Assembly (NCBI RefSeq): GCF_038561935.1
Contig: NZ_CP102770.1
Coordinates: 6,014,001-6,078,000 of the forward strand
Origin: Myxococcus stipitatus
GTDB taxonomy: Bacteria; Myxococcota; Myxococcia; Myxococcales; Myxococcaceae
Length of the DNA: 64,000 bases
Direction of reading: 5' to 3'
Shown: positions 1-64,000 of the stretch, piece after piece
Numbering within the stretch: position 1 is the stretch's first letter
How the letters are laid out: each line of letters starts with the position of its first letter
Position numbers and translations under genes: made by a program
The notes under the pieces: generated by a model
Databases searched by the model: none
What the model was told of the DNA's origin: nothing
The model's input: only the letters and a program-made list of their open reading frames with translations

Positions 1-173
1 AGCTCGTGGCCTGTCGCATCACACCAGGCGGGGAGGTCCGCCTCCAGGCCGCGATCCGTGGAGATGAGCTCCACGAGCGCCCCGGCGGACAAGCGCCGCA
101 TCACCTTCGCGATCTCCAGGATGGGCATGGGGCAGAACGCCCCAGATGTGTCGATGCGCTCGGTGATGTCCAT
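1..173 (-). CDS. TusA/SirA-family sulfur carrier protein, C-terminus cut by window edge
   Basis: The reverse strand opens with ATG at 173 and reads without a stop to the window edge (57 codons). The N-terminus MDITERIDTSGAFCPMPILE carries the family's Cys-Pro-x-Pro signature (C14-P-M-P), followed by the helix and strand expected for the two-layer TusA fold (EIAKVMRRLSAGALVELIST). Known members pass persulfide sulfur through this cysteine for tRNA thiolation or other sulfur trafficking; which pathway applies here cannot be told. A purine-rich GAGAG lies about ten bases upstream. It is divergent from the triple DsbA-like gene at 373, and the 199 bases between them must hold both promoters. Confidence 0.8.
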   Translation of the reverse strand, partial: MDITERIDTSGAFCPMPILEIAKVMRRLSAGALVELISTDRGLEADLPAWCDATGHE

Positions 174-372
174 CTGCCAACTCTCTCGCTTCAGGGAGAT
201 CCGAGCATGCGGAATTTTTCCGAGCGCTCTCTCGTTTCCCGGCTCCCGAGGGGCCTGGTTGACGAATGTAGAGCGTGTCCACTCGGCTTGCGCGTCTTGA
301 AAACCCTCTGTTAAGTACCCCGGCCCTCTCAAACTTTCTCGCCCATCCACGCTCGGGGCCGGAGTCGGACCT

Positions 373-2352
373 ATGGCGAAGGAGCAGAACCCACCCATGA
401 AGCCCAATATCATCGTGGCCCTGCTGGTCGGCCTCGTGCTTGGTTTCGTTGGCGGCCGCGTCTACAGCGGGTCGTCCACGAAGCCAGACACCAAGCCCGC
501 CGCTCAAGCAGGTCAGGCCAACAACGCGCGCCGTCCGGTAGACCCCACCGTGTTCAAGGTGCCCATCGACGGTTCCCCCAGCCGGGGCAACGCCGATGCA
601 CTTGTCACCCTGGTCGAGTTCTCCGACTACGAGTGCCCCTTCTGCAGCCGCGCCAACGCGACGGTGGAGAAGCTGGAGCAGGACTACGGCAAGAAGCTGC
701 GCGTCGTGATGAAGCAGAACCCGCTCTCCTTCCACGCGCGCGCCAAGCCCGCGGCCCTCGCGGCCCTCGCGGCCGGTGAGCAGGGGAAGTACTGGGAGAT
801 GCACGGCAAGCTCTTCGCCAACCAGAAGAAGCTGGATGACGCGTCGCTGGAGCAGTACGCGCGCGAGCTCGGGCTGGACCTGGAGAAGTGGAAGGCGGAC
901 ATCGCCAACCCGAAGTTCTCCGACCTCATCCAGAAGGAGCAGGCGCTCTCCAACCAGCTGGGCGCCACGGGCACCCCGGCCTTCTTCATCAACGGCCGCT
1001 TCCTCTCCGGCGCGCAGCCCATCGACAACTTCAAGGCCCTCATCGACGAGGAGCTCACCAAGGCCGAGGCCCTGGTGAAGAGCGGCGTCCCCGCCGGCCA
1101 GGTGTACGCGAAGATCATCGAGAAGGGCGCCGAGCGCGCCGCTCCGAAGGCCGCGCCCCAGCAGCCGCCCCCGTCCGTCCGCAAGGTGGACGTCCCCGCG
1201 AACTCGGCCTCGTTCGGCCCGGCCACCGCGAAGGTGACCATCGTCGAGTGGTCTGACTTCGAGTGTCCCTTCTGCAGCCGCGCGGTCCCCACGCTGCAGC
1301 AGATCAAGAAGGAGTACGCGAAGGACGTGCGCGTGGTGTTCCGTCACCAGCCGCTCTCCTTCCACGCCAACGCCAAGGCCGCCGCCGAGGCCTCCGAGGC
1401 CGCGCTGGAGCAGGGCCGCTTCTGGGAGTACCACGACAAGCTCTTCGCCAATCAGAAGGCGCTGGACCGCGCCTCCCTGGAGAAGTACGCGCAGGAGCTG
1501 GGCCTGAATGTCGCCAAGTTCAAGGCGGCCCTGGACTCCGGCAAGTTCCGCGCGAAGGTGGAGGCGGACGCCGCCGCCGGCGCCGCGGTGGGCGCCAACG
1601 GCACGCCGACGTTCTTCGTCAACGGCCGTGAGCTGGTCGGTGCGCAGCCCTTCGACAGCTTCAAGCGGATGATCGACGAGGAGATCGCCAAGGCCGACAA
1701 GCTGCTGGCCGCGGGCACCAAGGCCGAGGAGCTCTACGCGAAGCTGAACGCGGAGAACGTCGCCAACGCTCCGGCCGCGCCTCCCGCGGGCGCCCCCGCC
1801 GAGCCGCCGGTCCAGAAGGTGGAGGTCGGCAACTCGCCAGTGAAGGGTCCCGCGAACGCGCCCGTCACCATCGTCGCCTTCTCCGACTTCGAGTGCCCGT
1901 TCTGCAGCCGCGTGGTGCCCACGCTCAAGCAGGTCGAGGAGCAGTACGCCGGCAAGGTGAAGATTGCCTTCCGCAACCAGCCGCTGCCCATGCACCCGAA
2001 CGCCAAGCCCGCCGCCGCCGCCGCCCTGGCCGCGCACGAGCAGGGCAAGTTCTGGGAGATGCACGACAAGCTCTTCGCCAACCAGCGCGCCCTGGACCGC
2101 ACGTCCCTGGAGAAGTACGCGCAGGAGCTGGGCCTGAACGTCACCAAGTTCAAGGCGGCCCTGGACTCGAACAAGTTCAGCCAGCAGATCGACGCGGACG
2201 CCGCGGACGCCAACCGCCTGGGCGCCACGGGCACCCCGACGTTCTTCATCAATGGCCGCACCGTCGTGGGCGCGCAGCCCCTGGCGGAGTTCAAGCGCGT
2301 CATCGACGAGGAGCTGAAGAAGGCCGGCGCGGTGGCGGCGGACCGGAAGTAA
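373..2352 (+). CDS. Membrane-anchored protein with three tandem DsbA-like thioredoxin domains
   Basis: 659 residues. A short N-terminus is followed by one hydrophobic helix (about residues 12-29), giving a signal anchor with the rest outside the cytoplasm. Three thioredoxin_4/DsbA-like domains follow, each with a CPFC redox motif (C88/C91, C298/C301, C508/C511) and a cis-proline loop (GTPAFFING, GTPTFFVNG, GTPTFFING). The motifs are spaced exactly 210 residues apart, so the domains look like direct duplications without indels between active sites. Pro/Ala-rich linkers separate them. The likely role is thiol-disulfide exchange in the periplasm, as oxidase or isomerase; the redox partner is unknown. 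An alternative start is Met9. A bidirectional hairpin follows the gene. Family assignment is firm, the direction of electron flow is not. Confidence 0.88.
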   Translation: MAKEQNPPMKPNIIVALLVGLVLGFVGGRVYSGSSTKPDTKPAAQAGQANNARRPVDPTVFKVPIDGSPSRGNADALVTLVEFSDYECPFCSRANATVEKLEQDYGKKLRVVMKQNPLSFHARAKPAALAALAAGEQGKYWEMHGKLFANQKKLDDASLEQYARELGLDLEKWKADIANPKFSDLIQKEQALSNQLGATGTPAFFINGRFLSGAQPIDNFKALIDEELTKAEALVKSGVPAGQVYAKIIEKGAERAAPKAAPQQPPPSVRKVDVPANSASFGPATAKVTIVEWSDFECPFCSRAVPTLQQIKKEYAKDVRVVFRHQPLSFHANAKAAAEASEAALEQGRFWEYHDKLFANQKALDRASLEKYAQELGLNVAKFKAALDSGKFRAKVEADAAAGAAVGANGTPTFFVNGRELVGAQPFDSFKRMIDEEIAKADKLLAAGTKAEELYAKLNAENVANAPAAPPAGAPAEPPVQKVEVGNSPVKGPANAPVTIVAFSDFECPFCSRVVPTLKQVEEQYAGKVKIAFRNQPLPMHPNAKPAAAAALAAHEQGKFWEMHDKLFANQRALDRTSLEKYAQELGLNVTKFKAALDSNKFSQQIDADAADANRLGATGTPTFFINGRTVVGAQPLAEFKRVIDEELKKAGAVAADRK

Positions 2353-2385
2353 CCGCCCCGCCCTTTCGGGCCCCCTGAAACACCC

Positions 2386-2419
2386 GAGGCCGTCGGACCG
2401 ATTGTGGTCCGGCGGCCTC
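2386..2419. terminator. Bidirectional hairpin between convergent genes
   Basis: A 14-bp inverted repeat (2386-2399 with 2406-2419, one G-U pair) and a 6-base loop, followed by TTGCTTT on the plus strand. It sits between the triple DsbA-like gene and the convergent ridA, where a shared intrinsic terminator is expected. Confidence 0.7.
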
Positions 2420-2449
2420 TTGCTTTGCGGCGTGGAGCTGCCCGCGCGG

Positions 2450-2836
2450 TCAGGAGACGGCGATGGCGTCGATCTCCACCTTGGAGCCGCGGGGCAGCGC
2501 GGCCACCTGCACGGTGGCGCGGGCCGGCGGCGCGCCGGTGAAGTAGCGGCCGTACACCTCATTCACCTTGGCGAAGTCACCCAGGTCCGTGAGGAAGATG
2601 GTGCAGCGCACCACGTGGCTGAAGTCCAGCCCGCCAGCGGTCAGCACGGCCTTCAGGTTGAGCATCACCCGCTCCGCCTGGGCAACGACGTCGCCCTGCA
2701 CCATCTCCATGGTGACGGGGTCCAGGGGAATCTGGCCGGAGAGGAAGGTCATCTTCCCCGAGTCCACCTGCACCGCCTGCGAATACGGACCAATGGCCTT
2801 GGGGGCATCGTCCGAGTGGATGGTCTTTCGAGCCAT
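2450..2836 (-). CDS. ridA: RidA family enamine/imine deaminase
   Basis: 128 residues, the usual RidA (YjgF/YER057c/UK114) length. The N-terminal block APKAIGPYSQAVQVDSGKM and the C-terminal block PPARATVQVAALPRGSKVEI are family signatures; the arginine in the second contacts the substrate carboxylate in known RidA trimers. Members hydrolyse reactive 2-aminoacrylate-type intermediates released by PLP enzymes. The ATG at 2836 is chosen because GAGG lies eight bases upstream; a GTG at 2845 is in frame but overlaps that site. It is downstream of rel on the same strand with a 77-base gap, so the two may be co-transcribed. Confidence 0.9.
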   Translation of the reverse strand: MARKTIHSDDAPKAIGPYSQAVQVDSGKMTFLSGQIPLDPVTMEMVQGDVVAQAERVMLNLKAVLTAGGLDFSHVVRCTIFLTDLGDFAKVNEVYGRYFTGAPPARATVQVAALPRGSKVEIDAIAVS

Positions 2837-2913
2837 GGAGCGCACCTCGAGGAGTCGGGCGGCCGGAGATGGCCGCCGGATTGCCCGGGCGCTCTACCAC
2901 GAATGGGCGCGGA

Positions 2914-5127
2914 TTAGATTCGCTCGACGGAGTAGACGCCGCTCAGTCGCTCGATGGTGCGCATCAGGTCGGTGAGCTGCTTGAGGTCGGAGATGATGAC
3001 CTCGAAGGTGTTCACCGCCCGGTCATCCCCGGTGGCCCTGCAGTTGGCCTGGGAGATGTTGACGCCCTTCTTCGAGAAGATGTTCGAGATGTCCGCTAGA
3101 AGACCCGTCCGGTCCGCCGTGAGCACGCGCAGGGTGACGGGGCGCTTGAAGTCCCCGCGCACGTCCCATGTGACGTCCACACGACGCTCCGGGTCCGTGG
3201 CGAGCGCCTTCTCGCACCCCACCGTGTGCACCGTGACCCCCCGCCCGCGCGTGATGAAGCCGGCGATGGGGTCACCCGGGACGGGGTTGCAACACCGCCC
3301 GAAGCGCACCAGCACGTCGTCCACGCCGCCAATCTGCACGCCGCTGCGGTTGCTGCGGCCCACCAGGCGCTTGGCCAGGTCCGTCACGCGGGACAGGCCC
3401 GGCAGCATCGAGGACCCGCTGGAAGACGCGCTGCCGCCCGTGGACTCGCCGCGAGGAATGGCCTCCGCCTCGTTGCGCTTCTCCTCCGGAACCAGGCGCT
3501 GCACGAGCTGCTGCGGCGTCACCTTGCCGTAGCCGACGGCCACGAGCAGGTCGTCCTCGACGCGGAAGCCCAGCTCCTCCGCCACCCGCTTCACTTCGCC
3601 GTTCTTGAGCAGGCGGTTGAAGTTGAGCTGGAAGCGCTTGAGCTCGCGGTCCGTGAGCTCGCGGCCCAGCTGGAGGCTCTTCTCGCGCTGCTGCTGCTTG
3701 ATGAAGCCGCGGATGCGCTGCTGCGCGCGGCTCGTCTTGACGAAGGTGAGCCAGTCCTTGGACGGGTGCTGCTGAGGGCTGGTGAGCACCTCCACGGTGT
3801 CGCCGTTCTTCAGCTTGTAGCGCAGCGGGACGATCTTCCCGTTCACCTTCGCGCCCACGCACCGGTTGCCCACGTCCGAGTGGATGGCGTACGCGAAGTC
3901 CACCGGCGTCGCGCCCCGAGGCAGCGAGCGCACGTCGCCCTTCGGCGTGAAGACGAAGACCTCGTCGGTGAAGAGGTCCACCTTCACCGTCTCGAGGAAC
4001 TCCTTCGGGTCCTTGAGGTCCTGCTGCCACTCCATGAGCTGGCGCAGCCAGGCGAACTTCTCGTCATCCTTGGAGATGACGGCCTTGCCCTCCTTGTACT
4101 TCCAGTGGGCGGCGATGCCTTCCTCGGCGATCTTGTGCATCTCCGCCGTGCGGATCTGCACCTCCACGCGCTCGCTGAGCGGACCAATCACCGTGGTGTG
4201 CAGGGACTGGTACATGTTCGGCTTCGGAATCGCGATGAAGTCCTTGAAGCGCCCCGGCACCGGCTTCCACATCTCGTGCACCAGGCCCAGCGCCTCGTAG
4301 CAGGCGGGCGCCGCGGGGGCGATGATGCGGAACGCGATGATGTCGTGGATCTGGTCGAAGTCGATGCCCTGAGCCTTGATCTTCTTGTAGATGCTGTAGA
4401 CGTGCTTGAAGCGGCCGGACACCTCGCCCTTCAGCCCGCGCTCGGCCAGCTTGGAGCGGATGAGGTCGCAGGTGTCCTCGATGTACTTCTCGCGCTCCTT
4501 CTTGCGCTTGTTGAGCTTCTCCTGGAGCCCGAAGAACTCCTGGGGCTTCACGTAGCGGAAGCTCAGGTCCTCCAGCTCGGTCTTGATCCACGAGATGCCG
4601 AGCCGGTTGGCCAGGGGCGCATAGATGTCCAGGGTCTCCTGGGCGATGCGCGCCTGCTTCTCCTCGTTCATGTGGTCCAGCGTCCGCATGTTGTGCGTGC
4701 GGTCCGCCAGCTTCACCAGGATGACGCGGATGTCCTGCGCCATCGCGATGATCATCTTCCGGAAGTTCTCCGCCTGCTTCTCCTCCTGGGAGAGGCTGGC
4801 CGACGCGGAGAACTTGGAGAGCTTGGTGACGCCGTCGACGAGCTGGGCCACCTCGGAGCCGAACAGCTCCGTCAGCTCCTCCGCCGTCGCGAGGGTGTCC
4901 TCGATGGTGTCGTGGAGCAGGCCCGTGACGATGGACGCCTCGTCCAGCTTCAGGTCCGCGAGGATGCCCGCGACCTCGAGCGGGTGGACAAGATAGGGCT
5001 CGCCTGACTTCCTCAGTTGGCCCTGATGCACCTTGGCCGAGTAGACGTAGGCCTTCTTGATGATGTCCAGGTCCGGGTCCGGGTGGTACGAGGAAACCCG
5101 TTGGAGGATGTCGTTCAGGCGGATCAT
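2914..5127 (-). CDS. rel: Bifunctional (p)ppGpp synthetase/hydrolase (Rel/SpoT)
   Basis: 737 residues from the ATG at 5127 (MIRLNDILQRV), the usual Rel length; a longer frame reaches 5193 but the added residues match nothing in the family. Domain order: HD hydrolase (H34, H48, HDTIED at 72-77), nucleotidyltransferase with the RFKD motif typical of bifunctional Rel/SpoT enzymes (monofunctional RelA has ExDD), TGS domain (VFTPKGDVRSLPRGATPVDF), the conserved double-cysteine region (GRCCNPVPGDPI), and a C-terminal ACT domain (LTADRTGLLADISNIFSKKG). It makes and degrades the stringent-response alarmone; both catalytic centres look intact. Divergent from the FHA protein at 5275. Confidence 0.95.
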   Translation of the reverse strand: MIRLNDILQRVSSYHPDPDLDIIKKAYVYSAKVHQGQLRKSGEPYLVHPLEVAGILADLKLDEASIVTGLLHDTIEDTLATAEELTELFGSEVAQLVDGVTKLSKFSASASLSQEEKQAENFRKMIIAMAQDIRVILVKLADRTHNMRTLDHMNEEKQARIAQETLDIYAPLANRLGISWIKTELEDLSFRYVKPQEFFGLQEKLNKRKKEREKYIEDTCDLIRSKLAERGLKGEVSGRFKHVYSIYKKIKAQGIDFDQIHDIIAFRIIAPAAPACYEALGLVHEMWKPVPGRFKDFIAIPKPNMYQSLHTTVIGPLSERVEVQIRTAEMHKIAEEGIAAHWKYKEGKAVISKDDEKFAWLRQLMEWQQDLKDPKEFLETVKVDLFTDEVFVFTPKGDVRSLPRGATPVDFAYAIHSDVGNRCVGAKVNGKIVPLRYKLKNGDTVEVLTSPQQHPSKDWLTFVKTSRAQQRIRGFIKQQQREKSLQLGRELTDRELKRFQLNFNRLLKNGEVKRVAEELGFRVEDDLLVAVGYGKVTPQQLVQRLVPEEKRNEAEAIPRGESTGGSASSSGSSMLPGLSRVTDLAKRLVGRSNRSGVQIGGVDDVLVRFGRCCNPVPGDPIAGFITRGRGVTVHTVGCEKALATDPERRVDVTWDVRGDFKRPVTLRVLTADRTGLLADISNIFSKKGVNISQANCRATGDDRAVNTFEVIISDLKQLTDLMRTIERLSGVYSVERI

Positions 5128-5274
5128 CGAAGCAGACGAATCGTAACTTTGTGCTGTGAGAGGGGCAACGTCGCCCCACGGGGTCAGCCACATTTCTCTT
5201 CCGGGCTTGTCCCACCCATCGCGTTCGCTTTCGTTGACCCGACGTTTTACGCGCCCCTAGATTCACGCTCGCCC

Positions 5275-6456
5275 ATGTCACAGCTCTTGTTGTCGGCTCT
5301 CTCGGTGGTGTGCCCGAACTGTGACGGGTTCAATCCGCCGCGCTCGGCCTCTTGCGTCCTCTGCGGCCAGGCGCTGGCGGAGGCTCCAGCCCCGGCGGCC
5401 AGGCCCGCCGCGAAGGCGGCCGCCGCGCCGCGACCGCCCTCCGTGACGCCCCAAGGGGGGCGCCCCGCCGCGGTGGCGTCCTTCCCGGGCCCTCGGTCCC
5501 CGGAGCCCTCGAGCCCCCCCGTCACCCCGCTTCCGCCCAGCGCGATTCCGCCTGGGATGCGACCTTCCGCTCGGACGCCGCCTCCCACGGCCGCCGCCGG
5601 GCTGATGGTGGAGCGTCCCGCGTCCTCGAAGCCCCCCGTTCCGACGGTCCCCCCCGCCGCCGCCCCGCCCTCCCTGGCACCGCGAGCGACCGGAGGGACT
5701 GCTGGCCCGGCCAACACCCGCCCCCCTCCCCCCGTGCCCGAGGGCTCGCTGCCCGCGCGGACGGGTGCCTCGGCGCCGGCCTCCGCCCCTCCTCGCGCGG
5801 CTCCGGCGGCCTCGCGCTTCGGGTTGGCGGTCATCGCGGGCTCCAGCCGGGGCCAGCGCTACAAGCTCCCCGTCACCGGCTGCGTGGTGGGCCGCCAGCG
5901 CGGCGCCATCCTCTTCCCGGATGACGGCTTCGTGTCACCGCTGCACGCCACGTTCCTCGTGAAGGACGGTGCGCTCTTCGTGCGCGACGAGAACAGCGCC
6001 TCCGGGGTGTTCGTGACGGTCGCGGGGACGGAGGCCATCACCGCGCGCACCCACTTCAGCGTGGGTCAGCGGCTGTTCCGCTTCACCGGCAGGCTGGAGC
6101 CTCTCGCGCCCGTGGCCGGACGGCCCATCGTCTACGGCGCCCCGGTGCCGCTGGGCCAGGCGGTGTACGGTGTGGAAGAGGTCATCGTCGGCGGTCGAGG
6201 TGGCCGCGCGGTCGTCACGGCCGCGCCCCTGCTCACGCTGGGGCAAGCGCACTGTGACTTGAGCTTCCCGGGCGACGAGGGCCTGGCGGGCCGTCACTGC
6301 GAGCTGTCGCCCACGCCCACGGGCGCGCTGCTGCGAGACCTGTCCGGAGGGCTGGGCACCTACGTGCGCATCCCCGCCGGCGAGGAGCGCCCGCTGCGTC
6401 CCGGAGACCGGGTCCGCCTGGGCCAGCACGTGGTGCAGGTGGAGACGCTGGGCTGA
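5275..6456 (+). CDS. Zinc-ribbon, double FHA-domain protein
   Basis: 393 residues. An N-terminal zinc ribbon (C13, C16, C27, C30) is followed by about 150 residues of Pro/Ala-rich, probably disordered linker and two FHA-like domains (about 185-285 and 290-390). The first keeps GR and the S-P-L-H segment, but its usual Asn has become Ser (ENSASGVF). The second has GQ for GR, AGRH for SxxH and lacks the Asn (SGGLGTYV). Phosphothreonine binding is thus plausible only for the first. It is convergent with a Ser/Thr kinase that also has an N-terminal zinc ribbon, which suggests a kinase-reader set. The longer frame from 5017 lies antisense to rel and is rejected; ATG 5275 gives the zinc ribbon directly. 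Confidence 0.82.
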   Translation: MSQLLLSALSVVCPNCDGFNPPRSASCVLCGQALAEAPAPAARPAAKAAAAPRPPSVTPQGGRPAAVASFPGPRSPEPSSPPVTPLPPSAIPPGMRPSARTPPPTAAAGLMVERPASSKPPVPTVPPAAAPPSLAPRATGGTAGPANTRPPPPVPEGSLPARTGASAPASAPPRAAPAASRFGLAVIAGSSRGQRYKLPVTGCVVGRQRGAILFPDDGFVSPLHATFLVKDGALFVRDENSASGVFVTVAGTEAITARTHFSVGQRLFRFTGRLEPLAPVAGRPIVYGAPVPLGQAVYGVEEVIVGGRGGRAVVTAAPLLTLGQAHCDLSFPGDEGLAGRHCELSPTPTGALLRDLSGGLGTYVRIPAGEERPLRPGDRVRLGQHVVQVETLG

Positions 6457-6468
6457 AGTCTCCACGGG

Positions 6469-6492
6469 AGGCCCGCTCGATTCAGCGGGCCT
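6469..6492. terminator. Hairpin between convergent FHA and kinase genes
   Basis: A perfect 9-bp inverted repeat (AGGCCCGCT at 6469-6477 with its complement at 6484-6492) with a 6-base loop, in the 66-base gap between convergent stop codons. On the plus strand it is followed by TCTCC, only a weak T tract. Confidence 0.6.
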
Positions 6493-6522
6493 TCTCCGCG
6501 AGCCCGGCCCGAGTGACTCGGA

Positions 6523-8214
6523 CTACGGGCTGGACGGACGCGCCACCGGGCCGTTCAAGAGCAGCTCGATGTGCGCACGCGCCTTCGAATCCGTCACATC
6601 GCGAAGGTGCCGCGACCACCAGCCTCGGGCCTCCTCGGGCTGGCCCCGAAACCAGTACAGCTCACCAAGCTTCAGCGCGAGCTCCGGGTCGGGGTTCAAG
6701 CCGAACGCCTCCCGATACTTGGAGGTGGCCAGCTGGGTGTCGTTGCGCTCCAGGGCATCATCCCCCGCCTGCGCGTGCTTGCGGGACTCCTCGATATTGC
6801 GCCGCTGCGAGGGAATCGACTGGTTGTAGAGCGGCAGGTCCGAGTTGCTGGAGTCCGTGGCGCCAGTCGTGTTGCGCGCCCCCGGGTTGTACGGCGGCAC
6901 CACGTCACCCTTCCCGGGCCAGAGGTCGAAGAAGGTCGCCGCGGAGATGCCGGCTCCGGCGATCAACAACACCACCGTGAGCGACTTGAAGAAGAGCGCC
7001 AGTCCCCCGCTCCCGACCCCGGGCTGGGTGGGGACGATGGAGTCCGTCTTCTCGCGCGTCACGGAGATGGCGTCGGCGCTGGTGGGCAGCGGCGCGAGCA
7101 CGTCCGGAAGCGCGCGGACCGTCGCCTCCACCGTCACCTCGCCTCCCCAGTTGGGGGCCGTGGCCGAGTCGCGGTTGTCGTCGTTGCGCGCCGGGGACTT
7201 CCGAGGCAGTGGCGCCAGCACGGCCGGCCCCTGCTGACGGCGAGGCGCCGCGTCCGCGGAGCGGCGGCGCTCCTTGTCCACCGCCATCAGCTCCGCCCGG
7301 AACGCCTCCGCGTTGGCGGGGCGGTCATCCGGGCTCTTCGAGAGCGTGCGGAGGATGAGCCGCTCCATGGCGGGGGAGATGCGAGCCTCGGGACGGCGCC
7401 GCGTGGGAGGCGGCGGCTCCTCGGTGAGGTGCTTGGTGGCGAAGCCCACCGCCGAGTCCGACTCGAACGGCAAGAGCCCCGTCATGAGCTGGTAGAGGAT
7501 GACGCCCACCGCGTACAGGTCCGAGCGGTGGTCCAGCGTCGCGCCCCGCGCCTGCTCCGGGGACATGTACTCGGGCGTGCCGCAGACGAAGCCCGCGCGG
7601 GTGAGCGCCGGCCCATCGTCCGTGGAGTCGGTGATCTTCGCGATGCCGAAGTCGAGCACCTTGACGAAGTCGGGCTCGTTGCGGCGCTGCTCCACCATGA
7701 TGTTCTCGGGCTTCAGGTCCCGGTGGATGACGCCCGCGCCGTGCGCGTCCGAGAGCGCGCCGAGCACCTGGCTCACGATGCGCACCACGCGCCCCTCTCC
7801 GAGGGGCCACTCGCGGCTGAGAATCTGGTGCAGGTCCTGCCCCGCCACGTACTCCATGGCGATGAAGAGCGCGCCGTCCTCGGCCTGGCCGAAGTCGAGC
7901 ACGCTGATGGAGTTGCGGTGGTTGAGGCGGCTGGCGGCCTTGGCCTCGCGCTGGAAGCGGGCCACGGTGCGCTCGTCGGACAGGAGCGTGTGCCGCAGCA
8001 CCTTCAGCACGACGACCTTGTCGAGCGATATCTGCCGGGCGCGGAACACCTTGCCCATGCCGCCCTCGCCAATGAGGGCCTCGACCCGGTATTTCTGGGC
8101 AATCGTCATGCCGACGTAGTCGTCAGCATCCGGCGTGCGCACGAGGGTCGCGCCGCATGCCGGGCAGAAACGGGAGGATTCTTGGGCGTCAGCGCCGCAG
8201 GAGGGGCAGTGCAA
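6523..8214 (-). CDS. Membrane-bound Ser/Thr protein kinase with N-terminal zinc ribbon
   Basis: 563 residues from the TTG at 8214. An N-terminal zinc ribbon (C3, C6, C17, C20) precedes a complete Hanks-type kinase domain: glycine loop GEGGMGKV (49-56), VVLKV lysine (K71), HRDLKPEN (164-171), DFG, and the TPEYMSPEQ activation-segment end. A Pro/Ser-rich stretch and one transmembrane helix (FKSLTVVLLIAGAGISAATF) lead to a C-terminal region with TPR-like helices, probably extracytoplasmic. In-frame starts reach back to 8298, but TTG 8214 has GGGGA eight bases upstream, begins at the zinc ribbon and leaves 113 bases for divergent promoters. Two double-FHA zinc-ribbon proteins flank it, making them candidate substrates or readers. 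Confidence 0.88.
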   Translation of the reverse strand: MHCPSCGADAQESSRFCPACGATLVRTPDADDYVGMTIAQKYRVEALIGEGGMGKVFRARQISLDKVVVLKVLRHTLLSDERTVARFQREAKAASRLNHRNSISVLDFGQAEDGALFIAMEYVAGQDLHQILSREWPLGEGRVVRIVSQVLGALSDAHGAGVIHRDLKPENIMVEQRRNEPDFVKVLDFGIAKITDSTDDGPALTRAGFVCGTPEYMSPEQARGATLDHRSDLYAVGVILYQLMTGLLPFESDSAVGFATKHLTEEPPPPTRRRPEARISPAMERLILRTLSKSPDDRPANAEAFRAELMAVDKERRRSADAAPRRQQGPAVLAPLPRKSPARNDDNRDSATAPNWGGEVTVEATVRALPDVLAPLPTSADAISVTREKTDSIVPTQPGVGSGGLALFFKSLTVVLLIAGAGISAATFFDLWPGKGDVVPPYNPGARNTTGATDSSNSDLPLYNQSIPSQRRNIEESRKHAQAGDDALERNDTQLATSKYREAFGLNPDPELALKLGELYWFRGQPEEARGWWSRHLRDVTDSKARAHIELLLNGPVARPSSP

Positions 8215-8327
8215 GTCAAACGTCCCCGAAGGGTGGGGCCGGAAGTTCACCACGGCGCTCGGGTGCGGAGCAAGCCGCGCGCAAGACGAGCAACCCAAGC
8301 CCGCCCCTGGTAGAAACGCCAGGCCCC

Positions 8328-9095
8328 ATGGAAGCGATGGAATACTGCCCCCGCTGCGACACCGAGAACCCCCGGGATGCCACTGTCTGCCGAGCGTGCG
8401 GCTCGCCGCTGCGCTCCGGGACGATGGTCATGGCCGTGGCCAGCCTGTCCTCGCGCCCCCAGGTCTCCATCCGCGTCGTGCGGGCGGACGGGGGGCCCGA
8501 GTCCGTTGTCCGGATGCTCCGCGACACCCTCACCTGCGGCCAGCAGGGGGAGATTCCGCTCCCGGACGACCCCTTCATCATGCCCGTCCAGATGCGCTTC
8601 TTCTTCTCCGGCTCGCGGCTGGCCGTGGAGGACGTGGGCGGCGCCAACGGCGTCTTCGTCCGCCTGCGCCAGGAGCGGGAGGTCGCCCCCGGAGGCGAGC
8701 TGCGGCTCGGCCGGCAGCGGCTGGTGCTGGAGCCCATCCCCACGGCCACCCAGGGCCCCGGAGGCACCCAGGTCTGGGGCTCACCGGATCCCGGCTACCG
8801 CCTGAGGCTCATCCAGATCCTGGAGGGAGGACTTCGGGGCGCGGCCTATCCGCTGCGCGAGGGCGACAACCTGCTGGGACGCGAGCAGGGTGACCTCACC
8901 TTCCCCACGGACGGCTTCGTCTCCGGCCGCCATGCGGTGCTGCAGGTTCGCCAGGACCGGCTGACGGTGCGGGACGTGGGTTCGTCCAACGGCACCTTCA
9001 TTCGACTGGCCGGGCCCACCTTCGTGGACAACGGCGACCACTACCTCATCGGCCGCCAGCTGCTTCGCGTGGAGATTCAGGCGCCGCTGGCTTGA
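8328..9095 (+). CDS. Zinc-ribbon, double FHA-domain protein
   Basis: 255 residues. The N-terminal zinc ribbon has C7, C10, C21 and C24. Two FHA domains follow. The first is degenerate (GQQ for GR, no SxxH, GGANGVFV). The second is canonical (GRE, SGRH, GSSNGTF), so it should bind phosphothreonine. It is divergent from the zinc-ribbon kinase and resembles the FHA protein at 5275 in layout. The second ATG at 8337 is an alternative start. The role is inferred to be recognition of a phosphorylated partner of the neighbouring kinase; no output domain is visible. Confidence 0.82.
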   Translation: MEAMEYCPRCDTENPRDATVCRACGSPLRSGTMVMAVASLSSRPQVSIRVVRADGGPESVVRMLRDTLTCGQQGEIPLPDDPFIMPVQMRFFFSGSRLAVEDVGGANGVFVRLRQEREVAPGGELRLGRQRLVLEPIPTATQGPGGTQVWGSPDPGYRLRLIQILEGGLRGAAYPLREGDNLLGREQGDLTFPTDGFVSGRHAVLQVRQDRLTVRDVGSSNGTFIRLAGPTFVDNGDHYLIGRQLLRVEIQAPLA

Positions 9096-9166
9096 AGCAG
9101 CGCCCTCCCCGTCCGCACTCCCGGGCCGCACGGGTCTTCCCGCGCGGCACCGGGCCCCCACGGCCA

Positions 9167-9529
9167 TCAGCCGTAGGACTTCTCCTTCTTCTCCTGCTCT
9201 TCCTTGCAGCGGATGCAGAGCGTCGTCACGGGACGCGCCTCCAACCGCTTGGGGGAGATGTCCTCCTCGCAACGCTCACAGACGCCGAACGTCCCGTCCT
9301 CGATACGCGCCAGCGCCCGATCAATCTTCTGCAGCAGGAACTTCTCCCGGTCCCGGAGCCGGAAGACCATGGACTGCGCATATTCGGAAGATGCCAGGTC
9401 AATCTCGTCGGGGAGGTCATCCGTGTCGAAACTCGACTCCTCCACCAGGGTCTTCTTGGCGCTCTCGAGCAGGCTCGTCTTGCTGTCCTCGAGCATCTTC
9501 TTGTAACGCTTGAGATCTTTCTGGTTCAC
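9167..9529 (-). CDS. DksA/TraR-type C4 zinc-finger protein
   Basis: 120 residues from GTG 9529 (MNQKDLKRYKKMLEDSKTSL), chosen because GGAG lies eight bases upstream; an in-frame TTG at 9574 has no such site. A long N-terminal helical region is followed by the four-cysteine finger (VCERC ... LCIRC) of the DksA/TraR family. Known members enter the RNA polymerase secondary channel and modulate initiation, often together with (p)ppGpp. A rel gene 4 kb away makes that partnership plausible but does not prove it. Divergent from the diadenylate cyclase gene at 9657. Confidence 0.85.
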   Translation of the reverse strand: MNQKDLKRYKKMLEDSKTSLLESAKKTLVEESSFDTDDLPDEIDLASSEYAQSMVFRLRDREKFLLQKIDRALARIEDGTFGVCERCEEDISPKRLEARPVTTLCIRCKEEQEKKEKSYG

Positions 9530-9656
9530 AGCCTTCGCTCCAGTACGCGAGGGTTTTTGGGCCCTGTCCCCCAAAAAAAGGGCCCGAAAGCTTTATTCAT
9601 GGGGCCGTCGGTGTCAAGCTGACCCGGTCGCGAACTGCGGGCGAAGGGAGGGGCGT

Positions 9657-10538
9657 ATGAGTGAGAACACGAAGTTTGATCGAGAATTCCTTCGCTCGGC
9701 CCTCTCCCTGGCCGCCAAGAGCGATGTGGATCATTTCCTCTACATCTGTGACACGCCCATCCCTCCCGAGGAGCTCCGAGGGCGGCCTGCTCGCAAGAAG
9801 CTCGTGTACGCAGTCACCCTGGACAAGCTCGCGCAGGAGCACCAGCAGCGAAAAGTCCGCGCACTGGTGATTCCAGCGTACGACTACTCGCGCACCGAGC
9901 GAGTGAAGGTGGCTCTCGTGTCCGCGCTCTCCCAGGGCGCGTTCAAGGAAGGCGACCTGGTGCTCTGCATGACGGGCCGCGTGGGCCGCGCTCCTGACAC
10001 CCTGATGCAGATGCGAATCGGTGGCTCGCTCGATGACCGGCTCGCCATCGAGGGCGTGAAGCTGGGCGAGGAGTTCAACTCGCAGGTGGTGGACGCGCTC
10101 ATCCAGCTCGCGCTCCAGATTGGCCAGGAGGGCTTCGAGGGTCACCCCATCGGCACCATCATCACCATCGGTGACCACACGACGGTGCTCGAGAAGAGCC
10201 GGCAGATGACCATCAATCCGTTCCAGGGCCTCTCCGAGGCGGAGCGGAACGTGCTGGACCCGAAGATTCGCGAGGCCATCAAGAACTTCTCCGTGCTGGA
10301 TGGCGCCTTCGTCATCCGGGAGGACGGCGTGGTGCTGGCCGCGGGGCGCTACCTGTCCGCCGCGGACGAGGCCGTGAAGATTCCCCTGGGCCTGGGCGCG
10401 CGTCATGCGGCCGCCGCCGGCATCACGTCCACCACGCACTGCATCGCGCTGGTGGTGAGCCAGACGTCCGGCGCGGTGCGGCTGTTCAAGGGCGGAAACA
10501 TCGTCCTCGAGCTGCACCAGACGGCGCGCCGCACCTGA
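9657..10538 (+). CDS. Diadenylate cyclase (DisA_N/DAC domain) protein
   Basis: 293 residues with a strong ribosome site (AAGGGAGG) before ATG 9657. The C-terminal half holds the DAC signatures: DGA at 215-217 and RH at 249-250 (GLGARHAAAAGIT). Family enzymes condense two ATP to c-di-AMP. Usual members read RHR here, whereas this one has RHA, so the third position is changed. The N-terminal about 150 residues lack transmembrane segments or the DisA DNA-binding domain and resemble neither CdaA nor classical DisA, so this is a soluble variant. Divergent from the dksA-like gene. The family call is secure; activity is inferred. Confidence 0.82.
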   Translation: MSENTKFDREFLRSALSLAAKSDVDHFLYICDTPIPPEELRGRPARKKLVYAVTLDKLAQEHQQRKVRALVIPAYDYSRTERVKVALVSALSQGAFKEGDLVLCMTGRVGRAPDTLMQMRIGGSLDDRLAIEGVKLGEEFNSQVVDALIQLALQIGQEGFEGHPIGTIITIGDHTTVLEKSRQMTINPFQGLSEAERNVLDPKIREAIKNFSVLDGAFVIREDGVVLAAGRYLSAADEAVKIPLGLGARHAAAAGITSTTHCIALVVSQTSGAVRLFKGGNIVLELHQTARRT

Positions 10539-10548
10539 GCACCCGCCG

Positions 10549-11106
10549 TCAGTCCGTCTTCTCGCGGAGCTCGTCGCGGTAGACCTCCGCCAGGGCATGG
10601 GCGCGCTCCACTTCGTCACGGGCCGCGTCCACGACCAGCGCTTGTTCGAAGCGGGCCACCCGCTCCTTCAGCGTGTCCGTGATGATGCCGCCCAAGGTGA
10701 GCCGAGCGGAGGCGCTCTCCCGCTCACGGCGCAGCTCCTCCACGCGCTCGCCCAGCTCACCGGCCGCCTCCAGCAACAGTTGGCTGTCGGACTCGGCGCG
10801 GCCCAGCGCTTCGCGGGTCGAGGTGAGCTGCGCCTCCGCCTGAGCACGGTCCTTCTCGAGCACCGAGGAGGCCTTGGCGTCCCCACGAGACAGGGCCGTG
10901 GCACGGCGGGCGTCGATATCGCTCAGCTTGCGCGAGCAGCGCTCCAGCGAGCGGGAGAGGTCCCCCTTGAGCGCCAGCAGCGTGGCGGCGGACTTGCGCA
11001 TCTCCGCGGCCTGGCGTTCGAGGTTCTCGAGCAGCTCGTCGAAGGCGGCCAGCGGGTCCGTGGACCGAGGGCGCTCCTTCTTGCGTTTCCAGAGGCCGAA
11101 GAACAT
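10549..11106 (-). CDS. Coiled-coil protein of the MoxR-VWA operon
   Basis: 185 residues from the ATG at 11106 (MFFGLWKRKKERP); a frame from 11139 overlaps the upstream gene. After a short basic N-terminus almost the whole length is charged and helical with heptad character, resembling PspA/IM30-type coiled coils in style, although I cannot assign it to that family with certainty. It starts 14 bases after the VWA gene stop, so it is almost surely translated from the same message. Function unknown; an adaptor or substrate of the MoxR-VWA pair is a reasonable inference. Confidence 0.7.
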   Translation of the reverse strand: MFFGLWKRKKERPRSTDPLAAFDELLENLERQAAEMRKSAATLLALKGDLSRSLERCSRKLSDIDARRATALSRGDAKASSVLEKDRAQAEAQLTSTREALGRAESDSQLLLEAAGELGERVEELRRERESASARLTLGGIITDTLKERVARFEQALVVDAARDEVERAHALAEVYRDELREKTD

Positions 11107-11120
11107 GACGTGCCTGGAGC

Positions 11121-13397
11121 CTAACCGAAGGGCCGGCACAACAGCCGCACACGTGACAGCGCGTCCTCCACCGACGGTCCTCCCACGGACAACGCGGCGA
11201 GGTACCGCGCAGGGGTCAGCCCGTACACCGACAGCAAGTGTTGGAGGAGCACCACGCTCTCCGTGGCGCGCTTGTCCGTGGGCGCCAGGGATGCCGCCTC
11301 CGCCAGCGCGCCGAGAATGTCCGCCACTCGGCTGAGCTCATCCTGGCCTGGGGACTGTGCCCCTGGCTGGCGGTGGAGGGTTTCCGGGAAGAGCGCCTCG
11401 AACGAGGCCTCGACCGCGACGGGAGCGGAGGTGGCTCTTCCCCCGGCCACGGCCTCGAGCGCCTCCAGGTGCGGGGCGAGCTGCTCCAGCGCCTCCGACG
11501 TGGTGGGCACATCCCGGGGCAGCAGCGTGCGCCAGGGTGTGTCGAACTCGGTGCGCGCCCACTGGATCTCCTCGTCGGAGAGGTGGTGGTAGAAGGCGCG
11601 GACACCGGAGGCGCGCTGCTCGCGGATGAGCGAGCGCAGGTCCGGATTCTCCTCTCCCAGAGAGATGAAGCTCAGCGCGATATCGAGCGAGCCCATGGGC
11701 GCGCGGGTGCGGCGGATGAGGTCCACGTCGACGCGGTCCTCGCCATCGGTGACGAGCACCACGGTGGCCCGCGCGAGGTATGGGTCCCTCCCCTGCGCGG
11801 CTCGGATGGAGTCGAAGGCGGACATCAGCGCCAGCGAGATGTCCGTCTGTCCCTCCGCGGGAGAATCCCGGAAGAGACGCTCGATCTGCCGGGTGGCTTC
11901 GGCGGCGGTGTCCACGCGCGCGAGCTCCGTGGGCACGTCGTTGAAGAAGCTGAAGTAGAGCGGGTCGAACACCTCGCCACGTCGGGCCTTGACGCGCAGG
12001 TTGTTCAGCTCGGCGATGATGAGGGCATCGCGGAAGCGGGCGCGGGCACCATGCATGGAGCCGGACGCATCGCAGACGTAGACCCGCACGGCGGTGCGCT
12101 TGACCTTCTTGCGCTCGGGCGGCGGAGCGTCCTCCACATAGGCGCGCACGAGCTGACGGTTGGCGGCGAGATCTCGCAGCAGCATCCGAGGGTCCGTCAG
12201 CACGAAGTTGTTCACCTCGTGCAGGCCCCCCGTCGTCTCGAAGGTCATCGTCTGCGTGGGATAGGGCACGCGCCTCGACACGGGCTTCGAGACCCGGGTC
12301 TCCGCGAGGACGATCTCCTCGGTGAGCGAATCCTCCACGTCGAAGTACCGGGCACAGCCCTCCGCCAGCTCGAAGGTCGACAGCTGCTCGGGCCGGAGTG
12401 AGAAGGCCAGGTCGGTCAGGAGCTCCTCGGGACGCGGGGCGGCGGCCTCGGGTGGTGCCTCTCCGCTGGGCTCGCCGAACCAGCGGGACAGGGCATCGCG
12501 CTCGGCGCGCTCCACCAGGGACGTCAAGCGCTCCTGCGCGGGAAGCAACGGCGCCAGGGCACTGCGAGCCGCCTGAGCCAGCTCCACGTCTCCAGCTTCG
12601 AGCGCGCGCTCGTAGAGTCCTCGCAGCGAGCGATACGCGGCCCGAGGGTCCGTCCTCGCGGAGTGGCGTACGTGCCGCATGAGTTCGTCGAGGGAGCGCA
12701 CGGCGGGCACCGCGCGAATCCGCTCGCGCCCTTCCGCCACCTCGCGGCGCAGGGGCAGGCCTCGGTCCCTGTCATGGTCTGCCCCCAGGCGCAGCAACAT
12801 CTCGTGCGCCAGGTCCAGGTCCCGCCGCTTCTGCACCACATCGAGGACATTCAGTCGGGCACGCAGCGCGAAGAACTCGGCCACGGCCATCCGTGCACTC
12901 GTCGGCGCGCGGTGCCGCTGCGCCATGGCGGGCCGCTCGTAGACGATGAAGTCCTCGTCGTCGTCGGTCGAATCGAGCTGCGGGCGCGCGAAAAGGTCCG
13001 CCACTTTCACGGCCCGAGCAAGCTGGACGAACGCCCGCTCGAGCACCGTGAGCGCGCCCGGAGGCATCGCGCCCGCCCGCCACGACCGCTCGACGCGCGC
13101 CACGCACTCCTCGAACTCCTCCAGCGCCTGGCCAGCACGGGACTGAAGCCCCTGCGACAGGGTGCCCGCGAGTCCACGCCGCGCCCCCAGCGTGCGCAGC
13201 AACTGCGCATCCGCGGAGGTATGCACGCCCACGCGGTCCAGGTCACGGTGCAACGATGTGAGCACAGGGAGAGCCAGATCCCCCGGCCCCGCCACCTTGC
13301 GCCCGAAAGACCACCAACGCCTTGCCCCCGCGGAGGGTGGAGCCTCACGAAGAGAGTCCAGGCGTCGTCGCAGCTCCGTGAGCTGGCGGGAGAGCAT
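11121..13397 (-). CDS. VWA domain protein, partner of MoxR ATPase (ViaA-like)
   Basis: 758 residues. A long helical N-terminal region (about 1-430) precedes a C-terminal von Willebrand factor A domain whose metal-ion-dependent adhesion site starts at D443 (DASGSM, then a later conserved Thr/Asp). The arrangement of a helical N-terminus with a C-terminal VWA is that of ViaA/CoxE-type proteins, which work with a MoxR ATPase. It lies 40 bases after the MoxR gene and 14 before the coiled-coil gene. Known RavA-ViaA pairs act on respiratory complexes or the membrane; the target here is unknown. No signal peptide is seen, so it is probably cytoplasmic. Confidence 0.82.
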   Translation of the reverse strand: MLSRQLTELRRRLDSLREAPPSAGARRWWSFGRKVAGPGDLALPVLTSLHRDLDRVGVHTSADAQLLRTLGARRGLAGTLSQGLQSRAGQALEEFEECVARVERSWRAGAMPPGALTVLERAFVQLARAVKVADLFARPQLDSTDDDEDFIVYERPAMAQRHRAPTSARMAVAEFFALRARLNVLDVVQKRRDLDLAHEMLLRLGADHDRDRGLPLRREVAEGRERIRAVPAVRSLDELMRHVRHSARTDPRAAYRSLRGLYERALEAGDVELAQAARSALAPLLPAQERLTSLVERAERDALSRWFGEPSGEAPPEAAAPRPEELLTDLAFSLRPEQLSTFELAEGCARYFDVEDSLTEEIVLAETRVSKPVSRRVPYPTQTMTFETTGGLHEVNNFVLTDPRMLLRDLAANRQLVRAYVEDAPPPERKKVKRTAVRVYVCDASGSMHGARARFRDALIIAELNNLRVKARRGEVFDPLYFSFFNDVPTELARVDTAAEATRQIERLFRDSPAEGQTDISLALMSAFDSIRAAQGRDPYLARATVVLVTDGEDRVDVDLIRRTRAPMGSLDIALSFISLGEENPDLRSLIREQRASGVRAFYHHLSDEEIQWARTEFDTPWRTLLPRDVPTTSEALEQLAPHLEALEAVAGGRATSAPVAVEASFEALFPETLHRQPGAQSPGQDELSRVADILGALAEAASLAPTDKRATESVVLLQHLLSVYGLTPARYLAALSVGGPSVEDALSRVRLLCRPFG

Positions 13398-13437
13398 GCT
13401 CAGCCGCCCTTCTCCACCCTAGTCGGGCAGGGCGTCC

Positions 13438-15975
13438 TCATGCGGCGGACCGCCGCTCCAGCACCTGCCGGCTGTAGCGTCCGAAGTCCTCTTCGATGCC
13501 ATGGAGCTGGGACTCCAGTCGCTGCGCATTCGCCCCCACCTCCCCTGGCGTCGCCGCGACCAAGGCCACCACGCCTCGCAGCCGAACGAGCTCACCCTCC
13601 TTCAAGGCCAGCAACGGGAAACGGCTGCGCACGAGCCGGTCCACCGTGCGCTCCACCTCGGCGCGCTCCGTGAGGGACTCAGGGGCAGGCAAGGCGGTGA
13701 GGAGCTGGGTCAACCAGCCACGCAGATACTTGACGCGAGCCTGGAGGAACGTGAGCTCGACTTGCGCCACCGCCGCGCGAGCCTCTTCGGAGAAGAACGT
13801 CGCGGCGGATTGAGCCCGCGCGAACGCGAGCTGTCCCTCCAAGCCTTGGAGCGCCGCGAGCTCACCATCTGGAGTCTTCGTCGCGAGTGTCCCCCGATAG
13901 AAGAGATAGGCGTCACCACTGAAGACAGAAGCCGTCGCGGGAGGAGGCCCGACCTCTTCCCGACCCAGGCGTCGGGCGTGCTCTTGCAGTCGGCCATCGA
14001 TGATGCCGTGGCATTCGCCCATGACCACATCCACGGGGAGGCCCTCGCGACGCAGGTTCTCCGCCACGGCCTGGACCGCGCGCCCGTACTGGTCGATGCG
14101 CTCGAAGGGCGTGGAGGACAGGACCTCGCGCGCGTAGGAGAGCCCCAAGGGCAGCAGCAGCTCCTGCTTGAAGCTCGGCTGCGTGGGGTCCAGGGCCATG
14201 AGCGACTGCTCCAGCTGCGACAGCCGCCGTGAATCCGCGGCCAGGGTCTCCAGTGGCTCCTTGCGGCCCTTCGGCGTCGCCCCTTGGAAGGCGACCGTCG
14301 CCCGGCGCCGCACGGCCCCCACCACCCGCTTGCGGACCGCGGCCTCCGCGGTGCGCAGCCGGTCCACGGAAGCAGGTGCCCCCTCGACCAGGAGCCCCAC
14401 CAGGTCGGCCGACCTCGACAGCTCCTCTTCCAAGTTGTCGGCGAGCCCGACCAGCCCCTCCAACTTGAGGGCGTCATCGAAGTCCGCGCTCTCCGCGCTC
14501 AGGGCAATCATCTCCACCGCCGTTTCGAGGAAACGGGCGATGGCCTCGCTCAGCGGCACGAAGCCGGGCTTCAGCTCGGGAATGACCCGGCACAGGTCCA
14601 GCACTTCATGGAAGGACGCCAACAGGGACAACCCGCTCCGCCCCTCGGTTTGCCCCGCCATCCCTCGCGCGAGTCGCTGGTCCATCGCGGCCACCAGTCC
14701 GCGAGCAACGCCCAACAAGGGAGCACGGTTCTGCGAGTGCCGAGGCCCAGGCACCAGCTTGGCCATCAACCCCCGAGCGGAAGTGGATGCGAGGGAGGGC
14801 TGCCAGTTACGCGAGAGCGCATCGACCACGGCGGCCTCGTCCGTGATGCCCAGCTCATGGGCCTCCCGCTCCTGGCTTCCTCCCAGCTCCTGACGAACCT
14901 TGGTGATGACCTCGTCGAACGTCCGCTGCTCCAACCGGACGATCTCAAGCTGCGCGCGCTCCCGCGGGTCCACCACCGACTTGAGCAGCGCGTCCGTCTC
15001 GGCGGAGGGCGGCCCTCCGAGGAGGAAGAACCAGCGCAGCGCATCCAGGTCCTCCACGGAGGCCTCCAGCGGACGCTCCGGCCGGCGGTAGATCTGGTCT
15101 CGCACCACCGCCGCCTTGAGCGCCCACAACGCCTTCACCACCGAGCGCTGCGAGAAGTACTTCGTCGGCACGTAGTCGGGCAGCTTGGAGACCTGCGCCG
15201 TCAAGGCGCGCTCCACGCCATCCGCCAACATCTCGACGCCCTCCAACACGGGGCCCGGCACCTTCACCCGAGCCACCGCGTCCTGGAGCAGATCCAGCTG
15301 CTGGACCGACAACGGAGCACGCAGGTCCGCCCGGGCCCCATGCGCGAAGCGCTGCAACATGGCCGCCCGGCTCTCCTTCCGGGCGAAGGACTTGGGCACG
15401 AAGGAGATGAAGCTCAGCCGGTCGGCGAAAGCCAACAGCAGCTCGGGCGAGCGGGCCAGGACCTCCGAGAGGTACCGGTTGCTCGTCATGACGACGCACT
15501 CGGTGCGCCCCGTCGTCACCCGTCGGCCGTGCTTGAGCTCGCGCTCGAACAGCACGTTGAGGATGGAGCGCAGCAACATGTCCCGGCCGTCGAAGATCTC
15601 ATCGAGGAAGGCGTGCTGTGAGCCCAGCATGCCCTCGTCGGTGAGGTACTCGGTGCGCCCCGTCTCCGTCAGGACCTTGAAGTCCACCGGCCCCAGCAGG
15701 TCCGTCTGCACCGTGGACTCGGCGAGCTGCTTGGAGAAGAGCGACGGAAGTCCCGTCTGCTCGTCGATGATGCGCCCCAGGACCGCGCTGGCGATGGCGC
15801 TCTTGGCCGTCCCAGGGGGCCCCACCACCAGCACATGCTCCCGACTCAGCAGCGCCAGCTCGAGCTGCGTGAAGAGGGTCTCTCTCTCCAGATAGACATC
15901 CCGCAGCTCGTTGAAGAAATGGCGAAAGGCCCGAGCAGCGTGGAGGTACGGAGGCGGATGTGATTGCACGGACAA
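13438..15975 (-). CDS. MoxR-family AAA+ ATPase (RavA-like), extended
   Basis: 845 residues. Walker A GPPGTAKS is at 52-59 and Walker B FLDEIF at 123-128, followed by a sensor-1 segment (VVMTSNRYL). The AAA+ module fills about the first 330 residues; the other 500 are mostly helical and unassigned, making the protein much longer than E. coli RavA (about 500 residues). MoxR ATPases remodel or activate protein complexes together with VWA partners, and one is encoded directly downstream. No transmembrane segment. The start has no close competitor; the upstream DCC-family gene ends 45 bases before it. Confidence 0.85.
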   Translation of the reverse strand: MSVQSHPPPYLHAARAFRHFFNELRDVYLERETLFTQLELALLSREHVLVVGPPGTAKSAIASAVLGRIIDEQTGLPSLFSKQLAESTVQTDLLGPVDFKVLTETGRTEYLTDEGMLGSQHAFLDEIFDGRDMLLRSILNVLFERELKHGRRVTTGRTECVVMTSNRYLSEVLARSPELLLAFADRLSFISFVPKSFARKESRAAMLQRFAHGARADLRAPLSVQQLDLLQDAVARVKVPGPVLEGVEMLADGVERALTAQVSKLPDYVPTKYFSQRSVVKALWALKAAVVRDQIYRRPERPLEASVEDLDALRWFFLLGGPPSAETDALLKSVVDPRERAQLEIVRLEQRTFDEVITKVRQELGGSQEREAHELGITDEAAVVDALSRNWQPSLASTSARGLMAKLVPGPRHSQNRAPLLGVARGLVAAMDQRLARGMAGQTEGRSGLSLLASFHEVLDLCRVIPELKPGFVPLSEAIARFLETAVEMIALSAESADFDDALKLEGLVGLADNLEEELSRSADLVGLLVEGAPASVDRLRTAEAAVRKRVVGAVRRRATVAFQGATPKGRKEPLETLAADSRRLSQLEQSLMALDPTQPSFKQELLLPLGLSYAREVLSSTPFERIDQYGRAVQAVAENLRREGLPVDVVMGECHGIIDGRLQEHARRLGREEVGPPPATASVFSGDAYLFYRGTLATKTPDGELAALQGLEGQLAFARAQSAATFFSEEARAAVAQVELTFLQARVKYLRGWLTQLLTALPAPESLTERAEVERTVDRLVRSRFPLLALKEGELVRLRGVVALVAATPGEVGANAQRLESQLHGIEEDFGRYSRQVLERRSAA

Positions 15976-16020
15976 TCCGTTAAGAGCGGGGTTGGCGGCA
16001 TGCTACCCGTCGACCTTCCC

Positions 16021-16425
16021 CTATTTGAAGTGGACCGCGCACCCGGCGTCCGAGCAGTTCCGTCCTGCAATCTTGAACCGGTAGCGGGCGATGACCCCGT
16101 AGAGGGCGTCCGCGAGCTGGCGAAGCCCTGGGACGTAGTACACGTAGAGCAACCGCCCCAGGGGATGCCGGCCCAGGGCGCGGACGATGGCCTCGGCCCC
16201 TTCGAGCACCCGTCCATCCGCCTGCACCAGCTGCATGGCCTTCTCGCAGCGCTCCGGGCTGACTCCCGGAAAGGACTCCAGCACACCGTCGTCCCGGAAG
16301 GAGCGCAGCTCCGTCCCACGGCCGCCCAGCAGCCGCTTGAACTCACGGGCCGCGCCGCTGCAGATGCGGCAATGCCCGTCGTAGAGGAGCACGTCGTGTC
16401 CCGGCGGTGTCGTCATCAGCGCCAT
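16021..16425 (-). CDS. DCC-family (DUF393) thiol-disulfide oxidoreductase-like protein
   Basis: 134 residues from ATG 16425, chosen because GGAGG lies eight bases upstream; ATGs at 16431 and 16416 are in the same frame. The N-terminal LLYDGHCRICSGA is the family signature, with C19 and C22 in the DxxCxxC position, and GRHPLGRLLYVYYVPGLRQL is typical of the C-terminal half. Members are predicted small redox proteins of unknown partner. It sits 28 bases after the upstream unknown gene and 45 bases before the MoxR gene, so it may be part of that operon. Confidence 0.78.
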   Translation of the reverse strand: MALMTTPPGHDVLLYDGHCRICSGAAREFKRLLGGRGTELRSFRDDGVLESFPGVSPERCEKAMQLVQADGRVLEGAEAIVRALGRHPLGRLLYVYYVPGLRQLADALYGVIARYRFKIAGRNCSDAGCAVHFK

Positions 16426-16453
16426 CCGCATCACCTCCACCCTGTGTTCTATG

Positions 16454-17311
16454 TCAACGGGAGACGAGCGTGTCATGGAGATGTGCATGCACGGACCGCC
16501 AGATTTCATGCTGCCGCTCGATGGGGTCCAGCAGCTTGAGCCCCACGGACGTCGCCGGTGAGCTCCCCTGGAAGGCGGAGTACTGACGCAGCCGGGTCCC
16601 CCCTGCCCCATCGTCCTCGAAGACGAAGCGATTGGTCCCTCTCAGCGGGTGACCATCCAGGGTCGTGATGTGCACCGTGTTCGTCGCGGGCTCCAACCGG
16701 AACGACACGGGCGCCCAGACCGGAGGCGGCCCCTTCTCCTCCAGGAACACCTTCGCCCCCTCCGACAGAGCACCCGTGGAAGGTCTGAGGCTGATGCCAG
16801 CGGACTCGAACACCGCGCCAGGATGCCCCACGAAGTAGGCCCACGCCGCCTCGGGAGAGACGCCTGGAAGCGCGCTGGTGTAGTCCGTCAGCGAGGTGGG
16901 GGCGCCCACGATGGGCGCGTTGGGTTCGAGCAGGCGCAGGTGCCCTCGCGCATACGCGTCCACGTATCGACCACCTCCCATCACCATGCTCGCGGCGGCC
17001 GCTTCCGACTGGGCCAGCGTAAAGGCGCCCTGTCGCATCTGTGCTCTCACGCTGCCGGCAGGCCGAGGAGGAAAGGAGCCGCCCACCGCGAAGTCGAAAT
17101 CGTTCGACGCCCCCGTCAGCGGTCCACATCGAGGACCGGGAGCAACCGCGGGGCTTCTCGCCCCGGGCGGAGCCCCCTTGAAGACTTCCAGCGTGTCCGC
17201 AGCACGAGGCGGAGCGCTCCGGGCGAGCGCGCCTTCCGGAGGGACAGCCGCGGTATCCGTCTCGACGAGCGCGGACGTGGACGTGGACAGCGGGGACGCG
17301 ACACGGGACAT
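16454..17311 (-). CDS. Hypothetical protein with disordered N-terminus
   Basis: 285 residues from ATG 17311, which has GAGAGG about seven bases upstream; a GTG at 17326 is in frame. The first about 70 residues are rich in Ser, Thr, Ala and Pro and look disordered. The rest looks globular, with a beta-rich C-terminal part (VHITTLDGHPLRGTNRF and following) that could be a SRPBCC-type ligand-binding fold; that is only an impression. No catalytic motif or signal peptide is recognised. It is first in a close-spaced reverse-strand run leading into the DCC and MoxR genes. Function unknown. Confidence 0.6.
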   Translation of the reverse strand: MSRVASPLSTSTSALVETDTAAVPPEGALARSAPPRAADTLEVFKGAPPGARSPAVAPGPRCGPLTGASNDFDFAVGGSFPPRPAGSVRAQMRQGAFTLAQSEAAAASMVMGGGRYVDAYARGHLRLLEPNAPIVGAPTSLTDYTSALPGVSPEAAWAYFVGHPGAVFESAGISLRPSTGALSEGAKVFLEEKGPPPVWAPVSFRLEPATNTVHITTLDGHPLRGTNRFVFEDDGAGGTRLRQYSAFQGSSPATSVGLKLLDPIERQHEIWRSVHAHLHDTLVSR

Positions 17312-17469
17312 GCGAGCACCTCTCACGACGCAGTGGAGCCCTCGCCCACTGCACCCTCGCGACCAGCCCTGTCCCCTCTGCCATCAACCCCTTGCAGACA
17401 CCCCAGGTCTCGCGTCGCGTACGGACATCCCGGCTCGCGGAAGGTAGAGCCCTGAAGCCCGCAATGCAG

Positions 17470-17507
17470 AAGGGCCGGCCCCCGCCCGAAGCGGAGCACC
17501 GGCCCTT
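17470..17507. terminator. Hairpin downstream of dnaK
   Basis: A 9-bp perfect inverted repeat, AAGGGCCGG at 17470-17478 with its complement at 17499-17507. It lies 30 bases past the dnaK stop and ahead of the next reverse-strand gene. The T tract is short on the reverse strand, so it may be an inefficient terminator or a processing/stability hairpin. Confidence 0.5.
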
Positions 17508-17536
17508 CCTTTCACCCGGGCCTCACGGCCCCGGCA

Positions 17537-19441
<1,905 letters not shown>

Positions 19442-19837
19442 GGTTCGTATCCTCCGGAAATGACTGCGTTTTCTGCGAAAGCTCCTGATGTATGCCCAAC
19501 GTAACCACCCCCCCCTTCATGTCAAACCGGGTGGTGTGCGTCAGGCGCTCCTGGCCAAAGGTGGTGCTCCTCGGTGCGTAGCGCAGTGCGCACAAGGCCG
19601 TCTGCCGCGTCACGCCATCGCCACCTTCACGGCACGGGTGCGTAACGGCCTCTACACCGCCGTCACCCCGCGGTAGCAACCTGGCGGACACTCCAGCGGC
19701 AGCCAACGCTTCATCCTCTTGAAATCACAGGCCCCAAGCCCACTGACGCCCCGCGTCACCCGTTGGCAATAAAAGTGCATTTCAGGCCGGCGTCGATGAC
19801 GGGTCCCCCCACCCGCACCTACCCTGGAGCCTGCCCC
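19442..19837. other. Divergent intergenic region between dnaK and lipid kinase
   Basis: 396 bases without a convincing gene. On the dnaK side the reverse strand has a perfect TTGACA (19520-19525) with a run of eight G just downstream and only a poor -10 (TACGTT) at 16-base spacing. On the other side is a sigma-54-like promoter for the lipid kinase (separate entry). I see no CIRCE-type inverted repeat, the usual HrcA operator for heat-shock genes. Confidence 0.5.
19764..19779 (+). promoter_or_regulatory. Sigma-54-type promoter upstream of lipid kinase
   Basis: The sequence TGGCAATAAAAGTGCA has the invariant GG and GC at the correct -24/-12 spacing (GG at 19765-19766, GC at 19777-19778) and matches most of the TGGCAC-N5-TTGCA consensus. 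It lies about 60 bases before the chosen ATG at 19838. Sigma-54 promoters need an enhancer-binding activator; none is encoded in the window. Confidence 0.45.
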
Positions 19838-20932
19838 ATGCTGGTTCAGCCCTTGCGTTCTCCGGAGCTCCGCCGTTCCCCCTCGGCGGACGTCTCCGCG
19901 GAGCCGAAGGTCGCGGTCCTGCTCAACGCGAACGCCCGCAAGGTGGACGCCCGGGTGGTGAAGTCGCTGTCGCACGTCGTGCCGGAGCAGGACCTGTTCC
20001 TCTCCCGCTCGCCCCTGGATGGCCGCCGCATCGCCCAGACGGTGCTGGAGCGCGGCTACCCGATGGTCTTCACCGGCGGCGGCGACGGCACGTTCATGGG
20101 CTTCGTGAACGAGGTGCTCCAGCAGGTCGGCCCCCGAGGCCGCTTCGCTGGCCAGCAGGCGCCCCGCTTCGGCATCCTCAAGCTGGGCACGGGCAATGGA
20201 ATCGCCGCCCACGTCAACGCCTCCGGCACCCGGGGCGACGGCATCCTCAACGACGTGCTGCGCGCCCGGACGGGGGAAATCCCGGGCTTCCGCCCCATGG
20301 ACCTGCTGATGGTGGATGGCCAGCGCGCGCCCTTCGCGGGCCTGGGCGTGGATGGCAAGGTGCTCAACGACTACATCTGGGTGAAGGAGAACCTGGGCAA
20401 GGGCCTGCTCAAGAGCGTCCTCTCGGGCAGCGGGGGCTACTTCTCCGCAGTGGCCTGCAAGACGGTGCCGCACTATCTGACGAACTCCACCTGGGTCGAG
20501 TGCGAGGTCGTCAACGGGCAGGCTGGCGAGGCGTACCGGCTGGGCGCGGATGGACAGCCGATGGGCGAGCCCATCGCCCCGGGCGAGCTGCTCTTCCGAG
20601 GCAAGCTGATGATGGCGGCCGCGGGCACCATGCCCTTCTATGGCTATGGCTTCCGCATGTTCCCGTTCGCGTGTGGGCGTCGGGGCTTCATGCAGCTGCG
20701 GCTGGGCCAGGTGACGCCGACGCAGGTGCTGGCCAACCTGCCCCGCTTGTGGAACGGCCGCTGGTTCCCGGAAGGCCTCCACGACTTCCACGTCCGCGAC
20801 GCCACCATCCGCTTCGCGCGCCCCATGCCGTTCCAGGTCGGCGGCGACGCGGCCGGGTACCGGGACGAGGTCTCCCTGTCCGTGGCACCCGACTCCATCG
20901 AGCTCGTCGACTTCAACGGCGCGCTGAACTGA
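19838..20932 (+). CDS. Diacylglycerol kinase-family lipid kinase
   Basis: 364 residues. The DAGK catalytic domain is clear: VAVLLNANA near the N-terminus, nucleotide-binding GGGDGT at 80-85, and LKLGTGNGIAAHVN a little later. Members phosphorylate diacylglycerol, sphingoid or related lipids; the substrate cannot be deduced. The start ATG 19838 has TGGAG eight bases upstream; longer in-frame starts at 19763 and 19796 overlap the sigma-54-like promoter. Stand-alone gene, convergent with a methyltransferase. The putative sigma-54 promoter suggests regulated expression. Confidence 0.82.
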   Translation: MLVQPLRSPELRRSPSADVSAEPKVAVLLNANARKVDARVVKSLSHVVPEQDLFLSRSPLDGRRIAQTVLERGYPMVFTGGGDGTFMGFVNEVLQQVGPRGRFAGQQAPRFGILKLGTGNGIAAHVNASGTRGDGILNDVLRARTGEIPGFRPMDLLMVDGQRAPFAGLGVDGKVLNDYIWVKENLGKGLLKSVLSGSGGYFSAVACKTVPHYLTNSTWVECEVVNGQAGEAYRLGADGQPMGEPIAPGELLFRGKLMMAAAGTMPFYGYGFRMFPFACGRRGFMQLRLGQVTPTQVLANLPRLWNGRWFPEGLHDFHVRDATIRFARPMPFQVGGDAAGYRDEVSLSVAPDSIELVDFNGALN

Positions 20933-20942
20933 GCCGAGCCGA

Positions 20943-20962
20943 GGGGCGGGCCTTCCCGCCCC
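20943..20962. terminator. Short GC hairpin between convergent genes
   Basis: GGGGCGGG at 20943-20950 pairs perfectly with 20955-20962 across a 4-base loop. It lies in the 39-base gap between convergent stop codons. No T tract follows, so termination is inferred from position and stem strength only. Confidence 0.4.
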
Positions 20963-20971
20963 CGCAAGGAC

Positions 20972-21733
20972 TCAACCCCTGTCGCGCGAGGCCGGAGGCT
21001 TCTCTCCTGGCTCCTTGCGGCGTCCCACCAGGAACGCGTAGCTGACGCTGGCCTTGCCGTTGCTCTCGCGGTGCAGCGCCAGCTCCTCGCGAAGCGCGGA
21101 GGCCTGAGCGCCCGACGTGGGCCGGAGGCTCGCCTCGACTTCGCGGTAGTAGTCGTCCAGCTCCGAGTCGTGCAGCGTCTCGGCCGACTCCGGCTCGAAG
21201 CCCCCCACCTCCAGGGACTGGAGCATCTCGCGCGGCAGTAGCAGAGGCGCGCCCAGCCGACGCTCCCAGAGCTCACTGGCGGCCTTGGGAAGGACCCGCC
21301 CCACCCTCACGGGGAACGTCATCCCGAGGCGGCCTCGCCTCGCCAGCAAGGGCCTCAGGTTCGCCAGCGTCGCACGCAGGGAATACAGCACCCGGCCCTG
21401 GATGAGGATGGCATCCAGCCAGCCATCCGAGAAGCCGAGGTCGTCCAGCGTCACGCTCCGGGCCTCGATGCGATCAGACAGTCCCTCGTGACGAACCCGG
21501 TCTCGCAGGGTCGCGACCTGGGCTTCGTCGGTGTCCGCGGCGATGACGGTGCAGCCGATCTCCCGGGCCAGCACCAGCGCGGCGCTCGCGTCGCCTCCAC
21601 ACCCGAGCACCAGCACACGAGCGCCCGGCTCCAGTTGGGCCACCTTGGCGAAGCGTCGGGTCGCGTCGTCGGAACTGAACGCACGCCGGGCGTCCGCGGG
21701 GTGGTACAGCGGAAAGGAGTCAGCGGGGCTCAT
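20972..21733 (-). CDS. Class I SAM-dependent methyltransferase
   Basis: 253 residues from ATG 21733 (MSPADSFPLYHPADARRAF), which has GAGGA just upstream; the frame extends to 21823 without a better site. Motif I is ARVLVLGCGGDASAAL, followed by an acidic residue after the next strand (VIAADTDEAQ) for the SAM ribose, in a Rossmann-like arrangement typical of class I enzymes. The acceptor substrate is not evident. It is 86 bases downstream of the DUF493 gene on the same strand, so co-transcription is possible but not certain. Confidence 0.78.
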   Translation of the reverse strand: MSPADSFPLYHPADARRAFSSDDATRRFAKVAQLEPGARVLVLGCGGDASAALVLAREIGCTVIAADTDEAQVATLRDRVRHEGLSDRIEARSVTLDDLGFSDGWLDAILIQGRVLYSLRATLANLRPLLARRGRLGMTFPVRVGRVLPKAASELWERRLGAPLLLPREMLQSLEVGGFEPESAETLHDSELDDYYREVEASLRPTSGAQASALREELALHRESNGKASVSYAFLVGRRKEPGEKPPASRDRG

Positions 21734-21819
21734 AGGTTCCTCATATATCCAACCCCGGAGGGACTTCCAGAGACGGGGCGGGCTCCCCACCCGAGGGAGA
21801 AGCCCCCGCGCACCTTGCT

Positions 21820-22125
21820 TCACAGGTAGTAGATGACGCGAGGGTCTTTGTGGAGCTGGTCGTAGATGCCGCGCCGTTGCTCCTCGGACAGCAGGTAGAC
21901 CGACACGCTCAACGACACGTAGTTGCCCTTGCTGCTGGGCTGCTCGTGGATGGAGTCCGGGGAGATTTCGGCCCCCATCAGCTTCCGGAACAAGTCCCGC
22001 ACGTGCTCCGCGAAGTCGGAGCCCTTCTTGCCCATGACCTTGAAGGTATAGACCGAGGGGTACTCGATGAGGGGCTTCTTCTCCGCGTCTTCCGAGGGGG
22101 TGTCTCCGGGTCCGTCCTTCTTCAT
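21820..22125 (-). CDS. DUF493 (YbeD-like) family protein
   Basis: 101 residues. The pattern PLIEYPSVYTFKVMGKKG near the start and YVSLSVSVYLLSEEQ toward the C-terminus match the small ferredoxin-like DUF493/YbeD family. E. coli YbeD is encoded near lipoate genes, but the biochemical role is unsettled and no lipoate gene is near here. It lies 33 bases after the PhoH-family gene on the same strand. The acidic N-terminal tail (about 18 residues) is an extension. Confidence 0.8.
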   Translation of the reverse strand: MKKDGPGDTPSEDAEKKPLIEYPSVYTFKVMGKKGSDFAEHVRDLFRKLMGAEISPDSIHEQPSSKGNYVSLSVSVYLLSEEQRRGIYDQLHKDPRVIYYL

Positions 22126-22158
22126 GTCACGTCTCTTTGCTCCGACGCGCGACGGCGG

Positions 22159-23478
22159 CTAGAGCAGGTTGGCGGCGAGCTCGGCCAGGGCACTGCGCTC
22201 GCCCTTGGCCATCGAGATGTGCGCGGCGATCTTCTCGCTCTTGAAGCGATTGACCACGTGCACCAGGCCGTTGTTGGTCGAATCCACGTAGGGGTTGTCA
22301 ATCTGGAACGGGTCCCCCGTGAGGATGATCTTCGTGTTGTCGCCCACGCGGGTGATGATGGTCTTCACCTCGTGGGGGGTGAGGTTCTGCGCTTCGTCCA
22401 CGATGATGAACTGGTTGGGGATGCTCCGGCCGCGGATGTACGTGAGCGGCTCGATCTCCATCAGCCCCAGGTCCAAGAGCTCGTGGTAGCCGCGTCCGGC
22501 CTTCTTGTCCGCGCGGCTGAGGTTCATCAAGAACTCCACGTTGTCGAAGATGGGCTGCATCCAGGGGTTGAGCTTCTCCTCGACGCTCCCGGGCAGATAC
22601 CCGATGTCCCGCCCCAGGGGGAAGATGGGTCTGCTCACCAGGAGCTTTTGGTAGAGGTTCTCCTCCGTCACCTTCTGGAGGCCCGCGGCGATGGCCAGCA
22701 GCGTCTTGCCCGTGCCCGCCTTGCCGACGATGGTCACCAGCTTGATGTCGTCATTGAGCAGCAGGTCCAGACAGAAGGCCTGCTCCATGTTGCGAGGACG
22801 GATGCCCCAGGTGCCTTCCTTGCTCTGCCGCAGCAGGGGCACCACGCGGTTCTTGAGGCCGTGCAGGCGACCCATCGCGGTGTGCGAGGGGTTCGTCTCG
22901 TCCTTGAGCAGCAGGAGCTGGTTGGGGAAGAGCGTGTCCACGTCGGGCAGCTCCACTTCCGCGCCCGGCTTGTACATCTGGTCCACCAGCGCCTTGGGGA
23001 CGAGCCGCTCGGTGAAGCCCGTGTAGAGCTCGGTGATCTCCACCCGCTCCGTGTCGTAGTCCTCGGCGACGAGGCCGAGCGCGTCGGCGCGGATGCGCAG
23101 GTTGGTGTCCTTCGTGATGAAGACCGCCTGCGTGTCCGGCTCCTGCTCCATCAGGTCGATGGCCACCGCGAGGATGCGGTTGTCCATCAGGTTGCTGTCC
23201 GCCATGGACAGGGGCAGGTCGCGCTCGGTGAAGCACACGCGCAACATTCCGCCCCGGGGCAGCGGCACGCCCTCCTTCAGCGAGCCCTCCGCGCGGAAGC
23301 CGTCCAGGTAGCGCGCGACCAGCCGGGCGTTGCGGCCCAGCTCCGAGAGGTCGCGCTTGAACTGGTCGATCTCCTCGATGACGTAGATGGGGATGATGAC
23401 GTTGTTGTCCTCGAAGCCGTAGATGCTGCGCGGATCGTGGAGGAGGACGTTGGTGTCGAGGATGAAGTTCTTTCGCAT
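22159..23478 (-). CDS. PIN-PhoH family ATPase/ribonuclease
   Basis: 439 residues. An N-terminal PIN domain (FILDTNVLLHDP at 5-16, with further conserved acids) is joined to a PhoH-like P-loop ATPase (GKAGTGKT from residue 252, then FIIVDEAQNLTPHE as Walker B, and ILTGDP). This is the full PhoH2/YlaK-type layout, known in other bacteria as RNA helicase-ribonuclease proteins. Cytoplasmic. The start follows a 222-base gap and is the natural beginning of the PIN domain. Confidence 0.88.
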   Translation of the reverse strand: MRKNFILDTNVLLHDPRSIYGFEDNNVIIPIYVIEEIDQFKRDLSELGRNARLVARYLDGFRAEGSLKEGVPLPRGGMLRVCFTERDLPLSMADSNLMDNRILAVAIDLMEQEPDTQAVFITKDTNLRIRADALGLVAEDYDTERVEITELYTGFTERLVPKALVDQMYKPGAEVELPDVDTLFPNQLLLLKDETNPSHTAMGRLHGLKNRVVPLLRQSKEGTWGIRPRNMEQAFCLDLLLNDDIKLVTIVGKAGTGKTLLAIAAGLQKVTEENLYQKLLVSRPIFPLGRDIGYLPGSVEEKLNPWMQPIFDNVEFLMNLSRADKKAGRGYHELLDLGLMEIEPLTYIRGRSIPNQFIIVDEAQNLTPHEVKTIITRVGDNTKIILTGDPFQIDNPYVDSTNNGLVHVVNRFKSEKIAAHISMAKGERSALAELAANLL

Positions 23479-23700
23479 CGTGGGTTGCGCGACCTGATTG
23501 GTTCGGGTGCGACCGCTGGGGACCGTGCGACGAGGATGAGCCTGATGCCCACTCCAATATAGACAGGGGCTCCCACGGAAGCAGCCAGGTTGACGCCATC
23601 CGCGCGCGCTGTTGGAAACCCCACGCCTGGGCCTCGCACCGAGGGCCCTCCGGTGGTCGGCCCGGATACCCTGGTGTGACGCACCTGGAACAGAGGGCGC

Positions 23701-24648
23701 TCAGTGCGCGAGGACCGGAGCGAGCGGGTCGTAGCCCAGCAGGTCCGCGAACCGCTCGGGCGGAGGCCCCGGAGGCATGCGCTCCCAGGGGAAGCGCTGG
23801 CGGAGTGCCTCCTCGTCGAGCGTGAGCAACCGCCGGCCCGTCTTCTCGCGCCCCTCGAGCCACTCCTTCATCTCGAATGCGTCGCGCAGCCTGGGGCTGA
23901 AGGGGGCGAGCATGGGCATGGGGGTGAAGGGGACGTGTTGTCCCTCGGCGTCGCGCATGCAGCCGAGCTCCACCGCCCAGGCGACCAGCCATCTGGGGCG
24001 CGAGTCACCCGCGTCCCGCAGCGCGAGGAAGCGCCCCTGGGCTTCGCCGTCGACGAAGAGGAAACGTCGGTCGTAGACGGTGGCGGCGGCGTAGGTCGAG
24101 GGGGTGAGCGCCAATCCCTCCGCGCCGATGCGACGGGCCATGAGCATGAGCAGCTCCAGGAGGGGCGCGGAGAGCGCGAGGCCTGGATGGCTCTGCCCGG
24201 GCAGTGGCGGGCGGTGCCAGTCGAAGGAGCGGCCCGGGTTCTGGAGCAGCAGCGCGTCGACGTACAGGAGTGGCACGGTGGAGAGCGGACCGCCGAGGCC
24301 CACTTCGGCGCCGGTCGCCATGCGCAGCGAGATGTCCGCGACGGGGGCGTAGAAGCGGCGGCTCCAGAGGACGATGCGCGGACGGAATGGATCTTCCCCT
24401 TGGATGCGAAGCTCCATGGGGCCGACGCGCTCCTCCGCGCGCTGAAGGAGACCATAGGCGCGCAGGCCTCGCTCCAGGCCCTGATGGCTGTAGGTTCCGA
24501 AGAGGAGACCTCCGCGGATTTGCTGGGAGTCGCCGAGCCCCAAGTCTTCGAGTGAAAGCTCTGCGGGGTCGGGCGCGGCCAGGTCCGCCCCGCTCAGGCT
24601 CTGGAAGATGCGGCGGAAGCGGGGGTTGATGGGCAGCGTCCGAGGCAT
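23701..24648 (-). CDS. Conserved-looking hypothetical protein
   Basis: 315 residues, no family recognised. It begins MPRTLPINPRFRRIFQSLSG. The middle (PGLALSAPLLELLMLMARR, then ALTPSTYAAATVYDRRF) looks like folded alpha/beta protein and the C-terminus is rich in Pro and charged residues. No signal peptide or transmembrane helix. GreB ends upstream at 24657 and this gene starts at 24648, eight bases later, so the two are almost certainly co-transcribed, with GreB first. Coding is supported by length, operon spacing and normal codon use. Confidence 0.65.
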   Translation of the reverse strand: MPRTLPINPRFRRIFQSLSGADLAAPDPAELSLEDLGLGDSQQIRGGLLFGTYSHQGLERGLRAYGLLQRAEERVGPMELRIQGEDPFRPRIVLWSRRFYAPVADISLRMATGAEVGLGGPLSTVPLLYVDALLLQNPGRSFDWHRPPLPGQSHPGLALSAPLLELLMLMARRIGAEGLALTPSTYAAATVYDRRFLFVDGEAQGRFLALRDAGDSRPRWLVAWAVELGCMRDAEGQHVPFTPMPMLAPFSPRLRDAFEMKEWLEGREKTGRRLLTLDEEALRQRFPWERMPPGPPPERFADLLGYDPLAPVLAH

Positions 24649-24656
24649 GAGGCCTC

Positions 24657-25196
24657 CTAGTCGTAGCGGATGTCGACGACGGTCAGTTCGATTTCGCCCC
24701 GAGGGCGGCGCACCTCGACAGTGTCACCAATGCCCTTGCGCAGGAGGGCGCGGCCGATGGGGGACTCCACGCTGATGCGACCTCCGGCGGCGTCAATCTC
24801 ATCGGACCCGACAATCTGGTACGTGGTCCGGGCGCCGTCCTCGTCCTCGAGGGTGACGGTGGCGCCGAAGTAGACGCGTGCACGGTCACTCTGTTCAGAA
24901 GGGGTGACGATGGTGGCGGTGTCGAGGCGCCGTTGGAGGAAGCGGATGCGGCGGTCGATCTCCCGCAGGCGCTTCTTTCCGTAGATGTACTCGGCGTTCT
25001 CGGAGCGGTCGCCTTGAGCGGCGGCGGCGGAGACCTCGGCGGTGACCTTGGGGCGCTCCTCGTTGAGCAGGCGGATGAGCTCGCGGTGCATGCGCTCGGC
25101 GCCCAGCCGGGTGAGGTAGCGGCGGAAGGGGGCTTTCTCGTCACCCTCCTCGGCCTCCAGGTCGTCGAGCTCGTCCGGGGGCAGGTCCTGGGCCAT
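24657..25196 (-). CDS. greB: GreA/GreB-type transcript cleavage factor
   Basis: 179 residues from ATG 25196 (MAQDLPPDELDDLEAEEGDE); the frame runs on to 25454 through the tRNA region, which is rejected. An N-terminal coiled coil carries the tip motif QGDRSENAEY with the acidic residue that stimulates RNA polymerase cleavage, then IYGKKRLREIDRRIRFLQRR and a C-terminal domain ending VRRPRGEIELTVVDIRY. The basic IYGKKRLREIDRR favours GreB over GreA. An acidic about 25-residue N-terminal extension is unusual. It rescues backtracked RNA polymerase. Confidence 0.85.
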   Translation of the reverse strand: MAQDLPPDELDDLEAEEGDEKAPFRRYLTRLGAERMHRELIRLLNEERPKVTAEVSAAAAQGDRSENAEYIYGKKRLREIDRRIRFLQRRLDTATIVTPSEQSDRARVYFGATVTLEDEDGARTTYQIVGSDEIDAAGGRISVESPIGRALLRKGIGDTVEVRRPRGEIELTVVDIRYD

Positions 25197-25326
25197 GAGG
25201 CCTGTATACAGCTGATGGCTGACGGCGGGAGACCTCCCGGCGCCCATGGTTCCCCGGCAAGCAGCCCGGACGAGCACCGCGCACACCCAGTGTGTGACCT
25301 GACTCCACCCAACCGCTGAAAAGCTC

Positions 25327-25366
25327 AGCCCCGTAAGTGCCTTCTGATTCAGGCACTTACGGGGCT
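25327..25366 (-). terminator. Intrinsic terminator of the tRNA transcript
   Basis: A perfect 15-bp stem (25327-25341 with 25352-25366), 10-base loop, followed on the reverse strand by GAGCTTTT. It lies just after tRNA-Glu and is the strongest terminator in the window. Confidence 0.85.
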
Positions 25367-25373
25367 GCTCTAG

Positions 25374-25446
25374 TGTCCCCGACGGGATTCGAACCCGTGT
25401 TACCGGCTTGAAAGGCCAGCGTCCTGGGCCTCTAGACGACGGGGAC
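25374..25446 (-). tRNA. tRNA-Glu (UUC)
   Basis: 73 bases on the reverse strand. Acceptor GTCCCCG/CGGGGAC, four-pair D stem, anticodon stem CTGGC/GCCGG with loop CTTTCAA (anticodon TTC), T arm ACGGG-TTCGAAT-CCCGT, discriminator A. CCA is not encoded. It is 13 bases downstream of tRNA-Lys and shares its terminator. Confidence 0.95.
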
Positions 25447-25459
25447 GTCGTCACCTACA

Positions 25460-25532
<73 letters not shown>

Positions 25533-26105
25533 GCACTATTCTTTTGTTCAAAATCAGCAGCCGACCTCCCAAGCCCCGGAGGCAGGCGCTTCCTACCAGC
25601 ACTTCAGCGCGCTTTCCACTGGCGAGAGCAGGCTCCTGATCCTGACGTTGGTTCCGCCACCTCGCGGCGAGCGTCCCACGTCCTCATCGCCCCCCTTGGT
25701 CACCGACCCGAGGACAGCACGGCCCTCCAGTCCCAGGGGCGCGTTGCCTGGCCGACGTGCTCCAGCCCCAGCCTGAATAACGATCCCCTGACCTCGAGGA
25801 GTTGGCCCAATCCGGCCCGGATGCTCGGGATGTCTTCCAATGACAACCAGACAGAGTCGCTAGGACCTGTCAGATGTTTCGCCGCAATTCCGAAGGACAT
25901 CCTCGGCGAAATTCCTGGCCGATACCGCAGCAACTGCGTTCTCGCCGCAGCATCACTTTCGAGAATCAATTCGACCGACCGATGAGTTCCGCCGCCTCGC
26001 GGAGTCTACGTGTTTGAAAGCGCGGCCCACAGAGCCTGAAGTCGACTCCCCACACCCCTCCGTTGGGCGAAACACGCGCTGCCCCGACACTCTCGAGAGC
26101 ACGCC
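25533..26105. other. Gene-poor stretch between tRNAs and hydrolase lipoprotein
   Basis: About 570 bases with only one doubtful short frame (25700-25969, reverse). The composition is less GC-rich in places than the flanks. The part next to the tRNAs (25533-25560) is AT-rich and probably holds the tRNA promoter. No integrase, direct repeat of a tRNA end or transposon end is seen, so I do not call an integration site. Confidence 0.4.
25700..25969 (-). CDS. Possible small hypothetical protein or gene remnant
   Basis: 89 codons from a TTG; the frame is open for about 13 codons further upstream without ATG or GTG. The translation (GPSDSVWLSLEDIPSIRAGL, ending HVGQATRPWDWRAVLSSGR) looks more like protein than a chance frame, with balanced hydrophobic and charged residues. 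But there is no convincing start or ribosome site and no recognised family. It may be the tail of a decayed gene. Confidence 0.3.
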   Translation of the reverse strand: MILESDAAARTQLLRYRPGISPRMSFGIAAKHLTGPSDSVWLSLEDIPSIRAGLGQLLEVRGSLFRLGLEHVGQATRPWDWRAVLSSGR

Positions 26106-27020
26106 ATGAAGAACCCTGCCAAGTCCCTCCTCGCCGCGGCGTTCCTGCTGTCCGCCTCCTTCCTGTCCCTCGGATGTGGCTCCGACCCGAAGCCCTCCCC
26201 CATCCCGGAGAACGAGACGACCGCCCCCGGCGCCTACGCCCAGGTGAATGGACTCAAGCTCTACTACGAGCTTCACGGCACAGGCCGCCCGCTCATCCTC
26301 CTCCACGGCGCCCTCTCGACCATCGACTCGATGCAGCCGTTCATCGCCGAGCTCGCGAAGACCCGCCAGGTCATCGCCGTCGAACTCCAGGCCCACGGGC
26401 ACACCGCCGACATCGACCGCCCCCTGCGATTCGAAACCATGGCGGATGACATCGCCGCCCTCTTGAAACACCTCAACATCGAGTCCGCCGACGTCTGCGG
26501 CTACTCCCTCGGCGGTGGTGTCGCTCTCCAGTTTGCCTTCCGCCACCCACAGGCCGTTCGCAAGCTCGTCCTCATGTCCACCACATTCAAGAGCAACGCG
26601 TGGTTCCCAGAGAACCAGGCCATCATGGCCACCATGACCGGAGAGGCACTTGCGGGCTCGCCCATGCACGAGGCCTATCTGCGCACCGCTCCGCGCCCCG
26701 AGGACTTCCCCATCCTCGTGTCCAAGATCAGCCACCTCCTGACCCAAAACCCCTACGACTGGACCCAGGACGTGGCAGCCCTCAAGGCGCCCGCACTCAT
26801 CATCGCCGGAGACTCAGACAGCCTCCCGCCGACGCACTCCGTGGAGATGTTTGGATTGCTCGGCGGCGGCAAGTCGGACGGGATGATGGCGGGCATCCCC
26901 GCCTCGCGCCTCGCCATCCTCCCAGGAACGACTCACTGGGGCGCGGTGACTCGCGTCGACCTGCTCGTCCCGCTCATCCCGTCCTTCCTCGATGAGCAGC
27001 CTGCACCGACGACTCCCTGA
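26106..27020 (+). CDS. Alpha/beta-hydrolase lipoprotein
   Basis: 304 residues. The signal peptide ends in a lipobox (LSLGC, C24), so the mature protein is lipid-anchored outside the cytoplasm. The alpha/beta-hydrolase fold shows the oxyanion-hole HG (LILLHGAL), nucleophile elbow CGYSLGG (S134), an acid in AGDSDS (D236 or D238) and a histidine in PGTTHW (H277). It probably cleaves an ester or amide; the substrate is unknown. The gene is alone on its strand, convergent with the end of the type VI operon. Its own promoter must lie in the gene-poor stretch upstream. Confidence 0.82.
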   Translation: MKNPAKSLLAAAFLLSASFLSLGCGSDPKPSPIPENETTAPGAYAQVNGLKLYYELHGTGRPLILLHGALSTIDSMQPFIAELAKTRQVIAVELQAHGHTADIDRPLRFETMADDIAALLKHLNIESADVCGYSLGGGVALQFAFRHPQAVRKLVLMSTTFKSNAWFPENQAIMATMTGEALAGSPMHEAYLRTAPRPEDFPILVSKISHLLTQNPYDWTQDVAALKAPALIIAGDSDSLPPTHSVEMFGLLGGGKSDGMMAGIPASRLAILPGTTHWGAVTRVDLLVPLIPSFLDEQPAPTTP

Positions 27021-27032
27021 TACATACATTTC

Positions 27033-27067
27033 GCTGGACGAGATGGTGCAATCACATCTCGTCCAGC
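27033..27067. terminator. Strong hairpin ending type VI operon and hydrolase gene
   Basis: A perfect 13-bp inverted repeat (27033-27045 with 27055-27067) with a 9-base loop in the 55-base gap between convergent genes. No long T tract on either strand, but position and stem favour bidirectional termination. Confidence 0.6.
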
Positions 27068-27075
27068 CCACCTCA

Positions 27076-28050
27076 CTACCGCATCGCCTCCGTGGCGCCC
27101 TCTTCCAACAAGCGCCCCCACAGCGATGTGTCATCCACCACCAGCCGTCCCGCGGACACCTGCACCCGCCGGTCCACCTGCGCCTTGCGGAACTGTCTCG
27201 CCGGGACCGTGGGCTGCTTCGGGTCCAGGTCATTCACAATCATCTGCTCCTGCACCCGAATCCCATCCGCCGCGAAGCTCAGCGCCGCCGTGTAGTCATA
27301 CTTGCGCAGCCAGCGACTCGGCAGTGAACGCGACGCCGTGCGGTTGAGCTGAATCATCGACGGACTCGCGCAGCCCCCGTCCGCCAGCAGCAGCGGCTCG
27401 TTGATGAAGCGATTGCCCCGCTGCGGCACCATCCGCACGGACCGCTGACACACCGAATCCTTCGGCCCCGAGCACCGCTCCCCCTCCGCCACCAGCAGGT
27501 CGATTCCCCCCACCCGCTCCAACCTCAACGTCGCCCGCTGCGTCCGCGAACGCAGCACGCCCAACGCCTTCACCGCCATCCCTCGCGGCGTGGACTCCAC
27601 CAACGCCACCGGCCCCATCCCATCCCCATCCGAGAACCGGCGCGTCACCACCCACACGAGCCGCGCATCCGGACGGACCTCGCTCATCACCATGTCCGCC
27701 GCAGTCACCGTCGTCGCGGGCAACGCCGTCGATGCCGCCCCGACCTCGGCGCACTCGCCCGGCTCCGGGTCTTGCCAGAGCACCGGCGTCCCCATGCAGT
27801 CCGTGTGCGGCGTCGCCAGCTGCCCCGTCCTCGCGTCATACCCGCTCAGCAACATCGGGATGAGCAGCTCCGCCCGCCACTGCTCGGGCGACAGCGCATG
27901 GACTCCCGTCGGCCGCTCCGCGAAACACAGCGCCTGCACGCTGGGCGCCGAGCGCACGGGCGTCGAGCTCTTGCAGCCCGTCCACCCCAGGAACACCAAC
28001 ATCCCCAGACCCAACCGCTCCAGCCACCTCGAGCTCGTCATGTGCCTCAT
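27076..28050 (-). CDS. Cysteine-rich lipoprotein at the end of the type VI secretion operon
   Basis: 324 residues. The N-terminal signal ends in a lipobox (GWTGC, C26). The mature part has six further cysteines, an even number consistent with disulfides in the periplasm. Its ATG overlaps the stop of the FHA gene by four bases (ATGA), so it is translationally coupled to the secretion operon and is its last gene. No domain is recognised; nothing resembles an effector active site or a peptidoglycan-binding OmpA domain. It may be an accessory envelope component or an immunity-like factor; the former is more likely from its fixed operon position, but that is inference. Confidence 0.72.
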   Translation of the reverse strand: MRHMTSSRWLERLGLGMLVFLGWTGCKSSTPVRSAPSVQALCFAERPTGVHALSPEQWRAELLIPMLLSGYDARTGQLATPHTDCMGTPVLWQDPEPGECAEVGAASTALPATTVTAADMVMSEVRPDARLVWVVTRRFSDGDGMGPVALVESTPRGMAVKALGVLRSRTQRATLRLERVGGIDLLVAEGERCSGPKDSVCQRSVRMVPQRGNRFINEPLLLADGGCASPSMIQLNRTASRSLPSRWLRKYDYTAALSFAADGIRVQEQMIVNDLDPKQPTVPARQFRKAQVDRRVQVSAGRLVVDDTSLWGRLLEEGATEAMR

Positions 28051-29648
28051 GACTCCCGTTCCCTGCGCTTGGACACCACGGAAACCTCCCCATCACTGCC
28101 CTTGTTCGCCGCGTCTCCCACGATGGCGTGGTAGGCCTTCGCGAACTCCTGTCCAAACAAGGCTTTCGTCAGCTCTCGCTCCTCCTCGCTGAGCCGGCGA
28201 ATCTCCTCCTCCAGCCACTTCAACCGCTTCGATGCCCCGAACGGCCACAGCTTCGACAGGGACGAGCCCTCCCCTTCCTCCCCACCCTGACTCAATCTCT
28301 GAAGCAGCGCGCGCACGCCCTCGCGCATGCCGTTGAGCAGTGCAATCTGGTGGATCATCACATCCCCGAATCCACTCTTCAGCTCCAGCACACGCTCGGC
28401 GCCGTCCGCGGCCTTCCAGTCCAGCAAGTAGCGCAGCACCTCGCGCGTGTTCTTGCTCTTCGACAGCGGCGTCACATCGCGCACCATCGCCACGGCCATC
28501 TCCTGGCCGAACTGGTCATGCCCCTGCCGAAGCTCCACGAAGGCTCGGCCAAACGTCTCCAACACCCCCGCCAGCCGCTCCAGGAACCGGTCGATATCCG
28601 CCCCCGACTCCAACCCCTTGCTCCCAGGCAGGTAGGACCGGACGAACTGCCCCAACAGCTCGCGCGCCATCACATCCAACCGAGGCGGCGCCCCCTGCAC
28701 ATTCGACATCGACACGCCCGAGGACGTCCCCCCCGAGCCATGCGGCACCGCCACCCCGAGCGAGCGCGCGAACTCACCGAACTGCGGCTCGTGCACCACT
28801 CCGGACAAGCGCCGCTGAATCTGCCCCACGAGCGACGGCCGCTCGTTCTCCGCCAACCCCTCCCCCTGTTTCACCATCGCCGCGTGCAGCGCCTGCCACG
28901 CATTCCGGTACGCCGTGTACAGCGGCACCAGCTGCTGGATGGAGGCATGCACCCCGCCCACCCCTGGCGGAACCACCCGCACGCTCTCCGGCGTCCGGTT
29001 GCGCCGCTGCATGATGGACGGCACCGCGGGCCGAGCCACCGGCTCCTCCATGCGCGGGATGCTGGAGATCTGCGTCCGCTGCCCGTCATCTTCCGCGCCC
29101 AGCTCCCCTTCCTCGAGCGCCGGCATGAGCTGCGTGCGCGAGGCCGCCACCTCCTCCTCGTCGTCGTCCTGCAATGACGGGATGGACCCCAGCGCGGGCA
29201 ACAGCGCCGTGGCCACCACCTGCGCACGTCCCTGCACGGGCGTCGGCTTGAAGCTCGACGGCGTCCCCTCTCCCGGGTCCATGAGCGTCGTCAGCGCCCG
29301 GAACTGCGTCATCTGCGACTGTCCATCCCCTTGCACGGCCTCTCGCGACAAGCGCATCTCAAGCGTGCCGATGGAGATTCGAGTCTCCTCGTCCACTTTC
29401 ACTTGAATGTTCTTGTCGATGCGGCGGCCGTCGATGCTCACGCCGTTGGTCGAGCCCAGGTCGACCACATAGATGGCCTTCTGGTCGAACCGGACGAGCG
29501 CGTGGAAGAGCGAGACGAACGTCTTGGGGATGGAGACGTCGTTGAGCTGGTTGCGGCCGATGCGGACGGGCGAGTGCCGGAAGACGTACTGCTTCTCAGT
29601 CGGCGCCTGCGCGTCCAGGCCCTTGATTCGGATGACGAGGGGCAACAC
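28047..29648 (-). CDS. tagH: Type VI secretion FHA-domain protein (TagH/Fha type)
   Basis: 533 residues. The N-terminal FHA domain keeps all key residues (RIGRN, SLFH, GSTNG), so it should bind phosphothreonine. A long Pro/Gln-containing middle and a helical C-terminal domain (about 260-490) match the TagH/Fha layout. Fha proteins join the threonine phosphorylation pathway that controls assembly, read by PpkA/PppA in well-studied systems; neither enzyme is encoded here, though TagF is. It is followed by the coupled lipoprotein and lies 107 bases after clpV. Confidence 0.85.
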   Translation of the reverse strand: MLPLVIRIKGLDAQAPTEKQYVFRHSPVRIGRNQLNDVSIPKTFVSLFHALVRFDQKAIYVVDLGSTNGVSIDGRRIDKNIQVKVDEETRISIGTLEMRLSREAVQGDGQSQMTQFRALTTLMDPGEGTPSSFKPTPVQGRAQVVATALLPALGSIPSLQDDDEEEVAASRTQLMPALEEGELGAEDDGQRTQISSIPRMEEPVARPAVPSIMQRRNRTPESVRVVPPGVGGVHASIQQLVPLYTAYRNAWQALHAAMVKQGEGLAENERPSLVGQIQRRLSGVVHEPQFGEFARSLGVAVPHGSGGTSSGVSMSNVQGAPPRLDVMARELLGQFVRSYLPGSKGLESGADIDRFLERLAGVLETFGRAFVELRQGHDQFGQEMAVAMVRDVTPLSKSKNTREVLRYLLDWKAADGAERVLELKSGFGDVMIHQIALLNGMREGVRALLQRLSQGGEEGEGSSLSKLWPFGASKRLKWLEEEIRRLSEEERELTKALFGQEFAKAYHAIVGDAANKGSDGEVSVVSKRRERES

Positions 29649-29755
29649 GGCTCACTCCTATCCCGAAACGTGGGGGCAGCCCACGGCGTACCTCACGAGA
29701 GTCCGACGCGTCCGGCGGGCGAATCATCCCTCCGGACGGCCCAGGACACCACCGC

Positions 29756-32377
29756 CTAGGCGTCGGAGAATGACAGGTCCCAGTCCCCGCTCGCACCCAG
29801 ACCCACGCGCAGGCGCCCGGGCACCCCTCCCGCGGCCAGGCGCTCCAGCAACTCCATGGACAGACGCGGCATCAGCGAGGAGCGCAGCAGGTGGTCCACG
29901 TTGCGCGCGCCCGAGTCGTTGTCCAGGCACCGCCGAGCGAACTCCTCGGTGACCTCCGGCGCGAACTCCGTCTTGACCCGGTGCGACGTATGCAGCCGGT
30001 CCGCCAGCGCGGCCAGCTTCATCTGTGCGATGTCCTTCAACACATCGCGTGCAATCGGAATGAATGGCACCACCGACATGCGCGCCAGGAGCGCCGGCTT
30101 GAAGTGCCGGCTGAGGATGGGGCGAATCGTCTCGGTCACCGTCTCCGTCTTGGGCGCCTCCGGGCCCGAGTACAGCTGCATCAGCGCATCCGTGGCCAGG
30201 TTGCTCGTGAGGATGACCACCGTGTTGCGGAAGTCGATGAGGCGCCCCTCACCGTCGGACAACATCCCCTTGTCGAACACCTGGTAGAAGAGGTTCATCA
30301 CCTCCAGGTCCGCCTTCTCGCACTCGTCCAGCAGCACCACCGAGTACGGCCGCTGGCGCACGGCCTCCGTCAACACACCGCCCTCGCCGTACCCCACGTA
30401 GCCCGGCGGAGAGCCGATGAGGCGCGACACGGTGTGCTTCTCCTGGAACTCCGACATGTTGATGGTCGTGAGGAAGCGGTCCCCGCCGTAGAGCGTGTCC
30501 GCCAGCGCCAGCGCCGTCTCCGTCTTGCCCACGCCGCTGGGCCCCACGAAGAGCAACACGCCGATGGGCGTGGAGGGATTGCGGATGCCCGCATGCGACA
30601 TGCGGATGGTCTCCGCCACCGCGCGCAGCGCCGCGTCCTGCCCCTTCACGCGCGAGCGCAGCGTCTGCTCCAGCGTGAGCACCGCGCCCACGGAGCTGCT
30701 GCGCAGCTTGCCCACCGGCACCCCCGTCCAGCCCGCGACCACTCGCGCCACCACGTCCGGGTCCACGTCCACGTGGATGAGCGGAGACTCGCCCTGGAGC
30801 TTCTCCAGCTGGGCACGCGCCTCGGCGACGTCGGCCTTCAGCTTCTCGACGTCCGAGCCCTCCTTCGCCGCATCCAGCTCCGCCCGCGCGCGGCGCACGA
30901 CATCCACTGCGGCCAGCTCCTGCTCCCACCGGGCTCGCAGCGTCGCGACCGAGTCCCGCGTGGCCGCGAGCCGCTCCTCCAGCGTCGGCCCGTCCTCGGG
31001 CGGCGGAAGCGGATGCCCCGCGGCGAGCTCGCGCTCCCGCACCGCCAGCTCCCGCTCCAGCGCGGCCAGGCGAGACTCCACCTCCACCAGCTCGTCCGGA
31101 CGCGCGCTCTGCTCGATCTTCACCCGCGCCGCCGCCGTGTCGAGCAGGTCCACTGCCTTGTCCGGAAGCTGCCGCCCGGAGATGTAACGGTGTGACAGCG
31201 ACACCGCGGCGACCACCGCCTCGTCGCGGATGGTGACGCCGTGCGACTTCGCATAGGCGGGGCACAGCCCGCGCAGCATCAGCACCGCGTCCTCTTCGGA
31301 CGGCTCGTCCACCTTGATGGGCTGGAAGCGACGCTCCAGCGCGGCGTCCTTCTCGAAGTACTTCTTGTACTCGGCCCACGTGGTGGCGGCGATGGTCCGC
31401 AGCTCGCCTCGCGCCAGCTCGGGCTTGAGCAGGTTCGCCGCGTCACCGCCCCCCTGCGCGCCTCCCGCGCCGATGATGGTGTGCGCCTCGTCGATGAACA
31501 GGATGATGGGCTTGGGCGAGCCCTTCACCTCCGAGATGACCGCCTTGAGCCGGTTCTCGAACTCGCCTCGGACGCCGGCACCGGCCTGGAGCGCGCCCAG
31601 GTCCAACCCCAGCACCTCCAGGTTGCGCATGGACTCCGGCACATCCCCCGCGACGATGGCGCGCGCCAGTCCCTCCACGAGCGCCGTCTTCCCCACGCCC
31701 GGCTCGCCCACGATGATGGGGTTGTTCTTGCGGCGCCGCGCCAGCACGTCGATGACCTGACGAATCTCCCGGTCCCGTCCGAAGATGGGGTCGATCTTCC
31801 CCGACCGCGCCTTCTCCGTGAATGACGTGGTGAACCGCGACAGCGCCTCCTCGCCTCGGCCTCCACCGCCAGCGGGCGCGGCCACCGTCGCGCTGCTCAC
31901 CTCGGCGGCTTCCTTCGAGCGGCCCACCACCTCCTCGAAGACCTTCTTGAGCGTCTCCACCGAGATGGCGTCCAGCGCCGAATACGACTCGGCCGTGTAG
32001 CGCTCCGAGCGGGCAATCCACTGCCACATCAACACGCCCGAGCGCAGCCGGCTCACGCCATGTTCCAGCGAGGCTACCAGCCACGCGTCCTCGAACCACT
32101 GGAACAGGCTCTCCGAGAACACGGGCCGCCCCGAGTTGCCCGTGCGCAGCGACTTGAGCCCGTCCTCGACGGACGCGAGCACCTTCGCGCGGTCCACCTG
32201 GAAGTGCCGCAGGAGCAGCGAGGCCTCGCCCTCCTCGTCCTCCAGCAGCTGCCGCAGCAGGTGCTCGGGGACGATTTCGTAGCACCGAGCGCTGCTCGCC
32301 CGAGACACCGCGGTCTCCAACATCCGAGTGGCCGTGGGCGTCAGGCGCCGAACAAGGGTCTTGGGTTCAACGCGCAT
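29756..32377 (-). CDS. tssH: Type VI secretion ATPase TssH (ClpV)
   Basis: 873 residues, ClpV length. N-terminal Clp domain, then AAA+ module 1 (Walker A GEPGVGKT from 224), a middle coiled region, and AAA+ module 2 (Walker A GPSGVGKT from 612) with its Walker B (VVLLDECEKAD). It extracts and recycles the contracted TssB/TssC sheath. Placement inside the type VI operon and the ClpV-like N-terminus (RRLTPTATRMLETAVSRASS) separate it from ClpB. Confidence 0.93.
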   Translation of the reverse strand: MRVEPKTLVRRLTPTATRMLETAVSRASSARCYEIVPEHLLRQLLEDEEGEASLLLRHFQVDRAKVLASVEDGLKSLRTGNSGRPVFSESLFQWFEDAWLVASLEHGVSRLRSGVLMWQWIARSERYTAESYSALDAISVETLKKVFEEVVGRSKEAAEVSSATVAAPAGGGGRGEEALSRFTTSFTEKARSGKIDPIFGRDREIRQVIDVLARRRKNNPIIVGEPGVGKTALVEGLARAIVAGDVPESMRNLEVLGLDLGALQAGAGVRGEFENRLKAVISEVKGSPKPIILFIDEAHTIIGAGGAQGGGDAANLLKPELARGELRTIAATTWAEYKKYFEKDAALERRFQPIKVDEPSEEDAVLMLRGLCPAYAKSHGVTIRDEAVVAAVSLSHRYISGRQLPDKAVDLLDTAAARVKIEQSARPDELVEVESRLAALERELAVRERELAAGHPLPPPEDGPTLEERLAATRDSVATLRARWEQELAAVDVVRRARAELDAAKEGSDVEKLKADVAEARAQLEKLQGESPLIHVDVDPDVVARVVAGWTGVPVGKLRSSSVGAVLTLEQTLRSRVKGQDAALRAVAETIRMSHAGIRNPSTPIGVLLFVGPSGVGKTETALALADTLYGGDRFLTTINMSEFQEKHTVSRLIGSPPGYVGYGEGGVLTEAVRQRPYSVVLLDECEKADLEVMNLFYQVFDKGMLSDGEGRLIDFRNTVVILTSNLATDALMQLYSGPEAPKTETVTETIRPILSRHFKPALLARMSVVPFIPIARDVLKDIAQMKLAALADRLHTSHRVKTEFAPEVTEEFARRCLDNDSGARNVDHLLRSSLMPRLSMELLERLAAGGVPGRLRVGLGASGDWDLSFSDA

Positions 32378-32431
32378 GTCTTCACTCCTGGACTTCGGAT
32401 GAACGAAGGTGGGGACACCGTCGAAGCGACG

Positions 32432-33523
32432 TCACGGCGGTGAGAGGGGCTCGGGCTCGGCCCGTTTCGGGGCGGATGCGAGCGGCACGGTGCGCGTGCG
32501 CAGGCGGGTGTCGCTCCTGCGCTGCCCCAGATAGCAGTCCTGCCCGAGCCGGAAGGTCCCATCGCGCGACAGGCGGAACCTCGGCAGCTCCACCTCGCGC
32601 ACGCCCAGCACCAGCGAACAGTCGAGGGGGTCTCTCACGAAGAGGTCCACCACCTCGCGCACCACTGGCGACAGGTCTCCCTCCGGAAGCAGGCGCCGGT
32701 AGACCTCCCCCTCCAACGGAGAGATGTGGATGCTGAACCCTCCCGAGCGATCAAACACCCGAGCCCCCAGGAGCATCGAGCGGCCCAGGTTCGAGTTCGA
32801 GCGGCCCAGCCGCATCCGGTTGTCCGCCTCGATGTCCACCCAGGCTCCGGAGAACTGCCGCAGCGACACCGTCGCCTCGCCCAACACCGGAGACAACACG
32901 TCCGTCAGCGCAAGCTCGAGGACCCCTGCCGTCCGCGCCCTCGCGGACAACAGCGGCGTCAGGCGCAAGAGCTGCGCGGGCGACAGCGCCCCCGAATAGG
33001 GCCGCTCATACGTGTCCAGCCCGCCCAGCGCGAGCGCCCGCTGCGACCAGGCATCACTTCCCCCGCGCGTGGTCTCCGCCGCCAGCGAGTAGCGCACCAG
33101 CGCGCGGTACAGCAGCGAGAGCAGGCGGTGATGGAAGAGGTCCAGGAAGTCGCGCCGGCGCGCGCTGTCCGGGTCCTCCTGCGCAATCTCCTCCAGGATG
33201 TAGTCCGGCAGCGGCGACACCGCGCCCGTGAGCCCGAGGAACGTGGAGAGCACCTCGATGACTTCCGCCGACCCGCCGTGCGCATCCGGCTGGGAGACGA
33301 CGCGGACGCGGCTCACGTCGCTCGCGCTGAACGTGAGCGACGGGTCGTGCCGGAAGCGGATGCGCTCGTCCAGCGCGGGCCCCGTCCCACCCACGGGCAC
33401 CGCCGACGACGTCAGCCGCTCGAGTAGCGCCACCAGCGGCCTGAACGACAGCTGCCCCGGCCGGGCGTTCAGCGACTCGACGGCCTTCAGCAAATCGTCT
33501 GTCGGCCGTTCCGGGGAGACCAC
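32432..33523 (-). CDS. tssG: Type VI secretion baseplate subunit TssG
   Basis: 363 residues. Recognisable TssG features are FRPLVALLERL near the start, IRFRHDPSLTFSASDV, and the central FLGLTGAVSPLPDYILEEI segment. It forms the baseplate wedge with TssF and TssE. It overlaps the end of tssF by 37 bases, so the two are translationally linked. Confidence 0.92.
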   Translation of the reverse strand: MVSPERPTDDLLKAVESLNARPGQLSFRPLVALLERLTSSAVPVGGTGPALDERIRFRHDPSLTFSASDVSRVRVVSQPDAHGGSAEVIEVLSTFLGLTGAVSPLPDYILEEIAQEDPDSARRRDFLDLFHHRLLSLLYRALVRYSLAAETTRGGSDAWSQRALALGGLDTYERPYSGALSPAQLLRLTPLLSARARTAGVLELALTDVLSPVLGEATVSLRQFSGAWVDIEADNRMRLGRSNSNLGRSMLLGARVFDRSGGFSIHISPLEGEVYRRLLPEGDLSPVVREVVDLFVRDPLDCSLVLGVREVELPRFRLSRDGTFRLGQDCYLGQRRSDTRLRTRTVPLASAPKRAEPEPLSPP

Positions 33524-35229
33524 CGGTACTCCAGTCGAGAGGGTTGAAGGCGCAGCACGAACTCGCTGAAGGAGTTGAGGCTCACGTGCGAGGCGAACAG
33601 CTCGTCCAGCACACAGCCGAAGAGGAACGCGTCCCCCGGCCCCGTGAAGCCCGCCTCATCCAGGTCCGCCGTCACCTGCACGCCGCGCACGGGCGCGCCT
33701 TGGAAGAAGCGCGTGATGGGCTGCGCCTGGACTGCTCGCAGCGACTCCACCCGGAGCTGGTTGGCGCGAGCCGTGGACTGGTCCGCGGTCGCCTGGAAGT
33801 TGTAGAGCGCCAGCAGCGACTGGAGCGCGCCCGGCTCCAGCAACGAGCGCTGGTTGAGGCTCAGATGCGACAAGAGCCGCCAGTGCAGCTCGGAGCCCAC
33901 CGGCGGGCGCGCCGGACGCGTCACCGCGACGATGTTGCGGAAGCGCGCGGTGGTGGGCGACGCGGCGGTCGGCACACTCAAGTCACCCACCTGCAAGCGC
34001 GACGGCAGCGAGCGGTTGGTGCACGTGAGGTCGATGGAGAGCGTCTCGTCCGCCAGCGAAGGCGTGGCGTCGCGGGGGCTGCCCAGCGACAGCGAGACAT
34101 CCATCCCGTCATCGAGCGGCGACGCCCCCCGGTGCAGCCGGTAGAAGCGACCGCTGTCCGTGGCGGCGTGAGCGAAGTCGAAGAAGGGCCGGTACGCCTG
34201 CCGCTCCGTCCTGCCCGTCTGGAGGCCGGTGACCGAATCCACCGAGTACACCTCCATGTGCGCTGGATCCAGGCCCGCGGCCCGCACCAGGTGCTCATGC
34301 CCCAGCGCGCTCGTGCGCACGGGGTCCGCCGAGGCGCTGAAGAGGTTCACCACCGGCGCGCAGTGCAGCCGGAAGACGTCCTTGGGGACGCGCCCCGGGA
34401 GCGCGGGGGGGCGCTCAAACTCGAAGATGAGCTCCAGCTTCTGGCCCGTGAGCTCGGAGGCCGCCTGCAGTCCCTTCACGTCGACGAAGAGGAACTTCTG
34501 CGGCAGCGTGAAGTACTCCTGCAAGAGCCGGTAGCCCTCGGGAGCCAGCGCCGGCCAGGGCAACAGCCGATTGTCGGGGGCGAAGCCCGAGGCTCGGATG
34601 CAGTCCGGCCCCAGACGCACGCTCTCGCCTTCCACCGGATTGCGCAGCACCACGCCCTTGCAGTGGCGCAAGAGCCACACCATCAGCATCGAGGCCACGG
34701 GCAGCTCGGCGCTGAGGAACAGCGACACTCCCTCCTCCTGGAAGATCTCCGCCCGCGCCTGCTCCACCACCTGGAGCTGCACGCGCAACACCGGAGACGC
34801 CGGCGACGACTGGTCCAGAGTCGTGTCGCCCAGGGTCAGCGGCAGCAGGTCCACCGCGCGCGTCGTGCGGAACGTGCACACGGTGCCGTCCACCGGCTTG
34901 GTGCCGACCTCCGCGCCCTCGGCGATGCGCGAGCGGCCACGCAACAGGCGCGCGTGCGGCGTGAACTCCACCACCGAGCAGGCCGGTATCACCCGGAGAT
35001 AGTGCGGGAGGAGCAGCTCCGTCAGGCCGTGCACCACCTCCGGCACGGAGTCGTCGATGCGCTCGCGAACCCGGGCGGTGAGGAAGGCGAAGCCCTCCAG
35101 CAACCGCTCCACGTCGGGGTCACCACCGCGCTCCACCAGGAGCCCGGCGAGCGCTGGATTGACGGTGCCGAACGCGCGGCCCATCTCCCGGAGGTACGTC
35201 AACTCGCTCTGGTAGTACTTGCTGAACAC
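33487..35229 (-). CDS. tssF: Type VI secretion baseplate subunit TssF
   Basis: 580 residues. The N-terminus (YYQSELTYLREMGRAFGTVN and the GGDPDVERLLEGFAFL block) and the region FTPHARLLRGRSRIAEGAEV are characteristic of TssF. It is part of the baseplate wedge with TssG. The downstream overlap with tssG and the 29-base gap after tssE support one operon. Confidence 0.93.
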   Translation of the reverse strand: MFSKYYQSELTYLREMGRAFGTVNPALAGLLVERGGDPDVERLLEGFAFLTARVRERIDDSVPEVVHGLTELLLPHYLRVIPACSVVEFTPHARLLRGRSRIAEGAEVGTKPVDGTVCTFRTTRAVDLLPLTLGDTTLDQSSPASPVLRVQLQVVEQARAEIFQEEGVSLFLSAELPVASMLMVWLLRHCKGVVLRNPVEGESVRLGPDCIRASGFAPDNRLLPWPALAPEGYRLLQEYFTLPQKFLFVDVKGLQAASELTGQKLELIFEFERPPALPGRVPKDVFRLHCAPVVNLFSASADPVRTSALGHEHLVRAAGLDPAHMEVYSVDSVTGLQTGRTERQAYRPFFDFAHAATDSGRFYRLHRGASPLDDGMDVSLSLGSPRDATPSLADETLSIDLTCTNRSLPSRLQVGDLSVPTAASPTTARFRNIVAVTRPARPPVGSELHWRLLSHLSLNQRSLLEPGALQSLLALYNFQATADQSTARANQLRVESLRAVQAQPITRFFQGAPVRGVQVTADLDEAGFTGPGDAFLFGCVLDELFASHVSLNSFSEFVLRLQPSRLEYRWSPRNGRQTIC

Positions 35230-35258
35230 CGCGGCTCACCCCGCCATACCGGCAACAC

Positions 35259-35651
35259 TCACCAGACCTCGATCTTGCCTCCCGGCGACATCTGCGTCCG
35301 GAAGCGAAGCATTCCCCTCACCCCTCGGCCCGCGGGCTGAGCGGTGATTTCAAAGCGCAGCACCAGCGGGTCCGCGTCGGGGAGGTGGCGCACGCTGATG
35401 TTGCAGATGCGTGGCTCGAACTCGAGCACCGTCGTGCGAATCGCGGACTGGAGCGTCTGGATGGCCGAGGGGAAGGTGTGGACGAAGTCCGTGAAGTCCA
35501 CGATGCCGAACCCTGGCACCGTGGCGGCCCCGCCCTTGCGCGTGTTGAGCAGCACGCGCAGGTGCTCGACGATGGACTCGGTCATGTCCACGTCGCGCTC
35601 ACTCGAGCCCTTCCCCGCATCGATTCGAGACAGCAGACCCCGTCCCGTCAC
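35259..35651 (-). CDS. tssE: Type VI secretion baseplate protein TssE (gp25-like)
   Basis: 130 residues, the size of gp25-like proteins. SIVEHLRVLLNTRKGGAATV and the PGFGIVDFTDF segment match the conserved fold of the T4 gp25 family. The first codon is GTG (35651). It attaches the sheath to the baseplate. Between hcp and tssF, consistent with the order of the operon. Confidence 0.9.
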   Translation of the reverse strand: MTGRGLLSRIDAGKGSSERDVDMTESIVEHLRVLLNTRKGGAATVPGFGIVDFTDFVHTFPSAIQTLQSAIRTTVLEFEPRICNISVRHLPDADPLVLRFEITAQPAGRGVRGMLRFRTQMSPGGKIEVW

Positions 35652-35720
35652 CTGCGACCCCTCCTCGATGGCTTGCTCGCGCTCCCCTCGACGGGCGGGA
35701 GCACGAGCGGGCCCGCCGCA

Positions 35721-36212
35721 TTACCGGTTGGCGCTCCAGGAGTCCTCGTGCGTGACACCACCGTTGGTGTACGTCCAACTGATGGTGTGGAACACGAACG
35801 TCAGCTCCTCGAGGGGAGGCTGCTGGGACGTCGCCGGGAGGAAGGTATCCGGAAGGGTCTGCTTGAGGCCGGCGATGCGGCCGTCCTTGATGGACACCGT
35901 GTAGAACTGCTCGGTGGTTCCATCGCCCGTCGGGTTCGGGCGGTAGAACTTGAACTCGGCATCAATCTTCTGGTTCTCCACGAGCGCCTTCGCCAGCAGC
36001 GGCGAAGACTTGTCGATGCGCTTGACGATGCGCAAAGGCTCATACTGGCGGCGGCCCGTCGCCATGCCGCTGCCGGCTTCGCGCGCCGTGAGGACGGACT
36101 GAACGTAGGACAAGCACTCGATGGACTTGTCGCGCCCCAGGCTCGTCTGAGTGCTCTCTCCCGCGATATCGGACCCATTCGCCTTGAGGAACAGGTGTAC
36201 TGTCTCGGCCAT
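35721..36212 (-). CDS. hcp: Type VI secretion inner-tube protein Hcp (TssD)
   Basis: 163 residues. Typical Hcp pattern: MAETVHLFLKANGSDIAGES at the start, the GRRQYEPLRIVKRIDKSSPL block, and EELTFVFHTISWTYTNGGVT at the end. Hcp hexamers stack into the tube expelled during firing. It is separated from tssC by 142 bases with a hairpin, so it may be expressed at its own level. This is the only Hcp copy in the window. Confidence 0.95.
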   Translation of the reverse strand: MAETVHLFLKANGSDIAGESTQTSLGRDKSIECLSYVQSVLTAREAGSGMATGRRQYEPLRIVKRIDKSSPLLAKALVENQKIDAEFKFYRPNPTGDGTTEQFYTVSIKDGRIAGLKQTLPDTFLPATSQQPPLEELTFVFHTISWTYTNGGVTHEDSWSANR

Positions 36213-36259
36213 TGTGGCTCTCCCCCTGCTTGAGGTGGTGTGACGGCTGCGATGTGAAC

Positions 36260-36280
36260 GGAGCCCTGAACCAGGGCTCC
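36260..36280. promoter_or_regulatory. Hairpin between tssC and hcp
   Basis: GGAGCCCTG and its exact complement CAGGGCTCC flank a 3-base loop (9-bp stem). It lies in the 142-base tssC-hcp gap, the largest break inside the operon. There is no T tract on the reverse strand, so it may act as an RNA-processing or stability element or a partial terminator rather than a full stop. Confidence 0.45.
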
Positions 36281-36354
36281 GGACTGCATGATGGCCGCCG
36301 CCTCCTCAGGCACGGCGACCGCGAGACCCTGGAAGGCGTCTCACGACTGCGCTC

Positions 36355-37848
36355 TCATTCCTTGTCCAACTTGCCAACGAGCGAGAGCGTGAAGGCCGCG
36401 CCCATGTACTTGAAGTGCGGACGCACCTGGAGGTTGCAGCGGTACCAGCCGGGCTGCCCCTCCACGTCCTCCACCTTGATGCGGGCGGTGCGGAGCGGAC
36501 GCCTGGAGCGCACGCTGGGCGCCGGCTCATCCATGTCCGCGACGTACTGGTTGATCCACTGGTTCAGCTCGCGCTCCAGGTCCGCGCGCTCCTTCCAGCT
36601 GCCAATCTGCTCGCGCTGGAGCACCTTCACGTAGTGCGCCAGGCGGGACATGATGAACATGTACGGAAGCTGGGTGCCCAGCCGGTAGTTCGTCTCGGCC
36701 GCCTTGCCCTCCGGCGTGTTGCCGAAGAACTTGGGCTTCTGCGCCGAGTTGGCGGAGAAGAAGGCCGCGTTGTCCGTGTCCTTGCGGAACACCAGGCCGA
36801 TGAAGCCCTCTTCGGACAGCTCGAACTCGCGCCGCTCGGTGAGGAGCACCTCGGTGGGAATCTTCGTCTGGATCTCCCCCATGGCCTCGTACTGGTGCAG
36901 CGGCAGGTTCTCCACCGCGCCACCCGCCTGCGGGCCGATGATGTTCGGGCACCAGCGGAACTTCGCGAACGAGTCCGTCACCCGGCTGGCGAACGCCGTG
37001 GACGCGTAGCCCCACAGGTAGCGCTCGTGGTGGCCGACGACGTCCTCGGTGAAGTTGAACGCCTTCACCGGCACCGTCTTCTCGCTGTAGGGCAGCCGCA
37101 GGAGGAAGCGCGGCATGCACAGGCCCACGTAGCGCGCATCCTCGCTCTCGCGGAACGAGTGCCAGCGCGCGTACTGCGGACCCTCGAAGAGGGACTTGAG
37201 GTCCTTGAGGGCCGGCAGTCCCAGGAAGGACTCCTGCTGGCCGAAGAACTCCGGCGAGGCATTGGCCACGAACGGCGTATGGGACATGGCCGCCACCGAG
37301 GCAATCTTGCTCAGCAGCGACAGGTCCTCGGGCCCCGGGCCGACGTCGAAGTTGCCGACGACCAGACCGTAGGGCTTGCCACCGAAGACGCCGTACTCGT
37401 TGGAGTAGACGGTGCGGTACAGGCCCGACTTCACCACCTCGGGGGCGTCCTCGAAGTCCGTGATGAGGTCCTGCTTGGAGGCGTTGAGCACCTCCACGCG
37501 GGTGTTCTCGCGGAAGTCCGTGCGCTCAATCAGGAACTTGAGCGAGCGCCAGGAGGACTCCAGGGACTGGAACTGCGGGTGGTGGAGGATTTCATTGACC
37601 TGCGAGCTCAGGCGCTGGTCCACCTCCGCGATCATCGCGTCCACCAAGGCCTTGTCCACGCGCTCCGCGGACCGGCCCGGCGCCAGCATCTGCGCGATGA
37701 AGGCCTGCACCCCCCGGCGAGCGACGTCATAGCCGTCGTCGCTCGGCTTCATCTTGGTTTCGGAGAGGATTTCGTCCAGGAGCGACGGGGCGGCGTCGGC
37801 CGTCTCGGGCGCCGCGAGTTGCTTGGCTTCAGTGCTCATCTGTGTCAC
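36355..37848 (-). CDS. tssC: Type VI secretion contractile sheath large subunit TssC
   Basis: 497 residues, the usual VipB/TssC length. Landmarks: EILHHPQFQSLESSWRSLKF, KIASVAAMSHTPFVANASPE, and RLPYSEKTVPVKAF. It polymerises with TssB into the contractile sheath. It lies 30 bases after tssB. Confidence 0.95.
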   Translation of the reverse strand: MTQMSTEAKQLAAPETADAAPSLLDEILSETKMKPSDDGYDVARRGVQAFIAQMLAPGRSAERVDKALVDAMIAEVDQRLSSQVNEILHHPQFQSLESSWRSLKFLIERTDFRENTRVEVLNASKQDLITDFEDAPEVVKSGLYRTVYSNEYGVFGGKPYGLVVGNFDVGPGPEDLSLLSKIASVAAMSHTPFVANASPEFFGQQESFLGLPALKDLKSLFEGPQYARWHSFRESEDARYVGLCMPRFLLRLPYSEKTVPVKAFNFTEDVVGHHERYLWGYASTAFASRVTDSFAKFRWCPNIIGPQAGGAVENLPLHQYEAMGEIQTKIPTEVLLTERREFELSEEGFIGLVFRKDTDNAAFFSANSAQKPKFFGNTPEGKAAETNYRLGTQLPYMFIMSRLAHYVKVLQREQIGSWKERADLERELNQWINQYVADMDEPAPSVRSRRPLRTARIKVEDVEGQPGWYRCNLQVRPHFKYMGAAFTLSLVGKLDKE

Positions 37849-37878
37849 GCCTTTTGTGAATGCGTTGCAGGTCGCGGC

Positions 37879-38373
37879 CTAGTCGACTTTCTTGTCCAGC
37901 CCCAATTCCGCCATGAGCTTCTGGCGTCCCTCGGAGTCGCCGAGCAGCGTCTGGATCTTCTTGCGGAAGGCCGGCACGTTGCCCAGGGGGCCCTTGAGGG
38001 CGTTGAGCGCCGCGCGCAGCTCCAGGAGCTGACGCAGCTCCGGCACCTGATTGACAATGCCCTCCGGGCTGAAGTCCGCCAGGTTCTGGAACTTCAACGC
38101 GACGGACATGCTCGCGTCCGGGTCGTCGGAGAGCTTGTTCGGCACGCTGACGTCCATCGACAGCCCCTGCTTGGCCATCACGTCATTGAAGTTGCCCTTG
38201 TCGATGTTGATGGGCGCCCGCTCCTCGACGGGACGCTCGTCCTGGCGGCCCGTGAAGTCTCCCACCACCAGAACCTTGAGGGGCAGCTCGACTTCCGACT
38301 GCGCGTTCCCAGTGTCCGACTTATAGACGATGTTGACGCGCTCCTTCGGCGCCACAGAACCTTCCTTGCTCAC
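37879..38373 (-). CDS. tssB: Type VI secretion contractile sheath small subunit TssB
   Basis: 164 residues. KERVNIVYKSDTGNAQSEVE and LPLKVLVVGDFTGRQDERPV are the standard VipA/TssB start; LRQLLELRAALNALKGPLGN comes from the C-terminal helix region. Forms the sheath with TssC. A 26-base gap separates it from tssA upstream. Confidence 0.95.
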   Translation of the reverse strand: MSKEGSVAPKERVNIVYKSDTGNAQSEVELPLKVLVVGDFTGRQDERPVEERAPINIDKGNFNDVMAKQGLSMDVSVPNKLSDDPDASMSVALKFQNLADFSPEGIVNQVPELRQLLELRAALNALKGPLGNVPAFRKKIQTLLGDSEGRQKLMAELGLDKKVD

Positions 38374-38399
38374 CGCACGACCTCCTGGTTGGGTTGGCT

Positions 38400-40052
38400 T
38401 TAGGGCGCCACCTTCAGCGCGGCACTCGGATCAAGCAGACAGAGCCGATGATAACGGGCGGTGAAGTCAGACACCAGCGCCTCAGGTGACTTTGGCGGAG
38501 GACGTGAGAGGGCAAGCCATCCTTCCAGACACTCCGCCGACAACTTCGGTTCCCACGTATCCAGCCCGCGCTCCAACGACTCGCGGTCGAGGACTTCGTA
38601 GAGGGCACGTGCCACGTGGGACTGGCCCGCCGCGGCACAAAGCTTCGCGAGGGTGAGTCGGGCCTGGAATCGCTTTCGACCCGTGCCCGCAGCACCCACC
38701 TGCTCTTGGAGAAGGTTCACCGCGCCCGCAGCATTGCCGCCTGACAACAGCTTGCGTGCCTCGGCGAGCACCTCCGCCGCGGCGTCTCCCTTTTCTGTCT
38801 CGGCTGCCGAGAATGACGGTGGCGCGGAAGGTGACACGGGCGGCGCGACGACGGACTCCAGCCATGCGCGCGTCTCGGGCGAGGCGACGGGGGTGCCGTC
38901 GCCGAAGAGAAGTCCTGGCACCGTGGGCATCCGCTTCAGCCAGGAGGCCAGCTCCGTCACCAATGCCTGACGTGCCGCGGTGTGCCCCAGCTCCCCCAGC
39001 GCCTTCGCGCTCAGGTAGTGCAGGTCCAGGAAGAAGCGATGCTGGGTGAGGGTCCCCTCGGACTCCTCCAGCAGCGGCGCCCAGCGGGCGTTGGCCTCCA
39101 TGCGCTGCAGGTTCGAGCGCAGGTTCTCCGGCGGCACGGGGATGCTCGTCTTGCCACTGGCATCCGCCGGCGGAGGTTGGGCCAGGTGGAGATAGAGCCC
39201 GATGCGCAGCAGCCGGTAGGACAGCGGATCCGCGGGCGACGCGGTGCGCACCACTCCGGCGGCGCTGACCAGCGCGGTGCCCGTCTGCCGGAGGAAGTCG
39301 ACCGCCGCATCCGCGCTCGCCAGGGAGCCCACCGCGGGCATGGCCTGCGCGGGAATGGGCGCGGGCGCGGCGGCGGCCACGGGTGGAGGCGGTGGCGCGG
39401 CGACAGGCGGTGGCGCGGCGACAGGCGGCGGTGCGGGCTTGGGCGCCGCGGTGGCCACGGGCGCGGGCGGTGGAGGGGGCGCCTCCGCCGGAAGCGACGC
39501 CACCAGCCGCTGGACGCTCTCCATCAACGGCCGCATCGCCGGCCCGTTGGCCTCGAACTTCTGCTTCGACACCTCCGACAGGCGCCTGGCGGCGACCTCG
39601 AGCGCCTCCACGCGCGGGCGGTCGCTCGCCGTCACTTGCAGCGACGGGAGATGGGCCGCGGTGCGCTCCACCAGCCACGTCACCACGTTGGTGCGCCCCC
39701 GCATGCGCGCCAGCTCGGGGAAGAGCGTGGGCCAGTAGCGGTCCAGGATTTCGGAGACGACCACGAGCCCCGTGGCGAGCCCGTCGATGCCCTGCGTCTG
39801 GTAGAGGCAGTGCGCCAGATAGGTGGCGATGCGCAGGTCCTTCGACGTGGACTGGAGCACCTTGCCGCTGGCGCTCTGGACCTGGTTCCAGTCGATGGTC
39901 CCACCGGTGACGGACTCGAGCTTGGCCATCTCGGCCAGCACTTCCAGATAGGCGGGGTCGGCCTTGGCCGCCTTGCCCGCGGGTGCGTCCGCCGACACCG
40001 GCTCAATCCACTGCTTCGCCTGTTCCTTCAGTTGCTCCAGTGTGACCGCCAT
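38400..40052 (-). CDS. tssA: Type VI secretion protein TssA
   Basis: 550 residues. The N-terminal ImpA_N domain (WIEPVSADAPAGKAAKADPA ... YLEVLAEMAKLE) and the C-terminal VasJ-like helical region are joined by a Pro/Ala-rich repeat (about 190-235). TssA coordinates tube and sheath polymerisation. The linker DNA is a GC-rich low-complexity run near 39370-39480, which could be prone to slippage. Between tagF and tssB. Confidence 0.88.
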   Translation of the reverse strand: MAVTLEQLKEQAKQWIEPVSADAPAGKAAKADPAYLEVLAEMAKLESVTGGTIDWNQVQSASGKVLQSTSKDLRIATYLAHCLYQTQGIDGLATGLVVVSEILDRYWPTLFPELARMRGRTNVVTWLVERTAAHLPSLQVTASDRPRVEALEVAARRLSEVSKQKFEANGPAMRPLMESVQRLVASLPAEAPPPPPAPVATAAPKPAPPPVAAPPPVAAPPPPPVAAAAPAPIPAQAMPAVGSLASADAAVDFLRQTGTALVSAAGVVRTASPADPLSYRLLRIGLYLHLAQPPPADASGKTSIPVPPENLRSNLQRMEANARWAPLLEESEGTLTQHRFFLDLHYLSAKALGELGHTAARQALVTELASWLKRMPTVPGLLFGDGTPVASPETRAWLESVVAPPVSPSAPPSFSAAETEKGDAAAEVLAEARKLLSGGNAAGAVNLLQEQVGAAGTGRKRFQARLTLAKLCAAAGQSHVARALYEVLDRESLERGLDTWEPKLSAECLEGWLALSRPPPKSPEALVSDFTARYHRLCLLDPSAALKVAP

Positions 40053-40086
40053 GTTCCCCCTCCTTTCATCGTGCGGCGTCTCGCGC

Positions 40087-41025
40087 TCACGTTCCGAAGG
40101 CGCTCAGGAAAGCCTCGACCGTGGTGCTCGGATCCTCGAGGGCCTGTCTCCGCGGTGGTGAGAGCGCGTTGCGTGCGCTCTCGATGGCGGAGGCCTGCTT
40201 CGTGTGGAGCGGCCAGACCTTCATGCTCGAGTGACCCGGCTTCGCCAGGTGCATGAGCACCGCGGGGCCCGGCGTCCCGATGGACAGGAAGAGCCGGGGC
40301 GCGGGCCCCAGGTGCCAGAACATCGCCGGAGGCAAGGTGCGCCACCGGAGCTGTCGCCGGGCCAGCTCCAACCAGCCGTAGGGCCCGAGCGCCTCCGGGA
40401 AGGGACACTCCAGCGTCACGCCCGGCTTCGAGGGCTCCTTGCCCTGCTCGGCCTGGCAGGCCTTCACGAAGGTGTTGAACGCGTAGTACTGCGCGCCGGC
40501 GGGCGCACCGTCGGCCTGGAACTGCTGGACCAGCGGCGCGACAGGGCTGCCCAGGACCCGGCGCTTCTGCGCCTCCGCGCCCATCGAGTCACCCGAGGAG
40601 ACGGCCGCGAGCCCCGACACCCGCGCCTCCAGGTCGCTCACGGAGAGCGTCGCCGCGTCCGCCAGCAGCTGGCTCCCCGCCGCGAGGAAGGGCCTGAAGC
40701 TGTCCGGCAACGAGGCGAAGTGCTCCGCCGCGCCCGCCGCGTCGATCACCACGTAGACGGCGAGCGGGAAGACGCGCCCCACCTTGTCGGTGCTCGTCGC
40801 CAGGGTCCCCACGAGCACCTGACGGCCTCCGGGCACCGTGAACACGAAGCCCGTGGGCAACGAAGACAGCTGGGTGTTCGCGCGGCGCACCGCCTCGTGC
40901 GACTCCTCCAGCCAACGATGGAAGGCCTGCGACACGGGGTCCGCCGCGTTCCAGCGGATGAAGTCTCCCTGACACGGCGCCTTGCCCAGTAGCGCAACCT
41001 GGTTGCGCCCCATTACCCCGAGCAT
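40087..41025 (-). CDS. tagF: Type VI secretion-associated protein TagF
   Basis: 312 residues from ATG 41025, which has GGAGG six bases upstream; a second ATG at 41013 overlaps the tssM stop codon (TAATG). GRNQVALLGKAPCQGDFIRW is the TagF signature, with PDSFRPFLAAGSQLLADA later. In known systems TagF blocks assembly independently of phosphorylation by the PpkA/PppA pair. Those enzymes are not encoded here, so it may be the main local brake. Translationally coupled to tssM. Confidence 0.88.
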   Translation of the reverse strand: MLGVMGRNQVALLGKAPCQGDFIRWNAADPVSQAFHRWLEESHEAVRRANTQLSSLPTGFVFTVPGGRQVLVGTLATSTDKVGRVFPLAVYVVIDAAGAAEHFASLPDSFRPFLAAGSQLLADAATLSVSDLEARVSGLAAVSSGDSMGAEAQKRRVLGSPVAPLVQQFQADGAPAGAQYYAFNTFVKACQAEQGKEPSKPGVTLECPFPEALGPYGWLELARRQLRWRTLPPAMFWHLGPAPRLFLSIGTPGPAVLMHLAKPGHSSMKVWPLHTKQASAIESARNALSPPRRQALEDPSTTVEAFLSAFGT

Positions 41026-44000
41026 CCCGAGCCTCCCTTGGCGATGACGCGTGGAGGCTGAACGCCCGGCATGCGGAACGGCTGCATGAGCTTGGCGTTG
41101 CGGCCCGCGGAGACACCGAAGAACGGCGAGGCACTGCGCGACGGCTTGAAGTCGATGACCACTTCCGTGTCCGAGGACGGAAGCGCCCACGTCACCGAGA
41201 ACACCCGCGCGCCACCCTCCACCCGGGCCGTGCCCTCTTCGAGCAGGCGGAACAGACCCCACTCGCCTTCCTGTTCGACGGTCTCGGGCTGGCCGCGGTT
41301 GTTGCGCACCTTGATGGACGCGCCCACCGACTTGCCGCCCTTCCCGGGCCACTCGAAGTTGTGCCACTCCTCCGGGCCGTTGTTGTAGTCGACCGTCTGC
41401 CCGTCCACGGTGAAGCGGATGGAGGCGAGCTTCGGCGAAGGCCGGATGTGGAAGGAGAACTTCACGCCGGGGTCGGCGTCCCGGGGAGCGAAGAGGGACT
41501 CGGAGATCTCCCGCGAGCGCGAGAGGAACGTCAGCACGGAGCCGTAGTACAGGTTGCCGCCCGCGCGGCCCGCTCGGGTGACGAACTTGAAGCGACTCCC
41601 CGACTGCTCGACGTGGCTCTTCAGCACGCCGCCGTAGAAGCCCCAGAGCGTTCCCGACTCCGGACGGAAGAAGTCGCCCACGTCGGCGACCGCCGCGTCC
41701 TGGCCATTGCGGTTGAAGGGGTAATGCCCCGCGAGCTTCTGCTGGAACGCGGTGGCCACCTCACTGCACCACTGGTCGCTCGCCTTGCCTCCGGCTTCCT
41801 TCAGGGTCAGCTCGGAGATGGCCTCGATGGGCGGCCACAAGAGCGCCTCGATGCGAGGTCGCCAGCCGATCTCCTGCGCCTTGATGAGCGACTGGATGCT
41901 GACGCGCGCCGTCTGGACGCGAGCCATCATCGCGGCCGATTCATCCTGGCTCTCCATCGCGGCGCGCTGGGCATCGCGAAGGAACTGGAGCTGCTCCTGG
42001 TAGAGGTCCAGCGGGATGGACTCGGGCGGCGGCGCGTCTGGCCCCTTCGCCCGCTTCAGGGGGGCGCCAAAGTCGGTCAGGCCCTTGAAGCTCGGCTTCA
42101 CGCTCTGCTCCGTAAAGTACTCCACCTCCGACTCCTCGCCTCCCGCGACCTTGTCGCTGGCGAAGCGGACCCCCTTCTCGACGGCCGCCGCGTTGGCGCC
42201 CAGCTTCCCCTTGATCTTCTTGAGAACCCCCTCCTCGACGGCGGACGTATCGAGCTCCTCGGCGCCCAGGCTGACGTTGTAGTCGACCGCGCGGAAGAGC
42301 CGCGCCAGGGGCGGCGGCTCACCCCGGGTCAGGTCCTCCAGCAGGGCCAGCGCTTCCGTGGTGTTGCCGGGCGGCTGGACCTTGAGGCTGGAGAGGAACG
42401 CCTTCCACTCCAGGATGTACTGCTCGTAGTACGCCGACCGCAGGATGCGCTCCTGCCGCTCCAGCTCCAGCTCATTGGTGGCGTTGGTGTCCTTGTCCAA
42501 CACCCAGATGTCGGCGCCTTGGAGCGGGTGCTCCAGCTTCGCGGACACCACGGTCTCCCACCCCTTGCGGGTGAAGGCGCCCCTCACCCGCCCATCGCCC
42601 TTGATGTGCTGAGTGGTGCTGCCCAGCACGGAGGAGATGGTGATGTCGTAGCCCTCGCGCCCCACGTCGGCGATGAGCTGCTCCAGCGCCAGCGTCGCGA
42701 AGGGCAACCGGTCCAGCACCACGCGGACGTCGCGGACCACCTTGTCGTTGCGCGTGAAGGCCAGGTTCGTGGAGTCCTGAGCCAGCAGCTTCACGAACGA
42801 GTCGACGTGGTTGGACATCTGCGTCGTGCGGTGGGCGCTGTCGGTGAACCCGGGCTTGCGGCCCCATCGCTCCGTGAGGCTCTTCACCAGCCACGAGCGC
42901 ACACCATCACTCAGCTCCGGCTCGCGGGCCGTGCGCGGCCCCGAGAGCAGCAGGTGCAGCTTCAGCCGGTCGAAGTAGCGCGCGTACTCGCGGCCCGTCG
43001 GCGTCTCCTCCCCCTGCCGCTGCGCCTCGACCCACGTCTTCATCTCCTTCAGGTCCGAGGTCAACACCGGGTCGATGAGCACGCGCCGCACGGTGGCGCC
43101 ATAGAACGCGCCCAGCGGCGCGATGAGGTCATCCCCGCGATACAGGCCGAAGCGCATTCCCGCGGGCGGCCCCTCCTGCTCCCACTCCAGCAGCTTGTCG
43201 ATCTGCTGCCGCATGGGGAGCATCGCGTCCACCATGGGCCCCGCGCCCGTCGCTCCCGCCTCCTGCAGCTTTAGCGACTGCGCCATCACCAGCGTCGTCT
43301 GGATGAAGCGGCGGTTCTTGACGAAGGAGAGCGTGGGGAACAGCAGGATGAGCAGCGCGAGCGCGAGGCAGCCTCCCGCGTAGGCGAGCTGGATGCGCTT
43401 CTGCCGCAGCACCTCCGCCGAGCTCATCATCGCGAGGTTCTGGTCGGGGAAGACCACCTCCGCGAACATGTCCCGCAGGAAGTAGCTGCGCGACTCCACC
43501 GCCGGACGGCCTCCGTCGGACGCCGACGTGCGCCGGATGCCGAAGGCGTCCGCCATCGCGTTCATCACGCGGTCGATGGGGCTGCCTTCCTGCGTGCCGC
43601 TCGTGAAGTACACACCGCGCATCACCGGCGTGTCCGCGTAGACGTTCTCCGCGAAGAGCGCCTGCACGAACTCGATGAGGTTCGAGCGCAGCCCCTCGAA
43701 CTGCTGGGGGAAGCGGAAGATGCGCTCGCGCGTCTCCGGGTGGCGCTCCGCGCCGATGCGCACGATGGAGCGCTGCTCCACCACCTCGGCCAGCTCGTCG
43801 AAGCGCGCGGCGAACGTCTCGCCGATGGCGTCCCGGGCATCCTCGGGCCGCACCGTGAAGCCCCAGATCTGCCCGCGCTCGGTCTTCGGCAGGTCGCCAA
43901 AGATGTCCACGAAGCCCGCGAGCAGGTCGCACTTGGTGAACATCACGTAGACCGGAACGATCATCTTCAATCGCTCCATCACCTCGTCCACGCGCTCGCG

Positions 44001-44678
44001 GATGGTCTGCGCGAGCTGCACCGACTGCTCCTCGTCGATGCCGATGAGGTCGCCCACGCTCACCGCCACCACCAGCCCGTTGACGGGCTTGCGCGGACGG
44101 TTGCGCTTGAGCATGTCGAGGAAGCTCAGCCACTCCTCGCGGTCATCGTCCTCGGTGGTGTAGCGCCCCGCCGTGTCGAGGATGACGCCCTCGTTGGTCA
44201 GCCACCACTCGCAGTTGCGCGTACCGCCGACACCCTTCACGCCGCCGCCGCGCGAGGAGAGATATGGGAACTGGATGCCCGAGTTGCGCAGCGCCGTGCT
44301 CTTCCCGGAGCCCGGCGGCCCGATGATCATGTACCAGGGCAGCACCGACAGCGCGTCCTTGCCCTGCCGCGCGCGCGCCAGCTTGGAGGACTTGAGCGAC
44401 TGGAGCGCCTTGGAGAACTCGGCCTGCATGGCCTGGATCTCTTCCTGCTGATCCGGCCGGACGTTCTGGAGCTGGGCGTCCGCCTGCACGCCGAGCTCCC
44501 GCTCGATGTCGCGCGCCGCCTTGGACGCCTGGTGGCGCTGGAACAGGTAGGCGGCGACGATGATGAACACCAGCAGCACGGTGGGGACGATGGCGCCCCA
44601 CAGCGGCAGGCTGAGCAGCAGGACAGCGGTCCACACCAGGACGATGAAGACCGCGATGAGCACGGTGAGAGCCAGCAT
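41013..44678 (-). CDS. tssM: Type VI secretion membrane complex protein TssM (IcmF)
   Basis: 1221 residues. Two N-terminal transmembrane helices (about 1-20 and 24-47), a cytoplasmic NTPase-like domain with Walker A GPPGSGKS (120-127), a third helix near 435-455, and a large periplasmic part ending in the TssM C-terminal beta domain. With TssL and TssJ it forms the trans-envelope complex. The intact P-loop suggests nucleotide binding. Overlaps tagF by 13 bases. Confidence 0.94.
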   Translation of the reverse strand: MLALTVLIAVFIVLVWTAVLLLSLPLWGAIVPTVLLVFIIVAAYLFQRHQASKAARDIERELGVQADAQLQNVRPDQQEEIQAMQAEFSKALQSLKSSKLARARQGKDALSVLPWYMIIGPPGSGKSTALRNSGIQFPYLSSRGGGVKGVGGTRNCEWWLTNEGVILDTAGRYTTEDDDREEWLSFLDMLKRNRPRKPVNGLVVAVSVGDLIGIDEEQSVQLAQTIRERVDEVMERLKMIVPVYVMFTKCDLLAGFVDIFGDLPKTERGQIWGFTVRPEDARDAIGETFAARFDELAEVVEQRSIVRIGAERHPETRERIFRFPQQFEGLRSNLIEFVQALFAENVYADTPVMRGVYFTSGTQEGSPIDRVMNAMADAFGIRRTSASDGGRPAVESRSYFLRDMFAEVVFPDQNLAMMSSAEVLRQKRIQLAYAGGCLALALLILLFPTLSFVKNRRFIQTTLVMAQSLKLQEAGATGAGPMVDAMLPMRQQIDKLLEWEQEGPPAGMRFGLYRGDDLIAPLGAFYGATVRRVLIDPVLTSDLKEMKTWVEAQRQGEETPTGREYARYFDRLKLHLLLSGPRTAREPELSDGVRSWLVKSLTERWGRKPGFTDSAHRTTQMSNHVDSFVKLLAQDSTNLAFTRNDKVVRDVRVVLDRLPFATLALEQLIADVGREGYDITISSVLGSTTQHIKGDGRVRGAFTRKGWETVVSAKLEHPLQGADIWVLDKDTNATNELELERQERILRSAYYEQYILEWKAFLSSLKVQPPGNTTEALALLEDLTRGEPPPLARLFRAVDYNVSLGAEELDTSAVEEGVLKKIKGKLGANAAAVEKGVRFASDKVAGGEESEVEYFTEQSVKPSFKGLTDFGAPLKRAKGPDAPPPESIPLDLYQEQLQFLRDAQRAAMESQDESAAMMARVQTARVSIQSLIKAQEIGWRPRIEALLWPPIEAISELTLKEAGGKASDQWCSEVATAFQQKLAGHYPFNRNGQDAAVADVGDFFRPESGTLWGFYGGVLKSHVEQSGSRFKFVTRAGRAGGNLYYGSVLTFLSRSREISESLFAPRDADPGVKFSFHIRPSPKLASIRFTVDGQTVDYNNGPEEWHNFEWPGKGGKSVGASIKVRNNRGQPETVEQEGEWGLFRLLEEGTARVEGGARVFSVTWALPSSDTEVVIDFKPSRSASPFFGVSAGRNAKLMQPFRMPGVQPPRVIAKGGSGCSG

Positions 44679-44688
44679 CGCGTGCCCC

Positions 44689-45372
44689 CTAAGGCTGCTG
44701 CTGCGTGGAGGAGGTCGAGACCTCCTCGATGAGGGAGGAGACGCTGCTGGACAGGCCGATGCGCAGGCCCGTGTAGACCAGCAGCGCGAAGACCACCGCC
44801 GCGCCGGAGATGGCCAGCAGCGGCAGCGTCCGCTTGGCGCTCACCGCGTTGTCGGGGGGCCGCTCGCCCCGGGGCGAGAGCAGCTCCGTGTCGAACTTGT
44901 ACGTCTTGGACAGCTCGCGCTGGAGCGCCTCCGTGAGCTGCATCAGCTCCAGCTCTCCGCCGCGCACCCGGAAGCGGCCTCGGAAGCCGAAGAGGAGGCA
45001 GAGGTAGTAGACGCGGAGGATCTCCGTGCGCTGCAGGTCCTTGCGAACCTCTTCCAGGCGCGTGAAGAAGCCGTCGCCCGCGCGGTTCTCCCGGAAGTAG
45101 TGGAACTGGAGGAGGTTGGCGAGCCAGTACTCCCGAAACGAGTCCGCGCGAGCCAGGGCCAGCTCATCCGCGAGCGCGACGATGGGATAGGCAATCTCCT
45201 GCGCGTCCTGCTGGCCGAAGCCCAGCTCGTTGGCGCGCTTGAGCATGCGGTCGAAGAACGTGCGCAGCTGGCGGTGCACGAGCTCCGCCGCGGGCAGCGC
45301 ATTGTCCCCGAACTGCCGGAGCTGGAGCAGCGCCCCGAAGCTCTCCTGCGTGATGGAATTGATTCTGTCCAT
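44689..45372 (-). CDS. tssL: Type VI secretion membrane protein TssL (DotU)
   Basis: 227 residues from ATG 45372 (MDRINSITQESFGALLQLRQ), with GGAGG ten bases upstream; a longer frame to 45429 starts with TTG and lacks a ribosome site. Cytoplasmic DotU domain (FGFRGRFRVRGGELELMQLT) followed by a single C-terminal transmembrane helix (LLAISGAAVVFALLVYTGLR). No OmpA-like peptidoglycan-binding extension, so anchoring to the wall must come from another protein. Ten bases before tssM. Confidence 0.9.
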   Translation of the reverse strand: MDRINSITQESFGALLQLRQFGDNALPAAELVHRQLRTFFDRMLKRANELGFGQQDAQEIAYPIVALADELALARADSFREYWLANLLQFHYFRENRAGDGFFTRLEEVRKDLQRTEILRVYYLCLLFGFRGRFRVRGGELELMQLTEALQRELSKTYKFDTELLSPRGERPPDNAVSAKRTLPLLAISGAAVVFALLVYTGLRIGLSSSVSSLIEEVSTSSTQQQP

Positions 45373-45465
45373 CCTGTTGATGCCTCCACCCGTCGTGACG
45401 ACCGGGAGCCCCACCAGATGCATTGACAACCGGGTTGGTGGACAGCCCCCCGCCTCAACCCACTT

Positions 45466-46881
45466 CTAACGACTGACCGCGCTCTTCTTCGCCGAACTCC
45501 CGCTACCGTTCCCGTTGGTGCCCTGTCTGGGAACCGCGAGCAGCTCCAGCTTCGTCTTCGATGGCTCGAACGGACGCGGCAGGTAGATGGCCACGTTCTG
45601 CTCGGTGATGACGTTCTTCCAGTACGGGTCGCCGCTCTCGAGCGAGAAGTACACGACGCCCGGCTTCACCGGCACCTCGGCGGGAGGCCGGAACGTCACC
45701 TCCACCGGCACGCCCGGCGCGGCGGCTTTGATGATGTCGCGAATCTCCACGAAGCTGGCGATCTTCGAGAGGTTCGGCAGGCTCTTGGCGACCTCCGCCT
45801 CCGGCAGGTCGCTGCGCACCGCGAGGATGAACTGCGCGGCCTTGAGGAAGCGCTCGTCCTCGAGCCGGCCCAGGTGCATGCCGTCCTTGCGCGACTCCAG
45901 CTGCACCGTGATGCACTGCTCGATGGCCACGACGTCCAGCAGCTTCTGGAGCAGCTGGAAGAGCCCGTCGAAGGTGGCGCGCAGGTTGGTGTACTGGAAC
46001 TTGGGCAGGTCTCCCGGGTCCGCCTCCGCGGAGAACGTGGAGAGTTGTCCGGCGGCCTGGCACAGCAGCAGGTAGACCATCTGGGGGTTGAGGTCCGCGA
46101 CCTCCACCACGTGGGCCACCTGCGGGATGAGGCCGTTGAGCGCGCTGAGCTGGAGGTACTTCGTCACGTCCCCGGCCGAGAACTCCAGCGCGGTGGCGTC
46201 GCGGTGACGGCGCCCCTCCGCCAGCTCGCGCTGCTTGCCCTGCATCGCCTTGAGGATCTGCCGGAGCCGGTCCAGCACGTAGGGCGACGCGGAGATGCGC
46301 AGGCAGGGCGGGATGTAGTTGCTGGCGAGCGCCGCGGCGCCCGTCCTGTCCCGCACCAGCTCGGCGATCTTGATGACGTCGTAGTCCTCGCGCGGCTCGG
46401 TGCCGAAGAGCAGCTTGAGGTTGCGCTGCGCGAAGGACACCGGCACCACGGACTCCGCCGCCGCCAGGTCCGGCACGGAGCGGTTCACCAGGGAGAAGCG
46501 CGGCGACGTCGTGGACTCCTCGGTCGCGCCATAGCTGGAGATGCCCTCGCGCTCCCGCGCCACGCCCAGGTACACATCCAGCGAGCGCTTGTTCGCGCTG
46601 AAGTGCTCCTCGATGGGACGCGTCTGCGGGGCCTCGGGCTGGCCGCGCTCGAAGGACAGCGGCAGTCCGTCCGGCAGGATGCCCACGAAGCGCAGCAGCT
46701 GGAACTGGCCCGCCGCGAGCGCCTTCTCATCCACCTCCTGCTCCACGACGCCCCAGTCGTAGGGCGTCAGGGCGCCGAGCCGGGCCGCGAGCAACCCCTC
46801 GTGGTAGAGGTCCGCCTGCTGCAAGTGCTGGGGATTCATGAACATCCCCTCGGACCAGACAACACGCTGGGGCGTCTTCAT
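45466..46881 (-). CDS. tssK: Type VI secretion baseplate protein TssK
   Basis: 471 residues. RVVWSEGMFMNPQHLQQADL is the canonical TssK start, and CLRISASPYVLDRLRQILKA and VEVADLNPQMVYLLLCQAAG lie in the body. It connects the baseplate to the TssJLM membrane complex. Its ATG overlaps the tssJ stop by four bases (ATGA). Confidence 0.94.
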   Translation of the reverse strand: MKTPQRVVWSEGMFMNPQHLQQADLYHEGLLAARLGALTPYDWGVVEQEVDEKALAAGQFQLLRFVGILPDGLPLSFERGQPEAPQTRPIEEHFSANKRSLDVYLGVAREREGISSYGATEESTTSPRFSLVNRSVPDLAAAESVVPVSFAQRNLKLLFGTEPREDYDVIKIAELVRDRTGAAALASNYIPPCLRISASPYVLDRLRQILKAMQGKQRELAEGRRHRDATALEFSAGDVTKYLQLSALNGLIPQVAHVVEVADLNPQMVYLLLCQAAGQLSTFSAEADPGDLPKFQYTNLRATFDGLFQLLQKLLDVVAIEQCITVQLESRKDGMHLGRLEDERFLKAAQFILAVRSDLPEAEVAKSLPNLSKIASFVEIRDIIKAAAPGVPVEVTFRPPAEVPVKPGVVYFSLESGDPYWKNVITEQNVAIYLPRPFEPSKTKLELLAVPRQGTNGNGSGSSAKKSAVSR

Positions 46882-47447
46882 CTGCGAACCTCGCTCGAGC
46901 GGGCCTCGACACGGTAGTCCTCGATGAGGAAGCGCATCGAAGCGTCACGCGCCGCGGTCTGCTTCGCCGGATCGCAGTCCTCTGGCTTCACCTGGGGCAG
47001 ACGCTCCACGGCCCGCCACACCTGTCCGGCGGGGCGTCTGAACACCCCCACCACGGCCAGGTAGCTCGCACCTGAAGTCCGACTGACTTCACGCGTCAAT
47101 TGCTGGCCTGGCTCGAGGGTGAACTCATCCATGGCCAGCAAGTCGTCCTCGAGCACTTCCTTGGGGCGCTGCCAGAGGTCCTGGAAGTCGGCGGCCTCCA
47201 TGCGGCGAGAGCCTTTGAGCTGGAAGACCTGGACGTTCGTCGGAAGCGAGCGGCCCACGTCATCCGCGTTGAGGCGTTTGCTCGCATCGAGATGCAGGAC
47301 AAAAGGAGGAGGCTGCTCGCAAGTCGTCGGCGCGGGAGGGGTGTGCGCGCACGCCCCAACGAGCAGACTCGAGAGCAGGACCGTACCCAGACAAGACCAG
47401 ACGCAACTCCGCGCCCGTGGGCCGAAGCCCCCCCCACAAACCGGCAT
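46878..47447 (-). CDS. tssJ: Type VI secretion outer-membrane lipoprotein TssJ
   Basis: 189 residues. The signal peptide ends in a lipobox (LLVGAC, C33). The mature part has FVLHLDASKRLNADDVGRSL and LPTNVQVFQLKGSRRMEAAD, typical of the TssJ beta-sandwich that contacts TssM. It is the first gene of the operon and translationally coupled to tssK, so the operon promoter should lie in the 194 bases upstream. Confidence 0.88.
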   Translation of the reverse strand: MPVCGGGFGPRARSCVWSCLGTVLLSSLLVGACAHTPPAPTTCEQPPPFVLHLDASKRLNADDVGRSLPTNVQVFQLKGSRRMEAADFQDLWQRPKEVLEDDLLAMDEFTLEPGQQLTREVSRTSGASYLAVVGVFRRPAGQVWRAVERLPQVKPEDCDPAKQTAARDASMRFLIEDYRVEARSSEVRR

Positions 47448-47538
47448 GGCACCCTCTCTCCGGAAGAAGCTTCGCGCCAGCTAAACGCTCACAACCTGCC
47501 ACAAGCCCCCCATCAGTTCAAGACAGGGCAGATGTAGG

Positions 47539-47567
47539 TTTATAGAAGTCCAAGAGAAGACAAGCCA
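47539..47567 (-). promoter_or_regulatory. Candidate promoter of the type VI operon
   Basis: The 194 bases before tssJ are AT-richer than their flanks. On the reverse strand TATAAA (47539-47544) makes a good -10 element, with a weak TGGCTT (47562-47567) 17 bases upstream. No sigma-54 element was found. A weak hairpin at 47595-47616 lies between this site and the end of the acyltransferase gene and could terminate the biosynthetic operon. Confidence 0.28.
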
Positions 47568-47641
47568 GCGCACTTCCTTGAGAAATCCTTCCCAGGGGCC
47601 TTGTCGTGAGGTCCCCCGTGTCAGGATTCACCCAGGGTCCG

Positions 47642-48607
47642 CTAGCCCTTGACAGCCACCAGGTCGTTGAGGATCGAAGGATCCAGAAACGTCTGCGTCT
47701 GGAGTGTTGGCACGGTGCGGCGCGCGAGCGAGGACACGACCTTGCTGTCGCCGACCTCCAGCACTCGCGTCACACCCAGGCTGGCGAGGTTCCTCACGCA
47801 CTGCATCCACAGGACGGGCGCGGTGAGCTGCTCCACCAGGGAGCGGCGGATGCAGACCAGTGTCTGGACTGGCCTCGCCGTGGTGCTGAGGATCACCGGG
47901 CATCGGGGCATGCGGAGCCGGAGCCGTGCGACCTCGGCCCGCCAGTCCTCGTGAATCTGGGCCATCAAGGGTGAGTGGAAGGCGTGGCTCACCTCCAGCA
48001 TCACGCAGTCCTTCGCGCCCGCGGCGAGCGCCAGGTCCTTGAACCGCTCCAGCGCTCGCACGTCTCCAGAGAGCACGAACTGCTGGGGGCTGTTGTGGAT
48101 GGCCACCACGGCCACGGCGTCCCGTGCGGCCTCCTGGCACAGCGCCTCCACGCGCGCCGCCTCCAAGCCCATGACGGCCACCATGCCACCCGGGGTCGTC
48201 ACGCTCGCCATGAGCTGTCCGCGCTTGCGCACCGCGCGGACCGCGTCGGCCAACGGCAGGCATCCCGCGGCCACCAGCGCCGAGAACTCTCCCACGCTGT
48301 GACCCACGACGATGGGCGGCTCCAGGCCCAGGTCACGGAGCTCCGCGAGGCACGCCGCGCTCGCCGTCACGATGGCGGGCTGCGCGTTCTCGGTCGCGGT
48401 CAAGGTCTCGAGCGGCCCTTCCAGACAGAGTCTCGCGAGGTCGACACCGATGGCCTCCGAGGCTTCCTCGAAGACGCGTCGAGCCGCGACGGAGCGCTCC
48501 AGCATCCGCCGCCCCATGCCGACCTTCTGCGAGCCCTGTCCGGGAAAGAGCCACGCCCAGCGGTCCCCTGCCCCACTCCTCCGCGATGTGTCGTCCATGG
48601 TGTCCAT
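47642..48607 (-). CDS. Discrete malonyl-type acyltransferase (trans-AT/FabD-like)
   Basis: 321 residues. Complete acyltransferase: FPGQGSQ, the active-site elbow GHSVGE, and the AFHS motif (SHAFHSPLM) usually linked with malonyl-CoA. It should load extender units onto a carrier protein in trans. It is the last gene of the biosynthetic operon, 33 bases after the condensation-like gene. Because the AT-like domain in the protein at 54155 lacks its serine, this is the only apparently active AT in the window. Met4 is a possible start. Confidence 0.88.
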   Translation of the reverse strand: MDTMDDTSRRSGAGDRWAWLFPGQGSQKVGMGRRMLERSVAARRVFEEASEAIGVDLARLCLEGPLETLTATENAQPAIVTASAACLAELRDLGLEPPIVVGHSVGEFSALVAAGCLPLADAVRAVRKRGQLMASVTTPGGMVAVMGLEAARVEALCQEAARDAVAVVAIHNSPQQFVLSGDVRALERFKDLALAAGAKDCVMLEVSHAFHSPLMAQIHEDWRAEVARLRLRMPRCPVILSTTARPVQTLVCIRRSLVEQLTAPVLWMQCVRNLASLGVTRVLEVGDSKVVSSLARRTVPTLQTQTFLDPSILNDLVAVKG

Positions 48608-48640
48608 CCAGCGCGTGTCTCGAAGAGAAGCCGTGTGACG

Positions 48641-50233
48641 TCAGCTCGCGACCGGCAGCACCCGAGGCGCGGAGGCCAGCTGCTCGACCTCGGCCAGCCA
48701 CCGGTCACCGAACTCGCGCACCGTCTCGTCGCGCATCGTCGGCGAGAGGTACTCGACCACGCCGTGCACCTCTCCACCGGAGTGGATGATGACGACGCCG
48801 ATGCAGGGGCGCCCCGTGAGGGAGCCACGGACGAGGACCCGCTCGGTGCGGACACCTTCCGGCAGGGCCAGCTCCTCGGGCTGGCGGATGGTGCTCACCA
48901 GCAGCGAGTAGTTGAACATGGACGGGTCCGCGTCGTTCTTGCGCAGCGCCGCCCGGAACATCCCCGGAGGCATCAGCGTCACCAGCCCCATGTTGACCAT
49001 GAAGCCCACGGACTCCTCGAGGACCCGCATGCTCCGGATGGACTCGGACAAGCGTCGCTCGAGACCGGGCGAGCGGATCTCCTCGGGGCGAGCCACGACT
49101 TGAAGCATCCCCAGGTAGTTGCCCAGGCCGGACGGAATCCCCAGCGCGGCGCGGAGGTTCGTCGGCACGAAGGCCCTGAAGCGCAGGTCCGGTGCACCGC
49201 GTGCCTGACGGAGTGAGTCGGCGGCGCGGAAGACGGCACCCACCAGCAAGTCATTGCGGCTCACGCCCTGCGCGGTGGAGACGGCCTTGAGGCGCTGCCA
49301 GGTCTCTGCCGGGATGCGGAGCAGGTGGTGCCGCGTGTGCGTGGGGCGCGCGGACGCGTCATCCGCGAGCACCGCCGAAGCCCCCTTGTCGGTGTCCCCC
49401 AAGGAGAAGTGCCGCCGCATCATCCGCAGCGTCCAGCCCAGTCCCCGAGGCCGCAGCTGGTCTCGCAAGCGCTGGCCTCCGTGCAGCGGAACACGAGCCG
49501 TGAGCGGCGCCCCCGCGCGCAGCTCGTTGTAGCGGCGCACGAGCAGGTCGAGCAGCAGGAGCCCCCCTTCCCCATCCACCGCGCTGTGATGGACGGTGAG
49601 ACAGAGGCGGAAGCCACCCTCGGGCCGAGGCGCGTGAATCACCCGCCATGGCGGCAGTCGACGCAGGTCCATGGGGGCATCCAGCGCGCGTGAGTCCTCC
49701 GCCTCGACGGGAAGCTCCGACCACGACAGCAGCCGAGTGGCATCCACCCACGGGCGCTTCGCCACGAACCGGAGGATGCCGAGCGGAGCCTCCCGCACGA
49801 ACGAGCGGGCCAGGGGCACCTCCTTCAGCACGGCGGACATCGCGCGCTCCAGCGGCTCACGCTCCAGCGGCGCGTCCACGTCCACGAAGTGGTGCGAGTT
49901 CATCCGCGTGCCGGGACCGTCTTGCAGATAGAAGTAGCGGTCCACGCCGTTCATGTTCAGCGCGTGGGACTCGGGCGCGAGCGGAATCACCAGCAGCGAT
50001 AACGCCGCCCCCACCAGCGGCAGCCCATCCGGCGACACGAGCAACAGCAGGCAGGAGACGATGGCCAGCTCCACCAGGAGCCCACGGCGAGGCACTCGCA
50101 GCAGGCTCAGCGCGCCCCAGGCCAGGCCCGGGAAGGCCCAGCCGCCCAGACGCCAGGAGAGCACACACAACAAGAGGCCGGCAGCGCGCGTCCCCCAGAT
50201 GAACGGCGGATGAGTCGAAGGTGTCGATGACAT
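48641..50233 (-). CDS. Membrane-anchored condensation/wax-ester-synthase-like acyltransferase
   Basis: 530 residues. The first about 90 residues contain three or four hydrophobic segments (e.g. GLLVELAIVSCLLLLVSP), so it is membrane bound. A soluble domain with the acyltransferase motif HHSAVDG (H215, H216, D220, G221) follows, with SRNDLLVGAVFRA and RAFVPTNLRAALGI as expected for the condensation / WS-DGAT superfamily. Members join an acyl thioester to an amine or alcohol. The membrane segment is uncommon in this superfamily. It lies 28 bases after the KS-KS-DH gene and probably releases or transfers the product onto a membrane-located acceptor; the acceptor is unknown. Confidence 0.75.
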   Translation of the reverse strand: MSSTPSTHPPFIWGTRAAGLLLCVLSWRLGGWAFPGLAWGALSLLRVPRRGLLVELAIVSCLLLLVSPDGLPLVGAALSLLVIPLAPESHALNMNGVDRYFYLQDGPGTRMNSHHFVDVDAPLEREPLERAMSAVLKEVPLARSFVREAPLGILRFVAKRPWVDATRLLSWSELPVEAEDSRALDAPMDLRRLPPWRVIHAPRPEGGFRLCLTVHHSAVDGEGGLLLLDLLVRRYNELRAGAPLTARVPLHGGQRLRDQLRPRGLGWTLRMMRRHFSLGDTDKGASAVLADDASARPTHTRHHLLRIPAETWQRLKAVSTAQGVSRNDLLVGAVFRAADSLRQARGAPDLRFRAFVPTNLRAALGIPSGLGNYLGMLQVVARPEEIRSPGLERRLSESIRSMRVLEESVGFMVNMGLVTLMPPGMFRAALRKNDADPSMFNYSLLVSTIRQPEELALPEGVRTERVLVRGSLTGRPCIGVVIIHSGGEVHGVVEYLSPTMRDETVREFGDRWLAEVEQLASAPRVLPVAS

Positions 50234-50261
50234 GATGTGGTTCTCACGGGGACGCGACGAA

Positions 50262-53200
50262 TCAGGCCCGCCCCTGCATTCCGTTCAGGCGACCATCGAT
50301 GATGTGTTTGAGCACGGGCCCCAGGTGCCCCAGGACGCTCAACCGGACTCCGTCGAGCTCGACGAAGACCTGCCGGGTCCGGGGATGGAAGGCCACCGCG
50401 CGAACTCTCGCGATGCCGTCCTGCGCGCCGAGGTAGGTGCTGTGGACCGCGACCTCTTCCCCCACGGGCAGCGGCGCATGCAGCCGCATGCGGTCCACTC
50501 CCTCCGGGAGGACCAGGGACTCGAGCGAGTAGTACGCGGTCATCCCCGCGGCGTGAGTGATGGCGTCCAGCGCCATCGGCCCCACGAGGAAGCGCGGGGA
50601 TGAGGTGAAGGAGAACAGGTCCTCCAGTCGCTCCTGCATCACCCACGCGGCCTGCTGTGTGGGCGACAGGACGCGCAGATGGCGACAGCCCTGCATCCGG
50701 GGCCCGAGATGGACACCCTCGCCCTGATTGTAGAGCGAGCGGAAATCCTGGCGACCCTCGGCCGAGCAGAGCGCCGCCGTCGCGGAGTCCACTCGCACGC
50801 GCTCCGGCTCGCGAAGCTCACGCCGCGCTTCGAGGACCACCGTCCCGGTGTGGAGCTTGCGGCGAACGGGGGGCATGTCCGCGCGGGGTCTCAGCTCCAT
50901 GTCCACCTGGAGCGCGACGCTCACGCGTCCCGCCGTGTCCGCCTTCCCGGCCCTCGCGGTGACGACCAGTCGCGTGGTCCGCCCCTCCCAGACCTTGGCC
51001 GCCTGGTGGAAGCGCACCCCTTCGAATCCCGTCACCGCGAGTCCGGGGCGGAGCAGCAGCGCCACCTCGGCCATCAGCTCCACACCAAAGGTGCCGGGGA
51101 GCACGGCGACCTCGTTGACCCGGTGCTCACAGAGGTAGCGGTCCGTCTCGAGGCTCAGCTCCCGCACCACGGTCAGCGTGTCCTCCGTGCGCTCCAACAC
51201 CGCTCCCACCATCGGGAAGGACGCGGGACTCAACACCGCGCCCTCTCCGCGCCGGACGTACTCCTCCACCACCACGTGGTAGTTGGTGCCGCCCATGCCG
51301 AACGCACTGAGGCCGGCTCGGCGAGGGCCTCCTCCAGCGGGCGCGGCCCAGGGCTTCGCCTCCGTGATGACCTCGAACGGCAGGGTGTCCCAGGCGATGT
51401 CCGGGTTCGGGCGCTCGAAGTTGATCTGCGGTGGAAGCACGCGGTGCTCCAGGCTCTTCAAGACCTTGATGAGGTTGATGACGCCGGCCGCCGAGTGCAG
51501 GTGACCAATCATCGACTTCACCGAGCCAATTCCCACCGAGCGCGGCGCGAGCCCGCGCATGACCTGCGAGTAGGTGGAGAGCTCCGTGAAGTCCCCCACG
51601 GGCGTCGCCGTGCCGTGGCACTCGATGTACTGGATGGACGTGGGCGCGACATCGGCGCGCTCCATCGCGCGACGCACCGCCAGCTCCTGGCCCACCGGGT
51701 TCGGCGCGAGCAGCGACTTGCCCTTTCCATCGCTCGATGACCCGACGCCCTTGATGACGCCCAGAATCGTGTCGCCATCCCGCTCCGCGTCCTTCAGGCG
51801 CTTGAGCACCACGACACCCGCGCCCTCGCCCGGGATGAACCCGGAGGCGTCCGCGTCGAAGGGACGGCTCCCGGAGCCGCTCACCCCTCGGAACGTGCAG
51901 TTGATGGCATACAGGTCGGGCTCCAGGTCCGAGAAGGCCCCACCCGCCAGCACGACATCCGAGAGCCCCAGCTGGAGGTTCTCCACGCCCGACTCGATGG
52001 CCGCGAGCGATGAGGCACAGGTGCTCTCGAAGATGCCCGTGGCGCCCTTGAAGCCATACACATGGGCGATGAGCGTGGCCTCCGAGCTGCCCGCGTAGCC
52101 CGCGTGGGTATAGGGCGTCATGGGCGCCATGCGCGCCTTGAAGTTCCCCTCGGCCGCGCGGGCGAGCTGGTCGGCCGTGTCAGGCGACAGCCCGTGCTCC
52201 TGGAGCACCCGCCGGAAGAGCGTGTCCATCTCGACATAGCTGATGCGCAGCTCGACCTGCCGCTCACGCAGACGCCCGGGCATGTCCGCCATGAAGACGG
52301 ACGTCCGCAGCGGAGCCTTCTGCGGCGCGGTCGTCTTGCGCAGCGCCTCCGCCGCGGCCGTCAGCGCGAAGAGGTGCGACCGGTCCAACTGGGCCGCCAG
52401 GGTCGGAGGAATGAGGAAGGACTTCTCGTCGAACTGGAAGCCCTCGATGAACCCTCCGAGCGGGCAGTAGATCTTCCCCATCTCCCCCTCGGGGCCGAGA
52501 TAGCGGTCGATGTCGAAGCGGTCCTTGGGCACGCGGATGATGTGGTTCTTCTTCGCCAGCACGTTCTCGTAGAACGTGTCGCTGTCCATCGCGCCAGGCG
52601 CGAGGACGCCGTAGGACACCACGGCGACGGGCTCTCGCTTCGGCGCGGGCCCCAGCGTCGCGACCAGCCGTGCGTGGTACTCCGGAACGAACTCCTCCAG
52701 CGTGAGGTGGTAGGCCTGTCCCCCCATCGCCAGCGAGTTCACCCCCGCGCGGCGAGGTGTCCCGTCCGCTGGGGCCTTCCACTGCGCGGGCTCGGCGAGG
52801 AGCCGGAAGGGCGAGCCCTGCGCACGCAGCTCCTCGCGCGGCTGCCGAACATGCCCTTGGGCCGGGAGCGTCTGATGCTTCAAGGCCATCAGCGTGCGCA
52901 CGAGCCCCGGCATCGTCGACGCCGACAGCAGATAGCCGACCATGTTCTTCGTCGAGCCGATGGTCAGGCTTCGCGGCGCGTGCCCCGAGAACACCTTCTG
53001 CATCGCCGTGATTTCGGACGCCTCGAGGAACTCCACCCCGTTGGCGTGGCACTCCAGGTACTGCACCGTCTCCGGGGAGTATCCCGCGAGCTCGTACGCA
53101 CGCTGCGCCGCCCGGACCTGCGCATCCAGGGGTGGGCTGATCAACGCGCCTCGACGCCCGTCGTTCGCGCCGCTGATGCCTCGGATGACGCCGAGGATGG

Positions 53201-54113
53201 AGTCGCCTTGCTTCAGCGCGTCCTCCAAGCGCCGCAGCACGAAGAAGCCCGTGCCCTCTCCCAGGAGCGTCCCGTCCGCGTCGGCATCGAAGGGACGGGG
53301 TTGGGCATCGCGCGTCAGCAGCCGCATCCGCTCGAAGGTGACGAAGGGCGCGGGCGTCAGGTAGGGGCTGGTGCCGCCCACCAGCGCGACATCGTAGTCC
53401 CCCAGCGTGAGCCCGTTGACCGCGCACTCCAGAGCAGAGAGCACGGACGAGCACGCCGAGTTCACGACGAAGTGCGGCCCCTTCAGGTCGAACAAGGAAC
53501 AGGCCCGCCCCAGGGACAGGCTCATGCCGGAGACGTTGCCTCGGGTGAACTCTCGATGGCAGACCTCGTGGAACGCGCGCTCCGCGGCCTCCAGGATGCG
53601 GCGCCGGGCCTCCTCCGGAAGCCCCGAGCCCTCCATCGCCGCCTCGACCGCCGCCGTCAGCTTGGGCCGGTGCCAGAGGAAGGGGTGGATGACGCGCGGG
53701 TCGTAGCCCATCTCCGAGCCACCCATGATGACGGCGGTGCGCTCACGGGGAAACGGCCGCTCCAGCAGGCGCGCATCCGCGAGGGCCCGGCGAATCGCCT
53801 CCACCGTGTACAGCTCACAGCGGTGGAGCTCGTCGAGCATCTTCGGCCCGACCTTGTACTCCCGCCAGGGCAGCTCCAGGTCGTTGAAGAACGACGCCCG
53901 CCACACCTCGCCCTTCTCCGTGTCGGAGGAGTCCTTGCTGTAGAAGCTCTCCCACCGGAAGCGCGACGAAGGCACCTGCGCGAACCGAGGCGTCCCTTCC
54001 GTGATGTAGCGCCAGAGCTGCTCCGGCGTTTCGGCGCCCGCCACCAGGCATGAAGCGCCGATGATGGCGATGGGCGTGGACGTTCGGGTCGCTGACTGGG
54101 TTTCCGTCGTCAT
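50262..54113 (-). CDS. Tandem ketosynthase-dehydratase megasynthase (KS*-KS-DH)
   Basis: 1283 residues. KS1 (about 10-470) keeps the cysteine (C221, NSACSSV) and one histidine (ECHANG) but its second histidine is tyrosine (Y394, MVGYLL), so decarboxylation and condensation are probably impaired. KS2 (about 490-930) has C699 (STCASS), ECHGTA and MIGHLH intact. The C-terminal dehydratase (about 960-1270) has H997 in HRVNEVAVLP, with Glu where Gly is usual, and its Asp at D1183 (LDAITH). KS2 resembles PUFA/heterocyst-glycolipid-type iterative synthases more than modular PKS. No carrier protein, AT or reductase is present. It lies 41 bases after the next upstream megasynthase. Confidence 0.85.
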   Translation of the reverse strand: MTTETQSATRTSTPIAIIGASCLVAGAETPEQLWRYITEGTPRFAQVPSSRFRWESFYSKDSSDTEKGEVWRASFFNDLELPWREYKVGPKMLDELHRCELYTVEAIRRALADARLLERPFPRERTAVIMGGSEMGYDPRVIHPFLWHRPKLTAAVEAAMEGSGLPEEARRRILEAAERAFHEVCHREFTRGNVSGMSLSLGRACSLFDLKGPHFVVNSACSSVLSALECAVNGLTLGDYDVALVGGTSPYLTPAPFVTFERMRLLTRDAQPRPFDADADGTLLGEGTGFFVLRRLEDALKQGDSILGVIRGISGANDGRRGALISPPLDAQVRAAQRAYELAGYSPETVQYLECHANGVEFLEASEITAMQKVFSGHAPRSLTIGSTKNMVGYLLSASTMPGLVRTLMALKHQTLPAQGHVRQPREELRAQGSPFRLLAEPAQWKAPADGTPRRAGVNSLAMGGQAYHLTLEEFVPEYHARLVATLGPAPKREPVAVVSYGVLAPGAMDSDTFYENVLAKKNHIIRVPKDRFDIDRYLGPEGEMGKIYCPLGGFIEGFQFDEKSFLIPPTLAAQLDRSHLFALTAAAEALRKTTAPQKAPLRTSVFMADMPGRLRERQVELRISYVEMDTLFRRVLQEHGLSPDTADQLARAAEGNFKARMAPMTPYTHAGYAGSSEATLIAHVYGFKGATGIFESTCASSLAAIESGVENLQLGLSDVVLAGGAFSDLEPDLYAINCTFRGVSGSGSRPFDADASGFIPGEGAGVVVLKRLKDAERDGDTILGVIKGVGSSSDGKGKSLLAPNPVGQELAVRRAMERADVAPTSIQYIECHGTATPVGDFTELSTYSQVMRGLAPRSVGIGSVKSMIGHLHSAAGVINLIKVLKSLEHRVLPPQINFERPNPDIAWDTLPFEVITEAKPWAAPAGGGPRRAGLSAFGMGGTNYHVVVEEYVRRGEGAVLSPASFPMVGAVLERTEDTLTVVRELSLETDRYLCEHRVNEVAVLPGTFGVELMAEVALLLRPGLAVTGFEGVRFHQAAKVWEGRTTRLVVTARAGKADTAGRVSVALQVDMELRPRADMPPVRRKLHTGTVVLEARRELREPERVRVDSATAALCSAEGRQDFRSLYNQGEGVHLGPRMQGCRHLRVLSPTQQAAWVMQERLEDLFSFTSSPRFLVGPMALDAITHAAGMTAYYSLESLVLPEGVDRMRLHAPLPVGEEVAVHSTYLGAQDGIARVRAVAFHPRTRQVFVELDGVRLSVLGHLGPVLKHIIDGRLNGMQGRA

Positions 54114-54154
54114 CTCACATGCTCGTCATGAAAAGTGCTTCCAGACGGGAGCGC

Positions 54155-57100
54155 TCAAGCGCGCTCGGCGGATGGCAGCAACCGGTGAACGTCACTGAAG
54201 GCCCACAAGCGCTGGAACCGCTCGACCTCGCTCGCTCCAGCGGGATGCCGGGCATGCACCACCTGCGCGGAGATGCCGGGCATGGAGTCGAGACAGGCGG
54301 CCAGCGCATCGCCGGAACCCGCCTCGAGGAACACCCGCACGCCGTCGTCGTACAGGCGGCGCACATGCTGCTGGAACCGCGTGGGCTGCGCGTCCAGCAG
54401 GGCGAGATGACGCGCGAGGAAGCCCTCTTGGAGAGAAGGCTCGTAGTAGCGGCCATGCACGGCGGACAGGACCGCCACCTCTGGTGAGCCCCAGGCGAGC
54501 CTCACCAGTCCCTCGCGGAGGATCCGCAGCGCGCTCGCTCCTGGAATCGCGGGAACCTGACCGGCCTGAGGCTGTCCCCGGGACCGCAGGGACAACGCCT
54601 GCACCGCGTCGGTCAGCGAGAGCATTCCACTCGCGACGAGCGCGCTGTACTCCCCTGTCCCCTCGCCCAACAGGATGTCGACGCGAAGCCCGCGTGCGCG
54701 CATCAGCCGGTAGTACGCGACGCCGGAGACGACCTCCGCCACGTCACTCTCGAGTCCCTCTCGCGGGGCCGTGACTTCCTCGAAGGCCGACGCCGCCTCT
54801 TCGAGCGTGTCGCGCACCTCGGGGTACCGCGCCGCGAGCGCCTGGAGGTCATCCGCCGGAGACGCGCCTCGACTCGGGAAGACCCAGGCCACCTTCTGCT
54901 CATGCAGGCGGCGCGAATCCCTGGCGTCGTAGAAGTAGAGCCCCTGCTCGCGCAGCACCGACTCGGAGGCTCCGGCCAGCGAATCCCGCGCACGCGTCAA
55001 CGCCCGCTGGGCCGCCACGCCCGAGGGCAACGCCACGGCGAAGCGGCAAGGAGCGCTCACGTCATCGGGAGACCTCGGCGCGCGCCGCCGCTCGCGCAGG
55101 AGGTGCTCGACCTTCGAGAGCACCTCGCCCCTCGCCGCCCCGTGCAGGCTCAGCACCGACGCGGGCGGTACGTGCTCCTCCACGACCGCGTGGAAGCTGG
55201 TGCCTCCCAAGCCCAGGGAGGTGACACCCGCGCGGCGGACGCCCTGTTCCTGGGGCTCCCAGCGCTCGGGCGCGGTGGGCACCCGGAAGGGCAGCTCATG
55301 CCAGGGAATGGCCGGGTTGGGCGTCGCGAAGGTCGCATTGGGCGGCACCTTCCCGTGGTGCAGGGCCAGCGCGACCTTCAGCAGCGACGCGGCCCCCGCC
55401 CCGGAGTTCAGATGCCCCAGGTTCGACTTGATGGAGCCGAGGAGCACCTGCCGCCCCTCTCGGCCGCACCCGAACACCGCGCGATACGTCTCCACCTCGA
55501 CGGGGTCCCCCACCGGGGTTCCCGTGCCGTGCCCCTCCAGATACTGGATGTCCTCCGGCGAGACGCCCGCCTTCGCCACGGCCCCGCGCACCGCCTGGGC
55601 CTGCCCCTCGGAGGACGGCGCCCAGATGGATGCACTCTTCGGGTCCGTCGCGCCGGCGACCGCGCGAATCACCGCGTAGACGCGGTCGCCCGCGGCCTCC
55701 GCATCCGAGAGCCGCTTGAGCGCGAGCATCGCCGCGCCCTCGCTCGTCACATAGCCATCCGCCCGCGCATCGAAGGGGAAGGAGCCGTTCTGAGACAGCC
55801 CTCCGAACGAGCACCACTGCGTCATCGCGTCCACGCCCAGCGTCGCGTACATGCCTCCCGCGAGCACCAGGTCGCATTCACGCGTGTGCAGGAAGTGGGC
55901 GGCGATATCCACGGCCGCCAGGCTGGAGGCACACGCGGACTCGACCATCATCGCTGGACCCTGGAAGTCCAGATGATGCGCGACACGCGCCGCCGCGAGG
56001 CTGCCGAGGTAACCGGGCAGCGTCTGTGCGTCGATGGGAGGCAGCTCTCGCTTGTACTCCGCCTCCACCTCGTCGCGGATGCGCCGCGCCTCCGCCTCGT
56101 CGATGCCCCGCTTCCGCAGCTGCGCCGCGAGCCGTCCGTCGAACTCCGCGTAATACACCCGCGCCTGCGTCAGGAACTCGCGCTCCAGCGGCGGCATGTA
56201 GCCCATGGCGATGCCGATGCGCCGCGCGTCCACACGCCCAGGGGAGTGCCCGGCATCGTCGAGCGCCTGCAACGCGGCGCGCATCGTCCAGCTCTGGCCC
56301 CGGTCTGTCCGCGCCGCGACCTCGGAGGGGACGCGGATGCGGTCCTCTGGCCAGCTTCCATCGACGACGTAGCCCGCGAGGTTCGTGTAGGGCCGGGTCT
56401 TGCTCTTGCGCGTCGGGTCCAGATAGCGCGACGTCTCCGCCCGCTCGGGAGGAATGGCGCCGATGGCGCTGCGCTTCTCCAACAGGTTGTCCCAGAGCTG
56501 CTCGACATCCCTCGCGCCCGGAAAGACACCTCCCAATCCCACGATGGCGATGGGCTCCGGGGGACGCGGTGGCCGCAAGGTCGCCGCGAGTCGTGCGTGC
56601 TCGGCCTTGGAGAATTCCTCGAGCGTCAGGTGATAGTTCAGCCCGCCCATCCCGAACGCACTGACGGAGGCCCGCCGAGCCCCCGCCTTCACCGCGGGCC
56701 AGGGCATCAGCTCCTTCGAGCCGTGGAACGGCGCGGTGCTCAGGTCCTGGCGCTCCGCGCTGTGTCTTGGCGGAAGCAACTTGTGGAACAGCGCCAGGGA
56801 GGTCTTCAGCAGGCCCGCCGCTCCCGAGGCCGCCTGGAGGTGCCCCGTCAGCTCCTTCACCGCGCCCAGCACTACGCGCGACGACGACGCCTCTTCGCCC
56901 CAGAGCGCTCGCAGGCTCGCGAGCTCGGTCGCGTCCTCCTCGGGGATTCCCGAGCCGTGGCACTCGACGTACTGCACGTCCCGAGGCCCATAGCCCGCAT
57001 GCGCATAGGCCTCGCGCATGGCTCGGAGCTGACCTGTCGTGCTCGGGGCCAGGAGGGAGGAGCTCGCGCCATCGGAGGCCACGCCGATGCCTCGGATGAC

Positions 57101-58003
57101 CGCGTAGACCTTCGCGCCCGAAGCCACCGCATCCTCCAGGCGGCGCAGGACGAACACGCCGACCCCTTCCCCCAGGAGCGTTCCGCTCGACTGGGGGTCG
57201 AACGGCGCCAGCACGGACGACGTTCCCAGCACCCCATGCTTGCTGAACGCGACCAGGTCATGCGGCGTCAGCAGCTGGCTGCAACCCGCCGCGAGCACCA
57301 CGTCACAGTTCCCGGAGTTGAGCTGCTGACTCGCGCTCTGGATGGCCGCGAGCGAGGACGCATGTCCCGCGTCCACCGTGAAGTGAGCCCCGCGCAGGTC
57401 GAAGAGCTTGGCGACCCGTCCCGCCCAGATGCTGCTGAACGAGGCGGTGGCCTCGGTCTCACTCGTTCCCGGCAGCTCCGCCTGGAGCTGCGAGGTGAGC
57501 GCCTCCGCCAGCTCGGCCGCCAGTCCCGGATGACGCGAGGTCAGCGACTCCGATGCGGACAGCGAGCGCAGCATGTCCACGAGCCGCGTGTGGACTCGGC
57601 ACCCAGGGCGCAGTCCTCCTCCCGAGGAGCCCATCACCAGACCGACCCGCTCCGGCGGCACGCCCAGCATGCCGCCCCGGGCATCATCGAGCGCCTGTGA
57701 GGTGGCGTCGATGAACGCAATCTGCATCCGGTGCATGTCCCGCAGGACCTTGGGCGGAATGAGGTACTTCCACGCGTCCAGCACCAGCTCGTCCACGAGC
57801 GCGCCGTGTCGACACTGCGTGCGGTCGGGCGTGGCCGGCGCGGCGTCGTAGTACCAGTCCGAGCGGAACTCCCGCTCGTTCAGCAAGCCCAGCGCGGAGC
57901 CCCCCTGCGTGACGCGCGACCAGAACGCCTCCACGCTGTTCGACTTGGGGAAGACACAGCCCATGCCCACGATGGCCACGGGACGGAAGCGCACCGGACT
58001 CAT
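54155..58003 (-). CDS. Tandem ketosynthase with degenerate acyltransferase (KS*-KS-AT*)
   Basis: 1282 residues from ATG 58003, which overlaps the stop of the upstream dehydratase (ATGA). KS1 (about 5-460) has His at the active-site position (H214, DAGHASS), while ECHGSG and LTGHLQ keep both histidines. KS2 (about 480-930) is intact: C691 (ESACASS), H825 (EGHGTGT), NLGHLN. The C-terminal region follows the AT fold (VAWVFP..., ending VRVFLEAGSGDALA), but GHSxGE has become GEGTGE (1113-1118) and the GQGSQ strand motif is lost, so it cannot form an acyl-serine. It may be structural or may dock the trans-AT. Confidence 0.85.
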   Translation of the reverse strand: MSPVRFRPVAIVGMGCVFPKSNSVEAFWSRVTQGGSALGLLNEREFRSDWYYDAAPATPDRTQCRHGALVDELVLDAWKYLIPPKVLRDMHRMQIAFIDATSQALDDARGGMLGVPPERVGLVMGSSGGGLRPGCRVHTRLVDMLRSLSASESLTSRHPGLAAELAEALTSQLQAELPGTSETEATASFSSIWAGRVAKLFDLRGAHFTVDAGHASSLAAIQSASQQLNSGNCDVVLAAGCSQLLTPHDLVAFSKHGVLGTSSVLAPFDPQSSGTLLGEGVGVFVLRRLEDAVASGAKVYAVIRGIGVASDGASSSLLAPSTTGQLRAMREAYAHAGYGPRDVQYVECHGSGIPEEDATELASLRALWGEEASSSRVVLGAVKELTGHLQAASGAAGLLKTSLALFHKLLPPRHSAERQDLSTAPFHGSKELMPWPAVKAGARRASVSAFGMGGLNYHLTLEEFSKAEHARLAATLRPPRPPEPIAIVGLGGVFPGARDVEQLWDNLLEKRSAIGAIPPERAETSRYLDPTRKSKTRPYTNLAGYVVDGSWPEDRIRVPSEVAARTDRGQSWTMRAALQALDDAGHSPGRVDARRIGIAMGYMPPLEREFLTQARVYYAEFDGRLAAQLRKRGIDEAEARRIRDEVEAEYKRELPPIDAQTLPGYLGSLAAARVAHHLDFQGPAMMVESACASSLAAVDIAAHFLHTRECDLVLAGGMYATLGVDAMTQWCSFGGLSQNGSFPFDARADGYVTSEGAAMLALKRLSDAEAAGDRVYAVIRAVAGATDPKSASIWAPSSEGQAQAVRGAVAKAGVSPEDIQYLEGHGTGTPVGDPVEVETYRAVFGCGREGRQVLLGSIKSNLGHLNSGAGAASLLKVALALHHGKVPPNATFATPNPAIPWHELPFRVPTAPERWEPQEQGVRRAGVTSLGLGGTSFHAVVEEHVPPASVLSLHGAARGEVLSKVEHLLRERRRAPRSPDDVSAPCRFAVALPSGVAAQRALTRARDSLAGASESVLREQGLYFYDARDSRRLHEQKVAWVFPSRGASPADDLQALAARYPEVRDTLEEAASAFEEVTAPREGLESDVAEVVSGVAYYRLMRARGLRVDILLGEGTGEYSALVASGMLSLTDAVQALSLRSRGQPQAGQVPAIPGASALRILREGLVRLAWGSPEVAVLSAVHGRYYEPSLQEGFLARHLALLDAQPTRFQQHVRRLYDDGVRVFLEAGSGDALAACLDSMPGISAQVVHARHPAGASEVERFQRLWAFSDVHRLLPSAERA

Positions 58004-58854
58004 GGGACCTCCCGCACGGTGAACCCGTGGAAGAGCGCCACCAACCGTCCGTCCATGTCCCACGAGACGACATGGAAGGTCAGCCGTCCTTCCCGCGCCT
58101 CCATCATCCGCGCGAACACCTGGACCTCTCCGGAGGGAATCGAGTGCAGCTCGGCGGAGGCCAGCTCCAGCGGGAGGACGGTCCGCTCGCGGGCGAGCAC
58201 CCCCAACGAGAAGCCGACATGAAGGATGGCGTTGAGCAGCGACGCGGGCCAGCCGAGCTCATCCGCCTCCAACTTCCACCCGCTCGCCGAGCACGCTGGC
58301 GGCGCGACGATGGCGAGGAGCTGCTGGGGCGCCGGCTGCCGATACCGCCGTCCCGCGAGGAACGAGGGCCCGTGGTGAATCTCGCGCGGCAGCCGATACA
58401 GCTCCGCGTAGTCCGCCGCGCCGGAGAAGTCCAAGCACTGGAATCGCGAGGCCTGCGCGACACGCGCCCCCATCCGCACGTTCCCGCGCGCATGGGTCCT
58501 GTGGATGCGCGGGAAGCCCTCGCGAGGGGGAGCCATGCTCGAGGAGATGCCCACGGTGACGTGCCGCGGATCCGAGCACTCCGCCGTGACAGCGAACTCG
58601 AGGGCCCGTGTGTCCTTGAAGTGGGCCGCCTGCACGAAGCTCACGTCCCGGACACCGAGCACCTGGTGGTCGGGCAGCACCCGCTGCGCCGCCTGGGTCA
58701 TCAAGCCCACCAGGTACGCGGCGGGAAACACCGGCTTGCCCTCCACGACGTGGTCCAGGAGGTACGGGTCCGAGCGGAGGTCCACGCCGCGCTCGAAGCG
58801 CCAGCTCCCATCACACGCCACCACCTGCCCCAGCGAGGGTCCGCTCCGCGTCAT
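58000..58854 (-). CDS. Stand-alone dehydratase-like (hot-dog) protein
   Basis: 284 residues from ATG 58854, overlapping the PPTase stop by four bases (ATGA), so translationally coupled. The double hot-dog dehydratase pattern starts with HVVEGKPVFP (H35) as in PKS/PUFA dehydratases. The partner Asp of the second hot-dog is Asn here (N208, LLNAILH). Wild-type enzymes use the His/Asp pair to eliminate water, so activity could be reduced, or the protein may be a product-template or isomerase-like variant. The function is inferred from fold and neighbours. Confidence 0.78.
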   Translation of the reverse strand: MTRSGPSLGQVVACDGSWRFERGVDLRSDPYLLDHVVEGKPVFPAAYLVGLMTQAAQRVLPDHQVLGVRDVSFVQAAHFKDTRALEFAVTAECSDPRHVTVGISSSMAPPREGFPRIHRTHARGNVRMGARVAQASRFQCLDFSGAADYAELYRLPREIHHGPSFLAGRRYRQPAPQQLLAIVAPPACSASGWKLEADELGWPASLLNAILHVGFSLGVLARERTVLPLELASAELHSIPSGEVQVFARMMEAREGRLTFHVVSWDMDGRLVALFHGFTVREVP

Positions 58855-59711
58855 CGCGAGGCCTCCCTCAGCGCGGGCCGTCGTGACTCCACGCTCCACG
58901 GATGCACCTCGCGTGCGTCGTGAAGGACCGCGAGCGCGTACCCCTGCCCCAGCACGAGCAGTCCCGTGACACCCGCGTCCGGAGCACCTGGCACCTTCAG
59001 GTGGACGAGCCTGACGAACGCATCGACCCCCTCCGTCAGCGGCGCCACGTGGACCTGGCGGTCGCGCGTCACCGTCCAGCCGTCGAACGTCACCTGCTGA
59101 AGCGCGGCGCGAAGCCCCTGCCCCGAGCACTTCACCAGCGCTTCCTTGAGACACCACCCCAGGCTCGACAGCTCATCGAGCGTCCGCCCCTCCACTCTCG
59201 CCTGCTGCTCGAGCCAGGCCCGCTCCCCCTCCGTGAAGGCTTCCTCCTGAAACGCGGCGGACCGGGGCGCCACACGCTCCAGGTCCACCCCCACGCGTCC
59301 ACCACTCGCCACCACCGCCAGCGCGAGCCCGTGTGAATGTGAAATCGAGACATCGCAGGCCGGCACGCCCGCCGGGAGCTGCGCCACCGGGCGCCCTTCC
59401 TGGGGCCCCGCCATCATCTGGGTGAGCCCCAGCTCGCGGGCCTCCAGGAAGAACCCTTGTCCTCGCAGGTGCGAGAGCAGCGCGAGCTTCGCGGCGATGC
59501 GGCCGGACAGATGGGCCAGCCGCCGCTCCAGCACGACATGCATTCCGCTCGCGGCGATCTCCGCCGGGGTCAGTACCCGCGAGATGGGGCCATCGGGTTG
59601 GAGGGGCCAGGCTCGACGCACGGAGGACACCGGCACCACCGCCACGGTGATGCGCTGCCCTCCTGGCAGACCGACCTTCACCACCTCCACGCTGAAGTCA
59701 GGGGGATTCAC
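58851..59711 (-). CDS. 4'-phosphopantetheinyl transferase (Sfp type)
   Basis: 286 residues from GTG 59711; ATG 59762 and 59756 are alternatives that overlap the previous gene by about 60 bases. Sfp-type motifs are present: SISHSHGLALAVVA, GVDLERV for Mg2+, and WCLKEALVKCSGQG. It attaches the phosphopantetheine arm to a carrier protein. As none is encoded in the window, its substrate presumably lies further upstream in the operon, beyond position 64000. Its position between KS genes indicates dedication to this pathway. Confidence 0.85.
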   Translation of the reverse strand: MNPPDFSVEVVKVGLPGGQRITVAVVPVSSVRRAWPLQPDGPISRVLTPAEIAASGMHVVLERRLAHLSGRIAAKLALLSHLRGQGFFLEARELGLTQMMAGPQEGRPVAQLPAGVPACDVSISHSHGLALAVVASGGRVGVDLERVAPRSAAFQEEAFTEGERAWLEQQARVEGRTLDELSSLGWCLKEALVKCSGQGLRAALQQVTFDGWTVTRDRQVHVAPLTEGVDAFVRLVHLKVPGAPDAGVTGLLVLGQGYALAVLHDAREVHPWSVESRRPALREASR

Positions 59712-62562
59712 GGTGCTCTTCGAGGATGAGGTGGTAGTTGGTTCCGCCAAAGCCATACGCATTCACGGCCGCGCGCCGAGGGCCGTCGTCGACCCGCCAG
59801 GGACGGGCTTCGCGCGGGAAGACCAGGGGGCCCTCACAGGCCACCAGGCGCGGGTTCAACGGAGACTCGTTGAAGCTCGACGGGAGGACCCCACGCTGGA
59901 GCGCGAGCACCGTCCGAAGGACCCCCGCCCCCGCTGACGCGATGTAGGAATGGCCAATCAGCGGCTTGAGCGCTCCGAGAGACACGGGGCGCTCGGGTCG
60001 TCCGTAGACTCCCAGCAGAGCCTCCGCCTCGGGGAGGTCTCCCTCCAGCATTCCGCTGCCGTGGGCTTCGACGTACTGGATGTCCGTGGGCTCGACGCCG
60101 CCATCCCGGAGCGCGCGCCGCATGGCCAGCTCCTGCCCTCGCGCCTGGCTCGCGAAGATGGATTTGCCGCGCCCATCCGTCGACCCACCCACGCCCCGAA
60201 TCACCGCGTGAATCCGGTCTCCGTCCTTCATGGCGTCCGAGCGCCGCTTCAGCACGAAGACGGCGCAGCCCTCCCCATGGACGAAGCCATCCGCGTCCGT
60301 GGTGAATGGCCGGGTCACGCCCTTCGACGAGATGGTCTCGACGAAGCACATGCTCACGCAGAACGGAGCCGTGATGCTCGACCACACGCCGCCCACCACC
60401 GCCACGTCCCAGCGTCCGTCACGCAGTCCCTGGGCCGCCAGGCTCAGCGCCGCGAGCGTCGAGGCACACGCGGACTCCACCGTGAAGGCAGGCCCGCGGG
60501 CATCCAGTGCACGCGCCACGCGCGTCGCGGGGGCACTGTTGAGGATGCCCGGAAGCGTCTGCGCCGAGACGGCGGGCGTCCCTCCCTGGAAGGACTGGCG
60601 AGCCTCCGTGATGAAGCGCTCCGCCGCCTCGCCCGATATCCCCACCCGGCCCAGCACCTGACGATAGAGGCTGGCGAGCTCGGGGTAGGCCAGCCGCGTC
60701 TCGACCTGGGTCTCCCGGTCGTTTCCCGGCGACGTGGCCACGATGACCGCCGTGCGGTCCGACGGAAGCGCACGACGCGCTCCATAGCCCGCGTCGTCCA
60801 TCGCCACCTTCGCGACCTCCAGGGTCCAGCGCTGCGACCGGTCCATCTCCGCCACCGCGCTGGGCGGGAGTCCGAATTCCGGCGGGAGAACGGGGGCATC
60901 CGGGACCTGTCCCGCCTTGGGGGTGTACACCCGGAAGAAGGCGTCCCGGCCGCTCCCTCGCGCTCGCGTGGCATCGTGGTAGAGCGACACCGGCCAGCGA
61001 GACTCGGGGATGTCCGTCACCGCGCCGCGCCCCTGGAGGCTGTTCTCCCAGAGGGCCTCCGGCGTGGACGCGCCTGGGTACTTGCAGGCGAACCCGACGA
61101 TGGCGATGGGGTCCACCTCCGAGGCTCGCGGCGCGCGCTTCACCCCGGAGGGCCGAGGCGCCTCCGGCAGGTACTCCTCCACCACCGCATGCGCCGAGGC
61201 GCCGCCAAAGCCCGCGGAATGGACCGCCGCGTATCGGGGTCCTTGTGAGGGCCAGTCCTTCCGCGTGCTGACTTCGAACGGCGTGTCCTTCAGCACGAGG
61301 TCCGGGTGGCACGTCTGGAAGGAGCGCTGAGGCACGAGGCTGCGCTCGCGGAGCATCAGGACGACCTTGAGCAGCGCCGCGAGCCCCGAGGCGGTCTGCA
61401 AGTCCCCCACCGACTCCGCGACGGCCCCCAGCGACACGTGCCGGGCTTCGCGATACGCCCCGCCCAGTCCCGTGACGAGGTGACCATCCCAGGCGGGCAC
61501 GCCTGTCGCCCCCGTCTCCAGATAGGAGACCGAGGCGACCGGGACATCCGCGCGGCGCAAGGCCTCTCGCGCGGCGTGGTGATGGGCTCGCGGGTCCGTC
61601 CCCGACAGCGCGGGGCCCGCCCCCCGGTTCACCCCCGCCACTCCGCGCAGCACCGCTTGAATGGGGTCACCATCCCTGCGCGCGGCCTCCAGCGGCTTGA
61701 GCACCAGCATCACCGCGCCCTCGCCCAGCGCGGTGCCGTCCGCCCTCGCATCCAGCGGGAACACGCCTCGCGTCGAGAGCCGCCGCAGCTTGCCGTGCAG
61801 CACCTGGTCCATCGGCGACAAGGCGGGACTCGCCGCGCCCACCAGCGCCATGTCCCACTCACCGCTCATCAGTCCCTGGACCGCCGACTCCAGCGCGGCC
61901 AGCCCTGAAGCGGCGTGCGCATCCACACAGAAGTGCGGACCATGCAGGTCGAACAGGCTGCACACGCGCCCCAGCACCGGGCTCGTGAAGCCCCAGAAGG
62001 CCCAGTCCTCCGAGCGGTCGATGTGCTGCTGGACGAGCTCCGACTCGAGCTCTCGGGTGACCTGCTCCGCCTGCGCCGGGGTGAGCTGACTCCACGCCGG
62101 AGCCGACCGCGCCGCGCGCAGCAGTTCCGGGAGGCGCCACTTCGTGTTGAACCCCACGTTGCTCTTGCGCCCCATGCCGCTGGAGCCGGCAATCACCGCG
62201 ACGCGCTCTCTCGCGAAGGTCCGCTCGGGGGTGTAGCCCGCGCTCGTCATCGCCTGGAAGGCGGCTTCGAGCACCATCATCTCCATCGAGTGCAGCAGCC
62301 GCGTCTCGATGGGCGGAACCTTGAACTTCTTCCAGTCGAAGCGCAGCCCCTCGACGGGCGCGCCGAGGAACGAGTACGTCCGGTCCACCGCGCCCGGGTC
62401 GTCGCTGCCGTACTGGCTCCAGTCCCAGCGCGCGCCGGACAGCGGGCGCACGGCCACGTGCCCGGACTGGAGGTTGCGCCAATAGGTCGGCACGTCGGGC
62501 GCGTCCGGCAGGACACATCCCGTCCCGATGATGGCGATGGGCTCCTGGCGAAGACTACCCAT
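59698..62562 (-). CDS. Tandem ketosynthase with fully inactive first domain (KS0-KS)
   Basis: 954 residues, no other domain. KS1 (about 5-460) has lost every catalytic residue: Cys to Ala217 (DAHAASG), first His to Gly351 (ETGATG), Lys to Ala382 and second His to Asp387 (AESVGDLQ). KS2 (about 490-940) is complete: C699 (ESACAST), EAHGSG, LIGHSY. The combination recalls KS-chain-length-factor pairs, but with the inactive partner first. It overlaps the stop of the upstream C45-DH gene by eight bases and the start of the PPTase gene by 14. Confidence 0.85.
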   Translation of the reverse strand: MGSLRQEPIAIIGTGCVLPDAPDVPTYWRNLQSGHVAVRPLSGARWDWSQYGSDDPGAVDRTYSFLGAPVEGLRFDWKKFKVPPIETRLLHSMEMMVLEAAFQAMTSAGYTPERTFARERVAVIAGSSGMGRKSNVGFNTKWRLPELLRAARSAPAWSQLTPAQAEQVTRELESELVQQHIDRSEDWAFWGFTSPVLGRVCSLFDLHGPHFCVDAHAASGLAALESAVQGLMSGEWDMALVGAASPALSPMDQVLHGKLRRLSTRGVFPLDARADGTALGEGAVMLVLKPLEAARRDGDPIQAVLRGVAGVNRGAGPALSGTDPRAHHHAAREALRRADVPVASVSYLETGATGVPAWDGHLVTGLGGAYREARHVSLGAVAESVGDLQTASGLAALLKVVLMLRERSLVPQRSFQTCHPDLVLKDTPFEVSTRKDWPSQGPRYAAVHSAGFGGASAHAVVEEYLPEAPRPSGVKRAPRASEVDPIAIVGFACKYPGASTPEALWENSLQGRGAVTDIPESRWPVSLYHDATRARGSGRDAFFRVYTPKAGQVPDAPVLPPEFGLPPSAVAEMDRSQRWTLEVAKVAMDDAGYGARRALPSDRTAVIVATSPGNDRETQVETRLAYPELASLYRQVLGRVGISGEAAERFITEARQSFQGGTPAVSAQTLPGILNSAPATRVARALDARGPAFTVESACASTLAALSLAAQGLRDGRWDVAVVGGVWSSITAPFCVSMCFVETISSKGVTRPFTTDADGFVHGEGCAVFVLKRRSDAMKDGDRIHAVIRGVGGSTDGRGKSIFASQARGQELAMRRALRDGGVEPTDIQYVEAHGSGMLEGDLPEAEALLGVYGRPERPVSLGALKPLIGHSYIASAGAGVLRTVLALQRGVLPSSFNESPLNPRLVACEGPLVFPREARPWRVDDGPRRAAVNAYGFGGTNYHLILEEHRESP

Positions 62563-64000
62563 GGGCGCGCCTCTCGAAGACTCTCGGATGGAGGACCCCG
62601 GACGGGTCCAGGGCGGTGCTCAGGTACGCCTTCTGTTCTGGCGAATAGGCATCCACGCTGATGGAGCAGTAGTCGTGGGCCTCCAGACAGACGTTCCCCT
62701 CCGCGTCCCAGAGGGTGAAGTCGTAGAAGAGGAGCTCGCCCACCTCGCGATCGAGCCGCGCGAGACACCACAGTCGCTCACCGGGCCTCGGCGTCCGGCC
62801 CAGCACCAGCCGGTGGGCCCCCTTCGGAACAGGGGCCCGGAGGTTGTGCAGGATGCCCAGCGTCCCCGCGAGCTGGAAGCAGCCATCGAGGACGAAGGGG
62901 TTGAGCCAGAAGCGCGCCCAGGGAATCGACGTGAAACACGACGTCGGCTCGGGGATGCGCAGGCTCGCGACGGCTTCCGTCGCGTGGGGATAGCTGATCC
63001 AATCCACGATGCGGAACGGAGGCCCCACGTGGAAGTAGGCGTCTTTCACGTAGGAGCGGCTGAAGGGCAGCTCCCCGTCCACACCGCGGGCCTCACCGAA
63101 GCCCTTGGGAACCTTCCTCGGCGGACGCGTGCCCAGGTGCACCTCCGCGCGGTAGTGCAGCACGTCCGAGCGCAGCACCGCGCCTCGGGGGTTATGCAGG
63201 TCCGAGTACGCGGAGACCTCGAAGCCCTCTCGCGTGCGCGCGGCACGGACACAGGCCTGCGTCGGGCGCTCGGGGCGGACGCGGATGAACTTCTCCAGTG
63301 AAACACCGCGCACCTCGCGGACGGCATCCCCGCCGGCGACGGCCGCGACCTCGGCGAGCCACTCGATGGCCGAGGCTCCCGGCAACACGGGGACGCCGTT
63401 GACCCGATGCTCGGTGAGGTAGGCGTCCTCATCGAGCGCGAACATGCGCACCCAGCAGTCCGGCTCGCGCTCCGTTCCCTGCATGGGGAACGAGCCTCGC
63501 TCCTCTTCGTCCACCCGCGCGGGCGCATCGAAGAACCAGGGCGCGAGCTGAATCCGCCGACGCGGAGCCCGTGCGGCCGGAACACTCCCCGCCGCGAAGT
63601 CCAGGGTCAACGTCGCGGGCTCGTAGACCATGCTCAAGGCGTTGTCCGCCCGGCAGATGGTCTTCATCGACGGTGGTGCCCCCTCCTCGCCACAGTCGCG
63701 CAGGAAGTCCACCGCGGTGTCCAGCGTGATGCCGCCCCAGTGCCCTTGGGCGAGCTGCTCCAACCGCCGGTAGCGATGCAGGGAGTCCTCCTGCATGTCC
63801 TGCAACATCTCCAGCGCCACGGCCTCATGTCCTCGCGCCGCCTTGTGCGCGACCCGGAGGTGGTTGGTGGAGACGATGAAGTCCTGCTCCGGATGCGCCG
63901 TGTACTGCCCTGAGTTCCGCCCCACCTGCTCCCAGACCATCGACGCCCCGGAGCGGTGGCTCAGCATGAGGTTCCAGCTCCCGCCGCGCGGAAGTCCCTC
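62555..64000 (-). CDS. C45-type acyltransferase/hydrolase domain fused to dehydratase, N-terminus beyond window
   Basis: The frame is open through the window edge (no stop from 63967 to 64000), so the true start lies outside. Numbering from the first in-window Met (63967): residues 1 to about 130 match the C-terminal part of C45/isopenicillin N-acyltransferase-like Ntn hydrolases (STNHL, SLHRYRRLEQL, TICRADNALSMVYEPATL, ending in a Gly-rich strand), and the catalytic Cys would be upstream. A Pro/Arg-rich linker leads to a dehydratase (about 160-460) with H187 (HRVNGVPVLP) and D361 (LDGCFQ), both intact. First gene of the visible part of the operon. Confidence 0.68.
   Translation of the reverse strand, partial: EGLPRGGSWNLMLSHRSGASMVWEQVGRNSGQYTAHPEQDFIVSTNHLRVAHKAARGHEAVALEMLQDMQEDSLHRYRRLEQLAQGHWGGITLDTAVDFLRDCGEEGAPPSMKTICRADNALSMVYEPATLTLDFAAGSVPAARAPRRRIQLAPWFFDAPARVDEEERGSFPMQGTEREPDCWVRMFALDEDAYLTEHRVNGVPVLPGASAIEWLAEVAAVAGGDAVREVRGVSLEKFIRVRPERPTQACVRAARTREGFEVSAYSDLHNPRGAVLRSDVLHYRAEVHLGTRPPRKVPKGFGEARGVDGELPFSRSYVKDAYFHVGPPFRIVDWISYPHATEAVASLRIPEPTSCFTSIPWARFWLNPFVLDGCFQLAGTLGILHNLRAPVPKGAHRLVLGRTPRPGERLWCLARLDREVGELLFYDFTLWDAEGNVCLEAHDYCSISVDAYSPEQKAYLSTALDPSGVLHPRVFERRAHG

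Follow-up and report, generated by a model that had tools for sequence, protein, structure and literature searches.

The tandem ketosynthase (KS) proteins encoded in this stretch of Myxococcus stipitatus DNA are a real and conserved variant, reversed in order, of the KS-chain-length-factor (KS-CLF) idea in an orphan lipid-type synthase. Each carries two directly adjacent KSs without a carrier in between, the first of which (KS1) has a defective active site while the second (KS2) is intact. KS1 was defective in 39/39 pairs from 11 orthologous clusters and KS2 kept C-H-K-H in all 39, so this dead-live state is not a matter of chance. The catalytic positions C-H-K-H were read from an alignment in which the intact KS2 of the upstream paralogue A served as ruler. 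Of the 13 genomes with protein C at E=0, 11 enter the residue table. In the remaining two the cluster sits on short contigs; Corallococcus terminator (L071) is one of these and was read separately, while the other (G024) was left out. An earlier note on this DNA had claimed two KSs per protein with active-site positions 221/699 (H), 214/691 (G) and 217/699 (D), the first KS damaged and the second intact. All of this holds, the positions of G being counted from the ATG at 58003 (234/711 from an upstream GTG, 54155-58063), and none of the 39 KS1s is catalytically normal. Beyond that note, a fourth tandem KS protein, A, lies upstream, and G ends in an acyltransferase (AT) remnant.

The window, that is the whole stretch analysed (64,000 nucleotides, G000:C1:6014001-6078000), belongs to a 10.17-Mb genome. 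The synthase cluster extends past it, with A, B and C beginning upstream, and in transcription order it reads A-B-C-D-E-F-G-H-I-J (Table 1). Its gene content fits a synthase, with AT, carriers and ketoreductase (KR) in A and B and a phosphopantetheinyl transferase (PPTase) and dehydratases (DHs) in the D-H region. No enoyl reductase (ER) was found among the Pfam matches of A-J, and TIGR02814 (PfaD family) had no match at E<=1e-150 in the genome itself.

Table 1 Features of the synthase cluster. Positions are those of the window unless prefixed by locus L002.
Feature	Position	Strand	Content and basis
A	L002:6114-10370	-	KS1-KS2-AT; upstream of window; KS1 Y-H-K-H, KS2 intact
B	L002:2638-6117		Four carrier domains with readable motif, and KR; upstream of window; Pfam, motifs
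C (714 aa)	62555..64000 (full span L002:555-2699)	-	N-terminal C45/AAT-type Ntn acyltransferase-like domain, then PKS-type dehydratase double hotdog; start outside window, upstream, at L002:2699; Pfam PF03417, PF21089, PF14765
D (954 aa)	59698..62562	-	KS1-KS2 and nothing else
D KS1	61150..62550	-	Inactive, A-G-A-D; alignment residues
D KS2	59701..61119	-	Intact, C-H-K-H; alignment residues
E	58851..59762	-	4'-phosphopantetheinyl transferase; Pfam PF01648; motifs GVDLE, KEALVK
F	58000..58854	-	Dehydratase double hotdog; Pfam PF21089, PF14765; start codon inferred
G	54155..58003	-	KS1-KS2-dead AT remnant; paralogue of A
G KS1	56591..57991	-	Inactive, H-H-K-H; alignment residues
G KS2	55154..56563	-	Intact, C-H-K-H; alignment residues
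G AT remnant	54476..54895	-	Catalytic Ser replaced by Gly; 6/6 genomes with G
H (1283 aa)	50262..54113	-	KS1-KS2-dehydratase
H KS1	52668..54083	-	Inactive, C-H-K-Y; alignment residues
H KS2	51237..52640	-	Intact, C-H-K-H; alignment residues
I	48641..50233	-	PapA/condensation-like acyltransferase; Pfam matches below curated cut-off
J	47642..48607	-	Free-standing acyltransferase, GHSVGE

Among the 96 genomes of the family, C was matched at E=0 in 13, and four more had weak DH matches only. A, D and H were tandem KS proteins in 11/11 clusters read. G is close to A and occurs only in the genus of the window (6/11 clusters); as the catalytic Ser of its AT remnant is Gly in every one of the six, KS2 alone looks live among the recognised domains of G. 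Within the stretches fetched, I is present in 5/10 other clusters, all of the same genus as the window, and residues 1-202 of J were matched in 10/10, upstream of A in five of these. Carrier motifs that could be read in B number three to five per cluster across the 11 clusters. The Ntn domain of C, with a GCS motif, is C45/penicillin-acyltransferase-like and fused to the PKS dehydratase; it could free the product as an amide or acid. Genes of type VI secretion (TssJ, VasE, IcmF and ImpA/VasJ families; four proteins scanned) lie directly downstream, at window positions 38400-47447, and are not part of the synthase cluster.

Each paralogue has its own form of the defective site. KS1 of A reads Y-H-K-H and that of D A-G-(A or S)-D in 11/11 genomes each, and KS1 of H reads C-H-K-Y in nine and S-H-K-E in two, the latter also in L071. 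In G the first residue is H in three, N in one and Y in two of the six genomes, with H-K-H kept in all. Across all KS1s read, including those of the related systems described below, the Cys position holds Y, F, H, N, A, S, T, I or C and never Q, and the KS1s of D, H and Z do not keep both histidines.

Public genomes were scanned with an alignment of the carrier-KR protein B, built from 8 of the 11 B proteins; the best 80 matches represent 79 loci and include relatives in many phyla. After removal of weak single matches and of KS pieces below 250 aa, the 79 loci gave 46 readable adjacent KS pairs, 37 of them live-dead and nine dead-live, with no live-live or dead-dead pair among the 46. The nine come from four loci among the matches listed, namely those of Corallococcus terminator (L071), Archangium lansinium (L100) and two Ectobacillus species (L117, L118). 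Outside these four, 37/37 readable pairs among the matches listed were live-dead, in agreement with the claim of the earlier note that the order is reversed relative to Pfa-type systems. Another 19 two-KS proteins in related loci, among the matches listed, had KSs that were not adjacent. The genome of the window itself also holds, at G000:C1:7604000-7608000 (L069), a C-H-K-H KS followed by a degenerate KS-like domain (A-A-V-R), which is the usual live-dead order.

Archangium, Ectobacillus and four more genomes contain a compact two-protein system, X and Z, in which X is KS1(Y or F)-KS2-AT-carriers and Z is KS1(dead)-KS2-KR-DH. The layout was read in 4 of 10 Archangium-type genomes, in G108 and in the two Ectobacillus genomes, from Pfam domains for L100 and L118 and from motifs for the rest. 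All 14 distinct X/Z-type pairs were dead-live (16 rows were read, L173 and L100 being one genome), as were 3/3 pairs of L071. Together these make 17 dead-live pairs beyond the 39, spread over eight other genomes, two of them Ectobacillus (Bacillota). A strong KS1 match (at least 673 bits) was found in 23/195 genomes of the phylum, namely all 13 that have C, plus 10 belonging to two further genera (6/6 and 4/4 genomes searched). G108, with 532 bits, is also tandem; 22 genomes had KS1 matches below 500 bits, which may be ordinary Pfa-type or related KSs. With a KS1 profile at E<=1e-150, the sample of 398 Bacillota genomes yielded one match, the Ectobacillus genome at the centre of the sample, and the family of Ectobacillus yielded 2/19. 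At the same threshold, samples run without a positive control gave 0/398 for the phylum of Shewanella and 0/194 for the cyanobacterial phylum. A plasmid search with Ectobacillus X returned two matches, each covering 54% of the query, from KS2 onward.

The phylogeny of the two halves does not support one element of the earlier note, the independent degeneration of KS1 in three paralogues. In a first tree (5/11 cluster genomes), which included Pfa, modular and FabF-like KSs, KS1s formed one group (ultrafast bootstrap/SH-aLRT 98/92) and KS2s another (99/95). Both groups recurred (SH-aLRT 99 and 97) in a second tree with Archangium, Ectobacillus, G007 and G108 added (3/11 clusters and 5/8 X/Z loci, L071 left out). 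This split into two clades places the origin of the pair before that of its paralogues. Long-branch warnings apply to the grouping of D with H KS1 in the first tree and of L170 Z with L117/L118 Z in the second, for which the over-long L170 Z KS1 was trimmed to 445 residues and the L117 Z and L118 Z KS1s extend into the start of KS2. Parsimony with equal weights, on a tree from which the active-site columns had been left out, required one Cys change among the KS1 rows and three over all rows, and two changes each at H1, K and H2 among the KS1 rows. One Cys change is therefore enough, and the cheapest account would be a single early loss with Cys later in H. Together with the two clades, this single change makes it probable that an ancestral pair, already dead-live, gave rise to the others by duplication and that the inactive slot diversified afterwards. 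A DAG-x motif in 29/31 distinct A, G, X and Z KS1s (exceptions L118 X, DSG, and L170 Z, DCG) would fit an inherited dead site; at this position D KS1 has DAH and H KS1 NSA or NAA. As KS1 of H keeps its Cys, separate losses may have occurred instead.

KS2 falls outside the PfaC-KS group in the second tree, and these KSs group apart from those modular PKS KSs of the same genome that were included. Holding KS1 and Pfa CLF as one clade gave a p-AU of 0.571, so a joint clade is not rejected. We regard it as possible, and somewhat short of probable, that the dead-live pair represents a separate KS heterodimer lineage in which KS1 did not come from a Pfa CLF. Such a pair would have been transmitted whole and multiplied into three or four versions, each tuned differently, around a single carrier array, and would be common to Myxococcota and Bacillota.

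Purifying selection acts on KS1 with about the same strength as on KS2. The dN/dS values range over 0.035-0.289 for KS1 and 0.045-0.242 for KS2, and in 25 comparisons from seven genome pairs KS1 was lower in 11, higher in 12 and tied in two. G is the exception, with KS1 above KS2 in 4/4 comparisons. AlphaFold2 gave both halves of the didomain a full KS fold for D (pLDDT 89.4, pTM 0.93) and H (pLDDT 90.8, pTM 0.94), and a KS1-KS2 pseudo-dimer within one chain is predicted for both. Foldseek aligned D and H with the PfaC KS-CLF structure 6RIW over 975 and 971 columns, gaps included, which is almost the full length of the didomains, with a TM of 0.79 by query and 0.82 by target and an rmsd of 4.7 and 4.2. 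6RIW ranked first for D and third for H and is, for these models, the best match sharing a common KS-KS arrangement; the bimodule 7ZSK was matched over both KSs with a TM of 0.40-0.41 and an rmsd of about 48-49. As Foldseek aligns in sequence order, the superposition matches dead KS1 to the live KS of PfaC, and live KS2 to the CLF. Of the 23 rows in the AlphaFold alignment, 11 came from Pfa-type KS-CLF pairs and could have biased the models towards this arrangement, so the superposition on 6RIW is support and not proof. VIA-align had no 6RIW row among the 50 matches listed, its matches being mainly to the KS2 half. Both the similar constraint on the two halves and the predicted superposition are in line with the suggestion of the earlier note that KS1 is a maintained non-catalytic partner. 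For this partner the note named chain-length control or gating as possible tasks.

The reading that we favour, and consider probable, is a Pfa-like synthase with single-chain KS/partner pseudo-heterodimers, reversed in order, three to four of them around one carrier array. The cluster genes would form an iterative, Pfa-like 'secondary lipid' synthase with each tandem KS protein as a single-chain pseudo-heterodimer. KS2 would carry out condensation and KS1, as a maintained non-catalytic partner, would fill the other half of the KS dimer, so that the pair would work like a KS-CLF didomain with its chain order reversed. One carrier array and one KR would serve the three pairs of A, D and H and, in the genus of the window, a fourth, that of the duplicate G, the DHs of C, F and H removing water and the ATs of A and J loading malonate. 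Different pairs may act at different chain lengths or stages, as PfaA-KS and PfaC-KS-CLF do; from this analogy we infer the division of labour, and the roles of single enzymes, the substrate and the product are likewise inferred.

Certain features speak against a pure partner role. His-Lys-His is kept in 17/17 A and G KS1s and 7/7 distinct X KS1s, a triad that a structural partner would not need; KS1 of H retains Cys, His and Lys in 9/11 genomes; and KS1 of G is less constrained than its KS2. Perhaps, then, the KS1s of the A/G/X type decarboxylate malonyl-carrier to an acetyl starter, much like KSQ domains, and only those of D, H and Z are pure partners. The kept triad, an aromatic residue at the Cys position in 18/18 A and X KS1s (Y 16, F 2) and an intact AT motif in A (11/11 genomes) and X (6/7 distinct proteins, none being found in L170) would suit such a role. 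The available text of PMC12895367 likewise has Moritella PfaA-KS forming acetyl-ACP by decarboxylation. However, the Gln of KSQ is missing, the occurrence of Phe (two genomes) and, in G, of His or Asn indicates that no single side chain is needed, and the KS1s of D and Z sit at the same place without the triad. On balance we find this unlikely, though it deserves more weight than the alternatives that follow, and a priming role of A/X KS1 is plausible and could coexist with a partner role.

If KS1 instead had some other catalytic role with an altered triad, such as acyl holding or transfer on the Cys of H KS1, the C-H-K-Y of 9/11 genomes would be its trace. We think this improbable, as the same domain is S-H-K-E in the two other genomes and L071 and D KS1 lacks all four residues in 11/11. 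Decay into functionless pseudodomains would match the lost catalytic residues and the somewhat weaker constraint on G KS1, but a KS1 dN/dS well below 1 and similar to that of KS2, the complete fold in the high-confidence models of D and H, and retention in both Myxococcota and Bacillota make it barely credible. We give equally little credence to ordinary modular PKS genes with non-elongating KSs, the case that the earlier note had set against its own reading. Type I KS, AT, ACP, KR and DH content would be expected of them, whereas modular PKSs have one KS per module with its own carrier, and here adjacent KS pairs have no carrier in between, the carriers are gathered in one tandem array, and the KSs do not group with the included modular KSs of the same genome.

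The carriers have a peculiarity of their own. Phosphopantetheine is normally held by a carrier Ser, and in B every readable carrier motif has Thr (GIDT or GVDT) at this site in 11/11 clusters. Among the matches listed, 75 related loci had a readable motif, of which 33 had Thr only, 40 Ser only and none both, and the carrier sites numbered S 160, T 107, A 1 and W 1; the Thr loci include Chloroflexi, Elusimicrobia and archaeal MAGs. Every dead-live system with readable carriers has Thr. No description of Thr carriers was found in the available text of open-licence PMC papers.

The role of a dead KS beside a live one in iterative synthases, and its bearing on chain length, are a standing question. 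Found here in reverse, several times within a cluster and across two phyla, the same pairing offers a natural comparison, and features kept in both orders should show what the partner is for. The dead-live pairs also mark a conserved myxobacterial synthase. The earlier note knew of no described system of this kind, and likewise no description of a dead-live KS arrangement was found in open-licence PMC papers, those on KSQ/KSY domains included. The available text of PMC12224551 and PMC8174602 does not name this cluster. PMC12224551, a preprint on conserved myxobacterial clusters, does mention in its available part an uncharacterised type 1 PKS cluster that Archangium shares with Melittangium; it might be identical with the compact X/Z system.

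In KSQ decarboxylases the active Cys is replaced by Gln and the His pair kept. The KSQ loading domains of GfsA (8IN9) and pikromycin (7UWR), both among the VIA-align matches, share the replaced Cys and kept His pair with the KS1s of A, G and X alone, but differ in that the residue here is Tyr, Phe, His or Asn rather than Gln and the domain is fused to a second, live KS. In the available text of PMC12895367, PfaB of gammaproteobacterial PUFA synthases has one domain that is inactive for lack of the Cys-His-His triad, a feature in common with the present case. We take it to be a pseudo-KS; unlike KS1 it is not known to adjoin a live KS. According to the same text, in Moritella PfaA-KS starts the chain and PfaC-KS-CLF performs the final elongation.

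The available part of Shulse and Allen 2011 (PMC3098273) takes a minimum of one KS, one ACP and one KR, the ACPs being in tandem, to define a secondary lipid synthase, and KS, KR and tandem carriers are present here. Those clusters share KS, tandem carriers, KR, DH, AT and PPTase with ours; here no PfaD-type ER was found. In the available text of that paper KS-CLF layouts have the KS first, HglC being KS-CLF-AT, and no layout places a CLF-like domain before the KS. A 2026 survey of hybrid Pfa-like clusters (PMC13291983) also treats, in its available text, the second KS of a PfaC-like protein as CLF. Among the matches listed, the dead half of live-dead pairs mostly has Glu at the Cys position (the Lys-position letters of Pfa CLFs vary between alignments), in contrast to the Y, F, A, T, I, H, N, S or C of KS1. 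Type II KS/CLF systems such as those of actinorhodin (1TQY) and ishigamide (6KXF) combine catalytic and non-catalytic KS folds in separate proteins; the pairing is the same here, but the two are fused and the partner comes first. PfaC KS-CLF (6RIW) also has two adjacent KS folds per chain, one catalytic and one not, in what is predicted to be the same pseudo-dimer, and our proteins differ from it by having the dead half first, by their three to four copies per cluster and by a KS2 outside the PfaC-KS clade.
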